Part shown: positions 1-64,000 of the stretch, in pieces
Position numbering within the stretch: the stretch's first letter is position 1
Layout of the letters: every line of letters begins with the position of its first letter
Source of the DNA: a virus
Length of the DNA: 64,000 nt
Reading direction: 5' to 3' (one strand)
IMG/VR virus record: IMGVR_UViG_3300027708_000051
Span: 1 to 64,000 of that record
Made by a program: the position numbers and the translations under genes
The notes under the pieces: model-generated
The model's database searches: none
Told to the model about the DNA's origin: nothing
The model's input: the letters and a program-made list of their open reading frames with translations, nothing else

Positions 1-870
1 ACTAAAACAATTGAAGATATCAATAATGATACTAATTTTATTATATTAGGTTTAATTGCGGATAACTTCAATGATGCAACACTTAGAAGTGTTAAAACAA
101 ATTTAAAAACTTATCTAAATGATTACAAAGCGGATTTTAGTTTAGGTGTTAATGCTATTGTAACAAATGTTGTTCAACAACAAGTGGATATGGTTCAAGT
201 ATTTAGAAAAATTAATTATGTTACAACATTATCCGATGGTGTTATAATTGATACTAAACCTAAAGTATATAATATTTCAGCAACAACCGAAGTTGATAAA
301 TCAAGTAATCCTTTACCGTTAGACACCTATGATGAATTATGGAATGATTATCAAACGGTTTCAAATAATATAATAAAATTTGAAGGATTTATTACTGATA
401 ATCAAATTATATATGATGGGTATAATGAACCAGGTGGGTTTAACTCAACATCAAGTGTTTTTGATACAACAGATTTACCTGGAAAACGATTCTTTATGAT
501 TATGTCACAGATATTCAACAATAGTGATAAATTTAATACTTTTAAATCATCAATTATTACAACTGATATGGATAAATCAACGCCAGGTTTATTGAAGAAA
601 TTTAATAAAATTGTTAATGATTTTAATACTAAAGTAAAAACAGAATTAGAAGCGGAACAAAAAGTTTATACGACTATTAAAAAGAGCAAAGAATATAGAG
701 ACTATCTTGCGGTTGAAAACCTTTATAAAAAAGGTAAAACTCGTAAATTTACTTATACAACAGAACCTTCGTCAACAAATGCCCAACAAAGTGATAATTT
801 AAAATTACTATATAGTGGTAATAATGGTGGTGATAAAAAAACTTGGACGGATAAAACTCAATTTAATTAA
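1..870 (+). CDS. Structural (baseplate-region) protein, 5'-truncated
   Basis: The reading frame is open from base 1 to a TAA at 868-870, so the true start lies upstream. An in-frame ATG at 184 is internal, because the 61 codons before it read as ordinary protein. About 289 residues are visible. The family is not recognised. The C-terminal half is lysine-rich and helical, with a predicted coiled-coil stretch around the EAEQK segment, and the end is Ser/Asn/Gly-rich. Only two bases separate it from the gp53-like gene, so it probably belongs to the same baseplate unit. Its role there is inferred from position only. Confidence 0.75.
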   Translation, partial: TKTIEDINNDTNFIILGLIADNFNDATLRSVKTNLKTYLNDYKADFSLGVNAIVTNVVQQQVDMVQVFRKINYVTTLSDGVIIDTKPKVYNISATTEVDKSSNPLPLDTYDELWNDYQTVSNNIIKFEGFITDNQIIYDGYNEPGGFNSTSSVFDTTDLPGKRFFMIMSQIFNNSDKFNTFKSSIITTDMDKSTPGLLKKFNKIVNDFNTKVKTELEAEQKVYTTIKKSKEYRDYLAVENLYKKGKTRKFTYTTEPSSTNAQQSDNLKLLYSGNNGGDKKTWTDKTQFN

Positions 871-872
871 AA

Positions 873-1199
873 ATGAATAATAGACAAAACTATAATAGAT
901 ATAATCAATTTTTATTAAATGGTGAACAAACTGTCGTTCCATACATTTCGATTTCAAGTAAATCATCTGATAAAAAATATATTTACAAGATTGGTCAATC
1001 TAGATTGGATAAGATATCTCAACAATATTATAATACACCAACTTTTGGGTGGTTAATACTTGCCGCAAATCCTATTTTTGGGGGTGAGGAATGGAATATA
1101 CCGGATGGTGCTATATTGACAATCCCATTTCCTTTAGTATCATCTTTACAAGAATATAAATCGCAATTAGATAATCATTTCTATTATTATGGTAGGTAA
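873..1199 (+). CDS. LysM-like baseplate wedge protein (T4 gp53-like)
   Basis: A 108-residue protein. Residues about 37-85 look like a LysM-type fold: a YIYKIGQSRLDKISQQYY segment, then a helix with the pattern GWLILAANP, and a strand ending IPDGAILTIPFP. That start/middle/end pattern is seen in gp53-like baseplate wedge proteins of T4-type phages, where the LysM-like part binds other wedge subunits rather than peptidoglycan. T4 gp53 is about twice as long, so this is a reduced version or only its core. The last 11 bases overlap the start of the hub gene at 1189, indicating translational coupling. The fold call is by eye, and the gp53 role is inferred from fold plus neighbours. Confidence 0.6.
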   Translation: MNNRQNYNRYNQFLLNGEQTVVPYISISSKSSDKKYIYKIGQSRLDKISQQYYNTPTFGWLILAANPIFGGEEWNIPDGAILTIPFPLVSSLQEYKSQLDNHFYYYGR

Positions 1200-4100
1200 A
1201 CCTGAAAATATATTAGTCGAATTTGACTACAATAATATAACAATTATTGACCCAAACAAAGTTATTGATAGCGATAATAAAGTAATGGATAGATATGTTA
1301 AACAAGAAGATTTAGTAATGTATGCTAATCTTGAGTGTAATGTATTACCAAGAACTAAATTAGCAATTGGGGTAGGAAATAACGATTCAATCAAGACAGT
1401 ATCGATTGCTAAAATTAATTTTTTAAAGCCCGGAGATAAACCGTATTTAGATAATTCATACACTGATGAGTTAACAGGTAAAGACGCGATTAAAGGTGAA
1501 GGGGTTAATCAACCAACATTTAAGGGTGTTACAAATCCAAATAATAGTGATGATTTTTACATTAAACAAACTATTAGTTCCGGAGGTAAACCGGGTGCAA
1601 CAGATAATGGTCTATTAGGTATAACGTCAATTAATATTAGACAAGGTTTGGATTTTTTACCATCAATTGATATTCAATTAGTTGATGTTAAAGGTCGTGC
1701 ATTATTTGAAGCGGGTGATAACTCACCATACGCAGCCTTTTTTAATTTACCCTATCCATTATTTCATTTAACAATAAAAGGATATTATGGTAAAGCGGTT
1801 AAATTAGCATTGATGTTACAAAACTTTACAACAACATATAATGCCGATACCGCAAATTTTACAGTTTCTTTAAAATTCTATACCTACAAATATACAGTTT
1901 TATCCGATGTTACAATGGGAGCTTTATTAGCGACTCCTCATATGTATCAATCAAGATTTACTATTAGTCAAACTAGTGGTGGTCCAAGTACAACAACCAA
2001 AACTGATAATGTTGTGGTTGAAAGAGGATATCAAAAAATTAAAGAAATGTATAGTGAATATAAATCTAAAGGTTTAATTCCAAATGATTTCCCTGAAATT
2101 ACTTTAATGCAAATGAAAGATAGAATTGATAATTTTATTAAAAATGTTCTTGATTCGTTTGTTAAACAAAATTTAGACCCGTTAACTAATTTAGAAACTT
2201 ATGGTAATTATTTATTAAGTTACCAAAAAGAGGTGTTTTACACGGTAAAAAATTCGTGGTTTTATGAATTTATGGATACCACAAATTATTATATTTTAAA
2301 TAAATTAGGTACCAAAGTTTATACGTTTAAAAAAGAATTAGATGGTCAAAAGAAAAGCGAAGCTATTTCAAAATTAAAAGGTATTATTGATAAATATAAT
2401 ACGTTACTTAATGAAAATGTCACTTGTGGTAATGTGAATGGTAAGGGTAGTTACACAATTAATGGTAAAGTAACTAAATGTTCAATACCTAATAATATTA
2501 AATATGAAACAGTATTTCCAATACAAATTAATTCTAGTGATATTAATTTAACTGAAACTTATAAATTACAAAGAAAGAATAGTAGTCCAACTCCGGAAGA
2601 TTTAACAAAATTTCAAGCTGAGTTAGAAAATACAAATCTTTTTAATAATACTACAGTAACTCTTAAAAATGGTGCTAAAGAAGTTGTATCTCAATATTTT
2701 GTATTTGAGGGTGGAAATTCATTTATCGATTTAACAGATAAAATGAATAAAGACTTAAAAACTAATAAAGATAGAATTGAAGATGAATTAACAAAAGCTT
2801 TAGCAGAATTATTAGAAAATAAAGATAATGGTATTGGGTTTGTTCCAAATATTAGAAATGTGTTGGCGGTTGTTTTTGCTAATGGAGAAGCTTTTTTACG
2901 TTTATTAGATGATGTTCACACAAAAGCTTGGGAACAAAGAGATAGTAAAATTAGAAAAGGTGTTATTTTTAATAAACAAGTTGCGAATGCAAGCGCTGAT
3001 AGTTTAAATTCAGGTGATGACCAAAATCAGCCTGTCTATCCTTGGCCTCAAGTAATTAAAGAGACTCCGGGAGAAAATGGTCAAGAAAAATATGAATTAA
3101 GATATCCTGGTGATAGTGATATTATTGGTGAAACTAAAGGTTATTTGTATGATGTTTGGCCTGAAATCGAATTTGTTGAAGAATTTATAAATGGATTAAC
3201 CCAAAAAACTCCACCACCACCTCCACCAACTAATAAATCTAATTCATTAACTGAACCGGAAAGAGTATCCTCAAGTGCTATTGAATTTCCAATTAGTAAT
3301 GAAGTTTATCAAAATAAAGTGGTTACTAAATTTATATATGAAATATATGAAAGAGTATTATTAACATCTCATTATTCTAAATTAGATAGAACCAATAATT
3401 TAACGTCTGAGGCGGATAAAATTTCAAATGTTGTTGGAGAGGGGGAGACTATTAACATTAAAAATAGTTTGTCTGATAATGGTGATGTTGAATTAATTAA
3501 AACTTTAAAAGAATATAATCTGAACTCCGCTAATTTTGAAAATGTGTTAAAACATATTTCAAATGAGGGGGTTTCGGAGAGTTGGCAAAATTATATACGA
3601 GGGATTTTTAATACTGCATACATTAAGAATACTGTTGAGAATGCTTCTTTTGAATTCATATCTATTGATACTATTAATAGTTCAAAATCACAGCCATTGG
3701 TTTCAGTAAACAATGAAAAAGATATTGTTGATTACGTTTCAAATTCAACGACATCAAACAAATATGATTTTACGGACATTTATCCATTTACTGATAAAAC
3801 TTGGGTTCAAGATAATTTAGCAAATGGTATTGCTATTGATGAGAAATTAGCATTCAATACGACTAAAACATTACTATATAACCCAAATAAAAAAGTTATT
3901 ACAAATTTTAGTGATGCACAATCTCAGGATAGTAAAAAGCCAATAACTAATTTTGTATATAAAAATGTTGTAATGCCAAAGATTGTTGATAATGATTTGC
4001 GAAATTTTTATAGTACTAGAAGTTATACAAATCAATTACCGACTGAGGGGGATGTTAAATATTTAAATTATAGTGGTCTTGTTAGTAATTACCAAACTAC

Positions 4101-7100
4101 GTCAATTTTTAACACACCATATTTTATAAACTCAATTCAAGAGGGTGTTGAAAATTCTAAAAATGGTGTTACTAACCCATATATTAGCTCGGCTTATTTA
4201 TTTATTAATAGTTTACCTTTATCAACATTAAGAGAAAAATATAAAACATATACCGGAAATGAATCAAATTATTCTGACGAAAATTTAGATTACATTTTTG
4301 CGTCTATGAAAAAATTTGCTGCGTTACATAAAGTTCCGTATGCTTGGGTATTAAAAATAGGTTCTATTTGGCATCGTTATAAAACATATGTTAATACTAA
4401 TGTAGATATATTAAGTAATTCTTGGAAAAATTTTGATGCCGTAAATAATTATGACCCTGTTAGTGGTAAAACATCTACGGTTTATAATTTTACCATTCCG
4501 GGACAAACATCTGCAACAACTATGGTATTGGAAACTTCGACCACAGCTACGACGGCTGGTGGAGTTAGTTATACTCAAACAATTAATACCGGATTTTATC
4601 CTAAATTAATTAATGACTTTAATGTATTTTATCAAGGATTTAATATATTCAAAGGTTATACTAGTAATGATATACAAAGTGGATTTACTGAGGGTCTTGT
4701 TTTAAATTATGTCCCTGAGGCAGTAATTGATAACACTATGGGAGTACCTACAGCATATAGTATAACTAATAAAGTAATTCCCTGGTCAGTGTCGGTTACT
4801 GCGGATTATGGGCAATATATGTACGTAATGCCATCAAATGGTGGTCTTATTAATCAAACAAAAAATGAGTGTTTCAATATATTAGGTGAATTAGTGTATG
4901 ATTTAACCGGTAATACTTCTATGTATAATGGGTCGGCTAGATTATTTTGGTCGGCACCTAATTATGGTTATTTTGATAATAGTAAAGTTGTTAAACCGGA
5001 ACCAATTCACTATTTAAAACAAGTTTGGAATGGACAAAGTGCTCAAGAAAATTTCTCAATTAATGGGGAGGTAAACCAATATACCAAAATGAGTGAATTT
5101 TTATCGGTTTTTGATAGAGACGCTTTAGATAATTTTGAAACGGAATTTTTAAATTTTACAATTTCTGTTTATGACTATAATGTAGATAAAAATTCTACAG
5201 CAACCGAAACTGAAAAATCGTTTAAAAATTTTCAATCATTAATGAGAAATATGATGAAAATTACAAATACTACAACAACCAATGAACAATTTGTAAGTAG
5301 TATTCAGGAAAAACAATTGACTAAGATTAATAATATTATTACTCAATTTTTAAATTATGATGTTTATTTTAAATTAGGTAATCCATCTTCATTTAATAAA
5401 CAATTATTTTATACCTTTTCAACAAATCATAAAATAGAAACACCGGTTACGTGGGATTATTATAACTATGTAACACCAAATTCATTACCTAGTGGAACTA
5501 CGTTTAATAATTCGGTAAATACTCATCCATTAGAATGGAAGGCGTTAGATACTTATGTTGGTTTTTCTGAAATACCTGAATTAACTTATAAAGATTCGGG
5601 GTCTTATATTACAGATTTCTTTATTGATTGTAATGTTGCTTTTGACGTATATAATATTGAAAAATTGGCACCAATTATTAAGATATATGCTACTCAAAAA
5701 TTAAAAGATAAAACTTTAAATTATGATAAGTTTGTCAAATTAATGAATGGGTACTTAGATAATTTGGATTCGTTTAATGATAGAGTAATTAATAATCTTA
5801 TGATTAAATTACAAAAAGCTTTACCAAATGTTAATTTTACACCTCAAACTAAACCTGAAACTGTTTTAGAGAGTAAACAATCTAAACTTGAATTATGGGA
5901 ATCATTTAAGGCAACTAATGATAAATGGATTGCCGGGTTTGATTTTAAAAATAAAACATTTTTTGAAGATGTTTTATTGTTGGATAGAGCTAGCCGAGAT
6001 GTTGGAACAAAAATTCTTGTTGACATTCAAAAATTACAAGATGATTTAAAAGGTATTAATGTAACTTCAACAATGTTAACATATGTTCAAACTATATTAG
6101 TGAGAAATAACTTTGTTGTTATGAATTTACCATCATATGTTAATTTTTATAATGTTCAAGACGCTGTCAAAAACCCAAAACCAAAACCTGATGGGACGTT
6201 AGAATTTGCGAATATAATGTTTGGAACATTTATGGATGTTGATACTAGAAATTCGTCAGCTAAAATGGTTTGTTTTTATGCTGGTAAACCGAGTGAACAA
6301 CTTGATTTGAAAGAAAATGTAGATTTCAGATATAGAAATGACGCGTTTGATTTAAGACGAGTTGACAATCCATTGGTTGAAAATCTAATAGGTAAAAATG
6401 ATTGGGATAAGTCAAATAAAGTTGTAGGGTTTAATGTTGATTTTGGTCCACAAAATCAATCTATTTTTAACGGGTTTAATGTTACACAAAATGCAGGTAC
6501 GCCTACGGCAGAATCATTAGAAGTTTTAAATAAAATGGCTAATCAGTCAGATAATAGAGGTGGGGCGACACAAAATGTATCGTTATATAATTTATACAAA
6601 AATAGAAGTTATTCTTGTCAAGTTACTATGATGGGTAATGCTATGATACAACCGACAATGTATTTTAATTTAAGACACGTCCCAATGTTTAGTGGTCCTT
6701 ATATGATACAGAAAGTAAATCATTCAATATCACCAGGAATGTTCCAAACAACGTTTGAAGGTATAAGACAACCTATGACATCTTTACCTAAAATAGATAA
6801 TTATATTCAATCTCTTAAGACTACATTATTACAATCAATTGTTGAGAAAAATAAAAAAGATAAACAAGAAAAAGAAAAGGCACTTAAATCAACAACTGCG
6901 ACTACGACAAATTCTAATGTTAAAAAACAAGTTAATGAGAAAGTAGATAAAAATACTAAAAAAGACGCGACAATTCAAAGTAATAGTTCTAAATGTCCTC
7001 CAAGTAGAGAACCTAAAGTTAAGAATAATAAGTATGATAAATTTACAATTACTGAGAATAAATTAAGTACTAGTGCAACTTATAAAGAAGTTGTTGATTT

Positions 7101-7965
7101 AATATCGACAAAAACCAAAGGTGCTCCAGAACAATTAAGATATGTTGTTTTTGCAATAATGTATTTAAGGTCATCTCAAAGTGGTTTGTTGCAGTCTCAG
7201 TTTAATAATTATAGTAGTGTGGATTTATTACAAGATTGGGGTCCATCTGTTGAACCTTTTTTTACAACTAAAAAATATTATTGTGGGGATTCAAATACAC
7301 CATATGTTACGTTTGATAGTTTAAATCAAAATGTTGATTTTTTAATTTCTAGATATGAAAAAAGAATTGGTAATATTAAGAGTATATCCGCAACAGATAT
7401 TACTAAATTTATTATATTAAACGGAGATGCGGGTATAAGTCCGGAATCAGTTTATACATCAATGAGTTCTACAGATATTAAAACAATTGAAAGCAATGTT
7501 CAAGAATCCATTCAAAAATTTAATCCGATATCGGGTAATTACACAAATACTCCACCACCCGCAAATGTTCCTGCTCCAAACCCATTTGATTTTGTGGTTG
7601 ACACTGTTGGGGGTTTATTTAATAAATTAACTGTTACCATAAAACCAAATGCTGGTTTATGGAATATGGTGTTGGCCGAATATGAATATTATAAAGTTAC
7701 ATCACAATGTGGTGCTTCTGAGGGGTCAGGACACAGATTAGATGAATTTATATCACAAGATAAGCAAACATTTACAATAACTAGACAAAATATTTTAGAT
7801 GATGAGGGTTGTGGGGTAACGACAGCTCAAAAAGATTTAGTCGGGAAATATGAATACCATATATGGATTTATGCAAATCTTGATTTACCGATAACTAATG
7901 TTGGAGAAAGTTCAAGACAACAATCAATTTGGAATGACTATACTATTAGTTTTGAGATAAAATAA
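1189..7965 (+). CDS. Giant baseplate hub protein (gp27/gpD-like) with degenerate lysozyme-like domain
   Basis: A 2258-residue protein. Residues about 130-250 contain a tube/hub-type domain (INIRQGLDFLPSIDIQLVD, then LTIKGYYGKAVKLALMLQNF). A second hub-type segment lies at about 1660-1870, with features typical of gp27/gpD late-control proteins: SCQVTMMGNAMIQPTMYFNL, GPYMIQKVNHSISPG, TTFEGIRQP. More than 1,000 residues of unrecognised, Asn/Thr-rich sequence separate the two. After a Lys-rich linker (about 1885-1950), residues about 1960-2090 resemble a lysozyme or glucosaminidase-type domain (FNNYSSVDLLQDWG). The usual ESG motif there reads SQSG, so the catalytic Glu appears absent. Expected location is the centre of the baseplate at the tube tip. 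It is several times longer than T4 gp27. The upstream gene overlaps its start. Confidence 0.65.
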   Translation: MVGKPENILVEFDYNNITIIDPNKVIDSDNKVMDRYVKQEDLVMYANLECNVLPRTKLAIGVGNNDSIKTVSIAKINFLKPGDKPYLDNSYTDELTGKDAIKGEGVNQPTFKGVTNPNNSDDFYIKQTISSGGKPGATDNGLLGITSINIRQGLDFLPSIDIQLVDVKGRALFEAGDNSPYAAFFNLPYPLFHLTIKGYYGKAVKLALMLQNFTTTYNADTANFTVSLKFYTYKYTVLSDVTMGALLATPHMYQSRFTISQTSGGPSTTTKTDNVVVERGYQKIKEMYSEYKSKGLIPNDFPEITLMQMKDRIDNFIKNVLDSFVKQNLDPLTNLETYGNYLLSYQKEVFYTVKNSWFYEFMDTTNYYILNKLGTKVYTFKKELDGQKKSEAISKLKGIIDKYNTLLNENVTCGNVNGKGSYTINGKVTKCSIPNNIKYETVFPIQINSSDINLTETYKLQRKNSSPTPEDLTKFQAELENTNLFNNTTVTLKNGAKEVVSQYFVFEGGNSFIDLTDKMNKDLKTNKDRIEDELTKALAELLENKDNGIGFVPNIRNVLAVVFANGEAFLRLLDDVHTKAWEQRDSKIRKGVIFNKQVANASADSLNSGDDQNQPVYPWPQVIKETPGENGQEKYELRYPGDSDIIGETKGYLYDVWPEIEFVEEFINGLTQKTPPPPPPTNKSNSLTEPERVSSSAIEFPISNEVYQNKVVTKFIYEIYERVLLTSHYSKLDRTNNLTSEADKISNVVGEGETINIKNSLSDNGDVELIKTLKEYNLNSANFENVLKHISNEGVSESWQNYIRGIFNTAYIKNTVENASFEFISIDTINSSKSQPLVSVNNEKDIVDYVSNSTTSNKYDFTDIYPFTDKTWVQDNLANGIAIDEKLAFNTTKTLLYNPNKKVITNFSDAQSQDSKKPITNFVYKNVVMPKIVDNDLRNFYSTRSYTNQLPTEGDVKYLNYSGLVSNYQTTSIFNTPYFINSIQEGVENSKNGVTNPYISSAYLFINSLPLSTLREKYKTYTGNESNYSDENLDYIFASMKKFAALHKVPYAWVLKIGSIWHRYKTYVNTNVDILSNSWKNFDAVNNYDPVSGKTSTVYNFTIPGQTSATTMVLETSTTATTAGGVSYTQTINTGFYPKLINDFNVFYQGFNIFKGYTSNDIQSGFTEGLVLNYVPEAVIDNTMGVPTAYSITNKVIPWSVSVTADYGQYMYVMPSNGGLINQTKNECFNILGELVYDLTGNTSMYNGSARLFWSAPNYGYFDNSKVVKPEPIHYLKQVWNGQSAQENFSINGEVNQYTKMSEFLSVFDRDALDNFETEFLNFTISVYDYNVDKNSTATETEKSFKNFQSLMRNMMKITNTTTTNEQFVSSIQEKQLTKINNIITQFLNYDVYFKLGNPSSFNKQLFYTFSTNHKIETPVTWDYYNYVTPNSLPSGTTFNNSVNTHPLEWKALDTYVGFSEIPELTYKDSGSYITDFFIDCNVAFDVYNIEKLAPIIKIYATQKLKDKTLNYDKFVKLMNGYLDNLDSFNDRVINNLMIKLQKALPNVNFTPQTKPETVLESKQSKLELWESFKATNDKWIAGFDFKNKTFFEDVLLLDRASRDVGTKILVDIQKLQDDLKGINVTSTMLTYVQTILVRNNFVVMNLPSYVNFYNVQDAVKNPKPKPDGTLEFANIMFGTFMDVDTRNSSAKMVCFYAGKPSEQLDLKENVDFRYRNDAFDLRRVDNPLVENLIGKNDWDKSNKVVGFNVDFGPQNQSIFNGFNVTQNAGTPTAESLEVLNKMANQSDNRGGATQNVSLYNLYKNRSYSCQVTMMGNAMIQPTMYFNLRHVPMFSGPYMIQKVNHSISPGMFQTTFEGIRQPMTSLPKIDNYIQSLKTTLLQSIVEKNKKDKQEKEKALKSTTATTTNSNVKKQVNEKVDKNTKKDATIQSNSSKCPPSREPKVKNNKYDKFTITENKLSTSATYKEVVDLISTKTKGAPEQLRYVVFAIMYLRSSQSGLLQSQFNNYSSVDLLQDWGPSVEPFFTTKKYYCGDSNTPYVTFDSLNQNVDFLISRYEKRIGNIKSISATDITKFIILNGDAGISPESVYTSMSSTDIKTIESNVQESIQKFNPISGNYTNTPPPANVPAPNPFDFVVDTVGGLFNKLTVTIKPNAGLWNMVLAEYEYYKVTSQCGASEGSGHRLDEFISQDKQTFTITRQNILDDEGCGVTTAQKDLVGKYEYHIWIYANLDLPITNVGESSRQQSIWNDYTISFEIK

Positions 7966-7981
7966 CATTTACAAATAAACA

Positions 7982-7991
7982 GATATTTATA
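7982..7991 (+). promoter_or_regulatory. GATATTTATA box upstream of gene 8005
   Basis: The sequence GATATTTATA lies 13 bases before the ATG at 8005. The same box, or a close variant, precedes several other genes in this window. TATTTATA is the reverse complement of the T4 late promoter element TATAAATA. A phage late-promoter role is inferred, not shown. Confidence 0.35.
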
Positions 7992-8004
7992 TATAAAAAA
8001 GATT

Positions 8005-8229
8005 ATGGATACAAAATCATTATTAGAGAATTACTTAGGTAAAAAAACCCGTACCACAGAAAAAGATATGGGTAACGGTTCAAAACAAGTTTGCGATTTA
8101 GATTCAGGTGATTGTTACACAATTAGAATGAAAGATGGTCTAATTGAAAGAGTTGACAATACTATGAGTCAAAATAGAAAAATACAAGTTGAAACAACAA
8201 CTGGTGTAAAACAATTATTAAACGGATAA
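8005..8229 (+). CDS. Hypothetical small protein
   Basis: A 74-residue soluble protein with no recognised family. A short helical start (MDTKSLLENYLGKK) precedes a compact strand-rich core containing CDLDSGDCYTIRMKDGLIERV, then a Thr-rich end. The two cysteines seven residues apart could bind metal or form a disulfide. It begins after a GATATTTATA box and ends two bases before the next gene, so the pair is probably co-transcribed. The function is unknown. Its position at the end of the baseplate unit makes a virion or assembly role possible. Confidence 0.6.
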   Translation: MDTKSLLENYLGKKTRTTEKDMGNGSKQVCDLDSGDCYTIRMKDGLIERVDNTMSQNRKIQVETTTGVKQLLNG

Positions 8230-8230
8230 A

Positions 8231-8896
8231 ATGAAAAAAGTAGATAATAGAATTTTAGAAGAAATTGCTAGATATAATTCAATCAATAGTTATATTGTTG
8301 AACAAGATGCTACATTACCACCAGCTCCGGGTGAAGACCCAAACGCTGCACCGGCAGGAGGAGCTCCGGCACCTGCTGACCCAAATGTTGCCCCTGCGGC
8401 ACCTGCAGCTCCTGCGGGACCACAACCTGTTGATTTAGAAAATGACCCGGATGTAGAAAAAGTTGGTGAAGGAGATTCCGAAGGTAAAACTGAAGAAATG
8501 GATATTACCGATTTAGTAAAATCTCAGAAAAAAGTTGAACAAAAACAAGAAGAGTATTTTGAAAACTTATTCCAACATTTAGATAATTTAGAAAATAAAT
8601 TAGGTGAAATGGATGGTATTATGAGTAAATTAAATGACTTAGAAATGAAGGTTGAAAAATATAGAGAAAAAACTCCTCAAGAAAAATTAGAACTTAGAAG
8701 TTTAGATTCGGGACCATTCAACCAAAAATTAAGTCAATTCTTTGATGACAAAGAAGAAGATATGGAAAAATCCGGAAAAAATGAATATATTTTAACACAA
8801 GACGATGTTGAAGATTATTCACCAATTGAAATTAAAAAAACATTTAGAAATTTTGGTGATGAAGGTAAACCAACATCATTCCAACAACTAAGATAA
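8231..8896 (+). CDS. Hypothetical acidic coiled-coil protein with Pro/Ala-rich linker
   Basis: A 221-residue protein that I do not recognise. Residues about 27-70 form a low-complexity Pro/Ala/Gly linker (repeats like PAAPAAPAGP). Residues about 90-155 are a strongly predicted coiled coil rich in Glu, Lys and Leu (KKVEQKQEEYFENLFQHLDN onward). The C-terminal 60 residues are acidic and charged. This composition resembles scaffold, core or chaperone-type phage proteins, but no family motif is visible and the role is not assigned. A hairpin terminator starts six bases after the stop codon, ending this transcription unit. Confidence 0.65.
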   Translation: MKKVDNRILEEIARYNSINSYIVEQDATLPPAPGEDPNAAPAGGAPAPADPNVAPAAPAAPAGPQPVDLENDPDVEKVGEGDSEGKTEEMDITDLVKSQKKVEQKQEEYFENLFQHLDNLENKLGEMDGIMSKLNDLEMKVEKYREKTPQEKLELRSLDSGPFNQKLSQFFDDKEEDMEKSGKNEYILTQDDVEDYSPIEIKKTFRNFGDEGKPTSFQQLR

Positions 8897-8901
8897 ATAA
8901 G

Positions 8902-8926
8902 ACGGACTTAGGTCCGTTTTATTTTC
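8902..8926 (+). terminator. Rho-independent terminator after gene 8231
   Basis: A six-base-pair stem ACGGAC/GTCCGT (8902-8907 with 8912-8917) closes a TTAG loop and is followed by TTTTATTTT. It separates the baseplate unit from the replication unit that starts at 8994. Confidence 0.75.
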
Positions 8927-8934
8927 TAAAACAA

Positions 8935-8968
8935 TTTGACAAACACACGGCTGACACTTATACTTTTA
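8935..8968 (+). promoter_or_regulatory. Probable promoter for the gp32/uvsX unit
   Basis: Just after the terminator there is TTTGACA, followed by an AT-rich TATACTTTTATAAA. It can be read as sigma70-like TTGACA-N17-TATACT (8936-8941 and 8959-8964). As a Bacteroidota promoter it reads TTTG (8935-8938), 22 bases, then TACTTTTA (8961-8968), which lacks the final G of TAnnTTTG. The start codon of the SSB gene is 26 bases downstream. Position and composition support a promoter; which reading applies is uncertain. Confidence 0.5.
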
Positions 8969-8993
8969 TAAACCTTTAAATATTTTAAACACT

Positions 8994-9848
8994 ATGGCGA
9001 CAAATTCATTAGACGCAGTTTTAGCTCAATACGAGAAAGCTAAACAAGGTAGTACTTCTTCTACCTCAAAATTTACACAAGAAGAAAGAATGAAAAAATA
9101 CTTCGCGGCAATCCTTTCAGATAAGGAAACTCAAGGGCAACGAAGATTAAGAATCTTACCAACCACAGATGGTTCTTCACCATTTAAAGAAGTTTGGTAC
9201 CACGAGATTCAAGTTGATGGAAAATTCCAAAAATTTTATGACCCAGGGAAAAATGACAATGAGCGTTCACCTTTAACAGAGGTTTACGAAGAACTTCGTT
9301 CAACAGGTAAAGAAGAAGATAAAAAATTAGCTTCAAATTACTTGTCGCGTAAATTCTATATTGTTAAAGTTATTGATAGAGATAACGAAGAAGACGGTGT
9401 TAAATTTTGGAGATTCAAATCTAACTACAAAAATGAAGGTATCTATGACAAAATCATTCCTATCTACAGAAACAAAGGAGACATTGCTGACCCTGAAAAA
9501 GGTAGAGACCTTATCTTAGAATTAACTAAAGCTAAAACTCCAAAAGGGGCGGTTTATACAGTGATTCAAACGGTTATGTATGATGATGCGGCACCAATTC
9601 ACGAAAATAAAACAACTGCTGACAGTTGGATTAACGATGAATTAACTTGGGAAGATGTTTACTCTAAAAAACCGGTTGAGTACTTAGAAGCTATTGCAAG
9701 AGGTGAAACTCCAAAATGGAACTCTGACAAAGGTGGTTACGACTATGGTAACTCTGACGAGGGTGAAGTATCTTTTGGTGGTTCTAAACCATCTGCTCCG
9801 ATTGACCCTCAATTAGGTGATGAACCGGAAGATGATATGCCGTTCTAA
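8994..9848 (+). CDS. Single-stranded DNA-binding protein (T4 gp32-like)
   Basis: A 284-residue protein. The basic, Ser/Thr-rich N-terminus precedes an OB-fold-type core with RRLRILPTTDGSSPFKEVWY, the sequence style of gp32-family SSBs. The C-terminus is strongly acidic and ends EDDMPF, like the partner-binding tails of SSB proteins. It coats ssDNA at the fork and in recombination intermediates, and would interact with the UvsX, gp41 and gp61 homologues encoded nearby. There is no cysteine in the entire protein, so the zinc-binding site of T4 gp32 is missing. It is the first gene after a terminator and promoter, consistent with high-level early expression. Confidence 0.85.
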   Translation: MATNSLDAVLAQYEKAKQGSTSSTSKFTQEERMKKYFAAILSDKETQGQRRLRILPTTDGSSPFKEVWYHEIQVDGKFQKFYDPGKNDNERSPLTEVYEELRSTGKEEDKKLASNYLSRKFYIVKVIDRDNEEDGVKFWRFKSNYKNEGIYDKIIPIYRNKGDIADPEKGRDLILELTKAKTPKGAVYTVIQTVMYDDAAPIHENKTTADSWINDELTWEDVYSKKPVEYLEAIARGETPKWNSDKGGYDYGNSDEGEVSFGGSKPSAPIDPQLGDEPEDDMPF

Positions 9849-9859
9849 TCAAACAAAAC

Positions 9860-9909
9860 TTAGACATATAAATTGGGCACTAAGATTACTTGGTGCCCAA
9901 CTTGTCTAA
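9860..9909 (+). promoter_or_regulatory. Nested two-part hairpin between SSB and uvsX
   Basis: An outer stem TTAGACA/TGTCTAA (9860-9866 with 9903-9909) encloses an inner eight-base-pair stem TTGGGCAC/GTGCCCAA (9873-9880 with 9893-9900) with a 12-base loop. The downstream sequence is A-rich, not a T tract, so it is not a classical terminator. It starts 11 bases after the SSB stop codon and ends 31 bases before the uvsX start. It could stabilise or process the SSB transcript, attenuate transcription, or bind a protein. Confidence 0.55.
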
Positions 9910-9940
9910 AGAAACTAAAAAATTAAATTAACATATACAT

Positions 9941-10945
9941 ATGGCAATTAAAAAACACGATTTTAAGTCCATTAAGGACAAATTCTCAACATCAGCAAAA
10001 TACAAACCACAAAGTTTTTTTGATTTAGGTCCTGACTTCTTGGATGCTGTTGGATTACCTGGTCCGGCTATTGGACACTTAAATATGTTCTTGGGTCATT
10101 CAGACACAGGAAAAACCACAGCTTTGGTAAAAACTGCTGTTGATGCTCAAAAAAAAGGTATTTTACCGGTATTCATAATTACTGAACAGAAATGGTCGTT
10201 TGAACACGCTAAATTAATGGGTTTTCAATGTGAAGAAGTTGTTGATGAAGAAACCGGAGAATTAGATTGGGATGGATTCTACATCTTCAATAATAATTTT
10301 GATTACATTGAGCAAATTACTGATTATATTAATTCATTACTTGATGCTCAAGAAAAGGGTGAATTAGATTATAATTTGTGTTTTATGTGGGATTCTGTAG
10401 GTTCAGTTCCTTGTAAAATGACATATGAAGGTCGAGGTGGCAAGCAACACAATGCCGCGGCATTAGCTGATAAAATTGGTATGGGTATTAATCAACGTAT
10501 ATCAGGGTCACGTAAAGCGGATTCTAAATATGAAAATACTTTGATTATTGTCAACCAACCTTGGGTAGAGTTACCGGATAATCCATTTGGTCAACCTAAA
10601 ATTAAAGCAAAAGGGGGTGAGGCTATTTGGTTAAATTCGTCATTAGTGTTTTTATTTGGTAATCAAAAAGGTGCTGGTACAACTAAAATCACAGCAACTA
10701 AAGATAAAAGAACTATTAAATTCGCTTCAAGAACAAAAGTTTCAGTTATGAAAAATCATATTAACGGACTTGGTTATGATGATGGTAAGATAATTGTAAC
10801 TCCACACGGATTTATTGCGGGTAAAGATACTGCTGAAGAAAAATCAAATATTGAAAAATACAAAAAAGAGTATGCCGATTATTGGAAAACCATTATTGGC
10901 ACTGATGGTGATTTTGATTTAAAAGAAGAAAAAGAAGATAATTAA
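9941..10945 (+). CDS. uvsX: UvsX/RecA-like recombinase
   Basis: A 334-residue protein. Walker A is GHSDTGKT at residues 52-59, and Walker B is the hydrophobic strand LCFMWDSVGSVP with Asp151. The region around SGSRKADSKYENTLIIVNQP fits the RecA core fold between the ATPase strands and the DNA-binding loops. Length and order match phage UvsX/RecA proteins. It forms filaments on ssDNA coated by the adjacent gp32-like SSB and catalyses strand exchange, priming recombination-dependent replication. It follows the SSB gene after a structured 92-base gap, and an HNH endonuclease gene follows its stop by two bases. Confidence 0.85.
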   Translation: MAIKKHDFKSIKDKFSTSAKYKPQSFFDLGPDFLDAVGLPGPAIGHLNMFLGHSDTGKTTALVKTAVDAQKKGILPVFIITEQKWSFEHAKLMGFQCEEVVDEETGELDWDGFYIFNNNFDYIEQITDYINSLLDAQEKGELDYNLCFMWDSVGSVPCKMTYEGRGGKQHNAAALADKIGMGINQRISGSRKADSKYENTLIIVNQPWVELPDNPFGQPKIKAKGGEAIWLNSSLVFLFGNQKGAGTTKITATKDKRTIKFASRTKVSVMKNHINGLGYDDGKIIVTPHGFIAGKDTAEEKSNIEKYKKEYADYWKTIIGTDGDFDLKEEKEDN

Positions 10946-10947
10946 AA

Positions 10948-11607
10948 ATGGAAACTAAAGTTTGTTCTAAATGTAAGGTAGAAAAACAAGTTTGTGAATT
11001 CGGTAATTCAAAATTATCAAAAGATGGGTTGTTATATTCTTGTAAAGAGTGTAATAATAAAAGAAGTGTTGATTACCGTAAAAATAATTCTGAAAAAGTT
11101 TTAGAATTAACTAGAAATTGGACTAAAAAAAATCCTGAATGGGTTTATAATCGTCACAAGAAATGGAGAGAAGAAAATCCGGAAAAAGTTAAAGAAATGA
11201 GAGGGAATTGGTTAAATAAAAATCCGGAAAAAAGAAAAGAATATCGTGAAAATTATAAATCAAGAAAACAAGAACAAAGAAAAGATAGGAGAGATAAAGA
11301 CCCTGTTTTTAATTTAACAAACCGGATGAGATGTAGGATATGGAAATATTTAAATATTCTTAAAATTTCCAAAAAAAACAAAACTTTTGACATCGTAGGA
11401 TGTTCTCCGGAATTTTTAAAAGAACATTTAGAAACCCAATTTACGGATGGTATGAGTTGGGATAACAGGAGTGAGTGGCATATTGACCACATCATTCCAT
11501 TATCATCGGCAAAAACAGAAGACGAACTTTATAAGTTGTGTCATTATGAAAATCTTCAACCATTATGGGCTGAGGATAATTTGAAAAAAAGTAACAAAAT
11601 ATTATAG
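10948..11607 (+). CDS. Free-standing HNH homing-type endonuclease
   Basis: A 219-residue protein. It has an N-terminal zinc-finger-like CSKC...CKEC motif (residues 6-35), a long basic helical spacer with repeated NPE segments, and a C-terminal HNH nuclease: EWHIDHIIPLSS, then HYENLQPLWAEDNLKKSNK. The His-Asn-Lys metal-finger pattern is intact. It follows uvsX by two bases and has no promoter-like box of its own. It probably cleaves phage genomes lacking it, spreading by repair. Two paralogues lie at 53893 and 58888 in this window, and all three sit next to replication or recombination genes, the usual niche of homing endonucleases. Confidence 0.85.
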   Translation: METKVCSKCKVEKQVCEFGNSKLSKDGLLYSCKECNNKRSVDYRKNNSEKVLELTRNWTKKNPEWVYNRHKKWREENPEKVKEMRGNWLNKNPEKRKEYRENYKSRKQEQRKDRRDKDPVFNLTNRMRCRIWKYLNILKISKKNKTFDIVGCSPEFLKEHLETQFTDGMSWDNRSEWHIDHIIPLSSAKTEDELYKLCHYENLQPLWAEDNLKKSNKIL

Positions 11608-11629
11608 TAACGAATACAAACAAAAACAA

Positions 11630-12634
11630 GTGACTAAAACACTTTTGGTTGACGGAAACAATTTAGTAAAAATTGGATTCCACGGGGTTAAAGATTATTA
11701 TCACAATGGAAAACACATAGGTGCCTTATGGCACTTTGTGAATACCATTAGACGATTCATAGACGAACAAAACTTTGATAAGGTTGTTGTTATGTGGGAC
11801 GGTGATGATAACTCTTCTGCCCGTAAACTTATTTATCCCCAATATAAAGAACAACGTAGAGACAGAGACAACGAGTATAAGTTAGATTCTTTCACTGAAC
11901 AGAAAGAGAGAATCAAACAATACTTGGAGGAATGTTATATAAGACAAATCAACGTAGATAATAACGAAGCGGATGATTTGATTGCTTACTATTGCCAAAT
12001 CTCGGAGAACGAACAAAAGACCATCTATTCGGGGGATAAAGACCTTACTCAACTTATTTCCGATAAGGTGTCGGTATATTATCCAAGAACTAAAGAGACG
12101 TACACACTTGGTAGTAAAATCAAATGTGATTTTTATGAATTTCCGCACGAAAATATTAGAACTTATAAGATATTATCAGGAGACAAATCAGATAATATTG
12201 ATGGAATATATGGGTTAGGTGAGAAAACACTTATTAAGTTTTTTCCTGAGTTGCTTGAGAAACCGGTTTCGATTACCGATATTTTAGAAAAGGCTGAAAT
12301 TCTACTGAAGGAAAATAAAGATAATAAAACACTACAAAATTTATTATCCGGTAAAACTAAGAGTGGTGTTTATGGTGATGAATATTTTGTTATAAACGAA
12401 AAAATCATAAATTTATCAAATCCATTGATTACTGACGATGCTAAAGAACTTGTTGAATTATATTATAAGGAAAGTTTAGACCCTGATGGGAGGGGTTATA
12501 GAAACCTTATCAAGATGATGATGGAAGACGGGTTTTTTAAGTATCTACCGAAGGGGGACGATGCGTGGGTTAATTTTGTTAGACCCTTTATGAAACTAAC
12601 AAGAAAAGAAAAAAGAAATTTTAAAAACAATTAA
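11630..12634 (+). CDS. 5'-3' exonuclease / RNase H (FEN family, T4 rnh-like)
   Basis: A 334-residue protein starting at a GTG; no ATG precedes the conserved N-terminus TKTLLVDGNNLVK. FEN/PIN-type acidic motifs occur in order: LLVDGNN near the start, VVMWDGDDNSSARK, NNEADDLIAYY, YSGDKDLTQL, and the helix-hairpin-helix region LSGDKSDNIDGIYGLGEKT. The family removes RNA primers and 5' flaps from lagging-strand fragments using two metal ions. It lies between uvsX plus HNH upstream and gp41 downstream, as expected for a lagging-strand enzyme. The length is close to that of T4 RNase H. Confidence 0.85.
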   Translation: MTKTLLVDGNNLVKIGFHGVKDYYHNGKHIGALWHFVNTIRRFIDEQNFDKVVVMWDGDDNSSARKLIYPQYKEQRRDRDNEYKLDSFTEQKERIKQYLEECYIRQINVDNNEADDLIAYYCQISENEQKTIYSGDKDLTQLISDKVSVYYPRTKETYTLGSKIKCDFYEFPHENIRTYKILSGDKSDNIDGIYGLGEKTLIKFFPELLEKPVSITDILEKAEILLKENKDNKTLQNLLSGKTKSGVYGDEYFVINEKIINLSNPLITDDAKELVELYYKESLDPDGRGYRNLIKMMMEDGFFKYLPKGDDAWVNFVRPFMKLTRKEKRNFKNN

Positions 12635-12642
12635 TTAAAACT

Positions 12643-13095
12643 ATGAAAGACCAAGAATCGGTAAAATTAGAATTCTTAATGATGGTAAATGACAACATCA
12701 TTGTACAGAGATTTTTTAACGTGAGAGAGTACAACAATGAGGCAAAAAACTCATTGGAACTTTATGATTTACTTCGTGAATTTAAAGACGATATTCAGAC
12801 ACAATTATCATTGAAAACCGTAACGTATATGACGGACAATATGTACGAAATTATTAACAATCCAACTATTTTGGACACGTCTTATACTGACGGGCCAGAG
12901 TACTTCAACATCTTCATCAAACAAAATGATATGACAATTTGTCATAGACAAGTGGACGCTAAAGTATACCCTCCAAAGGTAAGATATACTGTTGATGTAC
13001 GCCCACACCTAAAAAACTTGTTGATGAATTTAACTGACATCTTTTCATCTAAAAATTTAACAAAAAAATATCTAGATGTTACCTTAAGTGTGTAG
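12643..13095 (+). CDS. Hypothetical protein between FEN nuclease and helicase
   Basis: A 150-residue soluble protein of no recognised family. It mixes strands and helices, with a segment YFNIFIKQNDMTICHRQVDAK in the second half and no membrane segment. It lies eight bases after the exonuclease gene and 30 bases before the helicase gene, so it is read with the replication unit. A helicase-loading or replication accessory role can be suspected from position, but no motif supports it. Confidence 0.6.
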   Translation: MKDQESVKLEFLMMVNDNIIVQRFFNVREYNNEAKNSLELYDLLREFKDDIQTQLSLKTVTYMTDNMYEIINNPTILDTSYTDGPEYFNIFIKQNDMTICHRQVDAKVYPPKVRYTVDVRPHLKNLLMNLTDIFSSKNLTKKYLDVTLSV

Positions 13096-13125
13096 TATTT
13101 ATTAATACACTAAAAGAAAAAATAT

Positions 13126-14508
13126 ATGGCGTCAAACAAAAATTTCGAGTATTTGGGGAGTACCTTTCAGATACAATTATTAAACCAAATCATTATCGAT
13201 AAAGATTTCTCAAGGTCTATTATAGATGTGATTGAAACAAGTTATTTTGAGAATAAATACTTCAAATTAATCATTCAAATGATTAAGGAGTATTACACAA
13301 AATACGAACATACACCAACCTTTGACACCTTAGAACAAATTACAAAATCTGAGATACAACAACCTCTAGCGGCAAAAATCATTATTGATACCCTTACAAA
13401 AGTTAAGGAGTCTACGCTTGAAGGGGCTGAGTTTGTACAAGAAAAATCAATGAAATTCTGTAAGCAACAAGAGTTACAAAAAGTAATGGTTAAAGCTCAA
13501 AAAATTATCGATACTGGTGAATTTGAGAGTTATGACACATTAGAGGAGATGGTAAGTAAAGCTCTTCAAGTAGGAGAACACGATAAGGGAACTGAAAGTG
13601 TTTTCAGTAACTTAGATGATGTTTTAAATGAGGATTATCGTCATCCAATACCAATGGGTATTCCGGGTATAGATAGACTCTTAAAAGGTGGGTTGGCTAA
13701 AGGTGAAATCGGTGTAGTATTAGCACCAACAGGCGTTGGTAAATCAACTTTACTAACAAAAATCTCAAATCACGCATTTAATTTGGGGTACAATGTTTTA
13801 CAAATATTCTTTGAGGATAACCCAAAGATTATACAACGTAAACACATTACATTATGGACAAAAATTCACCCTGACGATTTGTCATTAAGAAAAGATGAGG
13901 TAATGGAAAAAGTTAAGAATGTTAAGGAAACTATGACTAACCAACTTATCCTTAAAAAACTACCATCTGATACTGTGACGATGATGCAAATTAAGAACCA
14001 AATCAGAAAAATGATTTCTGAAGGAATTAAAATTGATATGGTATTATTGGACTACATTGATTGTGTTGTTCCGGATAAAAACTTGGGTGATGAATGGAAA
14101 TCTGAGGGTTCTGTTATGAGAGGTTTTGAATCTATGTGTCACGAACTTGACTTGGTAGGATGGACAGCAACTCAGGGTAATAGAAGTTCAATATCTTCGG
14201 ATGTTGTAACAACCGACCAAATGGGTGGGTCTATTAAAAAAGCTCAGGTTGGACACGTAATTATTTCCGTGGCTAAATCTCTACAACAAAAAGAGATGAA
14301 ATTAGCAACAATTGCAATTACTAAATCACGTATTGGTGATGATGGTGTTGTATTTGAGAATTGTAAATTTGATAACGGTATGTTGGAGATTGATACAGAG
14401 AGTTCAGTGACTTTCTTAGGATTAGAAGAACAAACCGAAGAAAGAAACAGACAAAGAATCAAAGACTTGTTAGACAAAAGAAAACAAAAAGAACAAACAC
14501 AAAATTAA
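13126..14508 (+). CDS. Replicative DNA helicase (DnaB/T4 gp41-like)
   Basis: A 460-residue protein. The N-terminal helical domain (about 1-140) precedes the RecA-type ATPase, opened by [20 protein letters not shown], as in DnaB-family helicases. Walker A is APTGVGKS at residues 200-207. Walker B is [10 protein letters not shown] with Asp309. ATQGNRSS follows at the expected position of the Gln-containing motif H3/H4 region. The C-terminus is charged and rich in Lys and Gln. It unwinds the fork as a hexamer and should work with the gp61-like primase at 54624. The leader contains TATTTATTA, a variant of the box before late genes, but the gene is co-oriented with its replication neighbours. Confidence 0.88.
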
Positions 14509-14515
14509 TTTAAAA

Positions 14516-15466
14516 ATGAAAGAAAAAATATTAGAACCAAATAATGACCGATTTGTTATTTTCCCTATTGAACATAATGATATATGGGAATTTTACAAAC
14601 AACATCAAGCCGCTTTTTGGACGGCTGAAGAAGTAGATTTATCTAACGACATTAGAGATTGGGAAAACCTATCTGACAATGAAAGATATTTCCTTAAAAA
14701 TATATTAGCGTTCTTCGCAGCGTCTGATGGTATTGTAAATGAAAACTTGGCTGAGAATTTCTTAAAAGAGGTTCAATATGCAGAAGCAAAGTTCTTTTAC
14801 GGATTCCAAATTATGATGGAGAACATTCACTCATTAATGTATTCATTGTTGATTGATACATATGTGTCTGATGATAAAGAGAAAGATGAATGTTTCCACG
14901 CTATTGATAGATTGCCGGCAGTTCAAAAGAAAGCTAAATGGGCTCTTGATTGGATTGAGAACGCTTCTTTTCAAGAAAGATTAGTTGCGTTCGCAGCGGT
15001 TGAAGGAATTTTCTTTTCAGGTTCATTCTGTTCTATTTTTTGGATGAAATCAAGAGGAATTATGCAAGGATTGTGTAATGCTAATAGTCTTATCTTTAAA
15101 GATGAGAATTTACACTGTGATTTTGCAATTCATTTGATTAACAATCACGTTGAGAACAAACCAACAGAAAAAAGAATCAAAGAAATCTTACTTTCTGCAT
15201 TAGAGATTGAAAAAGAATTTATTACTGAATCATTACCGGTATCTTTAATTGGTATGAATTCTAACTTAATGAAACAATACCTTGAGTTTGTTACTGATGG
15301 GTTATTAGTTAAATTTGGATGTAAAAAACACTTTAATGTGGAACAACCATTTAAATTTATGGAACAGATTGCTGTTGAAACAAAAGGTAACTTCTTTGAA
15401 TCAAGAACAATGGAGTATCAAAAGGCCAAGTTAGGCGAGTCATTAACATTTACGGAGGATTTTTAA
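14516..15466 (+). CDS. nrdB: Class Ia ribonucleotide reductase small subunit
   Basis: A 316-residue protein. All six metal ligands can be placed: Asp41 (AEEVDLS), Glu102 and His105 ([10 protein letters not shown]), Glu163 (AVEGIFFSG), and Glu197 and His200 (FKDENLH). The radical tyrosine is Tyr109. The wording [15 protein letters not shown] and EGIFFSGSF is closer to eukaryote-type R2 proteins than to E. coli NrdB. It makes the diiron-tyrosyl radical that starts reduction of ribonucleotides in the large subunit, whose gene begins one base after this stop codon. The enzyme supplies dNTPs for phage replication. Confidence 0.92.
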
Positions 15467-15467
15467 T

Positions 15468-17882
15468 ATGATGTCATTAAAGATAAGAAAAAGAGGGGGT
15501 GACGAAGTTTCTTTCAACCCCCAAAAAATTTATAATAGAGTTAAACGTGCCGCAAGAGGATTAAACGTAAACGCGGATGAGGTATTCATTAAGGTGATTA
15601 CTTCAGTTCCAACAGAGGGTGTTATTACAACCAAAGAGTTGGATAAATTAGTTTACGAGATTGCTGCGGCATATACCGGAAGTCATCACGATTATTCAAG
15701 ATTGGCATCTTCTGTTGCTATTTCTGCATATCACAAAGAAACGGATGATAGTTTTTGTAACACAATGCACACATTACACGTTGATGGTATTATTAACGAT
15801 AAGTTAATGGAAACTATTGAACAGTATGGTGTAGATAATATTGATTCTGTAATAAATCACGAAAATGATTACAATTTTGATTATTTTGCGTGGAAATCAT
15901 TATCAGAAATGTATTTGTTGAAAACTCCGGAAGGTAGAGTAATTGAAAGACCTCAACATATGTATATGAGAGTTGCTTTATGGGTAACTAAATCATTTGA
16001 AGAGGCGGTTGAATATTACAATTCATTATCAAACCAACTTATTTCTCCGGCAACACCAATTATGATTAATGCGGGTACTAAAACACCTCAACTAGCATCT
16101 TGTGTGTTAAAATACAACCACGGGGATTCTCGTAATGGGTTGTTACAAACATTAAACGACATTTCAACTTATTCATCAGACGCTGCCGGTATTGGATTAT
16201 GTATGTCTAATATTCGTAGTAAAGAAAGTCGTATTAATTCATCAGGTGGATTTGCCGGTGGATTGTTGAAGTATCTTAAAATAGTAAATGAATCATTACG
16301 GTTCTTTAACCAACAAGGAAGAAGACCGGGAAGTGCCGCTATCTACATTGAACCTTGGCACAAGGATATTATAGATTTATTGGATATTAAGAAGAATACA
16401 GGTGCTGAGGAGTTAAGAGCAAGAGATTTATTTACATCTATATGGTTACCGGACAACTTTATGAATGCGGTTAAAGATAATAAGGATTGGTATTTGTTCT
16501 GTCCTAATGATATTATCAAAGCGGGTATCAAACCATTACAGGAAACTTATGGTGATGAATATGAAGATAACTACAACAAAGCGGTTGAGCTTGGACTTGG
16601 TAAAAAAGTAAAAGCACAAACAATTTGGAATAAAATTATTGAATCTCAAGTTGAAACAGGTGTTCCTTATTTATGTTCTAAGGATAGTGCGAACAGAAAA
16701 ACTAATCATCAAAACATTGGGGTGATTAAACAATCTAACTTATGTAATGAGATTTACCAATATACTGATGAAGAAACTACGGCTATCTGTACTCTATCTT
16801 CTATGGTATTGAAAAACTTTATTGTTAAAGGTGAATTTGATTTCAAATTACTGTATAGTGAGGTTAGAAAAGTTGTTAGAGCACTTAACAAAGTTGTTGA
16901 TATTAATAGTTACTCAACTGAACAAGGTAGAAAAGGTGGTTTAGAACAAAGAGCAATTGCTATTGGAACACAAGGTCTTGCTGACGTATTTTATTTAATG
17001 GATTACATATTCACATCTGAAGAGGCAAGAAAGTTAAACAAAGAAATCTTTGAAACTATCTATTTTGCGGCAATCACTGAGAGTATGGAGTTATGTAAAT
17101 CGGGTGAATATAAACCATACGAATTCTTTAAAAATTCTCCAATGTCAAAAGGAATATTCCAATTTGATATGTGGGGATTAGATTACGAAGGGTTAAGTAG
17201 AATGTGGGATTGGGACTCACTTAAATTAGAAGTTTCCAATCACGGGGTTTGTAACTCGTTATTTACTGCTCAGATGCCAGTAGCGTCTTCTGCTAAAATT
17301 ACAGGTTCATTTGAGATGACAGAACCGGCTCACTCGGCATTATTTAATCGTCGTGTAGTTGGTGGGGAAATCTTAATTGTTAACAAATACTTAATTACTG
17401 ATTTTGAGAAAGTAGGTATTTGGTGTGAGGATTTAAAAAATGAAATCATTATGAATGAAGGTTCGGTTCAAAATATCAATTTCAATCATTATCTTGATGT
17501 TGAGGATAAAAACTACAACAAAAAAGTTAAGAGAATTGAACATTTAATTCCAAAGTATAAAACAATTTGGGAGATATCTCAAAGAGAACTTATTGATATG
17601 GCGGCTGACAGAGCACCATTTATTGACCAATCACAATCTATGAATATCTATATGTCAAACCCAACATTGTCAAAGATTTCGTCATCACACTTTCACTCTT
17701 GGGGTAGAGGATTGAAAACTCTTTGTTATTATGTTAGAACAAAGGCGATATCAACCGGAGCAAAACACTTGGCGGTGGATATCTCAAAAGTAGGTCAACC
17801 AAAACCAATTGAGAAACCAACGGTTGAATTAACACAAAAACCTTCGGATTCCGAGTTTGAGTGTTTCGGATGTGGTTCTTAA
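15468..17882 (+). CDS. nrdA: Class Ia ribonucleotide reductase large subunit
   Basis: An 804-residue protein. It has an N-terminal ATP-cone (KIRKRGGDEVSFNPQKIYN), then the ten-stranded barrel. Active-site cysteines are Cys212 (QLASCVL), Cys426 in SNLCNEI with Asn424 and Glu428, and Cys441 in AICTLSS. The C-terminal tail ends CFGCGS, the mobile dithiol that re-reduces the active site. The set is complete, so the enzyme should be active with allosteric control through the cone. It reduces NDPs to dNDPs together with the adjacent NrdB. Two methionine codons stand at the start (15468 and 15471). A terminator follows the stop by nine bases. Confidence 0.92.
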   Translation: MMSLKIRKRGGDEVSFNPQKIYNRVKRAARGLNVNADEVFIKVITSVPTEGVITTKELDKLVYEIAAAYTGSHHDYSRLASSVAISAYHKETDDSFCNTMHTLHVDGIINDKLMETIEQYGVDNIDSVINHENDYNFDYFAWKSLSEMYLLKTPEGRVIERPQHMYMRVALWVTKSFEEAVEYYNSLSNQLISPATPIMINAGTKTPQLASCVLKYNHGDSRNGLLQTLNDISTYSSDAAGIGLCMSNIRSKESRINSSGGFAGGLLKYLKIVNESLRFFNQQGRRPGSAAIYIEPWHKDIIDLLDIKKNTGAEELRARDLFTSIWLPDNFMNAVKDNKDWYLFCPNDIIKAGIKPLQETYGDEYEDNYNKAVELGLGKKVKAQTIWNKIIESQVETGVPYLCSKDSANRKTNHQNIGVIKQSNLCNEIYQYTDEETTAICTLSSMVLKNFIVKGEFDFKLLYSEVRKVVRALNKVVDINSYSTEQGRKGGLEQRAIAIGTQGLADVFYLMDYIFTSEEARKLNKEIFETIYFAAITESMELCKSGEYKPYEFFKNSPMSKGIFQFDMWGLDYEGLSRMWDWDSLKLEVSNHGVCNSLFTAQMPVASSAKITGSFEMTEPAHSALFNRRVVGGEILIVNKYLITDFEKVGIWCEDLKNEIIMNEGSVQNINFNHYLDVEDKNYNKKVKRIEHLIPKYKTIWEISQRELIDMAADRAPFIDQSQSMNIYMSNPTLSKISSSHFHSWGRGLKTLCYYVRTKAISTGAKHLAVDISKVGQPKPIEKPTVELTQKPSDSEFECFGCGS

Positions 17883-17891
17883 TAAGAATAT

Positions 17892-17923
17892 AAATCACGG
17901 CTTAGGTCGTGATTTTTTATTTT
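17892..17923 (+). terminator. Rho-independent terminator after nrdA
   Basis: An eight-base-pair stem AAATCACG/CGTGATTT (17892-17899 with 17908-17915) encloses GCTTAGGT and runs into a T-rich tract. It ends the replication/nrd unit just before the late tail unit. Confidence 0.75.
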
Positions 17924-17928
17924 GGGGG

Positions 17929-17963
17929 TATTTATAAAAAATAATGACGACACTATATTTATA
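17929..17963 (+). promoter_or_regulatory. Two TATTTATA boxes before gp25 gene
   Basis: TATTTATA occurs at 17929-17936 and again at 17956-17963, the second ending three bases before the ATG at 17967. The pair lies between a terminator and the first gene of the tail unit, where a late promoter is expected. Function is inferred from recurrence of the motif. Confidence 0.4.
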
Positions 17964-17966
17964 GTT

Positions 17967-18425
17967 ATGGCAGATGGAACAACATATGGTTTAACTTTTC
18001 CCTTCAGAGATTCTTTTGATGGGAAATATTTAGATTTATCAAGTTATAATGACCAAGAAATTAGGTCTAATTTGATACATCTTTTATTATCTAAAAAAGG
18101 TAGTAGATATTATTTACCTGATTTTGGAACAAGATTATATGAATTTATATTTGAGCCATTAGACGGACCAACTTTTTCTGAAATAGAAACTGAAATAAGA
18201 GAATCTGCCGGAGTGTATTTACCGGGAATAAGAATAACTAATATTTCAATTACTGCGGCATCAGATGGTGATGAAGATAAAGGTAGTTATATAAACGATA
18301 ATGATGAAAGAGTATTTCGTGTACCTAACATCTCAAATAATGAACATACTGCAAAAGTTAAAATTGATTATATCATTAATGATGATGTGTTTAATAGTAG
18401 CGATTTTGTAATTATTAATATATAA
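17967..18425 (+). CDS. Baseplate wedge protein (T4 gp25-like)
   Basis: A 152-residue protein of the GPW/gp25 family. Its core reads EIRSNLIHLLLSKKGSRYYL followed by PDFGTRLYEFIFEPLD, which fits the family pattern of a helix, a turn, then PxFGxxL. gp25-like proteins join the wedge to the sheath and resemble one end of a sheath subunit. The frame is also open from a TTG at 17922, but ATG 17967 is preferred because the upstream segment lies in the terminator tail and promoter boxes. The gp6-like gene follows four bases after the stop, the standard order for contractile tail modules. Confidence 0.85.
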   Translation: MADGTTYGLTFPFRDSFDGKYLDLSSYNDQEIRSNLIHLLLSKKGSRYYLPDFGTRLYEFIFEPLDGPTFSEIETEIRESAGVYLPGIRITNISITAASDGDEDKGSYINDNDERVFRVPNISNNEHTAKVKIDYIINDDVFNSSDFVIINI

Positions 18426-18429
18426 AATT

Positions 18430-20268
18430 ATGGCAAACAAAAAAATTTCCTATACTACAAGAGATTTCCAATCAATTAGAACAGAGTTAATCAACTTTAC
18501 AAAAACTTATTACCCTGACACTATTCAAAACTTTAATGATGCGTCAGTATTTTCAGTATTGTTGGATTTAAATGCTGCGGTAACTGACAATTTACAATTT
18601 AATATTGATAGAAGTATCCAAGAAACGGTCCTTCAATATGCACAACAAAGGTCATCAATTTTTAATATTGCAAAAACTTACGGATTAAAAGTTCCGGGAA
18701 TGAGACCATCAGTTGCTTTAGTTGATTTTTCAATTACAGTTCCTGCTTATGGTGATAAAGAAGATTTAAGATATTGTGGTATTTTAAGGAGAGGTTCTCA
18801 AGTCAATGGAGCGGGTCAAGTATTTGAAACTGTTTATGATATTGATTTTGCGTCACCAATAAATGCGGAGGGGTATCCTAATAGATTAAAGATTCCTAAT
18901 TTTGATTCAAATAACAAATTATTAAATTATACCATAACTAAAAGAGAAACGGTTGTTAATGGAACAACTAAAGTATTCAAAAAAGTAATTACACCAAATG
19001 ATGTTAGACCTTTCTACGAATTATTTTTACCTGATAAAAACGTGTTAGGGGTGACTAGTGTATTATTAAAAGATAGTACACAATATACGAATATCCCGTC
19101 TGTACAAGAGTTTTTAGGATTAGATAACAGATGGTATGAAGTGGATTCTTTGGCGGAAGACAGAGTATTTGTTGAAGACCCAACCAAAGTATCTGACGCT
19201 CCGGGAATTAAAGTTGGAAAATATTTACAAGTTAGTGATAAATTTATTACAGAATTTACACCTGAAGGATTTTTAAAAATGACTTTTGGTGGTGGTTCTC
19301 AATCGGCTGATGAACAATTAAGAGAATTTGCGAGAGATGGTTACCAATTAAATTTATACAAATACTCAAACAATTTGGCTTTAGGTAGTTCATTGAAGGC
19401 AAATACAACATTATTTGTTCAGTATAGAGTCGGTGGTGGTGTTGGTAGTAATATTGGTGTTAATGCAATTACTCAAATAGGTACTGTTTCATTCTTTGTT
19501 AATGGACCTTCAGATAGTGTTAATACAACTGTAGTTAATTCATTAAGATGTACCAATGTGACTGCGGCTATTGGTGGAGCGGGATTTCCAACTACAGAAG
19601 AAGTTAGAAATTTGGTTGCATACAATTTCTCGGCACAAAAAAGAGCTGTAACTGTTAACGACTATGAATCAATAATTAGAACAATGCCGTCACAATTTGG
19701 TGCACCGGCTAAAGTATCTATTACTGAAAATAATAATAAAATTATTGTTCAAATGTTATCTTATGATGAAACAGGTAGATTAACTGAAGTTATATCTAAC
19801 ACATTAAAAAACAATGTGGCTAACTATCTTTCAAACTATCGTATGATAAATGATTATGTTTCTATTCAAAGTGCTAATGTTATTGATTTAAGTTTTAATA
19901 TTGACGTTGTTTTAGATAATACTCAGAATCAAGGAACTGTAATATCTCAAATTATTACTATCGTTTCAAATTATTTTGACCCGGCAAATAGACATATGGG
20001 TGAAAATGTTAATATATCTGAATTAAGACGACAAATACAAAGTGAAAATGGGGTAATTTCATTATCTGATATTCAAGTTTTCAATCAAGTGGGGGGACAA
20101 TATTCATCTTCACAAACATCTCAAAGATATATTGATTCTACAACAAAACAAATTGAATTGATTGACGATACTATTTTTGCGGAACCAAATCAAACTTATC
20201 AGGTTAAATATCCTAATAAAGATATTAATATTAGAGTTAAAAATTTAAAAACCGTTAACTTCTCTTGA
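18430..20268 (+). CDS. Baseplate wedge protein (T4 gp6 / gpJ-like)
   Basis: A 612-residue protein. The N-terminus (YTTRDFQSIRTELINFTKTY, then FNDASVFSVLLDLNAAVTDN) matches the opening of gp6/baseplate J proteins, where an FNDxSxG-like stretch and helices build the wedge dimer. The middle is strand-rich, and residues about 400-430 include RAVTVNDYESIIRTMPSQFG, a hallmark of the family. The C-terminus carries repeated alternating strands. It forms the inner ring that holds wedges around the hub and triggers sheath contraction. It follows gp25 directly. The length is close to T4 gp6. Confidence 0.85.
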   Translation: MANKKISYTTRDFQSIRTELINFTKTYYPDTIQNFNDASVFSVLLDLNAAVTDNLQFNIDRSIQETVLQYAQQRSSIFNIAKTYGLKVPGMRPSVALVDFSITVPAYGDKEDLRYCGILRRGSQVNGAGQVFETVYDIDFASPINAEGYPNRLKIPNFDSNNKLLNYTITKRETVVNGTTKVFKKVITPNDVRPFYELFLPDKNVLGVTSVLLKDSTQYTNIPSVQEFLGLDNRWYEVDSLAEDRVFVEDPTKVSDAPGIKVGKYLQVSDKFITEFTPEGFLKMTFGGGSQSADEQLREFARDGYQLNLYKYSNNLALGSSLKANTTLFVQYRVGGGVGSNIGVNAITQIGTVSFFVNGPSDSVNTTVVNSLRCTNVTAAIGGAGFPTTEEVRNLVAYNFSAQKRAVTVNDYESIIRTMPSQFGAPAKVSITENNNKIIVQMLSYDETGRLTEVISNTLKNNVANYLSNYRMINDYVSIQSANVIDLSFNIDVVLDNTQNQGTVISQIITIVSNYFDPANRHMGENVNISELRRQIQSENGVISLSDIQVFNQVGGQYSSSQTSQRYIDSTTKQIELIDDTIFAEPNQTYQVKYPNKDINIRVKNLKTVNFS

Positions 20269-20299
20269 TAGAGTTATATTAGTTACTTATTTTTAGAGA

Positions 20300-21211
20300 A
20301 TGGAGGTATTATCTAATTTTCTTGAAATAATTAAAGGTAATAATGGGACGTGGGCTCAGGCAATTTTTAATGGGTTAATTTTAAATATTAAATTTATTCT
20401 TGGATTAGTTATTCTTATTTATTTTATTAAAAAACTAAATAAAATAAAATCATTTGAAGCTTTTATAGTTTTGATTTCTCTTCTTTTTATGATTAGTGAA
20501 TGTCGTTTATTTTATGATAGACGAAAATTAGAAATTTTACACAATGAAGTTTCTTATTATAATCAAAACACTGAAAATTTAGTAATTGTTGTTCAAGGGG
20601 CTAATAACCCATTCACAGACGCTATAAATTATAATAAAACACAAGTTGATTTTACAAAATCCCGAGATATTGATGGGTTAGGGTTAATTGAGGGTAAATT
20701 AAATACTTCAACAACAAAAGTAATTACTTATGTTGGGACACATAGTTATACTTTAACACCGGAAGATGTATATGAAACGGTATATTATTTCAGATTATTT
20801 AAACCTAAAGGTAAAATAATTTTAGTTGGTCATAGTGTTGGTGGTTATGGTTTAACTGAAGTGTTAGATAAATTAAATATTAATAATGTTTCTGTTGATT
20901 TAGTAATATTTTTAGATAATGCTAATAAATTGTACAACAATTTTGATTATAAAGTAAAATCTAATGTTAACTATGTAATTAATTTTACATCACCAAAATG
21001 GGCTGACAATTTTTATTTTTTCACTAATGCGGGTGGTAGGGTTAGTAGAGATAATAAAAATAACGTTACTGATATTTTTAATTTAGAAATTCCTAAAACA
21101 ACACATACAAGTATTGATAATAAAATACCAAATGATATCTCAAATATTATTTATGATTACGTAAATAATGACTCTAATCCAATCAATTTTACTAAAAAAT
21201 ATAAGTTTTAA
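20300..21211 (+). CDS. Membrane-anchored alpha/beta-hydrolase (lipase-like)
   Basis: A 303-residue protein. Two hydrophobic segments lie at about residues 22-43 and 52-66. A soluble domain follows with a nucleophile elbow GHSVGG (Ser179) after the strand KIILV. A candidate acid is Asp206 in VIFLDNANK, and a candidate His269 lies in TTHTSIDNKI near the C-terminus, the spacing expected for a lipase/esterase triad. The substrate is unknown; membrane or lipoprotein esters are plausible. It lies 31 bases after gp6 and 75 before the next structural gene, in a tail operon where no enzyme is expected. It could act in lysis, outer-membrane disruption or superinfection exclusion. Confidence 0.65.
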   Translation: MEVLSNFLEIIKGNNGTWAQAIFNGLILNIKFILGLVILIYFIKKLNKIKSFEAFIVLISLLFMISECRLFYDRRKLEILHNEVSYYNQNTENLVIVVQGANNPFTDAINYNKTQVDFTKSRDIDGLGLIEGKLNTSTTKVITYVGTHSYTLTPEDVYETVYYFRLFKPKGKIILVGHSVGGYGLTEVLDKLNINNVSVDLVIFLDNANKLYNNFDYKVKSNVNYVINFTSPKWADNFYFFTNAGGRVSRDNKNNVTDIFNLEIPKTTHTSIDNKIPNDISNIIYDYVNNDSNPINFTKKYKF

Positions 21212-21212
21212 T

Positions 21213-21236
21213 CATAATTTATTTTTAAAAATTATG
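21213..21236 (+). other. AT-only hairpin after hydrolase gene
   Basis: CATAATTT (21213-21220) pairs with AAATTATG (21229-21236) around an eight-base loop. It begins two bases after the stop codon. There is no G+C-rich stem or T tract, so it is at best a weak terminator or an mRNA end structure. The 75-base gap also holds ACTATTTATTTA, a variant of the recurrent TATTTATA box, upstream of the ATG at 21287. Confidence 0.35.
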
Positions 21237-21286
21237 AATTATCTTTTAAAAATAGTGTATAAACTATTTATTTAAAAAGATAAAAA

Positions 21287-24200
21287 ATGTCAAAGTCATA
21301 TAGAGTAAGAACGAAGGTTGGTGTCGATACTTCTTTAAAAGTATTAATAGAACAAGAATTCGAGCATTTAGAAATTCTATCCTTAAAAATTTTACAAAGT
21401 GATATCTACACGAGACAATGTTCCGATTATGGAGTTATTGTTGGTCGTGTTAGTGTTAATAATGGGTTTGGTATCCCAAATGCTAAAGTTTCTATCTTCA
21501 TTCCTATAGATAGTGTTGACCAAAAAAATCCAATTATATCTGAATTATATCCGTATACATCATTGTTAGTTAATAATGATGAGGGGTATAGATATAATTT
21601 ATTGCCTTATGTTAAATCATATAGTGCACACGTTCCAACCGGAACTTTCTTTACCAGAAATGATGTATTAACAGACCCTACTTTAATTGAAGTTTACGAC
21701 AAATATTATAAATATAATGCGGTAACTAATGAAAGTGGTGATTATATGATATTTGGAGTTCCTGTGGGTTCTCATACTATAGTTATGGATGTTGACTTAT
21801 CTGATATTGGTGAATTTTCATTGTCTCCTCAGGATTTAATTAGAATGGGTATTGCGACCGAAGCTCAAGTTTCCGGAACTAGTTTTAAATCGTCAAACAA
21901 TTTACGTGAATTACCTCAAATCATTAATCTTAGTAAATCTATTGAAGTGGAACCATTATGGGGTCAACCTGAAATTTGTAATTTAGGGATTACAAGAACA
22001 GATTTTGATTTAAGTAGTGAGGCTAATGTTGATATTAGACCTACGGCAATTTTTATGGGGTCAATAATTTCAGGTCCAAATAGTAGTTCAGTTACAACAG
22101 GATGTAGACCACCAAATAATTCAGGTCATTTATGTAATTTAACTGTGGGTCCTGGTGATATATTGTCAATTAGACAAACAATTAAACAAGATTCAAATGG
22201 TAGACCAATTTTAGAAAATTTTAGTTTAGAAAGTGGGGGTAAAGTTATTGATGAAAATGGGACTTGGTTAATTGATGTTCCAATGAATTTGGATTATTAC
22301 ACTACTAATGAGTTTGGTGAACAAGTTTTATCTAATGACCCTGAAGTAGGTATACCAACCAAAGGTAAATACAGATTTAAAGTTAAATGGTCTCAATCTC
22401 CATCATCAAGTGAACCGACAAAACGAGGTTATTTTTTAGTTCCAAACATTAAAGAATATAATGGTAATAATACTCAGAAATCGTATGCGTTCAGTGTTGA
22501 TTGGAATGATTATGCGTACACGGGTACAACATCTGATAATATATTAGCACAAAAAATTGTTCAAGAAGCTATTAATTGTGATGATAAATTTTATCTAATG
22601 CAATATAATAAAGTTTATACCGTATCACAATTTATTGATGGTGTCACGGCAGGTTCAGGAATAGAAAGATATGTTGGTATTAAAAATATATTAGACGAGA
22701 CTTGTTCGGGACTTAATAATAGATTCCCAACAAATGACGGTAATTTTAGATTTGATATTTTATATATCATTTTTATGTTTTTTAGTATTATATTAACACC
22801 GGTATTTTTTGCGTTAATATTATTACTTCATATTTTATATTTTGTAATTTGGTTAGTACGAGAATTTGTTATATACGTTTTTATTAGTTGGGCAATATAC
22901 CAATCGGTAAATGCTTTTATATTATCAGTTACTTCATATCCGGCATTAGGTTTAATATTTGGGTATGTTGCTTTAGGATTATTTTATCTTGGGTTAGCTG
23001 CGTTTTTTTATTGGTTGAAAAAACAATTAGACAAAATTGATTTAAGTGGGATAAAAGTTCCTATTTTAACATATCCGGATTGTGAGTTATGTTCTTGTAG
23101 TCCTGATTCACAAACTAGTTCTGAAGGAACTGATGATGGTACGGGGGCACAGGCTTTGGCAGCGACTAATCAAGCAAAACCTTGTCCATCAATAAAATCA
23201 GACAATGGGGTTACATCAATAACACTTTCTCCTGGTATATTGCAATTATTCAGTGTGGGTTCTTATTTGTTAAAACCAATAGGTCCTGAAAATTTACCAG
23301 GTCCTCCTTATTTACCTAATACAGGATTTTTACCTGAACGTATACCGGTATACTCTCAAGAATTTGCCGGATTATCATATGATAATCAATACGCTTCTGT
23401 AAATATTGGTGCTCCTTATTTAACTTTAGCTCAAAGTTCTAATCCTGATTTAAGTAGATATGTTTACACCACTAGTCTACCATTACCGGATAGAATTAAT
23501 TTATTTAATGTTAAGGCGAAATATTTTGATTCATCGGCATTTAATCCGGGTGGTGGTGTAAATAGAATTTCTGTTAATTTTAATCCTCAACAATCAGAAT
23601 TTCACACTGATAATACAGTTGTAATTATTTGTGATAAAGCGTCTATTCAAAATTTATCCGTAGGTACTATGGTTGCATTCCAAAATCCGACAATAAGTAA
23701 CGATGTTAATTTAACGGGTGGAACTACAAATGTTTATGGTAACAATGCGATTACTGGTTTTACAACAACAGGGTTGAGTAATGTTACTGTAAACTATGCT
23801 AACCCTAATGGTTCAGGTAATTTACAAAAAACATACTCAGTTAATATAACGGCGACTACCACAAACACATATCATAAGTTTCCTACTGATATGGAGTATT
23901 TTCAAGTAATTACTGCGATGACATATAGTCAATTTAGTAGTCAATGTAATCCTTCATCTAGTCCTGATTCATTAAATAATCGTTACATAAATAATACAAC
24001 ATTACTTGGGCAAGAATATTTGGATGGTTTTGGTTATTACTTTTGGCATTTGAATTATTTTCATAGAGATAATGTCACACTTAGACCTATGGATTATGTT
24101 AAAGATAAAAACGAAGTTTGTGTTTTAATATTAAATAGAGGTGTTGACCCTTATACCCCTAAAGTACCGATTGAGTATGGTTTGGGTAAATTATTTGGAT

Positions 24201-26593
24201 ACACTAATGAGGGTGATAAAAAGGTAAAAGGTTTTTATCATATGAACATTCCTATTCAAGGGAGTTATAAAAATATAAGTCATTTAAGTTCTAATTTAAC
24301 CAATAGTAATATTAATACAGATTCTTATTCGGGTCAAAAATTATATTTTAATTCATTTTCGTATCATCCTGAACTAACAACAACTTTTGGACCAATAACG
24401 GGTTATACTGGTGGAACGGCTTATGTTTATACAGGTCCTATAAATTCAGGATATTCAGGGTTTAATTCTAATTTAATTAGTTATTATTCAAGTATGGATA
24501 ATAACTCATATAATACTTTTGCACCTAATTGTGGAGGTGTTATTAATAATGCTCACGGTAATATAGACCAATATGTGGCATTACAAGATTTTAGTCACGG
24601 TTTAAAAGTTAGTTCTAATAATCATTTTAGTTGGATAATTATTGAAGATACATTTAATTTTTATGGTATTTTATTTGATACTAACATATTAAATGGTAAT
24701 TATGTATATTCACCTAATACAGGTTATAATCAAGGATATTTCCCTAATGAAATAATTGAAGGTGGTCCTGTTATGTATACTAATTTGGATTTAGGTGATG
24801 TTGTTTGGTATGATGGTGATGATAACCAACACAACCCAACACGTCTATTTAATACTTCAAGTGCTCCATTTTATGTTACATCAACTTACTACACACCTAT
24901 GTATAATACAACAGGTAATACGTTATCATTCTCATCAGGATTAAACGGAAATCAAATAGTAATGAGAGGTGATAGATTACCAACATCAACAAGTGTTGAG
25001 GAATATTGTTGTAATGGTATGGTTTTACAAAAAAATACTAAATTTCAAATTTTCTTAATTCCTGAGGACGGGGTTATTGGTATTAACAGTAGTCAGAATT
25101 CAACTGGAAGTGCTAGTTCAGGTGATTATGCCGCGGTTCATAATGATTTGGCGGGCTCAACAGGTATTATTAAAGTTTTTGATTCATTTACTTGTAATGG
25201 TTCTGTTAACTTAGAGTGTTATAATTGTAAAAGAGCTCCGGGAACATATAATGGAACAATTGAGATTAAAGACCATCCTTGTCAAGAATTTAATGGTAAA
25301 ACAATTTTTGAATATGGGTGTTATAAATTTGTGACAACAATATTTATATCGTTACTTGAAGATTGGAAATTAATGTTTGAGTGGATTGCTCGAAATATGG
25401 TAATGCTTGGCGCTTGTAGAAATGTGTTTTCACATAGATTCATTAACAATTGGATTAACGGTACTTTATACGCATTTCCATTTAAAAATGAAATTATTGG
25501 ATATACCTCACCAACTAGTGCAACACCAAATCAACCAATTCCTAGTTACTGTGATAGAACAGTTATATATCATTATCAAACAAAAAACTTTTATTATAGA
25601 AGTACATTATATAATCCAACAACAAATGAATTTGAAGTGAGAGGTGGTGATAAAGATTTAGGTTTCCCAACAACAATTATGGATTTAGGACCGAGAGCTG
25701 ATTATATACAAGAATTGGTTATGTCTGATGAATATGATGGTTATATTGCAAATAAATTAGATACATCTTCTTATGGTACGGTAGATGATATTCTTAATTT
25801 ATTTATAGTAAGCAGATTTATGGACCAAACATTCTTAAAAACATTGCTTGGGTCTTTAAATATTTTAGCATACTTTTCAAATAGTAGACCAAGTAGAGGG
25901 GTTGGTGGTGCTAATTTACAAATTGATGCGGATTATGCTCAATTAATATCAATTAACTCAGAATTAGGTGTTGCACCATTTTTACCTGGAAATTATCCTG
26001 ATGACCCGGACCCGACAAAACAGAATCCAATTTTCTTTGATTGTGATAATGTTTTAGGTATTTTCTTTTCATCAGATACTCAGTTAAGAGATTATATTAC
26101 ACCAAAAAGAACTATTATTAATCCTTCGGGTACAACTACAAGTATTTGTACATTTAGTAATTTTCCGGTGTATTCACAAAGGGTTCCACTTTCTCAATGG
26201 AGAATAGAGTCTAATGTTGGTAGTCCCGCAGATTCTATTTTTGGTCATCAATATAACAATTGGGATTTTAGTGTTAGTGGAGGTACTACAATATTTTCAC
26301 ATAAGTATCAATCATTAGATAGGTTATTAGGTGAATCAAGATATTTTAGAAGTAATGGTACTCAAGTACAGTATGATAAAGGTTATATCTATGCTGTTGA
26401 TAATGGGTCTGTAAATCCACCATCACCACCACATATATCTGCCGACCCAACATATTGGAATCAAAATAGTGTGGATATTCAATTAGTAACTGTTGGTGCA
26501 CCATTTCATTTTTATTTTGGGTTAAGACGAGGGGCGTCAGCTTTTGATAGATTTAGAACTAAATGGATAAACACAAGTAATATAGTAAATTAA
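21287..26593 (+). CDS. Giant tail/baseplate structural protein with internal membrane-spanning segment
   Basis: A 1768-residue protein of no recognised family. Residues about 45-200 resemble a carboxypeptidase-regulatory/transthyretin-like beta domain (VGRVSVNNGFGIPNAKVSIF, then NESGDYMIFGVPVGSHTIVM). Residues 491-580 are a nearly continuous hydrophobic stretch with three to four probable membrane helices, containing only a few charges. A Cys-rich segment CELCSC follows. The rest is long, Asn/Thr/Gly-rich, beta-type virion sequence with scattered Cys pairs. Position between gp6 and other tail genes, and two bases before the next gene, indicates a baseplate or tail-tip protein. The buried membrane segment is highly unusual in such a protein. 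Confidence 0.7.
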   Translation: MSKSYRVRTKVGVDTSLKVLIEQEFEHLEILSLKILQSDIYTRQCSDYGVIVGRVSVNNGFGIPNAKVSIFIPIDSVDQKNPIISELYPYTSLLVNNDEGYRYNLLPYVKSYSAHVPTGTFFTRNDVLTDPTLIEVYDKYYKYNAVTNESGDYMIFGVPVGSHTIVMDVDLSDIGEFSLSPQDLIRMGIATEAQVSGTSFKSSNNLRELPQIINLSKSIEVEPLWGQPEICNLGITRTDFDLSSEANVDIRPTAIFMGSIISGPNSSSVTTGCRPPNNSGHLCNLTVGPGDILSIRQTIKQDSNGRPILENFSLESGGKVIDENGTWLIDVPMNLDYYTTNEFGEQVLSNDPEVGIPTKGKYRFKVKWSQSPSSSEPTKRGYFLVPNIKEYNGNNTQKSYAFSVDWNDYAYTGTTSDNILAQKIVQEAINCDDKFYLMQYNKVYTVSQFIDGVTAGSGIERYVGIKNILDETCSGLNNRFPTNDGNFRFDILYIIFMFFSIILTPVFFALILLLHILYFVIWLVREFVIYVFISWAIYQSVNAFILSVTSYPALGLIFGYVALGLFYLGLAAFFYWLKKQLDKIDLSGIKVPILTYPDCELCSCSPDSQTSSEGTDDGTGAQALAATNQAKPCPSIKSDNGVTSITLSPGILQLFSVGSYLLKPIGPENLPGPPYLPNTGFLPERIPVYSQEFAGLSYDNQYASVNIGAPYLTLAQSSNPDLSRYVYTTSLPLPDRINLFNVKAKYFDSSAFNPGGGVNRISVNFNPQQSEFHTDNTVVIICDKASIQNLSVGTMVAFQNPTISNDVNLTGGTTNVYGNNAITGFTTTGLSNVTVNYANPNGSGNLQKTYSVNITATTTNTYHKFPTDMEYFQVITAMTYSQFSSQCNPSSSPDSLNNRYINNTTLLGQEYLDGFGYYFWHLNYFHRDNVTLRPMDYVKDKNEVCVLILNRGVDPYTPKVPIEYGLGKLFGYTNEGDKKVKGFYHMNIPIQGSYKNISHLSSNLTNSNINTDSYSGQKLYFNSFSYHPELTTTFGPITGYTGGTAYVYTGPINSGYSGFNSNLISYYSSMDNNSYNTFAPNCGGVINNAHGNIDQYVALQDFSHGLKVSSNNHFSWIIIEDTFNFYGILFDTNILNGNYVYSPNTGYNQGYFPNEIIEGGPVMYTNLDLGDVVWYDGDDNQHNPTRLFNTSSAPFYVTSTYYTPMYNTTGNTLSFSSGLNGNQIVMRGDRLPTSTSVEEYCCNGMVLQKNTKFQIFLIPEDGVIGINSSQNSTGSASSGDYAAVHNDLAGSTGIIKVFDSFTCNGSVNLECYNCKRAPGTYNGTIEIKDHPCQEFNGKTIFEYGCYKFVTTIFISLLEDWKLMFEWIARNMVMLGACRNVFSHRFINNWINGTLYAFPFKNEIIGYTSPTSATPNQPIPSYCDRTVIYHYQTKNFYYRSTLYNPTTNEFEVRGGDKDLGFPTTIMDLGPRADYIQELVMSDEYDGYIANKLDTSSYGTVDDILNLFIVSRFMDQTFLKTLLGSLNILAYFSNSRPSRGVGGANLQIDADYAQLISINSELGVAPFLPGNYPDDPDPTKQNPIFFDCDNVLGIFFSSDTQLRDYITPKRTIINPSGTTTSICTFSNFPVYSQRVPLSQWRIESNVGSPADSIFGHQYNNWDFSVSGGTTIFSHKYQSLDRLLGESRYFRSNGTQVQYDKGYIYAVDNGSVNPPSPPHISADPTYWNQNSVDIQLVTVGAPFHFYFGLRRGASAFDRFRTKWINTSNIVN

Positions 26594-26594
26594 A

Positions 26595-28397
26595 ATGGAT
26601 GATATTAGAATTGTTTTAGGTTCATTAAGATATAAAACGGCAACAAATACCAATTTATCAATACCGACACCATTAGTTCAAAATTCAAAAAATTTACAAG
26701 AATTTGATAGAAGTATTGATGTTAATCTGGCTCAATTATTTGATGATGAAAGACAAAAATCAACAACATTTAGACCTGTTTGTAAATTTCAGTTATTATA
26801 TGAAAATGCTTATACAGGTTCAACGAAATATGAACCATTAAAGAATAATTTATATTATATAAATGAAGCGGGATTAACAATAAAACAATGTGGTCTTAAT
26901 GGGGCGGCTATTGCTTGGGAAGGATTTCCACAATATTATGAGTTTGATTTTATTCGTAGTGATTATAATGTTAGTGGTTATACACAACCACCAAACAATC
27001 ATATAAATTTTGTATCAAAAAGTGCGTCAACATACAATTGGAATTTTTTTGTTAGTTATCCTTATCAAAATTCGTATAGTAAAGTTTTAGAATATTATGA
27101 TGGTGTACATTCTCAAGCGGTTCAATGGACGATTTCTGATGGAATTCCATTTGTAATTAAATCAACTGACACATTTGTTAATGGTAACAAAGTTGTAAGA
27201 TTTGTGTGTCCGGTTAAACACGGATTATCAGTTAGTGAATTTGCTAAAATTAAAATTGTTGTTAATGGTGTGGTGACCACAAATGAAACATTTCAAGTAT
27301 TTGAATTAGGTGATGGTCTGCCGGGAACTGAAGAATATGTGTTTAACATTTATGACATTGGATTTCCTTCTGGTAAATTTGTTTCAGGATATAATGGAAC
27401 CTTTAAACGAATTATTAATAATGAAAACCCTAATGATACAACATCAAAGTATTATGTGTTGCAGCATAAATTATTAACTAATGTTGACGATGCGGTAATG
27501 GTAAACGCTGGTTTTGAACAAAATATTTTTGGTAGAAAAAAGAAGTTTGAAAGTCCTGCTTATACACCAAACGATGTTAAAAGAGTTTCAATTAAGGAAG
27601 GTGCACAATCATATAGTTTATCATTTAATAAAGATATTGATGTGAGTGTGTTAAGAGATAATCAAAAAAGACCAATAACTGAGTTGTATATTACAACATT
27701 ATGGAAAGGTTATTTTGGGTTAACATTAGGTAATTCGGGTTTAAAACAAGGATATGAATTTAATTTACCGCTATCACCTTTAAAGTTTCCAAGTAGTTGG
27801 TGGTCGTCAATTAATTCATTATCAAATTTTGTTGATGAAAATAATCAACCATATCCGTTAGGTACTTTAATTCCGGCGACACTTACCACATATACTTTTA
27901 AATACTTACAATCGTTAAAAGAGGGTGATGTTGTTGATGGTGGAATTTATGAATGGAATGATTATGAACAAAAAGAAAGGATAATTAGTGATATCTCTCA
28001 TAAATTCACTTATAACTCTTTTGTTTTTGACATTGGTTGTGGTAATCAATGTTCTAATCAATTAGGTTATTATTATCAACCACATAATAAAATTAAAATT
28101 AGAGATTATTCTGATTATATAGAGACCGGTAGTATTAAGAATATGGAGGATGTTCCGGATTATTCTTATTTCTCAACAACTTACAATTCTTTTATTTGGA
28201 GAGATTTATATACCTATGGATTTAAAGATAACAGTGGTAATGGTGTTGACTACCCATTTTTAAATGGAAAACATTACCCATATGCTAATTTTATTTTTAG
28301 AATAATACCTGAAGGAACTAATTATATAGAAAGTAGTTTACATAATTATGCAACTCTTTACGGAGCTGCAGAACCAACAAACGATAATTGTGAATAA
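26595..28397 (+). CDS. Tail/baseplate structural protein
   Basis: A 600-residue beta-rich protein that I do not recognise as a named family. It has no signal peptide, membrane segment or enzymatic motif. Composition (Asn, Tyr, Gly and Thr rich) and its place in a tightly packed tail operon point to a virion protein, probably baseplate-associated. A CGNQCSNQ segment in the last third could coordinate metal or form disulfides. The start is one base after the stop of the preceding giant protein, and the end overlaps the next gene. Confidence 0.7.
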   Translation: MDDIRIVLGSLRYKTATNTNLSIPTPLVQNSKNLQEFDRSIDVNLAQLFDDERQKSTTFRPVCKFQLLYENAYTGSTKYEPLKNNLYYINEAGLTIKQCGLNGAAIAWEGFPQYYEFDFIRSDYNVSGYTQPPNNHINFVSKSASTYNWNFFVSYPYQNSYSKVLEYYDGVHSQAVQWTISDGIPFVIKSTDTFVNGNKVVRFVCPVKHGLSVSEFAKIKIVVNGVVTTNETFQVFELGDGLPGTEEYVFNIYDIGFPSGKFVSGYNGTFKRIINNENPNDTTSKYYVLQHKLLTNVDDAVMVNAGFEQNIFGRKKKFESPAYTPNDVKRVSIKEGAQSYSLSFNKDIDVSVLRDNQKRPITELYITTLWKGYFGLTLGNSGLKQGYEFNLPLSPLKFPSSWWSSINSLSNFVDENNQPYPLGTLIPATLTTYTFKYLQSLKEGDVVDGGIYEWNDYEQKERIISDISHKFTYNSFVFDIGCGNQCSNQLGYYYQPHNKIKIRDYSDYIETGSIKNMEDVPDYSYFSTTYNSFIWRDLYTYGFKDNSGNGVDYPFLNGKHYPYANFIFRIIPEGTNYIESSLHNYATLYGAAEPTNDNCE

Positions 28398-29220
28398 TAA
28401 TAGTTATAAATTTACCTTACCAAAAGGAAACGACAAATATATTAATATACCTGTTGAAATTAAATGGGATATGATTGGACAAGATGACGCTGTTGAGGAA
28501 TATCAACAGAACGTTGTTGAAGAGGTTGTTGGTTTTCCTGGTGATTTTGAAATTTTAAGATTTGCTCACGCACCATACAGTAGTGATACAAAAACTGACA
28601 TTAAATATGATTTTCATTTTTTTAGTGTTAATGGAGGTGTTCCACCAAATCCATCTTCAGATATTTTAAATCCAAGTGTTAACGCAACTAATTGGAAGAT
28701 TAGTTATATTCCTGAAGGATTTTTAACAACAGAAATTTATTATTATGTAAAACCATTTACCAAGTCATTTTTTAAATTGGATTTTTACGATAGTAAAGAC
28801 GCTATCACTCAAACAAATTATTTCACAGTAATATTACCCGTTCAACAGGGGTTTACTGTTACTGCGGCGACCACATCGTATCAACCTCCGGTTAATATTA
28901 AAACACCGTCATTTAAATTGGATTATGTTGGTGATAAAGAAGGATTCTTTTTATATTGGTTAAGAAACACAAAATTCTTAGACATTAGTAAATTTTATAT
29001 GACGGCAAAATTCTTTGATGCTCGATTAGGTGTTTTTGTTAAAATGACTAATACGCCACAAAGTAATATTCCTGCTAAATTTAGATTTAATCCTGAGGAC
29101 TTTTTTTATTATGAGGTTAGGTTAAATTATTCAAATAAGACGTATGAAGTTTGGGATAGTAGTAGTAATAGAGCGGGAACTGCAAGTTCAATAAAATGGT
29201 ATGAATACGTAAATCCATAA
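28390..29220 (+). CDS. Tail/baseplate structural protein
   Basis: About 276 residues from a GTG at 28390, which overlaps the stop of the preceding gene by eight bases. An ATG at 28348 in the same frame would add 14 residues and a 50-base overlap. The GTG is preferred because the protein then begins with the strand SYKFTLPKGNDKYINIPVEI and the overlap is short. The sequence is beta-rich, aromatic and without cysteine-based or enzymatic motifs. The family is not recognised. The location between other structural genes supports a virion role. The next gene starts one base after its stop. Confidence 0.65.
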   Translation: MNNNSYKFTLPKGNDKYINIPVEIKWDMIGQDDAVEEYQQNVVEEVVGFPGDFEILRFAHAPYSSDTKTDIKYDFHFFSVNGGVPPNPSSDILNPSVNATNWKISYIPEGFLTTEIYYYVKPFTKSFFKLDFYDSKDAITQTNYFTVILPVQQGFTVTAATTSYQPPVNIKTPSFKLDYVGDKEGFFLYWLRNTKFLDISKFYMTAKFFDARLGVFVKMTNTPQSNIPAKFRFNPEDFFYYEVRLNYSNKTYEVWDSSSNRAGTASSIKWYEYVNP

Positions 29221-29221
29221 T

Positions 29222-30454
29222 ATGACAGAAAGAGATTATCATATTAAAATATCACCGGAATTTATTAGTGGAGACATTTTTAAAGTCACTTACAACGCAG
29301 GAACTATAACCGGAACCGGAATAGTTAATAAGTGTTGTGTTATCCCTGCAGAGACGTTTAAAATTGATTTGACGGGGACATCTTATGTCTATTCATCAAT
29401 GACTGCGGTATTATCGGGTGGAACAAATACATCTAATGTCTCAAAAGTAACACTTCAACCAGGTACATCATTGTTAACAGGATTAACAATCCCAATATTA
29501 TTGACCGAAAATACAATAGACATTGGGTATTATTCAGTTTTTGATGGTATGGTGTTACAACAAGACACTATGTTGAATTTTGTATTTTCAGGAGATAGTG
29601 TTTCACCATATCAATGTTATTTTTATAATACATCCGATACTGAATTTAAAAAGTATTTGGAATTTTCAACATATATGATTGATTGGGGGGATGGTTCAAC
29701 ACCTCAATCAGTAACATCGACATCACCTTTATCGCATCCTTATCCTCAAGTAACTACAGGTCAGACGTATAATATTGTTCTGTCGGGTATGAGTCCTTGG
29801 GGAACAAATATAATTAAAAAAACCATATATGTACCATTTACAGGTGCGACAATAACAAATAAAAATGGGACGGCTCACTTCCAACCGGCAGGTGGTAATT
29901 GGTCCAATACATTATTATCATATGATTATATATTCAGTGGTGATTCAAGTTGTAATGCTACGACAGATGATATATGGTTATTTAACACAGGGAATGTCCA
30001 ACCATTTACAGGTCAATCAGTTCCTTTCTTAATAACCGGATATACAACTTCATCGTTAAGTGATTTAAAACAGTACGGAACAGTAACATATAAACCGGGT
30101 ATTCAAGTAACTGGAAATACAGGTATGATTGGTACTTATTCCGGTGTAAGTTTAGATGGTTTATATACTGCCTATACAATTAATGATATTGATTACTATG
30201 ATTGGTCTGATGGGACAACAATTTTTGTTGCAAAATCTTCAGGTTTAACTTCTAATATGGTGGTTTGTGAACCAATAGTGAAAAATGAATTATTATTAGG
30301 GGTAATTGACGAGGCAGAAGTGCAATCCAATATATTTATAGAACGAGGGAAGAACTCAGCACTTGAGAGAGTTGAAAGATTGGGTGAGGTTGACAACGTA
30401 GGTGACTTAGTCAAATACGGGTATAAATTTTTTAATGTAAATACTAAAATATAA
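29222..30454 (+). CDS. Tail/baseplate protein with PKD-like domain
   Basis: A 410-residue structural protein. Residues about 150-205 form a PKD-type immunoglobulin-like domain: YMIDWGDGSTPQSV, a HPYPQV turn, and TYNIVLSGMSPWG. WGDGS plus the H-x-Y turn is the family signature. Such domains are common in Bacteroidota surface proteins and in phage tail proteins, where they mediate binding or act as spacers. The C-terminal 60 residues are charged and helical (AEVQSNIFIERGKNSALERV), possibly an attachment or oligomerisation segment. It is read in one unit with its neighbours, one base apart on each side. Confidence 0.7.
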   Translation: MTERDYHIKISPEFISGDIFKVTYNAGTITGTGIVNKCCVIPAETFKIDLTGTSYVYSSMTAVLSGGTNTSNVSKVTLQPGTSLLTGLTIPILLTENTIDIGYYSVFDGMVLQQDTMLNFVFSGDSVSPYQCYFYNTSDTEFKKYLEFSTYMIDWGDGSTPQSVTSTSPLSHPYPQVTTGQTYNIVLSGMSPWGTNIIKKTIYVPFTGATITNKNGTAHFQPAGGNWSNTLLSYDYIFSGDSSCNATTDDIWLFNTGNVQPFTGQSVPFLITGYTTSSLSDLKQYGTVTYKPGIQVTGNTGMIGTYSGVSLDGLYTAYTINDIDYYDWSDGTTIFVAKSSGLTSNMVVCEPIVKNELLLGVIDEAEVQSNIFIERGKNSALERVERLGEVDNVGDLVKYGYKFFNVNTKI

Positions 30455-30455
30455 T

Positions 30456-31364
30456 ATGGCTACAGGAACATATGGAACAATAAGACCGGCTGACGTAAGT
30501 CCGGAAGATGTTGAGATAATTTTAAATTATACACCATCAAGAGATGAAACAGATAATTTTGTCTTAACAAAGTTAGATGCGTTATCTATATTAAAACCTT
30601 ATTATAACAATACTAATACTGGTGTAAGTAACGGTATTGAAATATTAGGTGGTTTATATAATTTAAAACTACCTGCAGAACAATTTAATCAAATTGGGAT
30701 TTACACAATTTTTATTAGACCTGCTCAAATAAGAACTACAATATTAGATTGTGGGGTTTTATCTGCACTTCCTAATGTTAAGGGTTTAATTTTTGATTTA
30801 AATCAAGTACCTGCTACATATAGAAACAAATTTGTTAATCAAGGGTTGGTTGGTTTTAGAATTGAATATTTAAATGCTGATGGAACAAAAATACCTAATT
30901 TTTTTAGAATTATAACGTCATCATTTTTTTGTGAACCGGTTGTACAAAATTTAACAAATTCATCACAAAAATCTATAAGATACAAATATACTGATAACAA
31001 CACTAATTTATTATTTTGCACATTATCACCATCTTCGGCACCAACAAATAAGCCAAACGCGACACCGTATATTGGTCAACCAAATCAAAATGTGATTATT
31101 ACAAATACTTTTTTCAACCCAATAACTTTAGATGTTGAAATCGCAGAACACGATTTCTCAACATTGGCTATTGCTCTTTACGGTAATCAAACTAAATCTA
31201 TGGATGACGGTATCTACACATTATATGATACTAATGATAATATATACAAACAATATAACTTATATGAAATTAGAGACCAATTTAATGAGTTATTATATGA
31301 GGTAAGACAAGATAGAGGAAATAATATAGATTTTAGTAAAAACTTTACAAATATAACTCAATAA
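30456..31364 (+). CDS. Tail/baseplate structural protein
   Basis: A 302-residue protein of mixed strand and helix content with no recognised family. The N-terminus (MATGTYGTIRPADVSPEDVE) looks like a virion attachment arm. The C-terminal part is charged and helical (NLYEIRDQFNELLYEVRQD). The stop codon overlaps the ATG of the next gene by one base (TAATG), indicating translational coupling with the gpI-like protein, its most likely partner. The role in baseplate assembly is inferred from context only. Confidence 0.65.
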   Translation: MATGTYGTIRPADVSPEDVEIILNYTPSRDETDNFVLTKLDALSILKPYYNNTNTGVSNGIEILGGLYNLKLPAEQFNQIGIYTIFIRPAQIRTTILDCGVLSALPNVKGLIFDLNQVPATYRNKFVNQGLVGFRIEYLNADGTKIPNFFRIITSSFFCEPVVQNLTNSSQKSIRYKYTDNNTNLLFCTLSPSSAPTNKPNATPYIGQPNQNVIITNTFFNPITLDVEIAEHDFSTLAIALYGNQTKSMDDGIYTLYDTNDNIYKQYNLYEIRDQFNELLYEVRQDRGNNIDFSKNFTNITQ

Positions 31365-34300
31365 TGGCTACAGAAAAATTTACGTGTCCACCACAGACAG
31401 CATCAGGTTCAGGTACATTTTCCGATAATTTAGTTGGATTCCAGCTTGTTACCGGAGGTGGGCTAACGCAAGGTAATTTTGAGTTCACAACAGGTATTAC
31501 TGAAAAATCAAATAGAACTTTTACCACAGGTGCATTTTCCAATCCAATTAATTTAGAAGGATTAGGTGTTGATAGTGTAGCCCAATCTAAAACAATTTTT
31601 GAAAATAATTTTAAAGTATACCCAAATTTTGATATCACCCAAGTAACGAACTTTACATCATATGGGTCGATGGTTAAAAGGATTTCAACATCAGTTGAAA
31701 CTATTATTAGTAAATTCCCTGCGGCGTTAGAAGTAACGTTTATGGATGAAAATTATATTACAGGTACAACTGCGACAAATATTTCTTATAATCCAATTAC
31801 AAATGAAACAGAAATTGATTTAGATGTTACAAGAATTAGAAATCCATTTGATGTTGATTTTACGGTTAACGCAACTAGAAACTTAGAGTTAAGAGAAGTT
31901 CAAGTTTCTCCGTTAAGAAATATGACGACTCAGTTTATGAATTACTCGTTATATTATAGTGGTAATGGTTATGATGTCACACATATTGTTCCAACAACAT
32001 CATTGACATCAGGGATTCTTAAAATATATCTTAAAGGGAATGTTTTTCCAAATCAAACAGAAACTTATGATGACTTAGTTATTAGACCAAATGATTATCA
32101 AGTCAATCGAGTTTTTAATGAGGATTTAGACGAAGTTCAACGATTTTTATTAAATAGAAATGTTGTACCTATTTATACTGCGACATTCCAAGTTCCTAAT
32201 GAAAGTGACGATGGTACATTTTATATTCAAACTAAATTAGTTACTTGGCCTTTGTATGGTAAATGGAATTTAGATATTTTAACAAATTCATTTACAACTT
32301 ATTTAACAACATTAAATAATATTAGTGTGTTATTTGATGGGTATCAAACAAATTTAGTTTCAAGATTTTTAACAACAGACTCTCTTAAAGAATTTGACAC
32401 GTCTGACCAAAAGATTGAAAAAATATTACAAATATATGGTAGAAGTTTTGATGAAACTAAAAAATTCATCAATGGTTTGGCATATATGAACTCTGTTAAT
32501 TATAATACAGGTAATGATATTCCATCACAATTATTAAAAAATTTATCACAAACATTGGGTTGGTCGACAAATATGTCACCAATTACTAATGATGACTTTT
32601 TAGGTTCAGTATTTGGTCAAAAAAATGTGGATAAATCGGCATTTAGTGGTGTAGGTCAATCACAAACTCCGGATGAATTAAATTATCAATATTATAAAAA
32701 TTTAGTTCTAAATTCCGCTTATTTATTCAAATCAAAAGGAACAAGAAAATCTATTGAAACTTTAATGAGATTGATTGGAGCTCCGGATGCTTTAGTTGAG
32801 TTTAATGAATATGTTTATTTGGCGGACCAAAAAATAAATATTTCTGATTTTAATGCACAATATGCTAACATATCAGGTGGAACATATACTAAAATATTAC
32901 CAACATTAGATGGTGGATATACTTTTAGTATACAAGGTCATATATATTCAGGTTTCACAACAACATCTACATTACAAGAAGCGAATGTTACTAAGAGTGA
33001 TTACCCTATTGATAATAGTGGTTATCCAATGTCACCAGTTAACTCTGACACATATTTTTATCAAATGGGTAGTGGATGGTTTGAATCTACACCAAAACAT
33101 AGGTCTCCTGAACAACCTGATTTAACGACTAGTGTGTTTACGGGGTCTAATCCAAATTATCAAACAAAATTAACACCTTTTAGTTATGGTCAAGAATATT
33201 TAAATGTTTATAAATCATTTCCATTTACTGATTTAGGTTATAATTTGAGACCTGAAATAGATAATAACAAAAGTTGGGTTGATACTGAAATTGGAAATAG
33301 AAGTAATTTAGACGGAGGTTATAACGCATTATATAATGCTGGAAATGAAGGGTTAGTTATTAATGTAAAAAATATTGATTTATATTTAAATCCTGCACAA
33401 GGTTTAGTTTATGATGTTTGGTATATGTCTAGACAATTTAATTATCCTATTGCAAATGAAGGGTTAGGATATGTTGCACCAACAAGGTGTAATCCAAATC
33501 CTATTTCACCATATCCTCATAGAGGTGGAGTTGATTCAACAGTTATTAACCCACAACCATTAAAAGAAACATTTTTTGAATTTGCTCAAACATTTTGGAA
33601 AAATACTATTAACGTTAGAAATAGACAATATGCTACAGATGGAGGAACTAGTGGATATCCAACATTATCTTCAATCTATTGGAATTATTTACAATCAGAA
33701 TCTTTAGCGGGAGTTCAAAATGATAATTTTACATACAAAACAATGATTGAGTATGTAAGTGGAATGGGTGATTATTGGGTTAGATTAGTTGAACAGATGA
33801 TTCCGGGTACTACTATTTGGAATACTGGTGTTAAATTAGAAAATTCTATTTTTCATAGACAAAAATTTGTTTGGAGAAGACAAAGAGGTTGTGATTTAGT
33901 ACCTGTTCTTTGCAGACCTTGTAAATTTACGGGAAGTATTTATTTAAACAATTGTAATGTTTGGTCAAATGTTTGTAATAGATATCCGGATAAAGGTTTT
34001 GATGTTGTATTGGCAGATGTGATAAATAATTGGGCAAATCCTGTTAGTGGTCCTATTCCGGATACCTCAGGTTGTGATTTTAATACTATTAGTAGTAATT
34101 GGTTTGTTGACATTCGTATAAATGGGGTTAATATTCCTCAACCTTCATTCTTTACTGGCGGTGGACTTTATAATACGCCTAATTGTCCGTTACACAATGT
34201 GACCGATAGTTATCCTTGTTTAGAAGATTGGTCATACGCTTTAGACCAAACTCTACAACAAATGATTTCATTAGGGTATGATTATCGTTATGAAGATGTG

Positions 34301-34444
34301 TTTGGGAATGTTCTTGGATATGATAATAACCAAGCGGTTATTGTTAGAATATGGGATACAAATTGTTCTTCAACACAAATAATAAAAACTTTAACAATAA
34401 ATGTTGGTATACAATTTAGTATAACTTGTCAACAACTAATATAA
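31364..34444 (+). CDS. Baseplate protein with P2 gpI-like region (probable wedge/organiser)
   Basis: A 1026-residue protein. Residues about 350-490 read like tail protein I: KIEKILQIYGRSFDETKKFI, then a DIPSQLLKNLSQTLGW helix, and YLFKSKGTRKSIETLMRLIG followed by a strand. In P2-type tails gpI works with gpJ (the gp6 equivalent) in the wedge, and in T4 the large gp7 plays that part. The protein's size and its placement downstream of gp6 suit a gp7-like role. The C-terminal third is Cys-rich (CDLVPVLCRPCKFTG, CNVWSNVC). The gpI resemblance is by eye and the organiser role is inference. Confidence 0.65.
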   Translation: MATEKFTCPPQTASGSGTFSDNLVGFQLVTGGGLTQGNFEFTTGITEKSNRTFTTGAFSNPINLEGLGVDSVAQSKTIFENNFKVYPNFDITQVTNFTSYGSMVKRISTSVETIISKFPAALEVTFMDENYITGTTATNISYNPITNETEIDLDVTRIRNPFDVDFTVNATRNLELREVQVSPLRNMTTQFMNYSLYYSGNGYDVTHIVPTTSLTSGILKIYLKGNVFPNQTETYDDLVIRPNDYQVNRVFNEDLDEVQRFLLNRNVVPIYTATFQVPNESDDGTFYIQTKLVTWPLYGKWNLDILTNSFTTYLTTLNNISVLFDGYQTNLVSRFLTTDSLKEFDTSDQKIEKILQIYGRSFDETKKFINGLAYMNSVNYNTGNDIPSQLLKNLSQTLGWSTNMSPITNDDFLGSVFGQKNVDKSAFSGVGQSQTPDELNYQYYKNLVLNSAYLFKSKGTRKSIETLMRLIGAPDALVEFNEYVYLADQKINISDFNAQYANISGGTYTKILPTLDGGYTFSIQGHIYSGFTTTSTLQEANVTKSDYPIDNSGYPMSPVNSDTYFYQMGSGWFESTPKHRSPEQPDLTTSVFTGSNPNYQTKLTPFSYGQEYLNVYKSFPFTDLGYNLRPEIDNNKSWVDTEIGNRSNLDGGYNALYNAGNEGLVINVKNIDLYLNPAQGLVYDVWYMSRQFNYPIANEGLGYVAPTRCNPNPISPYPHRGGVDSTVINPQPLKETFFEFAQTFWKNTINVRNRQYATDGGTSGYPTLSSIYWNYLQSESLAGVQNDNFTYKTMIEYVSGMGDYWVRLVEQMIPGTTIWNTGVKLENSIFHRQKFVWRRQRGCDLVPVLCRPCKFTGSIYLNNCNVWSNVCNRYPDKGFDVVLADVINNWANPVSGPIPDTSGCDFNTISSNWFVDIRINGVNIPQPSFFTGGGLYNTPNCPLHNVTDSYPCLEDWSYALDQTLQQMISLGYDYRYEDVFGNVLGYDNNQAVIVRIWDTNCSSTQIIKTLTINVGIQFSITCQQLI

Positions 34445-34486
34445 TAATGAATATAAACTTTACCATAAATTGAATATAATAAATAA

Positions 34487-37400
34487 ATGAGTTGTTTTTT
34501 ATCATATAATGCTAGTATAACGGGAGATTGTACTAATCTTAACTTAGGGTCATTTACCATTACAATTAATGGTAATGCTCCCGACTATACAATTCAATGG
34601 TTATCACCGACCACAGGTACAACTGCGTTAGGTGCTGGTGTTACTGCGTATACTCAAACTAATTTATCTGCCGGTACATACTCATTTAATATTATTGATA
34701 GTTGTATTTCGGGTAATACAGTACAACCTGTTAATATTTACATATCTAGTGGAACTTGTGTTTCAATTACAAATGTTACTGATACTGTATGTGATGCGAG
34801 TAACGGTTCTTTAATTGTGGAAACTAGTAATTTTTATGGTAACGCGGTATTTTCATTATACAGTGAAACAACAGGTTTAATTTCAACATTTTATCCAACA
34901 AACAATTCATATTTATTTAATAATTTATCGTCTGGCATTTATTACGTGATTGCCAATGATGGAGGTGGATGTACAGGTAAATCTGAAAGCGTAATTGTTA
35001 AAAATTCATCAAATTTAAATTTTGGTTTATATGTTGTTGATGATGCGGGATGTGCATCTAATTCAGGTAAAATATTTATAACAGGTTTAACAGGCACACC
35101 ACCATATACTTATTTATGGTCTAATGGGGGAACTAATGATAGTATTACAGGTTTAACAGAAGGTGTTTATACAGTAACGGTAACTGACAGTAGTTATTGT
35201 TCTATTAGTAATACTGCGGTAATAAATAAAATATCACCAGTTGGGTTAGGTGCGATTTATTTAACACAACCAACTTGTTTTACGGCGGATGGTGAGGTGG
35301 AAATTATTATAACAGGTGGTACCGCACCATTTTATTATTTAGGGTCTAATGGAGTTACAAATGTTACATTTGATAGAACAGTTGTTTTTACGGGATTAGG
35401 TCCGGGAGGGTTTACCATTCAAGTTACTGACGCGGGATTATGTACTTTTACTGCAAGAACAAAGTTATTAACACCAAAAGGTATGTCTGCAGTATCAGTT
35501 GACATTACTAATTCAACTTGTAATGATTTTTCAGGTGTTGTTGGTCCTATTGTTGTGTTTGGTGGAACAGCACCTTATACGTTTACTTTGACAGATTCGT
35601 CAGGAAAACAAAATTCAAACACCGTTTATCAACCAAATTATATATTTAATAATTTATCTTCAGGTGATTATACTTTAGATATTACTGATAATGGTGGTTG
35701 TACATTCACAAGTGCTTATACGATTAATAACGTAGTTACCTTTGAATTATTTGCATCAACTATTGGTACAACTTGTGATGGTGATAACGGTTCAGTTACT
35801 TTAGAAATAACAAGTGGTGGGACGCCTCCTTATAGATACGAAATAAATGGTCAATCTATAAATAATGTATCATTAACTTCATATACATTTAACAATTTAG
35901 TTAGTGGTAATTATGTTGGAAGTGTAATAGATTCATCATTATGTAAACAAAGTCAAACATTTACCATTAACCAATCAAATACTATTGATTTTCATTTATT
36001 AGGTGAAAACTCAGTAAATGACGATGGAATTATTACTGCTTATATAACAAACGGAACACCTCCATTCACATTATATTTTAATGGTGATACTTCGGGAACT
36101 ACAGTTATGACAATACCTGATTTACCTGCGGGTAATTATTCGGTTAGAATTGTTGATAGTTCAGGATGTTCAAAAACAAAAAAAATACCAATTAAGGGTG
36201 AAAACCAATTTAACTCTGTAGGGTATTATAATGTTTGTCAGGGGTCATTTGACTCTCCAATAGCTGTCTTATCAAACATTAGACAATTTTTTTATGAAGG
36301 TTATAATGAATTGATAACACAAGGGTTTATATCATCAGGTTATACTAATTGTATGTTAACCGGAGCAACATTTTCGGCACAAACGACTGTTGGTGATTGT
36401 GTTAATTCAGTTATTTTTCATACGGGGACTTCTATAACAGATTATCCAACTGATGAATTATGGTTTTCGGCTATTACAACCTTAATTGAGTCTTGTCCTC
36501 AAATTGGGGATGGTAACATTGATATTGATTCGTTAAATAATACAATCACAGTCACGACAAATTGTGAACCTGAATCTTTACATAATTCAAATGTTTTAGT
36601 GGAACTAAGGATTGATTATGAAATTGAGTGTGTTTGTCCACCTGTAACCCCAAGTCCAACACCAACACCAACTTATACACCAACACAAACTCATACACCA
36701 ACACCAACTTATACACCAACACTAACAATGACACCTGGTGCTTCACCACCAGTGACTCCAACACACACCCCTACACCAAGTATTACACGAACTCATACAC
36801 CAACACCAACAATAACACAAACTAAAACTCCGACACTTACACCAAGTATAACGCCTACTCATACGCCAACACCGTCACCTAAAGACAAATATTATGTATA
36901 CTTAATGTGTGGAGAACACCCAAGTAACACAACGGTAGTAATTCAAACAGTTCCTGCGATACTAAATAATGTGATTAATGATGTTATACTTGATTTAACC
37001 CATAAGATTTGTTGGCAATTAGTTGATATTGGTACTAATCTACAACAATTACAATCTCAATGGAATGGTACTACTTACAATAATTATTTTACAGGTGGAG
37101 TAACACTATTCCCATATATTCCAACTAAAACACCTTGTGATGATTGTAAAAAAGCACTTGAAGCTTTACCGGTCCCAATTAAAAGTGATTGCCCAACTAG
37201 TTTAAGAAATTGGAGTGATTGTAAAGGTGCTGATGTTACTGGTGAAATATATATTATAACACCAAATGGTGTTGCAAGTCTTGTTTATTCATTTGGACCT
37301 AATTTTGATGTTAACTTATATCTTGGTAGTTTACCAACAAACAGTGGTGATATTATTAAAATAATATTAACACCACCATTAGACGGGGGGTCAATTGTTA

Positions 37401-37990
37401 CATTAAATGTTACAGGTAATGCACCGTATTCGCAAACAAGTAATGAATCAATAGTATATGAGTTTAAAACCGTATGTAACCAAAAAGGTGATGGTAGTAG
37501 TATAGAAATTTTCTCAACTTGTAAAGGTTCTATACCTTCAATAACTTTGTACAGTACTTCGTATAGTGAGGCAGGAATTCTTCCATCAACTTATTATTCA
37601 ACATCTTGTTTACAAAGTAATACTTCACCAGCAATGACTTGGATTTTAAATAATTTTAATGGATTATCTGTTTTTAGTTTTGAAATACTTTGTGAAGATT
37701 TAAATGCGTCGGGTAGTAGTCCAAATGGTTATTTTGTTCATTGGTGGGTTAAAGATATAGACCCAACTCAATTAGATATTACTGCTGCGGGTAGTTGGGT
37801 TAGTGCGACAGTTCTACCAACCGATTATGGTTCAGGTGATGACGCTAACGGATGGAATGGACCTTGTCCTTTAACTGCACCTTCTAATCACAACTATAGA
37901 ATACAAATAACTGCTAATTTAGTTATTGGTGGTCCTTTAGTTAGTAATTACTCAACATTTGTTGGACCTTGTATATCACCATTCTGTTAA
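34487..37990 (+). CDS. Tail fibre/adhesin with SprB-like repeats and Thr-Pro stalk
   Basis: A 1167-residue protein. About seven immunoglobulin-like repeats of about 70-85 residues span residues 20-570. Typical unit landmarks are [13 protein letters not shown] and [16 protein letters not shown], the pattern of SprB repeats in gliding-motility adhesins of flavobacteria. A globular part follows. A low-complexity stalk of TPTxTPT type occupies residues about 719-801, then a C-terminal globular tip of about 365 residues with several Cys. The design (repeat arm, flexible stalk, tip) fits a receptor-binding fibre. It is the last gene of the + strand tail unit, followed by a strong terminator. Confidence 0.7.
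36647..36882 (+). repeat. Thr-Pro codon repeat (fibre stalk), direct orientation
   Basis: Short units of the type ACACCAACACCAACT encode [11 protein letters not shown]. Similar arrays occur in inverted orientation in fibre genes on the other strand; for example, CCTACACCAAGTAT at about 36770-36784 also occurs in the array at 49780-49945. Confidence 0.8.
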
Positions 37991-37999
37991 TAAATAAAA

Positions 38000-38032
38000 A
38001 ACCCCTCCGAAAAGAGGGGTTATTTATTTTTA
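38000..38032. terminator. Bidirectional terminator between converging units
   Basis: An eight-base-pair G+C-rich stem AACCCCTC/GAGGGGTT (38000-38007 with 38014-38021) has a CGAAAA loop. It is flanked by an A tract on the left and a T-rich tract on the right, so it can stop transcription in both directions. It lies between the + strand fibre gene and the end of the - strand RuvC-like gene. Confidence 0.85.
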
Positions 38033-38629
38033 CCAAATTTGTTCTTGTCTCATATGACCTAAGACACAACAATAAGCATCTGTTTGGTCGAAGTTTTCTT
38101 TTTTAAGAGTATTGTTTCTTGTGTATTGCCAAGTGATTTGAGGTTCTTTTTTTGCTATTAAATCCCAAATGATTAGTTTCTTGTCTATGTCTTTTGGAAG
38201 ACCACCAAATAAGACAAATTTACCTTTGTCGTTTTCTTTAACTAATTCAGGGAATGCGAACTTACGAGAGTTGTATGTTGATATGAAGTCAGGAACTATC
38301 CCTAAAACGTCGTAAATTTCTTTTGTGACCAAAGTATTAAACCTTAATAAAGTTTGTACTGTATAGACGTTGTTTGAGTTTAATAAGGGTTCCTCAATGA
38401 TTACTTTAGTAATTCCCATATCTTTATATTCTAAAAGCTTACTTCTAAAGATTTCTCCTTTAAGAAGTAATTCTTTTATTTTATTTTCTTCCTTTGGTTT
38501 TGGAGTTGGGGAAATGTGAGTTAATTCTAATAATTCTTTACTTTGTATGTCAAATAATGCCCAACCAATAGTTTTGGTTGAAACATCAAGCCCTAAAACT
38601 TTAGGGCTTTCTTTTAATGTTTTCTTCAT
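38030..38629 (-). CDS. RuvC-like Holliday junction resolvase
   Basis: A 199-residue protein with an RNase H-type fold. The first strand has VLGLDVSTKTIGWALF (Asp15), followed by VIIEEPLL (Glu79/Glu80), and a C-terminal helix FDQTDAYCC (Asp181, Asp184). The order and spacing of these four acids match the RuvC family. It would cut four-way junctions and branched DNA made by UvsX-driven replication, the job done by endonuclease VII in T4. It is the last gene of the - strand fibre unit, three bases after the preceding gene, so it would be made late, when junctions must be resolved for packaging. Confidence 0.75.
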   Translation of the reverse strand: MKKTLKESPKVLGLDVSTKTIGWALFDIQSKELLELTHISPTPKPKEENKIKELLLKGEIFRSKLLEYKDMGITKVIIEEPLLNSNNVYTVQTLLRFNTLVTKEIYDVLGIVPDFISTYNSRKFAFPELVKENDKGKFVLFGGLPKDIDKKLIIWDLIAKKEPQITWQYTRNNTLKKENFDQTDAYCCVLGHMRQEQIW

Positions 38630-38632
38630 ATG

Positions 38633-41050
38633 TTAAAAATCAAATTTTACTAAAAACTGTTGAACACCCTGTCTTTGAACAGGTGATTGTAGCTTTGATA
38701 CAATCATAAGATTCATTTCGTTATCGTAAAGACCAATTTCTGAAATATATGGTGATAATCCTTGAGACCAACTTGGATTTGATGAATGTTGGAATTCTGC
38801 TTGACCAAGATTTATTTTATATCTCATTTCATAAATGGTTGCTTGAATGTCGGTTTCAATTGAACCATAGAAGTAATATTCATCACCAAAATTAAGGGTT
38901 TGACCTGATTGATTAACTGTTGGTAGTGAAATAAAGTTGTTTAAATGATATGTATTTGAACTTGCAGCGTCATATAATGCTTTTGTAATTACAAAAGTAT
39001 TTGATGTTAGACCAATTTCAGTTATGTAACCATTTAATGTTGATGCACTTAGTTGGTTAGTAAAATCAATTAATCTCCATTCATCAGATGATGGTCTTCC
39101 ACCATTTTCAACAATTTGACAAATAATTTGGAATGTATTTGCAACATATCCATTAACAAGGGTATTATTAAGTATTTGATTTAAACAATTAAAATCTCCT
39201 CCAAATTTAACTACCACATCTTGTTGACCTGGTGTTCCACAATCAACATTTGGACCTACTATTGTTGAGTAATAATTACAATGTAATGAATCGGTTGCAC
39301 CTGATGATGTATTTGTTAATAAATAACTAACATACATAATTTGATTAGTTCCTGTTAAAACACCTGAACCTGAAGTATTGGTTGTTAAATTACAACTATT
39401 CGGTGTTATTAATGATGTTGTTGCTGCAGGTAAAGTCCAGTTACGATTTGATTTATAAGATAATGCGGCAATTAATTCCTCATCATCAATTACTATAATT
39501 TTTTGGTCCGGAAAAACTTTACCAACTCTACTTGGTTTTCCGTTACTACTATTAGGGTGAGAATCCCATAAAAGATAATAACGAATACCTGGGTCATTCA
39601 TATCACTATTTTTAGTTGATTTAATATAGTGAGGTTGAAATACGTCGATAAACACCATATCATCAGGTGGAACAACATAAAATGTTTCACCTTTACAACA
39701 ATTAGGATTTTTATGCCAAGTTAACCAAGGCAAATGTAATTTAAAGTTTCTTGCATCTCCGGTTACATCTACAGGGTTTGTTCCGTTAATAGGTTGTTCT
39801 AAGGCAAATTTTTCACCGTAAAAGAAATCGATAGTATTGTTTGTATAATGAATAATTGCAATTGCTTTTTGTTCTTCAGGAGTTACTACAATTTTATTAC
39901 TAAATGAATCGTAATAATAAACTGAGTCTTCAATATTCATATTCATATCAACAAATGTTTGACCACTACTTGTCATATAACCTAAATACTCTTTAGTTCC
40001 AAGATAAGATTTGGACCCAAAATATGTGTAATCTTGATATGGTGAAACTAATCCTGCCGGATTTTCTGACCAAGGAATATTCATATTCCAAACTTTAACG
40101 TCAAATTGGTCTGTGTTACATATAGATTCAAAATTAATTACGTCTGTATTCCAATGTTCTGTTGGTGTTATACTGTCATATAAATCAGTCATATTTGGTG
40201 GATAAACTAAAGTTCTAACATAAGTACATCCTGAGGCAATATATGAATAATCAGGAGTTTCTCTATCTAATGTGATAACAAATCCACAAATATCGACAAT
40301 TTTATATGTTAAAATATTATAACAACTATTAACATCGACAAATGTATTAACAACGGGAGTTGGAGTACAACCGGTTGGTGTTGTGACACAACAAGTTGAT
40401 GATGGGGTTGGAGTTGGTAATGGAGGTAAACACGCATCGTATGATGGTGTTACTGTTGGTGTTGGTGTCGGTGTAGGAGATACTGGAGTGTTAGTTCCAC
40501 AATAAATTGTGTTACCATCAAAATAAATTGTTATAATATCACCTTTAGATGGTAACCTAACAATATTGGTGTTACAACCTGAATAAAATACTTCTATAGT
40601 AGTTCCACCTGTAAAAGTTGAAATATCTACTACATAATTAGAATATATAACATATTGACTATCTGTGTAAGCACTCCAATTAGATACCGATAATGATGTG
40701 TCACCACTAAAAAAACCTCTCATTGTTGCTCTGTTATAAATTGGAGACACAATTGGATTTGAAAATGGGATACCATATGTGCTGGTATTATTTTGGTCTA
40801 CATATATAGGGTATTTAACATTTTGTTTATTCATTTGTCCCGGAGCGGAATTCTGTGAATTAAAGTTAGGTTCTAATATATTGTTATTAGATAAATTATA
40901 AGATGTTCCGCTTAAGGTGTTGTATGAAATTTCACTATCCCCTACTTGGAAATATGAAATATTAAAATTACCTTGAGATAGTTTTAATCTACCTGTATCG
41001 GTTAATCTTGTATTAATTAATGCTGATGTATTTTTAACTATATATGCCAT
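38633..41050 (-). CDS. Tail fibre protein
   Basis: An 805-residue protein. The N-terminus (MAYIVKNTSALINTRLTDTG, then LKLSQGNFNISYFQVGDSE) looks like a baseplate-attachment domain, and the C-terminus (ISEIGLYDNEMNLMIVSKLQ) has the EIGLYD pattern of tail-fibre proteins. Residues about 185-235 hold a Thr/Pro/Cys-rich linker ([20 protein letters not shown]). The remainder is beta-rich. It probably attaches further fibre parts to the baseplate. A TATTTATA box lies four bases before its start, suggesting its own late promoter. The RuvC-like gene follows. Confidence 0.7.
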   Translation of the reverse strand: MAYIVKNTSALINTRLTDTGRLKLSQGNFNISYFQVGDSEISYNTLSGTSYNLSNNNILEPNFNSQNSAPGQMNKQNVKYPIYVDQNNTSTYGIPFSNPIVSPIYNRATMRGFFSGDTSLSVSNWSAYTDSQYVIYSNYVVDISTFTGGTTIEVFYSGCNTNIVRLPSKGDIITIYFDGNTIYCGTNTPVSPTPTPTPTVTPSYDACLPPLPTPTPSSTCCVTTPTGCTPTPVVNTFVDVNSCYNILTYKIVDICGFVITLDRETPDYSYIASGCTYVRTLVYPPNMTDLYDSITPTEHWNTDVINFESICNTDQFDVKVWNMNIPWSENPAGLVSPYQDYTYFGSKSYLGTKEYLGYMTSSGQTFVDMNMNIEDSVYYYDSFSNKIVVTPEEQKAIAIIHYTNNTIDFFYGEKFALEQPINGTNPVDVTGDARNFKLHLPWLTWHKNPNCCKGETFYVVPPDDMVFIDVFQPHYIKSTKNSDMNDPGIRYYLLWDSHPNSSNGKPSRVGKVFPDQKIIVIDDEELIAALSYKSNRNWTLPAATTSLITPNSCNLTTNTSGSGVLTGTNQIMYVSYLLTNTSSGATDSLHCNYYSTIVGPNVDCGTPGQQDVVVKFGGDFNCLNQILNNTLVNGYVANTFQIICQIVENGGRPSSDEWRLIDFTNQLSASTLNGYITEIGLTSNTFVITKALYDAASSNTYHLNNFISLPTVNQSGQTLNFGDEYYFYGSIETDIQATIYEMRYKINLGQAEFQHSSNPSWSQGLSPYISEIGLYDNEMNLMIVSKLQSPVQRQGVQQFLVKFDF
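40355..40490 (-). repeat. Thr-Pro codon repeats in fibre 38633
   Basis: Two short blocks encoding [10 protein letters not shown] and TPTPSS separated by Cys-containing sequence. This is the shortest of the stalk arrays. Confidence 0.6.
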
Positions 41051-41054
41051 ATCG

Positions 41055-41062
41055 TATAAATA
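41055..41062 (-). promoter_or_regulatory. TATTTATA box before fibre gene 41050
   Basis: On the - strand, GAATATTTATA ends four bases before the ATG. The same spacing class is seen before the genes at 17967, 43338 and 53751. Confidence 0.4.
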
Positions 41063-41077
41063 TTCTGTGTTTTATTA

Positions 41078-43234
41078 TTAGTTAATTTTTATTGAACAAC
41101 AATCACATCCACTAATAACAGGATTACTAATTGAATAACTATCATTACTATATCCAACAACACACTCACCTAATGTTGTTTTATCAACTCTTGATGTTGT
41201 GCTAATAGTTATTGTGTCACTATTAGTAAGTGTTAATGAATTCCAAACCTCATCAACATTTGACTGATAAACATATTCTTTTTGACAATTTGTAATTGTG
41301 TTGACAGATTCGTTAGTGTAGTTTGATGTATTACTTAATGGTATCGTAGTGCTATTTTTAGATAGTACTGTTGATGTTGTTAATATTGATGTTCCACTAT
41401 TTGGTGATGAATAAAAACTATTGTTATGTATTATATCAAATGTGATTGTTGTTCCATCAGGTAATGGTGGATTAATAATAACTGTTGTTTCATAAGAATT
41501 GACTAATGATGTATTATTATTAACCGGAGTTGTGTTAGTTGTATAAAGTGATAAACTATATGTTGTTAATTGAGTTGGTTTATCTAAAGTAACTGAACTT
41601 GTATATGTTTCACCCAAAGAATCAATAACTGATAAATCATATATTCCACTACAAAGATTTGTAAATATAGGTGATGATGAATAATTTACACCATTATCAA
41701 TAGAATAATTAAATGGAGGGTTATCCAACTGAATGTTAAATATAATACTTCCGTCACATAAACAAGTTGGTTGATTAACACTTACTGGTGGTAATTGTTT
41801 TCTTGTTGGACCACAACTACCTTCATTAACAATAATTGATGAAATTGATATAGGACTAAATTCATTACCACTTGATAACCAATTAGTTGGGTATGTTGTT
41901 GTCGTGGTTAATTGTGATGTTGAAAATATTGTGTTACCGTAAATTTGTGTTGATAATAACCACTGATTACCAACTTTATTAATTGTCGATTGAGGGTTAT
42001 CATCACCTATCCAAATTGGATTATTATTTGAATCTAATGAATCGTAAGTGAAATGTATAACAATTGGTAAACGTCGTCTATTTGGTTGTATTGTTAAACA
42101 AAAATCAGAATATGTGGTAATTGTTGGAACTATTAATACAACAGTATTATCCGGACAAAGAGGATTATATATGTATATAACACCAGTATCGTTTGGTACT
42201 TCAATAATAACACCCGTTTGTAATGTACTTAGTGATAAATTTTCAGCCAAATCCCCTGATGGCACCATTATTGGGATATATCCTGGAGATGGTGGTGCGG
42301 CATTATAGTAAATTGTGTATGGTTCGGGTGATGTCCCGTCAGTTATTTGTATTGTATAATAATATTTAGTATTATCAAAAGGGTATATTGGAGCTGATGG
42401 GTCACACCAATTACCACATATTGTTTCTGATAAAACTGTAATATTAGTTCCACTAAATGTACCTTGAATACAAGGTGTGTCATTGACTTCAATACCGGCA
42501 CCATATGGTAAGCATTCACCTAATTCAGAACCACAAGGTATCCAACAGATAAGCCCTGGTGTTTGGACAGTAAAGATATAACTTTTACAATAACATTCAA
42601 CAGGGGGAGGTGTATAATTTGCGATACTACCACTAAACACACAATCTCTTTCTGTAAGAATTGTACAAACAGTTGTTGCGGTAAAATCACCCCAATAATC
42701 CACTGTGGTTGCGGTATAAGAACCATTAGAAAGTCCGTTAAGTGCCGGTGATACAATATTGTAATTCAACCAAGTAGTTTTATATGGTGGAGTTCCTCCG
42801 CTAATTGAAAGAGATACTTCACCATCATAAGCATCGACTGAAGATGGATTAGATATCTCACATTCAACCACCATTGGTAAAATAGTTATAATTCCACAAT
42901 CGTTTTTATATCCGACAATTATTGGTGTAACAACTGGTGTTGGGTTAACACAGTTATAATTAGGATTATCATTCAAACATTTTAAACAATCAAATGAGAT
43001 AGTGTTAGTAATGATTGGTGTAACATTATATATTGTAATATTTGGTAATGGTTGACTTCCTGATGTTCCACTATAGGAAACACACCCTGAAAACGAACCC
43101 ACAGATAATGGATAACCAGGGTTATTTGTTGGGTCAAACCAAGATGACCAATCATCCGTTGCCCCTGAAGTAATACCAAATGGAGGGAAACCACCACAAC
43201 ACTGTTTAAAATAATATATAATACCTGATTCCAT
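41078..43234 (-). CDS. Adhesin/fibre protein with SprB-like repeats, Cys-rich
   Basis: About 718 residues from the ATG at 43234; the frame stays open upstream to 43297, but that part covers a TATTTATA box and is AT-rich leader. The N-terminus is MESGIIYYFKQCCGG. SprB-like units are visible at about residues 135-195 (GEVSLSISGGTPPYKTTW, LSNGSYTATTVD) and about 500-560 (CDGSIIFNIQLDNPPFNYSI, LCSGIYDLSVIDSLG). Many Cys are present, and the end reads CDCCSIKIN. It is a virion adhesin by composition and context. Ser/Thr-rich beta sequence fills the C-terminal half. Confidence 0.65.
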   Translation of the reverse strand: MESGIIYYFKQCCGGFPPFGITSGATDDWSSWFDPTNNPGYPLSVGSFSGCVSYSGTSGSQPLPNITIYNVTPIITNTISFDCLKCLNDNPNYNCVNPTPVVTPIIVGYKNDCGIITILPMVVECEISNPSSVDAYDGEVSLSISGGTPPYKTTWLNYNIVSPALNGLSNGSYTATTVDYWGDFTATTVCTILTERDCVFSGSIANYTPPPVECYCKSYIFTVQTPGLICWIPCGSELGECLPYGAGIEVNDTPCIQGTFSGTNITVLSETICGNWCDPSAPIYPFDNTKYYYTIQITDGTSPEPYTIYYNAAPPSPGYIPIMVPSGDLAENLSLSTLQTGVIIEVPNDTGVIYIYNPLCPDNTVVLIVPTITTYSDFCLTIQPNRRRLPIVIHFTYDSLDSNNNPIWIGDDNPQSTINKVGNQWLLSTQIYGNTIFSTSQLTTTTTYPTNWLSSGNEFSPISISSIIVNEGSCGPTRKQLPPVSVNQPTCLCDGSIIFNIQLDNPPFNYSIDNGVNYSSSPIFTNLCSGIYDLSVIDSLGETYTSSVTLDKPTQLTTYSLSLYTTNTTPVNNNTSLVNSYETTVIINPPLPDGTTITFDIIHNNSFYSSPNSGTSILTTSTVLSKNSTTIPLSNTSNYTNESVNTITNCQKEYVYQSNVDEVWNSLTLTNSDTITISTTSRVDKTTLGECVVGYSNDSYSISNPVISGCDCCSIKIN

Positions 43235-43252
43235 TTTTATTATTTGTTTTAC

Positions 43253-43260
43253 TATAAATA
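43253..43260 (-). promoter_or_regulatory. TATTTATA box before adhesin gene 43234
   Basis: On the - strand, GATTATTTATAG ends 18 bases before the ATG at 43234, inside the 103-base divergent gap between this gene and the + strand gene at 43338. Confidence 0.4.
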
Positions 43261-43323
43261 ATCTAAAGTTTGATTTTATTAAAAATATAATTGACATTTG
43301 TTGTTAATAAATGGTGAGTTGGG

Positions 43324-43333
43324 AGATATTTAT
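43324..43333 (+). promoter_or_regulatory. GATATTTATA box before gene 43338
   Basis: An exact GATATTTATA ends four bases before the ATG at 43338, back to back with the oppositely oriented box at 43253-43260. Confidence 0.4.
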
Positions 43334-43337
43334 AAGT

Positions 43338-43538
43338 ATGAAACTGATAAATACAATATCTAATGTTGTCACAGAGGCAAAAGATGCTTATGAAAGAGCG
43401 TGTGACAGAGGTGTTCCTGAAAAAGAACTTGATAGATTAGAAAAAAACTATTATGAATCCTTAAAACTTCTAAGGATATATGAAAATTTAGGTAAACGTA
43501 ATTGTGATGAAGATTTAAAAACTAATAATAATCATTAA
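43338..43538 (+). CDS. Hypothetical small helical protein
   Basis: 66 residues from the ATG at 43338. An upstream in-frame ATG at 43311 would run through the GATATTTATA box and is less likely. The sequence is almost wholly charged helix (VTEAKDAYERACDRGVPEKE, then LDRLEKNYYESLKLL), likely a helical hairpin or small coiled coil. It is the only + strand gene inside the - strand fibre block and converges with the gene ending at 43557. Family and function are unknown. Its own promoter-like box suggests separate expression. Confidence 0.6.
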   Translation: MKLINTISNVVTEAKDAYERACDRGVPEKELDRLEKNYYESLKLLRIYENLGKRNCDEDLKTNNNH

Positions 43539-43556
43539 TCCATCACCTCACTTTTT

Positions 43557-45485
43557 TTATCCAGCACCAAGAGAACCTAATCTTCTTGGTGGTGTATCAA
43601 AAATCCAATTTGTATTTGAACCATTATTACCTGAACCACTTATTGCGTAAAAAGTATTTAATTGATATGCTGTAGAAGCATTAACAACTACATTTGGACA
43701 AATTACTAATCCTGGATTTAATTTATATAATCCAAATGCTACAGAGGTTGTTGAGTATAATAAAGTTTGGTTTGTTGAATTTCCAACTTGGAAGGTATCG
43801 AAAATATATGTTATTTGACTTGCTTGAAAAAAAATAACGTGAGCGGATAATGAAGTATTTATTGTAAAATCCTTAAAATTTTGAAAATAATTAGAACTGT
43901 TAATAATTGTTTGTGGATTTACAGAACCTGACCTATCTATATTTAAATTGTAATATTGGCCTGTACCCCCATTAAAACTTACTGATGTACCAGTTTTATC
44001 AGTTATCCTTATTGTGGATGTGCTTGGGTCTATATATAGAACTCCTTGAGTTATTCCAGCAACACTCCAAACAGTCCCTGTACCGTTTAAATTTATAATG
44101 GTATTACTACCTAACCCTAAATATCTAGTAGTTGTTGTTGAGGATGATTGTAATGAGAAAATATTACTTGTTGTATTTCCACTAAAATATAACTCACCAC
44201 TATTAAATTGTATATTACCTGATAATGTTGTATTTCCTAGTGTAACAGATGAATTAGTTATAGTTAATGTAGTTGATGATGTAATACTATAAAAATAACC
44301 CGTTGGTAAATAACCAACAACACTATTATTAAAAGTGATATTTGTTGTTAAATTTACAGAACCATAAAAATATACCAGCCCCCAATTAATAACATTTATT
44401 GCCGCAGGGTTTGTTGAACTTGTATTAGAATTATAATTTCCAAAAACTTCTAAAGAGTTCCCAAACCCTCCAGAATCATTACATTGTAACCAACCTGTAA
44501 GTTGTTTATTAAATGTTCTAAAAATGTGATTTGGATTACCAATATTATAACCATCCCCAAAAAATAAATTATTACTTGTTGACACGCTCATAGAGTCACA
44601 TAATATAACATCCCCATAAACTGTTAGTTGTGCGGTTGATGCCCAAGTAATGGTTGAACCTTCTATAAAAGTAAGACTAGCGATAACACTTGTTCCGATG
44701 TTCAAAGTTCCACCTGTTTTTGAAACAGTAATATAACGATAATCAGCTACGGTTGATGTTGACGTAATAGTTGTTAGAGCTGTTCCTGAACCTTCTATAT
44801 ATACATATGGTACAGTAATTGTACCTGTTAGAGATATTGTTCTAGCAACTGATGCGGTACTTGTTGAATGGAGTTCAGTAGTAATATAGAATGATAAATT
44901 AGTTTGTGTGGTGAGTGTTAATAATGTTCCAGTCCCTGTTAAATAAACATAATCAAAATAAAAATATCTAACATTCGTGTTGGATGAGGAAATAAGTCCC
45001 GCATATAAATAACTTCCACTAATATTACCAGCCGTTAATGTAAGTGTCCCTGTTAATATAATAGGGGAAATATTTTGATACCAATTTGCTCCAACTGTGT
45101 TAAATGTCATACTCCCTTTATGGGAAAGACCATTACACTCTATATATGAAGTGACTCCCGATACTGATGTAAAAGTTATTAAACCTGAATAAGTGTGAGT
45201 TCCACCTAAATAAAGAGCATTAGAACCACTACTACTAGTTACAATATTTAAAGCCCCTGTGCCTGCTAATGTTCCTGTAAAGAGTGAAAGGTCTAAAGTA
45301 TTACAAGTGGAGGTGGCAGCAATAGTTAACGTACCACTTCCTGATGCAGCATTTACAATAGCATTATCTGCAGTTGTTGGTACTCCCGCAACTCCACCTG
45401 TACCCCCTGAACCATTGTACCAATTTCCTGCTACTGACCAAGCGGCACTACCGTTACCCGCAACATACCAATACTTAGCCGCCAT
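43557..45485 (-). CDS. Beta-helical tail fibre/adhesin
   Basis: A 642-residue protein. The start (KYWYVAGNGSAAWSVAGNWY) followed by PTTADNAIVNAASGSGTLTI resembles autotransporter-like beta-solenoid adhesins that begin with a YWV...G...W...NW pattern. Throughout there are short alternating Ser/Thr/Gly/Asn strands (LTLTAGNISGS, LTLTTQTNLSF) typical of a right-handed beta-helix, with few charges and few Cys. It ends with NTNWIFDTPPRRLGSLGAG. It is probably a receptor-binding or glycan-recognising fibre; no catalytic site for a depolymerase can be named by eye. The next gene upstream on this strand ends four bases before its start. Confidence 0.65.
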   Translation of the reverse strand: MAAKYWYVAGNGSAAWSVAGNWYNGSGGTGGVAGVPTTADNAIVNAASGSGTLTIAATSTCNTLDLSLFTGTLAGTGALNIVTSSSGSNALYLGGTHTYSGLITFTSVSGVTSYIECNGLSHKGSMTFNTVGANWYQNISPIILTGTLTLTAGNISGSYLYAGLISSSNTNVRYFYFDYVYLTGTGTLLTLTTQTNLSFYITTELHSTSTASVARTISLTGTITVPYVYIEGSGTALTTITSTSTVADYRYITVSKTGGTLNIGTSVIASLTFIEGSTITWASTAQLTVYGDVILCDSMSVSTSNNLFFGDGYNIGNPNHIFRTFNKQLTGWLQCNDSGGFGNSLEVFGNYNSNTSSTNPAAINVINWGLVYFYGSVNLTTNITFNNSVVGYLPTGYFYSITSSTTLTITNSSVTLGNTTLSGNIQFNSGELYFSGNTTSNIFSLQSSSTTTTRYLGLGSNTIINLNGTGTVWSVAGITQGVLYIDPSTSTIRITDKTGTSVSFNGGTGQYYNLNIDRSGSVNPQTIINSSNYFQNFKDFTINTSLSAHVIFFQASQITYIFDTFQVGNSTNQTLLYSTTSVAFGLYKLNPGLVICPNVVVNASTAYQLNTFYAISGSGNNGSNTNWIFDTPPRRLGSLGAG

Positions 45486-45489
45486 TTAA

Positions 45490-45738
45490 TTATAATGTGT
45501 TTAAATTCAATATGTTCAATACATAATTTTGTATTACAGTATCGTCTGTTCCCCACTCTAATACTATGTCGTGAGGAATAGTCACTGAACCACTGAATGA
45601 ATCTGAATCACCATTTATTTTCCAAAATACCTCAACGGTATCAGGAAATAATGGAAAAGCATTAATGGTAATATCAATAGTTTTCGCCTCCCAATTTAAT
45701 GGGTATGTAATTACGTTTGTAGGTTGTAAATTTGTCAT
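45490..45738 (-). CDS. Hypothetical small virion-associated protein
   Basis: 82 residues, beta-rich (YPLNWEAKTIDITINAFPLF, then VEVFWKINGDSDSFSGSVTI), with no cysteines and no membrane segment. The family is not recognised. It is packed between a small protein gene upstream and the beta-helical fibre gene downstream with four-base gaps, so it probably belongs to the fibre unit as an adaptor or small structural part. Confidence 0.6.
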   Translation of the reverse strand: MTNLQPTNVITYPLNWEAKTIDITINAFPLFPDTVEVFWKINGDSDSFSGSVTIPHDIVLEWGTDDTVIQNYVLNILNLNTL

Positions 45739-45742
45739 AATG

Positions 45743-46093
45743 TTATTTATAAAATATGTTAATTATTAAATCGTTTGTTCCAACAGCATTCGCATCCGAA
45801 TCGGCAAGTCCGGTAACTGTTGTTATCGCAATTCCTGTTGAAAATGTTATCCCATCCGGTAATGAAACGTTTGCGGCAGATAAAGGTGGTATTACTAAAG
45901 AATATACTACTCCTGAACCTGCTGTAGGTGTTGTCGCAATATTATGAAAAGCAACTTTTCTTGCAGAACCGTTTGAATTGTAAATGTACCATCCATTAAC
46001 CGTTCCCCCACTTGCTTTAATAACAGAAGGATTAGTACTTGCTGCAGATGCTAAGTGATAATAAGATGCCGGAGATATAGGTGTATATGCCAT
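45743..46093 (-). CDS. Small beta-rich virion protein
   Basis: 116 residues from the ATG at 46093, giving MAYTPISPASYYHLASAAS; an upstream ATG at 46111 would overlap the preceding fibre gene. The core (GWYIYNSNGSARKVAFHNIA, then VVYSLVIPPLSAANVSLPDG) is a compact beta-sandwich-like sequence of a kind found in many tailed phages as a small structural or decoration-type protein. The start is two bases after the fibre gene ending at 46096, so translation is probably coupled. The precise location in the virion is unknown. Confidence 0.6.
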   Translation of the reverse strand: MAYTPISPASYYHLASAASTNPSVIKASGGTVNGWYIYNSNGSARKVAFHNIATTPTAGSGVVYSLVIPPLSAANVSLPDGITFSTGIAITTVTGLADSDANAVGTNDLIINIFYK

Positions 46094-46095
46094 AA

Positions 46096-49000
46096 TTATA
46101 TAATGTTCCAATTAGCACCATCGCTAATTAATGTTAATGATAAATATTGTGTTTTTATTAATGCCGTTAAACTTCCATCTATTGTTTGAGATGATGTTGT
46201 GTTTATTGTAATTGTACCGGTTCCAACATTTTTAATAACGTATGAATTGGTGTTACTGATTGATGTTGGGAGTGTTATTGTGATTGTGTTTGATGCGAAA
46301 TATATATAATCAGTATTTGAATTGTTTCCAGCATTTGTGTTAATAGACACTGAATTTATTGATTTTACAGATGATGCAGGTAAGTTAAGATACGTTGTTG
46401 CGGAAATTGTATTTGCAGTTAAACCATTTGTAAAGTTGGTTGCTCCTGTTACAGTTCCTCCGGTAAAACTTCCACCTGATGCAGGTAAGTTAAGATATGT
46501 TGTTGCTGATATTGTATTTGCCGTTAATCCACCTGTAAAGTTGGTTGCTCCTGACACTGTTCCTCCGGTAAAGGTAGAACTTGTTGTTATACCGGTTACA
46601 CTAAATGTTCCTCCGGTATTATTTGTAAATATAATTGTACTACCACTATAAGTACCACCTGTAACAAAAACGTCTGTAAGACCGGTTACATTAAATGTTC
46701 CACCCGTTACATTTGTGAAGGTTATTGTTGAAGTATTTTTATTAAAAGTACCACCGGTTACATAAACATCCGTTCCGCCCGTATATAACCCAGTAACATT
46801 AAATGTTCCTCCGGTGTTATTTGTAAAAGTCAAAGAACCTGATGAGTATGTACCTCCCGTTACTCTAATATCTGTTGGTAAATTCTGATATGTTGTTGCC
46901 GATATTGTATTGGCAGTTAAACCACCTGTAAAGTTGGTTGCACCTGATACAGTTCCACCGGTAAATGATGAACTTGACGTTATCCCTGTTACGTTAAATG
47001 TACCACCTGTGTTATTAGTAAATATGATTGTACTACCACTATAAGTACCACCTGTAACAAATATATCTTTAGATGTATTAAAGGTATGAGTATTACCACT
47101 TGAAACAATTGAAAATGTTGTTCCAGTATTTGTTCCTACTGCTAATATTTGTGCAGCTCCTGTAAGACTATTAAGAGCAGTGATACCTGTACCTGCCATT
47201 ATACCACTCTGTTGTGTTATAGTTAGTATAGTAGATTGTACAGCAGGATGTGCAAATGGACTTGTCTGAGCTGTTTCAGATATTATAGACATATTAATAT
47301 CAGCGCTTGCCCAATACAATTCTATTATATCTCCTGCTATTAATTCTATAAGATAATTCCATGCAGCCATCATATATGCAGGACTATTACCTTGTAATGA
47401 TATAACACCTGAACTTGCGGTTATATCAGTTCCATTTTTTCTTAACCAAAAATTTACATAATCAACACCTGCATCACTCTTATCCATTTGAGAAGAAAAC
47501 TGTAAATTGTAAATTCCTGTATTAGCAACAACAATCTGAGAAGTCATTGTTCCTGTATATGTAGCAGAAGTTCTAAGTTGAGAAACTGAAACTACATAAG
47601 TTCCTATTCCTCCTGTACCACTTGTAAATGCAGATATAAAAGTTCCTGCTGTTATACTACCACCTGTTAATACCATTCCTATCTTTAATGTTCCTGATGT
47701 AACACCTGTAACATTTAATATAGTTCCTGCACCTGCTCCACCATTACTTATAGTTCCTGTAAAAATAGCAGTTTGTGTTTGTAATGAAAATCCATTAGAT
47801 AAATCTGTAGTATCAAATTTTATTGCTCTTGGAGTATTTGCAGTTGGATTATCTTGTGTTGTACTATCTGATATTGCTAAGTAATATCCTGTAGGTGTAG
47901 CAGCAGTATTACTTCCCCATTTAAGACCTGTTGATGTTGTACTATCTGCTAATAAGACTTGTGTATCTAACCCTACTGGTAGTCTTGTATTAGTTGAATT
48001 AAATGTAAATAAATCACCTTTAGTTGTAAGAGGTGATGTTGTAAATCCTGTTACAGTAAATGTTCCTCCTGAATTATTTGTAAATATTGCATTACCAGCG
48101 GTGTATGTTCCCCCCGTAACAAAAATATCTTTTGGTAAGTTATAATATGTGGTTGCCGATATTGTGGTTGCGGTTAAACCATTATTATTTAATGTTACTC
48201 CCGGAGTTGTGATTGTTGTGGCAGATATTGTATTTGCTGATAATCCGTTTGTAAAGTTTGTTGCCCCCGATACAGTTCCTCCTGTAAAAGAAGTACCCGT
48301 ACTTGTACTAAACCCTGTAACATTAAATGTTCCTCCGGTATTGTTTGTAAATATTGCTGTTCCCGATGAATAGGTACCACCCGTAACAAAAATATCTTTT
48401 GGTAAATTATAATATGTGGTTGCCGATATTGTATTTGCCGTTAATCCATTTGTGAAATTGGTTGGACCTGTTACCGTTCCACCACTAAATGTTGATGGAG
48501 GTAAATTATAATATGTGGTTGCCGATATTGTATTGGCACTTAAACCATTTGTGAATATTGTTGGTCCTGTAACCGTCCCACCACTAAATGTGATACCACC
48601 ACCTGTTTGAAAGATTCTCCAATTTGCATTTGCACTTGTATAACCACCAACACCCTCAATAGTTGAGGCAGTCCAAGATTGTATAAATGATTGACCTGCA
48701 GATGAACGACTATTAACAACGGTTGTATAATCAGAATAAGTTACGGCAGAAAATCCTGTAAGACCGGTTATATTATTCCATAATGTGTCATAATTTGGTA
48801 TTACATATTGATAAACTTTATCTGTCTCGTGAACATATGCCATCATACCTAATCTTCTTCTACCTGAAGATATGTTATCCGAATTTAATGTTAAATAATC
48901 AGGAGATAAAAATGTACCATTACCTTTCATATATCGTATCGGTATGGTATTGGCAGATAATTGAATTAGTGATGGGTAAGTTGATGCCGTTAATGTTAAA

Positions 49001-49143
49001 GTTAAATCAGATAGGTTATATACTTCCATATAACCACCAACATTAAGTACTGAAAAGTTGGTCCCAAAAACTGATGTTCTTGAAACGGATTGTGGCGTTG
49101 ATACTTGAACGCTGGATATTGGATTTTTGTATGGTACTGACAT
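46096..49143 (-). CDS. Long tail fibre protein with tandem repeats and inserted domain
   Basis: A 1015-residue protein. The N-terminus ([20 protein letters not shown]) leads to a body of repeated units: [20 protein letters not shown], ISATTYxNLP, and [20 protein letters not shown] with variants. These make trimeric fibre shafts in many phages. Residues about 380-690 are a different, non-repetitive block ([20 protein letters not shown], then [15 protein letters not shown] and [13 protein letters not shown]), a jelly-roll-like module found in many phage fibres. Repeats resume after it, and the C-terminus ends in strands [15 protein letters not shown]. It is probably receptor-binding. The start lies 12 bases from the end of the next fibre gene on this strand. 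Confidence 0.75.
46375..48640 (-). repeat. Coding repeats of the long fibre shaft
   Basis: Near-identical DNA units encode [14 protein letters not shown] and [20 protein letters not shown] at least five times, on both sides of the central unrelated block at about 47080-48000. This is a likely substrate for unequal recombination. Confidence 0.75.
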
Positions 49144-49154
49144 AATAATAAATA

Positions 49155-50879
49155 CTATGTTTTTGTATTTCCTTTAAAGAATAATGACGATGATAATGAT
49201 GGTGGTGGAACTGAACTTGGGATTAAACAAGTTGGGTCAATCCAAAGAACTCTATATATGTTTGATGGGATTGCTGCACCACTTGAAACAACAACATTAG
49301 TTGATGCCAATACGGCATCAGGGATTGCGTTATAAACAATATCAGTAGAACAAGGTATATTTGAACCAATATCAATAGTCATATTTGTCATTGAACCACC
49401 TACCGCATTTAAAGGTATCCAAAGAGTGTAGAAATATTGTATATTTGGATTAATTTGTGTTGTTAATAATTCGATTGTATTGAATGAATATTGATGTTGA
49501 ATACAACCATAACTATCTGTACCAGTTCCAACTAATTGTCTAATGTGTCCTTTTAATGTTGATACATTAGTTATAAAGTTTCCATTACTTCCGGTAAATC
49601 CTGAGTAATGAATGTAAATATTTAAATCGTTAGAATAAGAACTAACAGATGGAACACCACCATTACCCCATCCTAAGAAACTAGTAGACCCACTATTATA
49701 CATATAAGTTCCTAAATTAGTTAATGATGTAGTGTCTTGTGGTTCCGGCACTAAATAAACATATGGGTCAAACACATATGGATATGTTGGGGTTGGAGTA
49801 TGTGTTGGTGTTATACTTGGTGTAGGTGTATGTGATGAGGTTATACTTGGTGTTGGTGTATGTGAAGGTGTTATACTTGGTGTAGGGGTGTGTGTTGGGG
49901 TGATTGTTGGTGTTATTGTAGGTGTAGGTGTAGGTGTTACAGCAATTGCACAACTAACATCTGATGACGCAGCACCAACACCAGGAATTGTTGTTTGAAC
50001 TAATGTAAATGTTGGTATTGTAATATCGTCAAGACGGTATACTTTTCCTGTTGAGTATTCAAAAAGATAAAGTTTATTATTTTTTGATGACAATCCATAT
50101 ACCCCTGTAATTGATGGATTAAGAGTTACATCATATTCAATAGTTCCTGTTGTATAATTATATTGAGTTAAATATATATTACCACCACCCACACTTGAAA
50201 CAAATAATTTATCTGTTGTAGGAAAATAATACAAATCTCCTCCAACTATTCTACCGGTTCCGGGTAATGAAAATTTATTAGTTATTGTTGGTATTGTTGT
50301 TGAGATATCTGCCTCAACTACAATATAGGACGACCCAGCAGTTGCTCCGGTGATTGTTGAAATTAAAGTATTCTCATCTTTAACACATAAACCTAATAAA
50401 GGTTTTGATGGGTATAGAGTTCTATTATATAATGCTAGAAATGGTGTTGAGTTGATATAATATTCGGTAATTTCTTGTGGATTATTAGTATCGGTAATCC
50501 AAAATTTATTACTATTATTTGCTATGTCACCAATTGATGGTAATGATGGGAATGTTAAATGTGTTAAAACATTCGTGTCAATATTATACTTAAATATATC
50601 TGTTGTACCTGTAGTAACATAACTTGAACAATCTATGGTTGTTGGAGGAATATTTAAACAATCAATAATTTTAAATCGTTCACATTTATCTGATGTTATT
50701 ATTTTAATACCCACCGCCGGTGCCATATTAAATGGTGGTGGTAATACAATTTCTATTGTTGGTGGAATTGAAGATATAACTTGAGCAACATAACCACAAT
50801 TACTACCATACACATCACATACGTAAATATCGTATGGGTAAGTTAAACCTGTGATGTTAAGTAATGTTATTGATGTCAT
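49155..50879 (-). CDS. Fibre/adhesin with propeller-like head and Thr-Pro stalk
   Basis: A 574-residue protein. Residues 1-75 form a small N-terminal domain ([20 protein letters not shown]) shared with the protein at 53410. Residues about 90-305 show repeated strand motifs like a beta-propeller ([37 protein letters not shown]). A Thr-Pro/His stalk at about 310-372 precedes a C-terminal globular tip of about 200 residues. The layout attachment, propeller, stalk, tip suits a receptor-binding fibre. The next gene on the strand ends six bases before its start. No signal peptide is seen, as expected for a virion protein. Confidence 0.65.
49780..49945 (-). repeat. Thr-Pro codon repeat (fibre stalk), inverted relative to 36647
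   Basis: Units of about 39 bases encode [20 protein letters not shown]. The reverse complement contains CCTACACCAAGTATAAC, near-identical to CCTACACCAAGTATTAC in the + strand fibre stalk. Confidence 0.8.
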
Positions 50880-50885
50880 AATTTA

Positions 50886-53408
50886 TTATGATATAGTTAT
50901 ATTAACATTTCTAGGTGGTGATTGTAATGTCGAATATGCCGATATGTTAGTGTATTTTGGTGTACTAGTACCTCTTAATTGTAGTATACCACTAGACCAA
51001 GTTGAATTTGAATAACTTGTTAGTAATTTATCAATATTTGTACTATTAAATCCTGAAGAACTACTAATTATAATTGTACTTAAATTTGTAAAAATTCTAG
51101 AACTATTTGAGAATGTTGTAATGGTATTATTACCACGAATTATTAAACGATTAATTGCTAAATGAACTAATGATAAATCTCCGGAAATAGTGTTCTGTCC
51201 TGATATAGTAATGTTTTTAGCGTTAGATGGTAAGTTTTGAATATTTCCTGAAATAGTGTTATGACCATCAATAAATATTTGATAATACGCGTAAGAATTA
51301 CCAAGAGTTCCAATATCACCGGTTACTGTATTGCTACCTTCTAAAGAAAAGAATGCCCCGGATTTTAAGTTTATTGAACTAATATTTCCTGAAATAACGT
51401 TATTACCTACAATTGACACTGTAATTAAGGTTGAATAGTTAAATGTGTTTATATTACCATATAATGTGTTTGAACCTGAAACCTCAATTCGGATTAAATT
51501 TGGGGGTAACGTTGAAATATCTCCAGTTACCGTATTATTACCGTATAATTGTATTTGAGTTGTACTATTAGGTAATCCACCTAAATCACCTGAAATAGTG
51601 TTAAGACCGCCAATGTATATTCTATATAAAGATGGTGTTGACAATAAAGCTATGTTTCCACTAATGATGTTTTGACCTTCAATCACAAGGTCTACAAGAG
51701 ATGATGATGGGATGTTTTGAATATTACCACTTAATGTATTATTACCACCTATAGCAAATGTTGTTAATGTTATTGGTAAATTGGCGACATTTCCTAGTAT
51801 CGTATTAGACATATTTAATGACGAGGATAAGTAATTAATTGTGAATGATTCAATAGTTGATGGTAAATATTGAATATCTCCGGATAAATTACCATAAGTT
51901 ACATAAAGAGTTATTAATGATGACGGTAATAAATTAAGATTTCCTGATAAAAATACTATATTCGCTACGTTAAAAACTGTTAGCCCATCTAATAGTGATA
52001 ATTGAGAAGTTCCAACCTCTAAATATCTAGTACTTGTGTCAGTTATTAATGGTAATGTACCGATGTTTGCTTGAAAAGTAGTAATTGAAGTTAAGTCAGA
52101 TGATTGAATTAATATATTTCCAGTGTATGGTGATGAATATGTGTGAGTGATTGCTATAGTTGTATTTGGAGTATATACCATAGTATTACCATCTCCCCAA
52201 ACAACCCTGAATGGTAAAAGTGGGGATATCACAAGACTAATAGAAACATTATTTAAACTTCTAGCTGTCATAGTAAATGTTTCGTTCATTGCTGCCGGTT
52301 GTGTTATAGTTGGTGTAAGTGTTGGAGTTGGTGTGTGTGTTGTTGTTGGAGTGTGTGTTGGTGTTATACTTGGTGTTACAGTGTGTGTTGGTGTTTGAGT
52401 TAGTGTTGGTGTATAAGTTGGTGTTTGAGTTAATGTTGGTGTATTAGTATGTGTAACACTCGGTGTTGGAGTGTGTGTTGGAGTGTGAGTTTGGGTTATA
52501 CTTGGTGTTGGTGTATGTGTAGGGCTTTGTGTTGGTGTTGGTGTTAAAGCTATTTGACAATAAACACAATCACCAGAATAAGAATAACCATAAGAACCTG
52601 ATAAAATATTAATATCATTTATGTTTCCGTGATTATAATCTATTCCTACATAAAAAATACATTTATTTGATGCGATTCCTGATATAGTTACAGATGCACC
52701 ATACACACTAAATAATTCAAACTGATATCCTGTTGGTTTTCCTGTGACATTATTACAATAGTAAAAATCACCATAATAACAATCTTGGAATTTTAAAGAC
52801 CCTGGGCAAATTATTTGACCGGTAATTGCAGAATAGTTGGCAAACCCATATAATGGACAATTTCTTGTTATTAAATCTGAATAAAATGGTAATATTGCTT
52901 TTTTATTCTTTGTGTTATATTTTGTTGGTGTTACTGTTGGGGTTGGTGTTGGGGTTGGTGTGTAAGTGTATCCGCTAGCGTCAATACCAATAATTGAACA
53001 AAAATTTGTTGAAGATGGTGTTATTGTTGGTGTTGGAGTTACACTTGCACTTGGAGTTGGTGTTGGGGTTGGTATATATTCACAATCAAATAATGCTGTA
53101 AAATCTAACACATCACAATTTTGTGTTGGGGTTGGAGTAGGTGTAGGACACATTCCACTAAAAACGTAAACACTTGATAAGTCAGGACAAGAACTTGTGC
53201 ACGGATATTTTCCCGTTAAATAACAAGTTCCTCCTAATGTATCAGATAAACACCAATAACTTGTTGCACCTGTTGAATAATATATAGTCCAACCACTAGT
53301 TTGACCTGTCCAATAGGATTTACCATTATAGGTTCCTCCTGTTATGTAGTTATCATCGGCACCTACTAATCCGGTGTTATTTATACAATATGTAGAACTA
53401 CAAGGCAT
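50886..53408 (-). CDS. Fibre/adhesin with Cys-rich head, Thr-Pro stalks and leucine-rich-type repeats
   Basis: An 840-residue protein. The N-terminal 330 residues are Cys-rich ([25 protein letters not shown]-like clusters) and interrupted by three short Thr-Pro linkers. A long stalk (about 285-375) follows. Residues about 430-760 hold at least a dozen irregular repeats of about 22-25 residues with the pattern NTISGNIxxLPSSLxxLxIxG, a leucine-rich-repeat-like solenoid. The C-terminal 60 residues form a cap. Such solenoids bind proteins, so a host-surface protein receptor is plausible. The repeats resemble bacterial BspA-type surface LRRs. Confidence 0.65.
52301..52556 (-). repeat. Long Thr-Pro codon repeat in fibre 50886
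   Basis: The largest stalk array, encoding alternating TPTxTPT, THTPTPS and LTQTPT units. DNA units of the type GTGTTGGTGTTATACTTGG recur here and in the array at 49780-49945 in the same orientation. Confidence 0.8.
52921..53155 (-). repeat. Three short Thr-Pro blocks in the head of fibre 50886
   Basis: Blocks at about 52921-52970, 53006-53073 and 53121-53150 encode [10 protein letters not shown] and TPTPTPS runs, each flanked by cysteine codons. Confidence 0.7.
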
Positions 53409-53409
53409 A

Positions 53410-53631
53410 TTAAATTAGGATATTTGAAATTGATGTGCAACCATTATTATCGACAACTTTTAAATTGTAAGACGGATTATTTTCCAAAATCACGGGAACC
53501 TGAAAATTGTAAGGTAATGATGATGACGGAATTGTGTCAATATAAATGCAAGTAACATTTGTTTGGTCACACAAATAAAGATTAAAAGGTGTTGCTCCTG
53601 ATATGTTATTGATATTAATGTTTGTCGGCAT
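53410..53631 (-). CDS. Stand-alone copy of a fibre N-terminal domain
   Basis: 73 residues from the ATG at 53631; an ATG at 53652 is in frame but would begin inside the promoter-like box. The sequence [19 protein letters not shown] aligns by eye with [20 protein letters not shown] at the start of the 574-residue fibre (50879), including strands further on ([20 protein letters not shown]). It therefore looks like the attachment domain of a fibre without its distal parts: an adaptor, a cap, or the remnant of a fibre gene. It is the first gene of the - strand unit and ends one base before the start of the LRR fibre gene. Confidence 0.65.
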
Positions 53632-53650
53632 TTGATTAAAAGTTATTATC

Positions 53651-53659
53651 ATAAATATA
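53651..53659 (-). promoter_or_regulatory. TATATTTAT box at the head of the fibre unit
   Basis: On the - strand, ACTATATTTATGAT lies 19 bases before the ATG at 53631, matching the spacing of the box before 43234. It would drive the first genes of the fibre array. Confidence 0.35.
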
Positions 53660-53737
53660 GTGGCATTAAAAAACTAATAAAGTTTTGATAATAATAATTT
53701 ATTTATTAAAAAAAAATGATACTTTTACAAAAAATAA

Positions 53738-53747
53738 GATATTTATA
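53738..53747 (+). promoter_or_regulatory. GATATTTATA box before RHH gene
   Basis: An exact GATATTTATA ends three bases before the ATG at 53751. It would start a late-type transcript through the RHH and HNH genes. Confidence 0.4.
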
Positions 53748-53750
53748 CAT

Positions 53751-53909
53751 ATGGGGCGTAAAAAAATTAAAACAGAAGAAAAAAAAATTAGGATGTCTAT
53801 AACAATAGACCCTAATATTGAAAAAATAATTAGAGATAAACATATTAATTTATCATCGTTGACTAATAAATTATTAACAGAATATTTTGGTGATGAAAAA
53901 AATATGTAG
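53751..53909 (+). CDS. Small ribbon-helix-helix-like DNA-binding protein
   Basis: 52 residues from the ATG at 53751; the frame is open further upstream, but that part is AT-rich leader containing the box. A basic start (MGRKKIKTEEKK) is followed by a strand IRMSITIDPNI and two helices (EKIIRDKHINLSSLTNKLL), the ribbon-helix-helix (Arc/MetJ) layout. Such proteins bind operators as dimers. The 3' end overlaps the HNH gene by 17 bases, so the pair is translationally coupled. It may restrain the nuclease gene or the shared promoter. The assignment rests on predicted secondary structure, not on a diagnostic motif. Confidence 0.55.
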   Translation: MGRKKIKTEEKKIRMSITIDPNIEKIIRDKHINLSSLTNKLLTEYFGDEKNM

Positions 53910-54582
53910 TAAATGTTTAGTTGAAAAAGATGTTTGTGAATTTCATAAACATAATAGGGAAAAAGATGGTCGATTTCATCAATGTAAAGAATGCCGTAAA
54001 GTTAAAAGTAAAAATGATTATCATAAAAATAAACAAAATGATAAATCAATTATCACCGGAAAAACTTGTCCATCTTGTTTAATTGAAAAAGATATTAATT
54101 TATTTCACAAACAAATTGGGTCTAAAGATGGTTATAGGTCAATGTGTAAAGAATGTCGTAGTGATAAATTTAAAAATGATTATCAAAATTTACCTGAGTT
54201 TTCAAAAACACATAAGAAAAGAACCAAAGAATATGCTTTAAATAATCGTAAAAAAATTAACGAATATTTTAAGTTAAGATATATTAATAAACCTCACGAA
54301 TATGCTTGGAGGGGGATGTTAGGTTCAGTGACTAGACGATTTGGGGGTAAAAAAGAATCAACAACATATGAAATTTTAGGGTATTCTGCGGAACAATTAA
54401 AAGAACATTTAGAAACTTTATTTATTGATGGTATGTCTTGGGAAAATTGGGGGGAATGGCATATAGACCACATAATACCTATTAGTAAATTTGAAAAAAA
54501 CACTGACCCTAAAATAGTTAATTCTTTAACTAATTTACAACCTCTGTGGGCTTCAGATAATATAAAAAAAAGTAATCATTAA
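53893..54582 (+). CDS. HNH homing-type endonuclease with two zinc-finger modules
   Basis: About 229 residues from the ATG at 53893. In-frame TTG 53887 and GTG 53890 precede it, but MKKICSKCLVEKD matches the paralogues' beginnings. Two copies of the Cys-x2-Cys...Cys-x2-Cys finger stand in tandem: CSKC/CKEC, then CPSC/CKEC after GKT. The C-terminal nuclease (EWHIDHIIPISKFEK, then NLQPLWASDNIKKSN) retains the HNH residues. The paralogues at 10948 and 58888 carry only one finger. The extra finger suggests altered DNA-site recognition. The gene sits immediately upstream of the primase gene. Confidence 0.85.
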   Translation: MKKICSKCLVEKDVCEFHKHNREKDGRFHQCKECRKVKSKNDYHKNKQNDKSIITGKTCPSCLIEKDINLFHKQIGSKDGYRSMCKECRSDKFKNDYQNLPEFSKTHKKRTKEYALNNRKKINEYFKLRYINKPHEYAWRGMLGSVTRRFGGKKESTTYEILGYSAEQLKEHLETLFIDGMSWENWGEWHIDHIIPISKFEKNTDPKIVNSLTNLQPLWASDNIKKSNH

Positions 54583-54587
54583 AATAT

Positions 54588-54618
54588 TTTGTTTTTATTA
54601 GTTTTTTGTTTATCTTTG
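54588..54618 (+). promoter_or_regulatory. Bacteroidota-type promoter for primase unit
   Basis: TTTG (54588-54591), 19 bases, then TATCTTTG (54611-54618) matches the TTTG-N19-TAnnTTTG consensus of Bacteroidota housekeeping sigma factors exactly. The ATG at 54624 is only five bases beyond, so the transcript should be leaderless or nearly so. Confidence 0.75.
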
Positions 54619-54623
54619 TCTTT

Positions 54624-55523
54624 ATGTCAGACGATGCGGAAATTTTATTAGAGATACTACACGAAATATTAGGTGATGAGAAACTTCATTACCAATCTAA
54701 AGGGCAGGTTAGTTTTAATTGTCCTGAGTGTGATGAGGGTAGAAACAAAGGAAATTTAGAAGTTAATTACTTTGAACATATTTGGCGTTGCTGGTCGTGT
54801 TCAGATGAAAACGGAACTCACGGAACATTAGGGAAGTTAATTGACCGATATGGTAATAAAAAACAGAAAAAAGTTTATAACTTACTCCAACCTGAAAATC
54901 ACAAACCAAAAGAGAAACGAGTTAATAAATTAAAACTACCCGAAGGATTTACCAAATTCAAGGATAGTAGTTTGGTTTATCCGGTTCGTCGTCAAGCTTA
55001 TAACTACCTAAATCAACGAGGGATAACAGATAAAATTATTGAGAAGTATGGAATTGGTTTTTGTGATAAGGGTGCGTTCTCAGGTAGAATAATAATTCCT
55101 TCTTATGATAGTAAGGATGAGTTAAACTATTTTATTGCCCGAAGTTGGGACCCAAATTCAAGAGCCAAATACAAAAATCCTGAGGCATCAAAAGATGAGA
55201 TAATTTTCTTTGAGAGTACAATCAATTGGAATGCCGACATTCATCTTTGTGAGGGTGCGTTTGATGCAATATTCTTACCTAATAGTATTTCTATGTTGGG
55301 AAAACATATGTCGGAATTATTACTTAACACAATATACGAAAAGGCGAACGGGAATATAATTATATGTCTTGACGCTGATGCGTGGCAAGACGCTGTTAAA
55401 TTATACCACAACTTAAATGGGGGTAGATTATATGGTAAGATTAAAATAATAAAATTAACGGGTGATGCCGATGTTGCCGATTTAAGGGGTGACATAAATA
55501 ATTATTTTTATACAATGAAATAG
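54624..55523 (+). CDS. DNA primase (T4 gp61-like, DnaG type)
   Basis: 299 residues from the ATG at 54624; an upstream in-frame start at 54606 lies inside the promoter and is rejected. The N-terminal zinc finger is CPEC (33-36) with CWSC (56-59). The TOPRIM domain shows LCEGAFDAIFLP with Glu210, and IIICLDADAW with Asp250 and Asp252. The central part contains the YLNQRGITDKIIEKYGIGFC segment typical of DnaG-type primases. It makes RNA primers for lagging-strand synthesis and works with the gp41-like helicase at 13126. The stop codon abuts the start of the nuclease gene at 55524. Confidence 0.85.
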   Translation: MSDDAEILLEILHEILGDEKLHYQSKGQVSFNCPECDEGRNKGNLEVNYFEHIWRCWSCSDENGTHGTLGKLIDRYGNKKQKKVYNLLQPENHKPKEKRVNKLKLPEGFTKFKDSSLVYPVRRQAYNYLNQRGITDKIIEKYGIGFCDKGAFSGRIIIPSYDSKDELNYFIARSWDPNSRAKYKNPEASKDEIIFFESTINWNADIHLCEGAFDAIFLPNSISMLGKHMSELLLNTIYEKANGNIIICLDADAWQDAVKLYHNLNGGRLYGKIKIIKLTGDADVADLRGDINNYFYTMK

Positions 55524-56393
55524 ATGATAGATTTAAATGAGGCTGCAAAAGAAATAAGAGGGTTATTAGATAAACGAAGAGAGGAACTTGAATTAACATT
55601 CGTTGAGGATACCCACACTTATTATATGAAGGATGAAACCGGTGTAATCCGAAGTGATTATCCATCTGTTAGTAAGGTAATGAAATACTTTTACGAAGAG
55701 TTTGATACGGAAGGTATTTCACTAAAGAAAGCTAAAGGTGACCTTGAGGTTCAACAACAACTCTTAGATGAGTGGAAAGCCGCTGGAGACTATTCAACCA
55801 ATATGGGAAGTAGAGTTCACTATATGTTGGAGAAGAAAACGATTGAGATGTTTGGGAATTATAAAGAAGTAAGACAACCTATCTTTGAATGTGACTTTAC
55901 TCAAATATTAAAGGGGGATAGTATGATATCTGCGGGAACAGCATACTTGAACCTTATGGTTGAGAGAGGAGCTGTGTTATTAGATACGGAAATTGTATTG
56001 GGTGACCCCGAGTTGAAGTATACAGGACAACCGGATAAGGTGTGGTTGATTATGAATAAGGAACAAACTGAGTTTGGTTTGGTAATAACAGACTGGAAAA
56101 GTAATAAGCCGAAGAATTTTGAAGAGAATCATTTTACCAAAAAAATGTATTACCCGTTTAATAAGTTACCAAACAACGCGTTGGGTCACTACTTCACTCA
56201 ATTACCATTTTATGGGAAACTTCTTATTAAAATGTTACAAGGAACCAAATACGAAGACATTAAATTGTATGGGTGCGTAATTGTTCTTGTTAAAGAAATT
56301 GGACAATATGAAGAGTTCCGTGTTCCCAAGTCAGTTCAAGATACTATTTTGGAAATGGATATGTCAAAGTATTTGACAAAGAAACAAAAATAA
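55524..56393 (+). CDS. PD-(D/E)XK exonuclease (RecB/Cas4-type fold)
   Basis: A 289-residue protein. The core motif is GQPDKVWLI (Asp171) followed by ITDWKSNK (Asp190, Lys192), the PD-(D/E)XK arrangement of RecB-family nucleases. A motif SVSKVMKYF near residue 55 and a YFTQLPFYGKLL helix after the core fit the fold of phage exonucleases and Cas4-like proteins; no Fe-S cysteines are seen. It would degrade or resect DNA ends. It is co-transcribed with primase upstream and gp47 downstream, so recombination or end processing is the probable pathway. Substrate polarity cannot be judged from sequence. Confidence 0.75.
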   Translation: MIDLNEAAKEIRGLLDKRREELELTFVEDTHTYYMKDETGVIRSDYPSVSKVMKYFYEEFDTEGISLKKAKGDLEVQQQLLDEWKAAGDYSTNMGSRVHYMLEKKTIEMFGNYKEVRQPIFECDFTQILKGDSMISAGTAYLNLMVERGAVLLDTEIVLGDPELKYTGQPDKVWLIMNKEQTEFGLVITDWKSNKPKNFEENHFTKKMYYPFNKLPNNALGHYFTQLPFYGKLLIKMLQGTKYEDIKLYGCVIVLVKEIGQYEEFRVPKSVQDTILEMDMSKYLTKKQK

Positions 56394-56415
56394 ACTAAAT
56401 TTAAAAGAAAAACAT

Positions 56416-56631
56416 ATGGATGATTTATTACAACCAAAGATTGATTTAAAAAAACAACCTACCGTGGTGTGTGAGGAATGTGACTGCATATACTTCAAAG
56501 AAGTTGTGTTGATAAAAAAAGTTAACAAACTGTTAACCGGGAGTCAGGAAGACAATATTGTCCCGTTTCCTACCTATCGATGTGACGATTGCGGTCACGT
56601 AAACGAAGAGTTTAAATTATTTGATAAGTAA
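56416..56631 (+). CDS. Small zinc-ribbon protein
   Basis: A 71-residue protein with two Cys-x2-Cys pairs: CEECDC near residue 20 and CDDCGH near residue 58, spaced as in a zinc ribbon. The first pair is CEEC followed by another Cys. A short helix with Lys/Val residues lies between. Zinc ribbons of this size bind nucleic acids or proteins, and it may be an accessory factor for transcription or for the adjacent nucleases. It stands 22 bases after the exonuclease gene and five before gp47. No named family is recognised. Confidence 0.6.
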   Translation: MDDLLQPKIDLKKQPTVVCEECDCIYFKEVVLIKKVNKLLTGSQEDNIVPFPTYRCDDCGHVNEEFKLFDK

Positions 56632-56636
56632 GTAAT

Positions 56637-57425
56637 ATGATAAAGACCATCTGTCACTTCAGTGACTTACATATTAGATTATTCAAAGACCACGATTTAT
56701 ATCGTGGAATCTTGAATAATATGTTGGAACAATTCAGAGAGATTAAACCTTGTAGAATCGTGTTTACTGGTGATTTATTACATAGTAAAAACCAACTAAC
56801 ACCTGAGGCGATAGAAATGTCTTCTTGGGTATTAACTGAATGTTCTAAAATTGCTAAAATAATTTTAATTCCTGGTAATCACGACGCAAATTTGAAGAAT
56901 GATGAAAGGTTGGATAGTATAACACCTATTGTTGATAATTTAAATAATCCAAATATTGTTTATTACAAGAATAGGGGGGTTTATAAGGATGAAAATGTGT
57001 CTTGGTGTGTATATTCACAATTTCAAGGTAATATTCCTCCGGAAATTGATACTGCGGTTGGATTTAAGATTGGGTTATTCCACGACCCTGTTGCCGGATT
57101 AACCACAGATTTAGGATTTGACTTTGGTTCACACGCATATGACACTGAAAAGTTTAATGGTTTAGACCTTGTTTTATGTGGGGATGTTCACAAACGTGCG
57201 GTTTTTAATATACCAAATGGTAAAAGAGGTGTGATGATAGGTTCGTGTTTGCAACAGAACTATGGGGAAAGTATTACCAAACACGGATTTGGGGTTTATG
57301 ATTTAGAAACAGATGAGTATTTGTTTGTTGATTTACACAATCCAAAACCTTTCTTATCATTTAAGATGAAATCATTTGATGATATAATAAATGGAACTGA
57401 AAAATTAGTTAATAGTGGGAAATAG
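56637..57425 (+). CDS. Recombination exonuclease subunit (T4 gp47 / Mre11-SbcD-like)
   Basis: A 262-residue calcineurin-type phosphoesterase. Motifs in order: FSDLHIR (Asp9, His11 region), FTGDLLHSK, PGNHDANL, GLFHDP and CGDVHKRA, the metal-binding set of Mre11/SbcD. It pairs with the gp46-like ATPase at 61265 to resect DNA ends for UvsX-driven recombination and replication. It is shorter than bacterial SbcD and lacks a long capping domain, as phage gp47 proteins do. A GTG-initiated small gene overlaps its last 11 bases. Confidence 0.85.
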   Translation: MIKTICHFSDLHIRLFKDHDLYRGILNNMLEQFREIKPCRIVFTGDLLHSKNQLTPEAIEMSSWVLTECSKIAKIILIPGNHDANLKNDERLDSITPIVDNLNNPNIVYYKNRGVYKDENVSWCVYSQFQGNIPPEIDTAVGFKIGLFHDPVAGLTTDLGFDFGSHAYDTEKFNGLDLVLCGDVHKRAVFNIPNGKRGVMIGSCLQQNYGESITKHGFGVYDLETDEYLFVDLHNPKPFLSFKMKSFDDIINGTEKLVNSGK

Positions 57426-57597
57426 TTTAATAGGTAGAACTCTTGATTTGGACTTGGGGTCTACACCGGTTAATGTAACTATAAAAGAAATTACTGATAC
57501 CAAAGTGATTGTAGAATATAACCGCTCAACTCCGGGAAGAACTGAAGAGTTTACAATTATTGACTTTGAATATTTTAGTGGAATAAAAATTAAATAA
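57415..57597 (+). CDS. Hypothetical small protein
   Basis: 60 residues starting at GTG 57415, overlapping the end of gp47 by 11 bases. The sequence (DLDLGSTPVNVTIKEITDTK, then VIVEYNRSTPGRTEEFTI) is all-beta, like a small SH3- or KOW-sized barrel. No family is recognised. The overlap with gp47 and two-base gap to the next gene make it part of the recombination unit. An RNA- or protein-binding role is possible but not supported by a motif. Confidence 0.5.
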   Translation: MGNSLIGRTLDLDLGSTPVNVTIKEITDTKVIVEYNRSTPGRTEEFTIIDFEYFSGIKIK

Positions 57598-57599
57598 AA

Positions 57600-57857
57600 A
57601 TGGGAAATTTAAGACAATCAATGACTGATTCCGAATGGAATGAAATAGAGAATCAGATTAAAAGAGATAGATTATTGGGAAAACCGGAACACGGACATAT
57701 TGCGGTTTGGGTGGATAAATTGACTATTAAACAATTAAAAAAACTTAAAAATAAGTTAAAGAAATGTGGTGTTGATAGTCACGATTGTTCCAAAGTTGAC
57801 CAATGGATAACGTATAATGAAAACAAAGAACGTGTTACAAATAAAACTAACACATAG
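57600..57857 (+). CDS. Hypothetical small helical protein
   Basis: 85 residues, mainly helical and basic (TIKQLKKLKNKLKKC), with one pair of Cys 10 residues apart near the C-terminus and no family signature. The last 41 bases overlap the next gene at 57817 in another frame, suggesting translational coupling. The function is unknown. The high Lys content of the central helix would allow nucleic-acid contact. Confidence 0.5.
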   Translation: MGNLRQSMTDSEWNEIENQIKRDRLLGKPEHGHIAVWVDKLTIKQLKKLKNKLKKCGVDSHDCSKVDQWITYNENKERVTNKTNT

Positions 57858-58545
57858 TCAATTAAGTAGCGTCAACGAGTATTGTAAATTAAACAATATT
57901 GAGGATGTTGATAAGTTCATTACCAAATGTTATACCGAAGGGTTTAACATAAAAAAATATGGTTTACTTGGAGATGATTTGGGAAAAACGGATATTGTTG
58001 GTGAAAAACAGGTAGAAATTGAGGTAATCCGTGAAATACGGGTAGAAGTACCTGTTGAAGTTATCAAAGAGGTTGAGGTAGTTAAAGAAATAATCCGAGA
58101 AGTTGAGGTTATTAAAGAAGTTATAGTGGAAGTTCCTGTCCCAAATATAGATAAAATTGGGGACGAAAATAAAATAAATGAACTGTTGTTAAAAATACAA
58201 CAGTTGGAAAATCAAGAACCAATTATTAAAGAAGTTATGGTGGAAGTTCCTGTCACAAATTTAGACAATATTTGTGACAAACCTGAACCAATAATTGTTG
58301 AAAAAATTGTGGAGGTTATCAAAGAAGTTCCGGTTGAAACTATTGTGGAAAGAATAGTTGAAGTAGAAAAACCAAATGATAAGGTATTACTTCTTCAAGA
58401 AACTTTACAGAAACTTAGAAAAGAACTATCTTTAAAAAACACAAGGATTGAAGACCTTGAAAATATAAATAAACAATTGGAATCAATTAAAGTAAGTCAG
58501 GGAGCAGTCTATTTGAAAGGTTCAAACATAAATGAAACAATGTAA
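57817..58545 (+). CDS. Coiled-coil protein with Glu-Val repeats
   Basis: A 242-residue protein. A short N-terminal helical domain (LTHSQLSSVNEYCKLNNIED) is followed by low-complexity repeats from residue about 67, of the form EVPVEVIKEVEVVKEI and EVIKEVPVETIVERIVEV. The C-terminal part (LQETLQKLRKELSLKNTRIE) is a clear coiled coil. This EVPVE type of repeat recurs in phage proteins of unknown role and suggests an extended, multimeric rod. It overlaps its upstream neighbour by 41 bases. A cytoplasmic scaffold or tether is possible, but there is no direct functional evidence. Confidence 0.6.
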   Translation: MKTKNVLQIKLTHSQLSSVNEYCKLNNIEDVDKFITKCYTEGFNIKKYGLLGDDLGKTDIVGEKQVEIEVIREIRVEVPVEVIKEVEVVKEIIREVEVIKEVIVEVPVPNIDKIGDENKINELLLKIQQLENQEPIIKEVMVEVPVTNLDNICDKPEPIIVEKIVEVIKEVPVETIVERIVEVEKPNDKVLLLQETLQKLRKELSLKNTRIEDLENINKQLESIKVSQGAVYLKGSNINETM

Positions 58546-58546
58546 T

Positions 58547-58825
58547 ATGGAAAATTATTATTTAAATGTTAGAGTTAGTGGTGGTAAGGAAGAAATACAA
58601 GAATTACTTGAATTACTAACAAAGATACAAATTTTAGGTTCAGTTGGGTCTAGCAGAACTATCCCGGTCACAGTAGATGGTGATGGTAGTGCTAGACTAC
58701 GTTTTGAAACGACCTCAACTGAAAATGACCAAATTGAAAAAATAAAAGAATTTCGTTCTATCCAAAAATTCATAAGTGAAGTTGAAGAAGGTGAGAACAT
58801 AAGTACACATTATATAGGAGAATAA
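58547..58825 (+). CDS. Hypothetical small protein
   Basis: 92 residues from the ATG at 58547, one base after the preceding stop; an upstream ATG at 58532 would add five residues and overlap. The fold is alpha/beta: a strand YYLNVRVSGG, a helix KEEIQELLELLTKIQIL, strands RTIPVTVDGDGSARLRFETT, then a helix. It is reminiscent of a small ferredoxin-like domain. No family is recognised. It ends the block of small genes between gp47 and the third HNH gene. Confidence 0.55.
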   Translation: MENYYLNVRVSGGKEEIQELLELLTKIQILGSVGSSRTIPVTVDGDGSARLRFETTSTENDQIEKIKEFRSIQKFISEVEEGENISTHYIGE

Positions 58826-58862
58826 TATTTTTCCCGAACACATCATACATTTTATATTTTAT

Positions 58863-58872
58863 GATATTTATA
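58863..58872 (+). promoter_or_regulatory. GATATTTATA box before HNH gene 58888
   Basis: An exact GATATTTATA ends 15 bases before the ATG of the HNH gene, in a 62-base gap that otherwise shows nothing. Confidence 0.4.
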
Positions 58873-58887
58873 TATAAAGGTTAAATT

Positions 58888-59613
58888 ATGAAAATATGTA
58901 AAAAATGTGATATTGAAAAATTGTTATGTGATTTTGGTAACAATAAAAATAATAAAGATGGTAAATCAATTTATTGTAAATCGTGTGAAAAATTAAGAAG
59001 TTCAGAATTTAGAAGTAAAAATTCGGATAAGATTAAAGAGAGTAGTAAAAAATGGAGAGATAACAATCCTGAAAAATATAAAGAAACTATTGATAGGTAT
59101 CTAACTAATAATCCGCATATGACTTCAAAAGAAAGATTAAAGAAATATCGTGAAAATTCTGAGTTTAGGGAAAAACAATTAATAAATAGAAAAGAATATT
59201 ATTTGAATAATGTTGAAAGTGAAAGAGAGAAAAGAAAACAATATTATTATAATAATAAAAAAAATGAAAGAAATAAAAATAATGAGTGGAAAAAAAATAA
59301 ATTAAAAACTGACTCATTAGAACGAATGAAAAAAAATCTTAGAAATAGGATACGAGAATTTTTAACAGGTGAAAATAAAAGTAAAAGAACCTTTGATATT
59401 ATAGGACTTGATAAAGAAAATTTTAAGTTGTATATTGAAAGTAAGTTTACTGAAGGTATGTCTTGGGAAAATTATGGTGAGTGGCATTTAGACCATATAA
59501 AACCACTTTATTTATCTGAAAACGAAGAAGATTTATTATCATTAAACCATTACACAAATTTACAGCCATTATGGGCTGAGGATAATATTAAAAAAAATAG
59601 AAAATATGATTAA
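58888..59613 (+). CDS. HNH homing-type endonuclease
   Basis: A 241-residue protein. One N-terminal finger CKKC...CKSC (residues 4-31) is followed by a very basic, Asn-rich spacer and an HNH domain: EWHLDHIKPLYLSEN, then NLQPLWAEDNIKKNRK. It is a paralogue of the enzymes at 10948 and 53893, sharing GMSWENxGEWHxDHI and LQPLWAxDNxKK. A GATATTTATA box upstream suggests its own late transcription within an otherwise early-type operon, as is known for some T4 homing endonucleases. Its 3' end overlaps the next gene by eight bases, suggesting insertion into an existing unit. Confidence 0.85.
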   Translation: MKICKKCDIEKLLCDFGNNKNNKDGKSIYCKSCEKLRSSEFRSKNSDKIKESSKKWRDNNPEKYKETIDRYLTNNPHMTSKERLKKYRENSEFREKQLINRKEYYLNNVESEREKRKQYYYNNKKNERNKNNEWKKNKLKTDSLERMKKNLRNRIREFLTGENKSKRTFDIIGLDKENFKLYIESKFTEGMSWENYGEWHLDHIKPLYLSENEEDLLSLNHYTNLQPLWAEDNIKKNRKYD

Positions 59614-59953
59614 CATTTTAACTTGGTTCATATTAAGCTACGGGCTTATGAACATTATGGTCTACGGGTCAATATTTCAAGGGGTAAGAAACTTCTTTAA
59701 AAATTGGGGTGAAAGTCAATTACCGTTTAACGGATTAGGCCACTTCATATCAGGTATATTAACCTGTCCGATGTGTTTTAGCTTTCACGGGGGTTGGTTT
59801 TTATCATTAACAGTATTCTCACCAACTTTAGCATTGTTTGGAACACCACTATGGATTAGTTGGTTCTTTGATGGGATTTTGTCATCCGGAGCTGTGTGGG
59901 CAATAAACGCTATTGTAGAATGGTTTGAGGAAAATAGACCAACAAAAAATTAA
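59606..59953 (+). CDS. Small membrane protein with CPMC motif
   Basis: A 115-residue protein. Hydrophobic helices lie at about residues 4-25 and 66-105, with an amphipathic stretch (FKNWGESQLPF) and a CPMCFSFHGGW segment at about 54-64. The C-x2-C at a membrane edge resembles small phage membrane proteins of the DUF1360 type (CPxC followed by a helix), but the match is not certain. It would sit in the inner membrane. Its start overlaps the HNH stop by eight bases. The role is unknown; lysis or host takeover is possible. Confidence 0.55.
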   Translation: MINILTWFILSYGLMNIMVYGSIFQGVRNFFKNWGESQLPFNGLGHFISGILTCPMCFSFHGGWFLSLTVFSPTLALFGTPLWISWFFDGILSSGAVWAINAIVEWFEENRPTKN

Positions 59954-59956
59954 GAT

Positions 59957-60484
59957 ATGGAAAATAAATTAGGTGACTTTGTAATTAAGTTTTTGAAAGA
60001 TAAAACTGAGACGAGAAAGATTATTAAGTGTGATGATTTTTTTCAGTTGGTAAATGATATGGGTATTAGTGATGATAGTGATGAAATTGTTAATATTATA
60101 GATTATTTGGAAGACAATAATATAGATATAAATTTTCATAAAGCTAACACTCAAAATTTTTATACCCGATTTAGAAATATAGAAAGAAAAGTTCAATTAT
60201 CTAAAATGTTAAGAGGGTCTGAAACAGAAGTTCAAAAGATGATTAAGAAGGTTGAAAGTATTAAAATTGATGAGAGACCGGATTGGCTTGATTATTATAA
60301 AAATGAGGATGATGAAGATGAAACAACGTTTAATGGTAAACGAACTACAGATAGAGATAACAATTTGGGTCAAGACATTATTGATAGATTGACTAATGAG
60401 GTTAAGGAACGAATTAATAGTGAACCGGGGATTACTTTAGATGAAATACGAGAACAGATGAATCAAGAAATAAATAACAATTAA
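59957..60484 (+). CDS. Hypothetical acidic protein
   Basis: A 175-residue soluble protein with high acidic content (Asp/Glu clusters KNEDDEDETTFN and DDSDEIVNIIDYLEDNN). It is mainly helical, and no family is recognised. The C-terminal helix (VKERINSEPGITLDEIREQM) may be a small interaction domain. It lies three bases after the membrane protein and 12 before the next gene. It may be an accessory factor for replication genes, but this is from position only. Confidence 0.55.
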   Translation: MENKLGDFVIKFLKDKTETRKIIKCDDFFQLVNDMGISDDSDEIVNIIDYLEDNNIDINFHKANTQNFYTRFRNIERKVQLSKMLRGSETEVQKMIKKVESIKIDERPDWLDYYKNEDDEDETTFNGKRTTDRDNNLGQDIIDRLTNEVKERINSEPGITLDEIREQMNQEINNN

Positions 60485-60496
60485 ATAAATACAATT

Positions 60497-60760
60497 ATGC
60501 CAAAGTCAAAATTACGTGGTGGAGCAAAGGCTCACAAAGCAAGAGTAACAACAAGAAACAACTCTCTTAGAGGATTAAGAAAAAAAGCTCAAGCAGAGTA
60601 TACTGAAATGTTTGAGAAACAAATGGAGGAGTTGAAAGCCCAATATCAGTCTGAGAATGGTGAGACAACAGAATTAAACGCTGAGATTATGGGTGATGTA
60701 AATGAAATTAACATAACTGATGTTGAAGTTTTAACACCTGAAGTGACTAATGAGAACTAA
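60497..60760 (+). CDS. Hypothetical small protein with basic N-terminus
   Basis: 87 residues. The first 30 are basic and Arg/Lys-rich (PKSKLRGGAKAHKARVTTRN), the rest helical then acidic (EIMGDVNEINITDVEVLTPE). The charge split is typical of small nucleic-acid-associated or partner-binding proteins. No family is recognised. The 3' end overlaps the start of the P-loop gene by 11 bases, indicating coupled translation. Confidence 0.55.
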   Translation: MPKSKLRGGAKAHKARVTTRNNSLRGLRKKAQAEYTEMFEKQMEELKAQYQSENGETTELNAEIMGDVNEINITDVEVLTPEVTNEN

Positions 60761-61259
60761 GATAGTATCAGCATTTCCCGGGGTAGGAAAAACTACCTAT
60801 CATAAAAATAATCCTGATACCACTTTGGATTCCGATTCAAGTGGTTTTAGTTGGGTTATTGATGAACACGGTAATAAAACAAGAAACCCAAGTTTTCCTC
60901 AGAACTATATTACTCATATTAAAGAGAACATTGGAAAACACAAATACATCTTTGTTTCTTCACATAAAGAAGTGAGAGACGCGTTATTGGACAACTGTTT
61001 ATATTTCTATTTGGTTTATCCGGATGATAACAGAAAAGAGGAGTTCATCCAACGATATAGAGATAGAGGTAACGATGAGAACTTCATTAAACTAGTTGAT
61101 TCCAAATGGGATGATTGGATGAGTGAATTTTATTGGATGGATAGAGGATGTGAAAAACTAACCGCATATGATGGTTGGAACTTGGATACCGTGTTGGTGG
61201 CTCAGGATAGAAGAGATGGTGGTGATTCCATTCAAGAAGAAGTAGAAGAACTGAATTAA
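60750..61259 (+). CDS. P-loop nucleotide kinase-like protein
   Basis: A 169-residue protein with Walker A AFPGVGKT (residues 8-15) right after the first strand, as in small phage nucleotide or polynucleotide kinases. A second strand KYIFVSSHKEVRDALLDN and a helix with the pattern EFIQRYRDRGND fit an adenylate-kinase-like lid. Length is typical of phage P-loop kinases. A dNMP kinase role would suit the neighbouring replication and ribonucleotide reductase genes, but the substrate is unknown. It is read in one unit with gp46, whose gene starts five bases after its stop. Confidence 0.65.
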   Translation: MRTKIVSAFPGVGKTTYHKNNPDTTLDSDSSGFSWVIDEHGNKTRNPSFPQNYITHIKENIGKHKYIFVSSHKEVRDALLDNCLYFYLVYPDDNRKEEFIQRYRDRGNDENFIKLVDSKWDDWMSEFYWMDRGCEKLTAYDGWNLDTVLVAQDRRDGGDSIQEEVEELN

Positions 61260-61264
61260 AACAA

Positions 61265-63634
61265 ATGGATTTATTTAATCCCCCCATAGAATTTAATTAC
61301 ACAATAATGATAAAAGATTTAGATATCACAAGTTTTGATAATCCTTACCTACAGATTGTATGGGAGGATTATGCTGAAAACTTTACACAAGAAAAAATAA
61401 AGAGTGTTCGTCATTACTTCCAAAAGAAGTATAACACAACCAACGTCAACGTAATCACCAAGACAAAGGTTGCTGACGACACCACACATACCGTAGACAT
61501 CTCCTTTAACATCTTGGATGAGAACTATCAATTAGAACTAGTTCGTTCATTCTTGGAGTCAAAGGGGAATATGGAACACTACGATGATATCTACCAACTT
61601 AATAGTATTGTGGATAACAAATTGTTACAAACTCAAACTGATGCTGCTCCGTTTAAAAGATGGTATATCAAGAACATTGAGTTCTCAAACTTTTTATCCT
61701 ATGGTGAGAATCAAAAGATAGATTTTGAGAAGTGTGATGGGATTACGGTTGTAGAGTCAAACCCACCTAACTTTGGGGGTAAGACAGTTCTTACTGTGGA
61801 TTTACTTATGTTCTTATTCTTTAATGAGACGACCAAAACATCTAAAGCGGAGGAAATATTCAACAGGTTTACAGACAGAAACAAAGTTGCCGTAAAAGGT
61901 GAGATTACAATCGATGGTGAGGAGTATATTATATTGAGAAATATTGAGAGAAAGTTATCAAAGAAAAATGAATGGACGGTTAAGACCGAGTTGGACTTTT
62001 ATAAAAGATTGTCTGATGGTAGTTTGCAGAACTTCACCGGAGAACAACGAAGAGAGACCGAGGCGTTTATTAAAACGTCTATCGGAACCAAAGAGGACTT
62101 CTTAATGACAATCCTAACAACTGCCACCAACTTGGAAGAACTAATTGACGCCAAACCTACGGCGAGGGGTCAAGTTCTTTCAAGGTTTATGGGGTTAGAT
62201 TTCCTTAAACGTAAGGAAGAAGCCGCTAAAGAAATTTATAGTGACTTCTCCAAAGGAATGTTATCAAACATCTATAACTCTGAAGAACTTAAAACGGATA
62301 ACCAAACTAGTCAAGAAACAATTGATACCCTAACCGAAACTAATCTTACATTAGATACTCAATTGGAAGATGCTAAAGCAAGAATCCTTAAAGGACAAGA
62401 GTATCGTGATGGGTTGTTAAAATCCAAACACAACATTGATAATGAATTGGTGACGGTTTCTCCGGACAAAGTTCAGGAAGAGATTAATGGGTTGGACCTA
62501 CAAAAAGCCAAAGCTATTTCAGATAGAGATGGTGTTAAGGTTGTTGAACCATCTGAATTTTACCACGAGGACAAACACGATGAGGTGAAACAAGAGATTA
62601 AGGATTTGATAACTAAACAAGCGGAGAACAACGCTAAGATTAAAAGTATTGAAGAACTTAAGAGTTCGGTTGATGGTGGAATCAAATGTGAACACTGTGG
62701 TATTGAACTGATGAATGCGGCTATAACCAATGCAAAAATTGGTGAACTTGCAGGATTTATCACGCATAAAGAGGAATTATTGGGGTTAATGCGTGAATTA
62801 ACCAGCAAAGAAGAAAGTTTTGTTAATCTTAAAAAAGAGTTTGATGAGTATGAGAAAAACAAACTTATCAAAGAGAAATATGAATTAAGTGTTGAACGTT
62901 TCCAATTGATGATTGATGCGTTAAAAACCAAATTGGAAAGATACTCTGAAGTTCAGGATAAGATTATTGAAAACAATAAGACAGATGGGTTGTTGATTAA
63001 AGCGGGGATTAGAATTGATGAACTTGAAGGTGAGAAGAAAACTATTGAAACTAGTATCTCAAACAATAAGTTTACGATTACTAATCTAACTACCAAGATA
63101 ACTTCTAACTTGGAAACAATTAGAAAGATTGCTGAAGAAACGGAGAAAGAAAGAATCTATAAAATCTATTTGGAAATCTTTGGTAAGAATGGTGTAACCA
63201 AACTTATAATGAAAACAATGATGCCACTTATTAATAGTGAACTTCAAAGGTTATTGGAAGATAGTTGTCACTTTAGATTGGAGGTTAAGATTAATGATAA
63301 GAACGAGGTTGACTTCCTTATGATTGACAACAACACTCAAGTTGAGAAACCGATGTCTTCCGGTTCAGGATATGAAAGGTCAATAGCGTCACTAGCGTTA
63401 AGAGCGGTGTTGAGTAAGATATGTTCATTACCACGTGCAAATCTGGTGGTATTCGATGAGGTCTTTGGAAAAATATCAAACGATAATTTGGAAATGGTGT
63501 CAGAATTTTTTAGTAAAATTAAGGATTATTTTGAAAAAATATTTGTTATAACTCACAATCCATTAGTTACCAATTGGGCTGATAATGTGGTTAGAATCCG
63601 AAAAGAAGAAAATGTTAGCTATGTTTCACAATAA
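61265..63634 (+). CDS. Recombination endonuclease ATPase (T4 gp46 / Rad50-SbcC-like) with extra N-terminal domain
   Basis: A 789-residue protein. The ATPase starts at about residue 131 (WYIKNIEFSNFLSYGENQKI). Its P-loop reads NPPNFGGKTVL with Lys173, not the usual GxxGxGKS/T. A long coiled coil includes the zinc-hook CEHC (475-478). The C-terminal part holds the signature-like SSGSGYERSIASLALR, Walker B NLVVFDEVFGKI, and the His loop ITHNP. It works with gp47 to resect and tether DNA ends. The first 130 residues are an extra alpha/beta domain (VWEDYAENFTQEKIKSVRHY, VNVITKTKVADDTTHT) not present in T4 gp46. Confidence 0.85.
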   Translation: MDLFNPPIEFNYTIMIKDLDITSFDNPYLQIVWEDYAENFTQEKIKSVRHYFQKKYNTTNVNVITKTKVADDTTHTVDISFNILDENYQLELVRSFLESKGNMEHYDDIYQLNSIVDNKLLQTQTDAAPFKRWYIKNIEFSNFLSYGENQKIDFEKCDGITVVESNPPNFGGKTVLTVDLLMFLFFNETTKTSKAEEIFNRFTDRNKVAVKGEITIDGEEYIILRNIERKLSKKNEWTVKTELDFYKRLSDGSLQNFTGEQRRETEAFIKTSIGTKEDFLMTILTTATNLEELIDAKPTARGQVLSRFMGLDFLKRKEEAAKEIYSDFSKGMLSNIYNSEELKTDNQTSQETIDTLTETNLTLDTQLEDAKARILKGQEYRDGLLKSKHNIDNELVTVSPDKVQEEINGLDLQKAKAISDRDGVKVVEPSEFYHEDKHDEVKQEIKDLITKQAENNAKIKSIEELKSSVDGGIKCEHCGIELMNAAITNAKIGELAGFITHKEELLGLMRELTSKEESFVNLKKEFDEYEKNKLIKEKYELSVERFQLMIDALKTKLERYSEVQDKIIENNKTDGLLIKAGIRIDELEGEKKTIETSISNNKFTITNLTTKITSNLETIRKIAEETEKERIYKIYLEIFGKNGVTKLIMKTMMPLINSELQRLLEDSCHFRLEVKINDKNEVDFLMIDNNTQVEKPMSSGSGYERSIASLALRAVLSKICSLPRANLVVFDEVFGKISNDNLEMVSEFFSKIKDYFEKIFVITHNPLVTNWADNVVRIRKEENVSYVSQ

Positions 63635-63637
63635 AAG

Positions 63638-63668
63638 TTTGGGGAACATAATTTTTTTCGTATCTTTG
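63638..63668 (+). promoter_or_regulatory. Bacteroidota-type promoter for gene 63700
   Basis: TTTG (63638-63641), 19 bases, then TATCTTTG (63661-63668) matches the consensus exactly. It starts four bases after the gp46 stop and leaves a leader of about 25 bases before the ATG at 63700. Confidence 0.75.
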
Positions 63669-63699
63669 TAACATAATATCTAATCTAAACGTATAACGT

Positions 63700-64000
63700 A
63701 TGAAGGACTTAACCAAATACATTTTATTTGTCTTTACAAAAAACGACAACCCAAAAGAATTTACAGAACAAATTGCAGAAGAATTATGTGTTATTTCTGA
63801 CACACCAAATCTTAATTTTTATTTTGGACCAGAATCATCTGTGTTCACAATCTCAACATTGGATTCCCACGAGGATGTGAAAGACTATATTGATATGATT
63901 TTAGGAGTTGGGGATATTATGTATGTCTTACTACCTTATACTTCTGACAATTTGTCATACGGTTTACCTAAAAAAATATCCGAACATCTTTTTAATGATG
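63700..64000 (+). CDS. Hypothetical protein, 3'-truncated by window end
   Basis: The frame opens at ATG 63700 and runs 100 codons without a stop to the window end. The visible part (MKDLTKYILFVFTKNDNPKE, then LNFYFGPESSVFTISTLDSH) is alpha/beta with no membrane segment or recognised family. It begins after a consensus Bacteroidota promoter and is not coupled to gp46, so it opens a new early-type unit. A small regulatory or host-takeover protein is possible, but this is inferred from promoter type only. Confidence 0.7.
   Translation, partial: MKDLTKYILFVFTKNDNPKEFTEQIAEELCVISDTPNLNFYFGPESSVFTISTLDSHEDVKDYIDMILGVGDIMYVLLPYTSDNLSYGLPKKISEHLFND

What the first reader, a model, noticed from the sequence alone, without database searches (positions are those of the whole stretch)
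22745..23014. Membrane-spanning segment buried in a 1768-residue baseplate-type protein
Residues 491-580 form an almost uninterrupted hydrophobic block, enough for three to four helices, inside a long hydrophilic beta-rich structural protein next to gp6. Such segments are not expected in wedge or fibre proteins. It could insert into the host membrane after contraction to form a DNA-entry channel, or anchor the baseplate during assembly. It is followed by a Cys-rich CELCSC segment.
Basis: partly seen in the sequence, partly recalled or inferred. Interest (0 to 1): 0.7.

Follow-up and report, generated by a model that had tools for sequence, protein, structure and literature searches.

The report
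Swappable membrane segment in phage baseplate-cluster protein
A giant protein encoded in the tail-baseplate gene cluster of uncultured, probably Bacteroidota-infecting, jumbo phages carries a membrane-type hydrophobic domain that every relative keeps but whose middle part is swapped between phages together with a neighbouring membrane-enzyme gene, which points to a membrane step in phage assembly or entry that has not been described.

Summary
The 1768-aa ORF (21287-26593, +) has one long hydrophobic block, residues about 485-583. It is present in all 211 homologues that span the site (identities down to 35%), at the same position. No homologue was found in Pfam, PHROGs, PDB, isolated phages or GTDB genomes.

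The block is modular: a conserved 39-residue stem (487-525) with a polar stripe (D490, 504, H515); a cassette (about 526-580; 9 to >100 residues in relatives) exchanged between phages; and conserved cysteines on both sides (C473; C599, C602, C604), consistent with a metal or disulfide clamp holding the ends together.

Unexpected finding: the gene just upstream (20300-21211), a two-TM serine-type alpha/beta hydrolase, occurs in 34 of 211 loci, always with two related cassette classes. On a tree of residues 1-480, which lie between the two, hydrolase and cassette change together in 6-7 of 7 independent switches and never oppositely. Only the cassette tracks the hydrolase.

Best reading: a clamped helical domain embedded in the producing cell's inner membrane, partnered by the hydrolase in some phages. 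Insertion into the target cell during entry remains open. Virion location is inferred from gene position only.

The parts
21287..26593 (+). 1768-aa baseplate-cluster protein, a family of its own
   Evidence: ORF; more than 590 relatives in IMG/VR; no Pfam, PHROGs, PDB, isolate or GTDB relative
21428..21796 (+). N-terminal beta-sandwich (residues about 48-170), surface-protein-like fold
   Evidence: AF2 pLDDT about 70-92 here; weak Foldseek match to PA1324 and other beta-sandwich surface proteins
22703..22705 (+). C473, upstream cysteine of the putative clamp
   Evidence: invariant 71/71 in the alignment, exactly 7 residues before the FPTND motif; a regex requiring this Cys matched 211/211
22745..22861 (+). 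Conserved hydrophobic stem (residues 487-525) with polar stripe D490, T/Q/R/K504, H515
   Evidence: dN/dS 0.02-0.30 against 11 relatives; polar positions fall on one helix face, periodicity at 100 degrees p below 0.001 by shuffle; AF2 helix 491-549
22862..23026 (+). Exchangeable hydrophobic cassette (residues 526-580)
   Evidence: 22% identical to L008 although residues 1-480 are 93% and the stem 95% identical; 48 cassette clusters at cut 0.7; length 9 to >100 aa in relatives
23081..23098 (+). CxxCxC motif (C599, C602, C604), downstream side of the putative clamp
   Evidence: C599 and C602 71/71, C604 70/71; in L095, L097 and L111 C604 is lost and a Cys appears at the position of P592
20300..21211 (+). 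Two-TM serine-type alpha/beta hydrolase gene, genetically coupled to the cassette class
   Evidence: invariant S179, D206, H269 and GHSxG; weak alpha/beta-hydrolase Pfam hits in all 18 members; present only with two related cassette classes
17922..18425 (+). gp25-like baseplate wedge subunit
   Evidence: phrog_261 E=6e-14
18430..20268 (+). gp6 / Baseplate_J-like wedge subunit
   Evidence: phrog_219 E=7e-22, PF04865 E=2e-7
26595..37990 (+). Six downstream genes in conserved order (26595, 28348, 29222, 30456, 31364, 34487); no Kyte-Doolittle TM segment in any
   Evidence: conserved offsets in 63-119 loci; the 1026-aa 31364 product has weak relatives after gp6 in the related isolates

Best explanation
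Residues about 473-604 form a cysteine-clamped helical domain that sits in a lipid bilayer. The protein is made in the cytoplasm without a signal peptide and folds its beta-rich N-terminal part; the hydrophobic stem and cassette then insert as hairpins, so that both soluble parts stay on the same side. Most likely (inferred) this is the inner membrane of the producing cell, where the protein holds or positions the growing baseplate and, in phages with the window-type cassette, pairs through TM helices with the membrane hydrolase encoded just upstream. Shown here: the block, its universal conservation, the stem/cassette/cysteine anatomy, cassette exchange, and coupled gain and loss of hydrolase and cassette class. 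Inferred: membrane insertion, same-side topology, the clamp, physical partnership, the assembly stage, and virion membership.
For: Hydrophobic block in 211/211 homologues; Wimley-White insertion energies of about -13 to -20 kcal/mol for the best stem-spanning 19-mers. Stem under strong purifying selection while the cassette diverges but usually stays hydrophobic. Conserved Cys on both sides, with one lineage that moves the fourth Cys. The cassette can be almost absent (L101) or add helices, as expected for membrane hairpins and hard to reconcile with a packed protein core. The hydrolase with two TM segments is present if and only if the cassette belongs to two related classes: 24/24 distinct sequences against 0 of the rest, with L043 as the only near-exception; 6-7 of 7 independent switches concordant, sign test p=0.016-0.03, on two tree methods. 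The class effect peaks at residues 521-560; residues 1-480 and most of 607-1768 show none. L247, fetched by hydrolase and not by cassette, carries the predicted cassette type.
Against: No virion or membrane data exist for these uncultured phages. AF2 draws a single 59-residue helix (491-549), longer than a bilayer, with pLDDT only 63-80 in the stem. Most loci with the block have no hydrolase, so the hydrolase is not needed for its basic role. The coupling rests on about 7 independent events; the two cassette classes counted were chosen as those holding the hydrolase; co-transfer followed by homologisation of the middle is not excluded. A rapidly exchanged cassette is not an obvious need of a simple assembly anchor. 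The helix count by hydropathy is odd in many relatives (75 of 209 give 3), so conserved even parity is not shown.
Confidence: 0.45

Rival explanations
1. The block is carried shielded in the virion baseplate and inserts into the target cell's outer or inner membrane on contraction, anchoring the tail or lining a DNA-entry passage; the polar stripe of the stem would face the lumen of an oligomer.
For: Gene position next to gp6. The stem polar stripe lies on one helix face. The candidate tape-measure protein of a relative (583 aa, after the tube and hub genes) has no hydrophobic segment, and a tape-measure gene was not identified in the aquatic jumbo 'moraphages' (PMC12619734). Tape-measure proteins of other systems are predicted to do this (diffocin, PMC10996793). 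An exchangeable cassette could match variable host membrane partners.
Against: A wedge protein would stay near the outer membrane after contraction (general knowledge of T4). Another tail-type protein with hydrophobic segments lies next to a gp5-like gene in the same relative (G001 258842-260746) and is an equally good candidate. The hydrolase coupling is more easily explained in the cell that makes both proteins.
Confidence: 0.27
2. The helices are a buried hydrophobic bundle in the virion (oligomerisation core or docking site for hydrophobic helices of partners such as the hydrolase) and never meet a lipid bilayer.
For: AF2 predicts one very long helix plus an antiparallel one, as in helical stalks; a docking role would also explain the coupling with a two-TM hydrolase.
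Against: Length and sequence of the cassette vary freely, to near absence, which a packed core would not tolerate; the 34-residue stem is uniformly hydrophobic, 114 of 166 distinct stems having no charged residue in the helix.
Confidence: 0.2
3. The protein is not structural but an infected-cell membrane protein (for example superinfection exclusion or release control) that happens to lie in the late gene cluster; the hydrolase is its partner or its counter-gene.
For: No proteomics; no relative among known structural proteins; hydrolase coupling.
Against: Conserved place between gp25-gp6 and the next structural-type genes in the loci with room to see; very large, beta-rich, with 10 invariant cysteines in a 71-sequence alignment, and no signal peptide.
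Confidence: 0.08

Closest known systems
Thylakoid-anchored contractile injection system (tCIS) of Anabaena: Cis13 tail-fibre-like protein with a TM helix and extended baseplate protein Cis12 (PMC8894136)
   Same: A membrane helix in a protein attached to a contractile baseplate; the TM part is a lineage-specific addition; deleting it frees the particle from the membrane.
   Different: Cis13 has one C-terminal TM helix on a trimeric stalk; here the block is internal, multi-helix, flanked by conserved cysteines and exchangeable. No sequence relation was detected. It is a bacterial injection system, not a phage.
Tape-measure proteins with TM helices (diffocin TMP, five predicted TM helices, PMC10996793; HK97 TMP, as cited in PMC12619734)
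   Same: Hydrophobic helices in a tail protein, proposed to enter the inner membrane.
   Different: Not in the tail tube by gene position, not alpha-helical throughout, encoded among wedge genes; a separate tape-measure candidate exists.
Streptomyces CisA membrane protein (PMC12237407)
   Same: Membrane protein encoded directly after baseplate genes and needed for firing of a contractile system at the membrane.
   Different: Separate bitopic protein with a periplasmic-binding-like domain; here the membrane block is built into a giant beta-rich protein.
bS21-encoding Bacteroidetes huge phages of freshwater (PMC9723584)
   Same: Three long relatives carrying this gene (308, 272 and 166 kb) also have bS21 on the opposite strand beside the prohead protease, the hallmark of that group.
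   Different: The passages found in that paper do not mention this protein or a membrane segment.

Membership tests
T4-type baseplate wedge (gp25-gp6 neighbourhood) | Adjacent gp25 and gp6 homologues | tested here: met
T4 gp7 wedge protein | Sequence or fold similarity to gp7 or any solved baseplate protein | tested here: not met
   no PHROG, Pfam or PDB-sequence hit; no Foldseek match with E at most 0.001 for residues 590-1768
Tape-measure protein | Gene after tail tube, long alpha-helical protein, PHROG TMP match | tested here: not met
   beta-rich AF2 model, gene after gp6, no TMP match; separate candidate after tube and hub in G001
Thylakoid-anchored CIS anchor (Cis13/Cis12) | TM helix in a baseplate or fibre component | tested here: inconclusive
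   hydrophobic block in 211/211, but attachment to the baseplate is inferred from gene order only
Thylakoid-anchored CIS anchor (Cis13/Cis12) | Membrane anchoring of the particle in vivo | not testable with these tools
   needs cryo-tomography or fractionation
bS21-encoding Bacteroidetes huge phages | bS21 on the opposite strand beside prohead protease | tested here: met
   met in relatives G001, G002, G003; the window's own 78-kb record was not tested for it
Serine alpha/beta hydrolases (upstream gene) | GHSxG elbow and Ser-Asp-His triad | tested here: met
   S179, D206, H269 invariant; Pfam hits to several alpha/beta-hydrolase families, weak

The most novel reading that the evidence does not exclude
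These jumbo phages build a baseplate protein around an interchangeable membrane module: a conserved cysteine-clamped stem that accepts different hydrophobic cassettes, each matched to a separate membrane partner, here a two-TM hydrolase carried or used at the membrane, so that phages re-tool their membrane step by swapping cassette and partner together.
Probability: 0.3. Interest if true: 0.82.

Novelty: new variant of a known kind. Interest (0 to 1): 0.62.

Why it matters
How contractile phages cross or use the inner membrane is still largely unknown, and membrane anchoring of a baseplate is documented in injection systems but, to my knowledge, not as a built-in conserved domain of a phage baseplate-cluster protein. 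A conserved hydrophobic stem with an exchangeable cassette, genetically tied to a membrane hydrolase, makes the question testable with a handful of constructs in laboratory bacteria and gives a marker for a widespread but uncultured phage group.

Tried and rejected
Frameshift or misassembly: rejected, 211 open homologues. Chance hydrophobicity: rejected for the 90-residue block. Known family by sequence: Pfam, PHROGs, PDB, isolate phages (three different queries) and GTDB genome contigs all empty. Fold search of residues 590-1768 against PDB and BFVD: no match with E at most 0.001 despite mean pLDDT 77.5; the whole 1179-residue model was searched, so single known domains could be missed. Even helix parity across the family: counts of 2, 3 and 4 are all common, so not claimed. 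L043 has a window-like cassette at the looser cut without the hydrolase and is counted against the coupling. Apparent lack of C473 in three loci was a regex artefact. Literature searches found no description of this protein.

Full report
Observation. The ORF 21287-26593 (+, 1768 aa) is intact. Kyte-Doolittle hydropathy puts one continuous block at residues 485-577 and nothing comparable elsewhere in the protein. A 90-residue window averages 1.75 against a maximum of 1.27 in 5000 shuffles. Of the 21 window proteins scanned (mainly structural-type), only this one and the product of 20300-21211 have such segments.

Family. IMG/VR holds well over 590 loci with a relative. Of the loci fetched, 211 span the site, at identities down to 35%. 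All 211 have the hydrophobic block, the upstream Cys and the downstream CxxC. No relative was found in Pfam, PHROGs, PDB, isolated phages or GTDB genome contigs. The gene stands in the order gp25 - gp6 - (hydrolase) - this gene - six further genes. The isolates with the nearest full-length gp6 relatives, Flavobacterium phage immuto and Microcystis phage Mel-JY01, and the uncultured 484-kb phage LR756508, share gp25 and gp6 but lack this gene and show no convincing hydrophobic block in the genes beside gp6; only two borderline single 19-mers at 1.61-1.63 appear. Three long relatives (308, 272, 166 kb) carry bS21 on the opposite strand next to the prohead protease, the hallmark of the freshwater Bacteroidetes bS21 phages (PMC9723584). 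Bacteroidota hosts are therefore inferred, not shown.

Anatomy. Residues 487-525 (the stem) evolve about as slowly as the N-terminal part (dN/dS 0.02-0.30) and carry a polar stripe: D490, a T/Q/R/K at 504 in most, H515; these lie on one helix face. Residues 526-580 (the cassette) diverge completely between otherwise close phages: L008 is 93% identical to the window over residues 1-480 and 95% over the stem but 22% in the cassette, while its cassette is 45% identical to that of L028, whose N-terminal part is only 73% identical. Cassettes range from about 9 to more than 100 residues. C473 lies seven residues before the conserved FPTND motif, and C599, C602 and C604 follow the block; all are invariant or nearly so, and in the three loci that lost C604 a cysteine appears at the position of P592. 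I read this as a metal or disulfide clamp bringing the two ends together; it is an inference, since C473 could also pair with other invariant cysteines. AlphaFold2 gives a beta-sandwich N-terminal domain (residues about 48-170, weakly similar to PA1324), helices 491-549 and 554-583, and a large mostly beta C-terminal part without a significant match in PDB or BFVD.

Coupled gene. The gene directly upstream, 20300-21211, encodes two TM segments followed by an alpha/beta hydrolase domain with invariant S179, D206 and H269. It is present in 34 of the 211 loci; elsewhere the gap between gp6 and this gene is nearly always 36-98 bases. Clustering the cassettes without reference to the hydrolase gives two related classes in which it is always present (24 of 24 distinct sequences at cut 0.6) and it is absent from all others; L043, which joins one class at a looser cut, lacks it. 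On a tree of residues 1-480, which lie between hydrolase gene and cassette, the hydrolase changes at least 7 times on supported branches; the cassette goes the same way in 6-7 of 7 and never the other way (sign test p 0.016-0.031; FastTree, IQ-TREE). A window scan shows that the class effect peaks at residues 521-560, with a weak remainder to about 650; residues 1-480 and the bulk of 607-1768 show none. L247, fetched with the hydrolase as query, has the predicted cassette type. The two were therefore gained and lost together although the stretch between them was not, which argues for functional coupling rather than mere linkage, with the caveat that only about seven events support it.

Mechanism. 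A hydrophobic stem with 19-mers of about -13 to -20 kcal/mol on the Wimley-White scale would be expected to enter the inner membrane of the cell that makes it unless shielded. The partner hydrolase is made in that same cell from the same cluster. I therefore favour a membrane-embedded role in the producing cell (anchoring or positioning the baseplate, with the hydrolase as a cassette-specific partner) over insertion into the target cell, which remains the main rival; a buried bundle without lipid is less likely because the cassette tolerates near absence and complete replacement. The tape-measure candidate of a relative (583 aa) has no hydrophobic segment, but a second tail-type protein next to a gp5-like gene does ('gp5-like' is my reading of its N-terminal sequence and no profile matched it), so this block need not be the only membrane-active part of the tail.

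Comparison. The nearest functional parallels are the TM helix of Cis13 in thylakoid-anchored injection systems (PMC8894136), CisA of Streptomyces (PMC12237407) and tape-measure proteins with TM helices (PMC10996793). None is known to share an internal position, flanking cysteines or an exchangeable cassette, and no sequence relation was detected. I file it as a new variant of a known kind.

Limits. All phages here are metagenomic; virion membership, membrane insertion, topology and enzyme activity are untested. Helix counts are from simple scales. The group comparison includes partial sequences, so the absolute identities for residues 607-1768 there are depressed by gaps.

Noticed in passing
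20300-21211 (+): Two-TM serine-type alpha/beta hydrolase inserted between gp6 and the giant protein in 34 of 211 loci; no isolate-phage relative.
   Followed up: yes
G001 (308-kb relative) 258842-260746, locus L234:2842-4746: 634-aa protein with hydrophobic segments at 411-429 and 492-518, next to a gene that looks gp5-like; weak PHROG tape-measure match (E=0.004). A second candidate for a membrane-active tail protein.
   Followed up: partly
L152, L154, L190, L182, around residues 1010-1075 of the homologue: A second, separate hydrophobic insertion in the C-terminal part, absent from most relatives.
   Followed up: no
L090, gap between gp6 and the giant protein: A TnpB-like (IS605-type) ORF sits where other loci carry the hydrolase; L092 has an unrelated 142-aa ORF there.
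   Followed up: no
14516-17882: Ribonucleotide reductase small and large subunit genes lie inside the tail region, directly before the gp25 gene.
   Followed up: no
10948-11607, 53887-54582, 58888-59613: Three endonuclease VII/HNH-like genes, possibly homing endonucleases.
   Followed up: no
G001 195968-199555: Tail sheath protein of 1195 aa with the PHROG sheath match only in its C-terminal part, residues about 897-1193.
   Followed up: no
1189-7965: 2258-aa protein after a small wedge-subunit gene (phrog_7145), without PHROG or Pfam match or hydrophobic segment.
   Followed up: no
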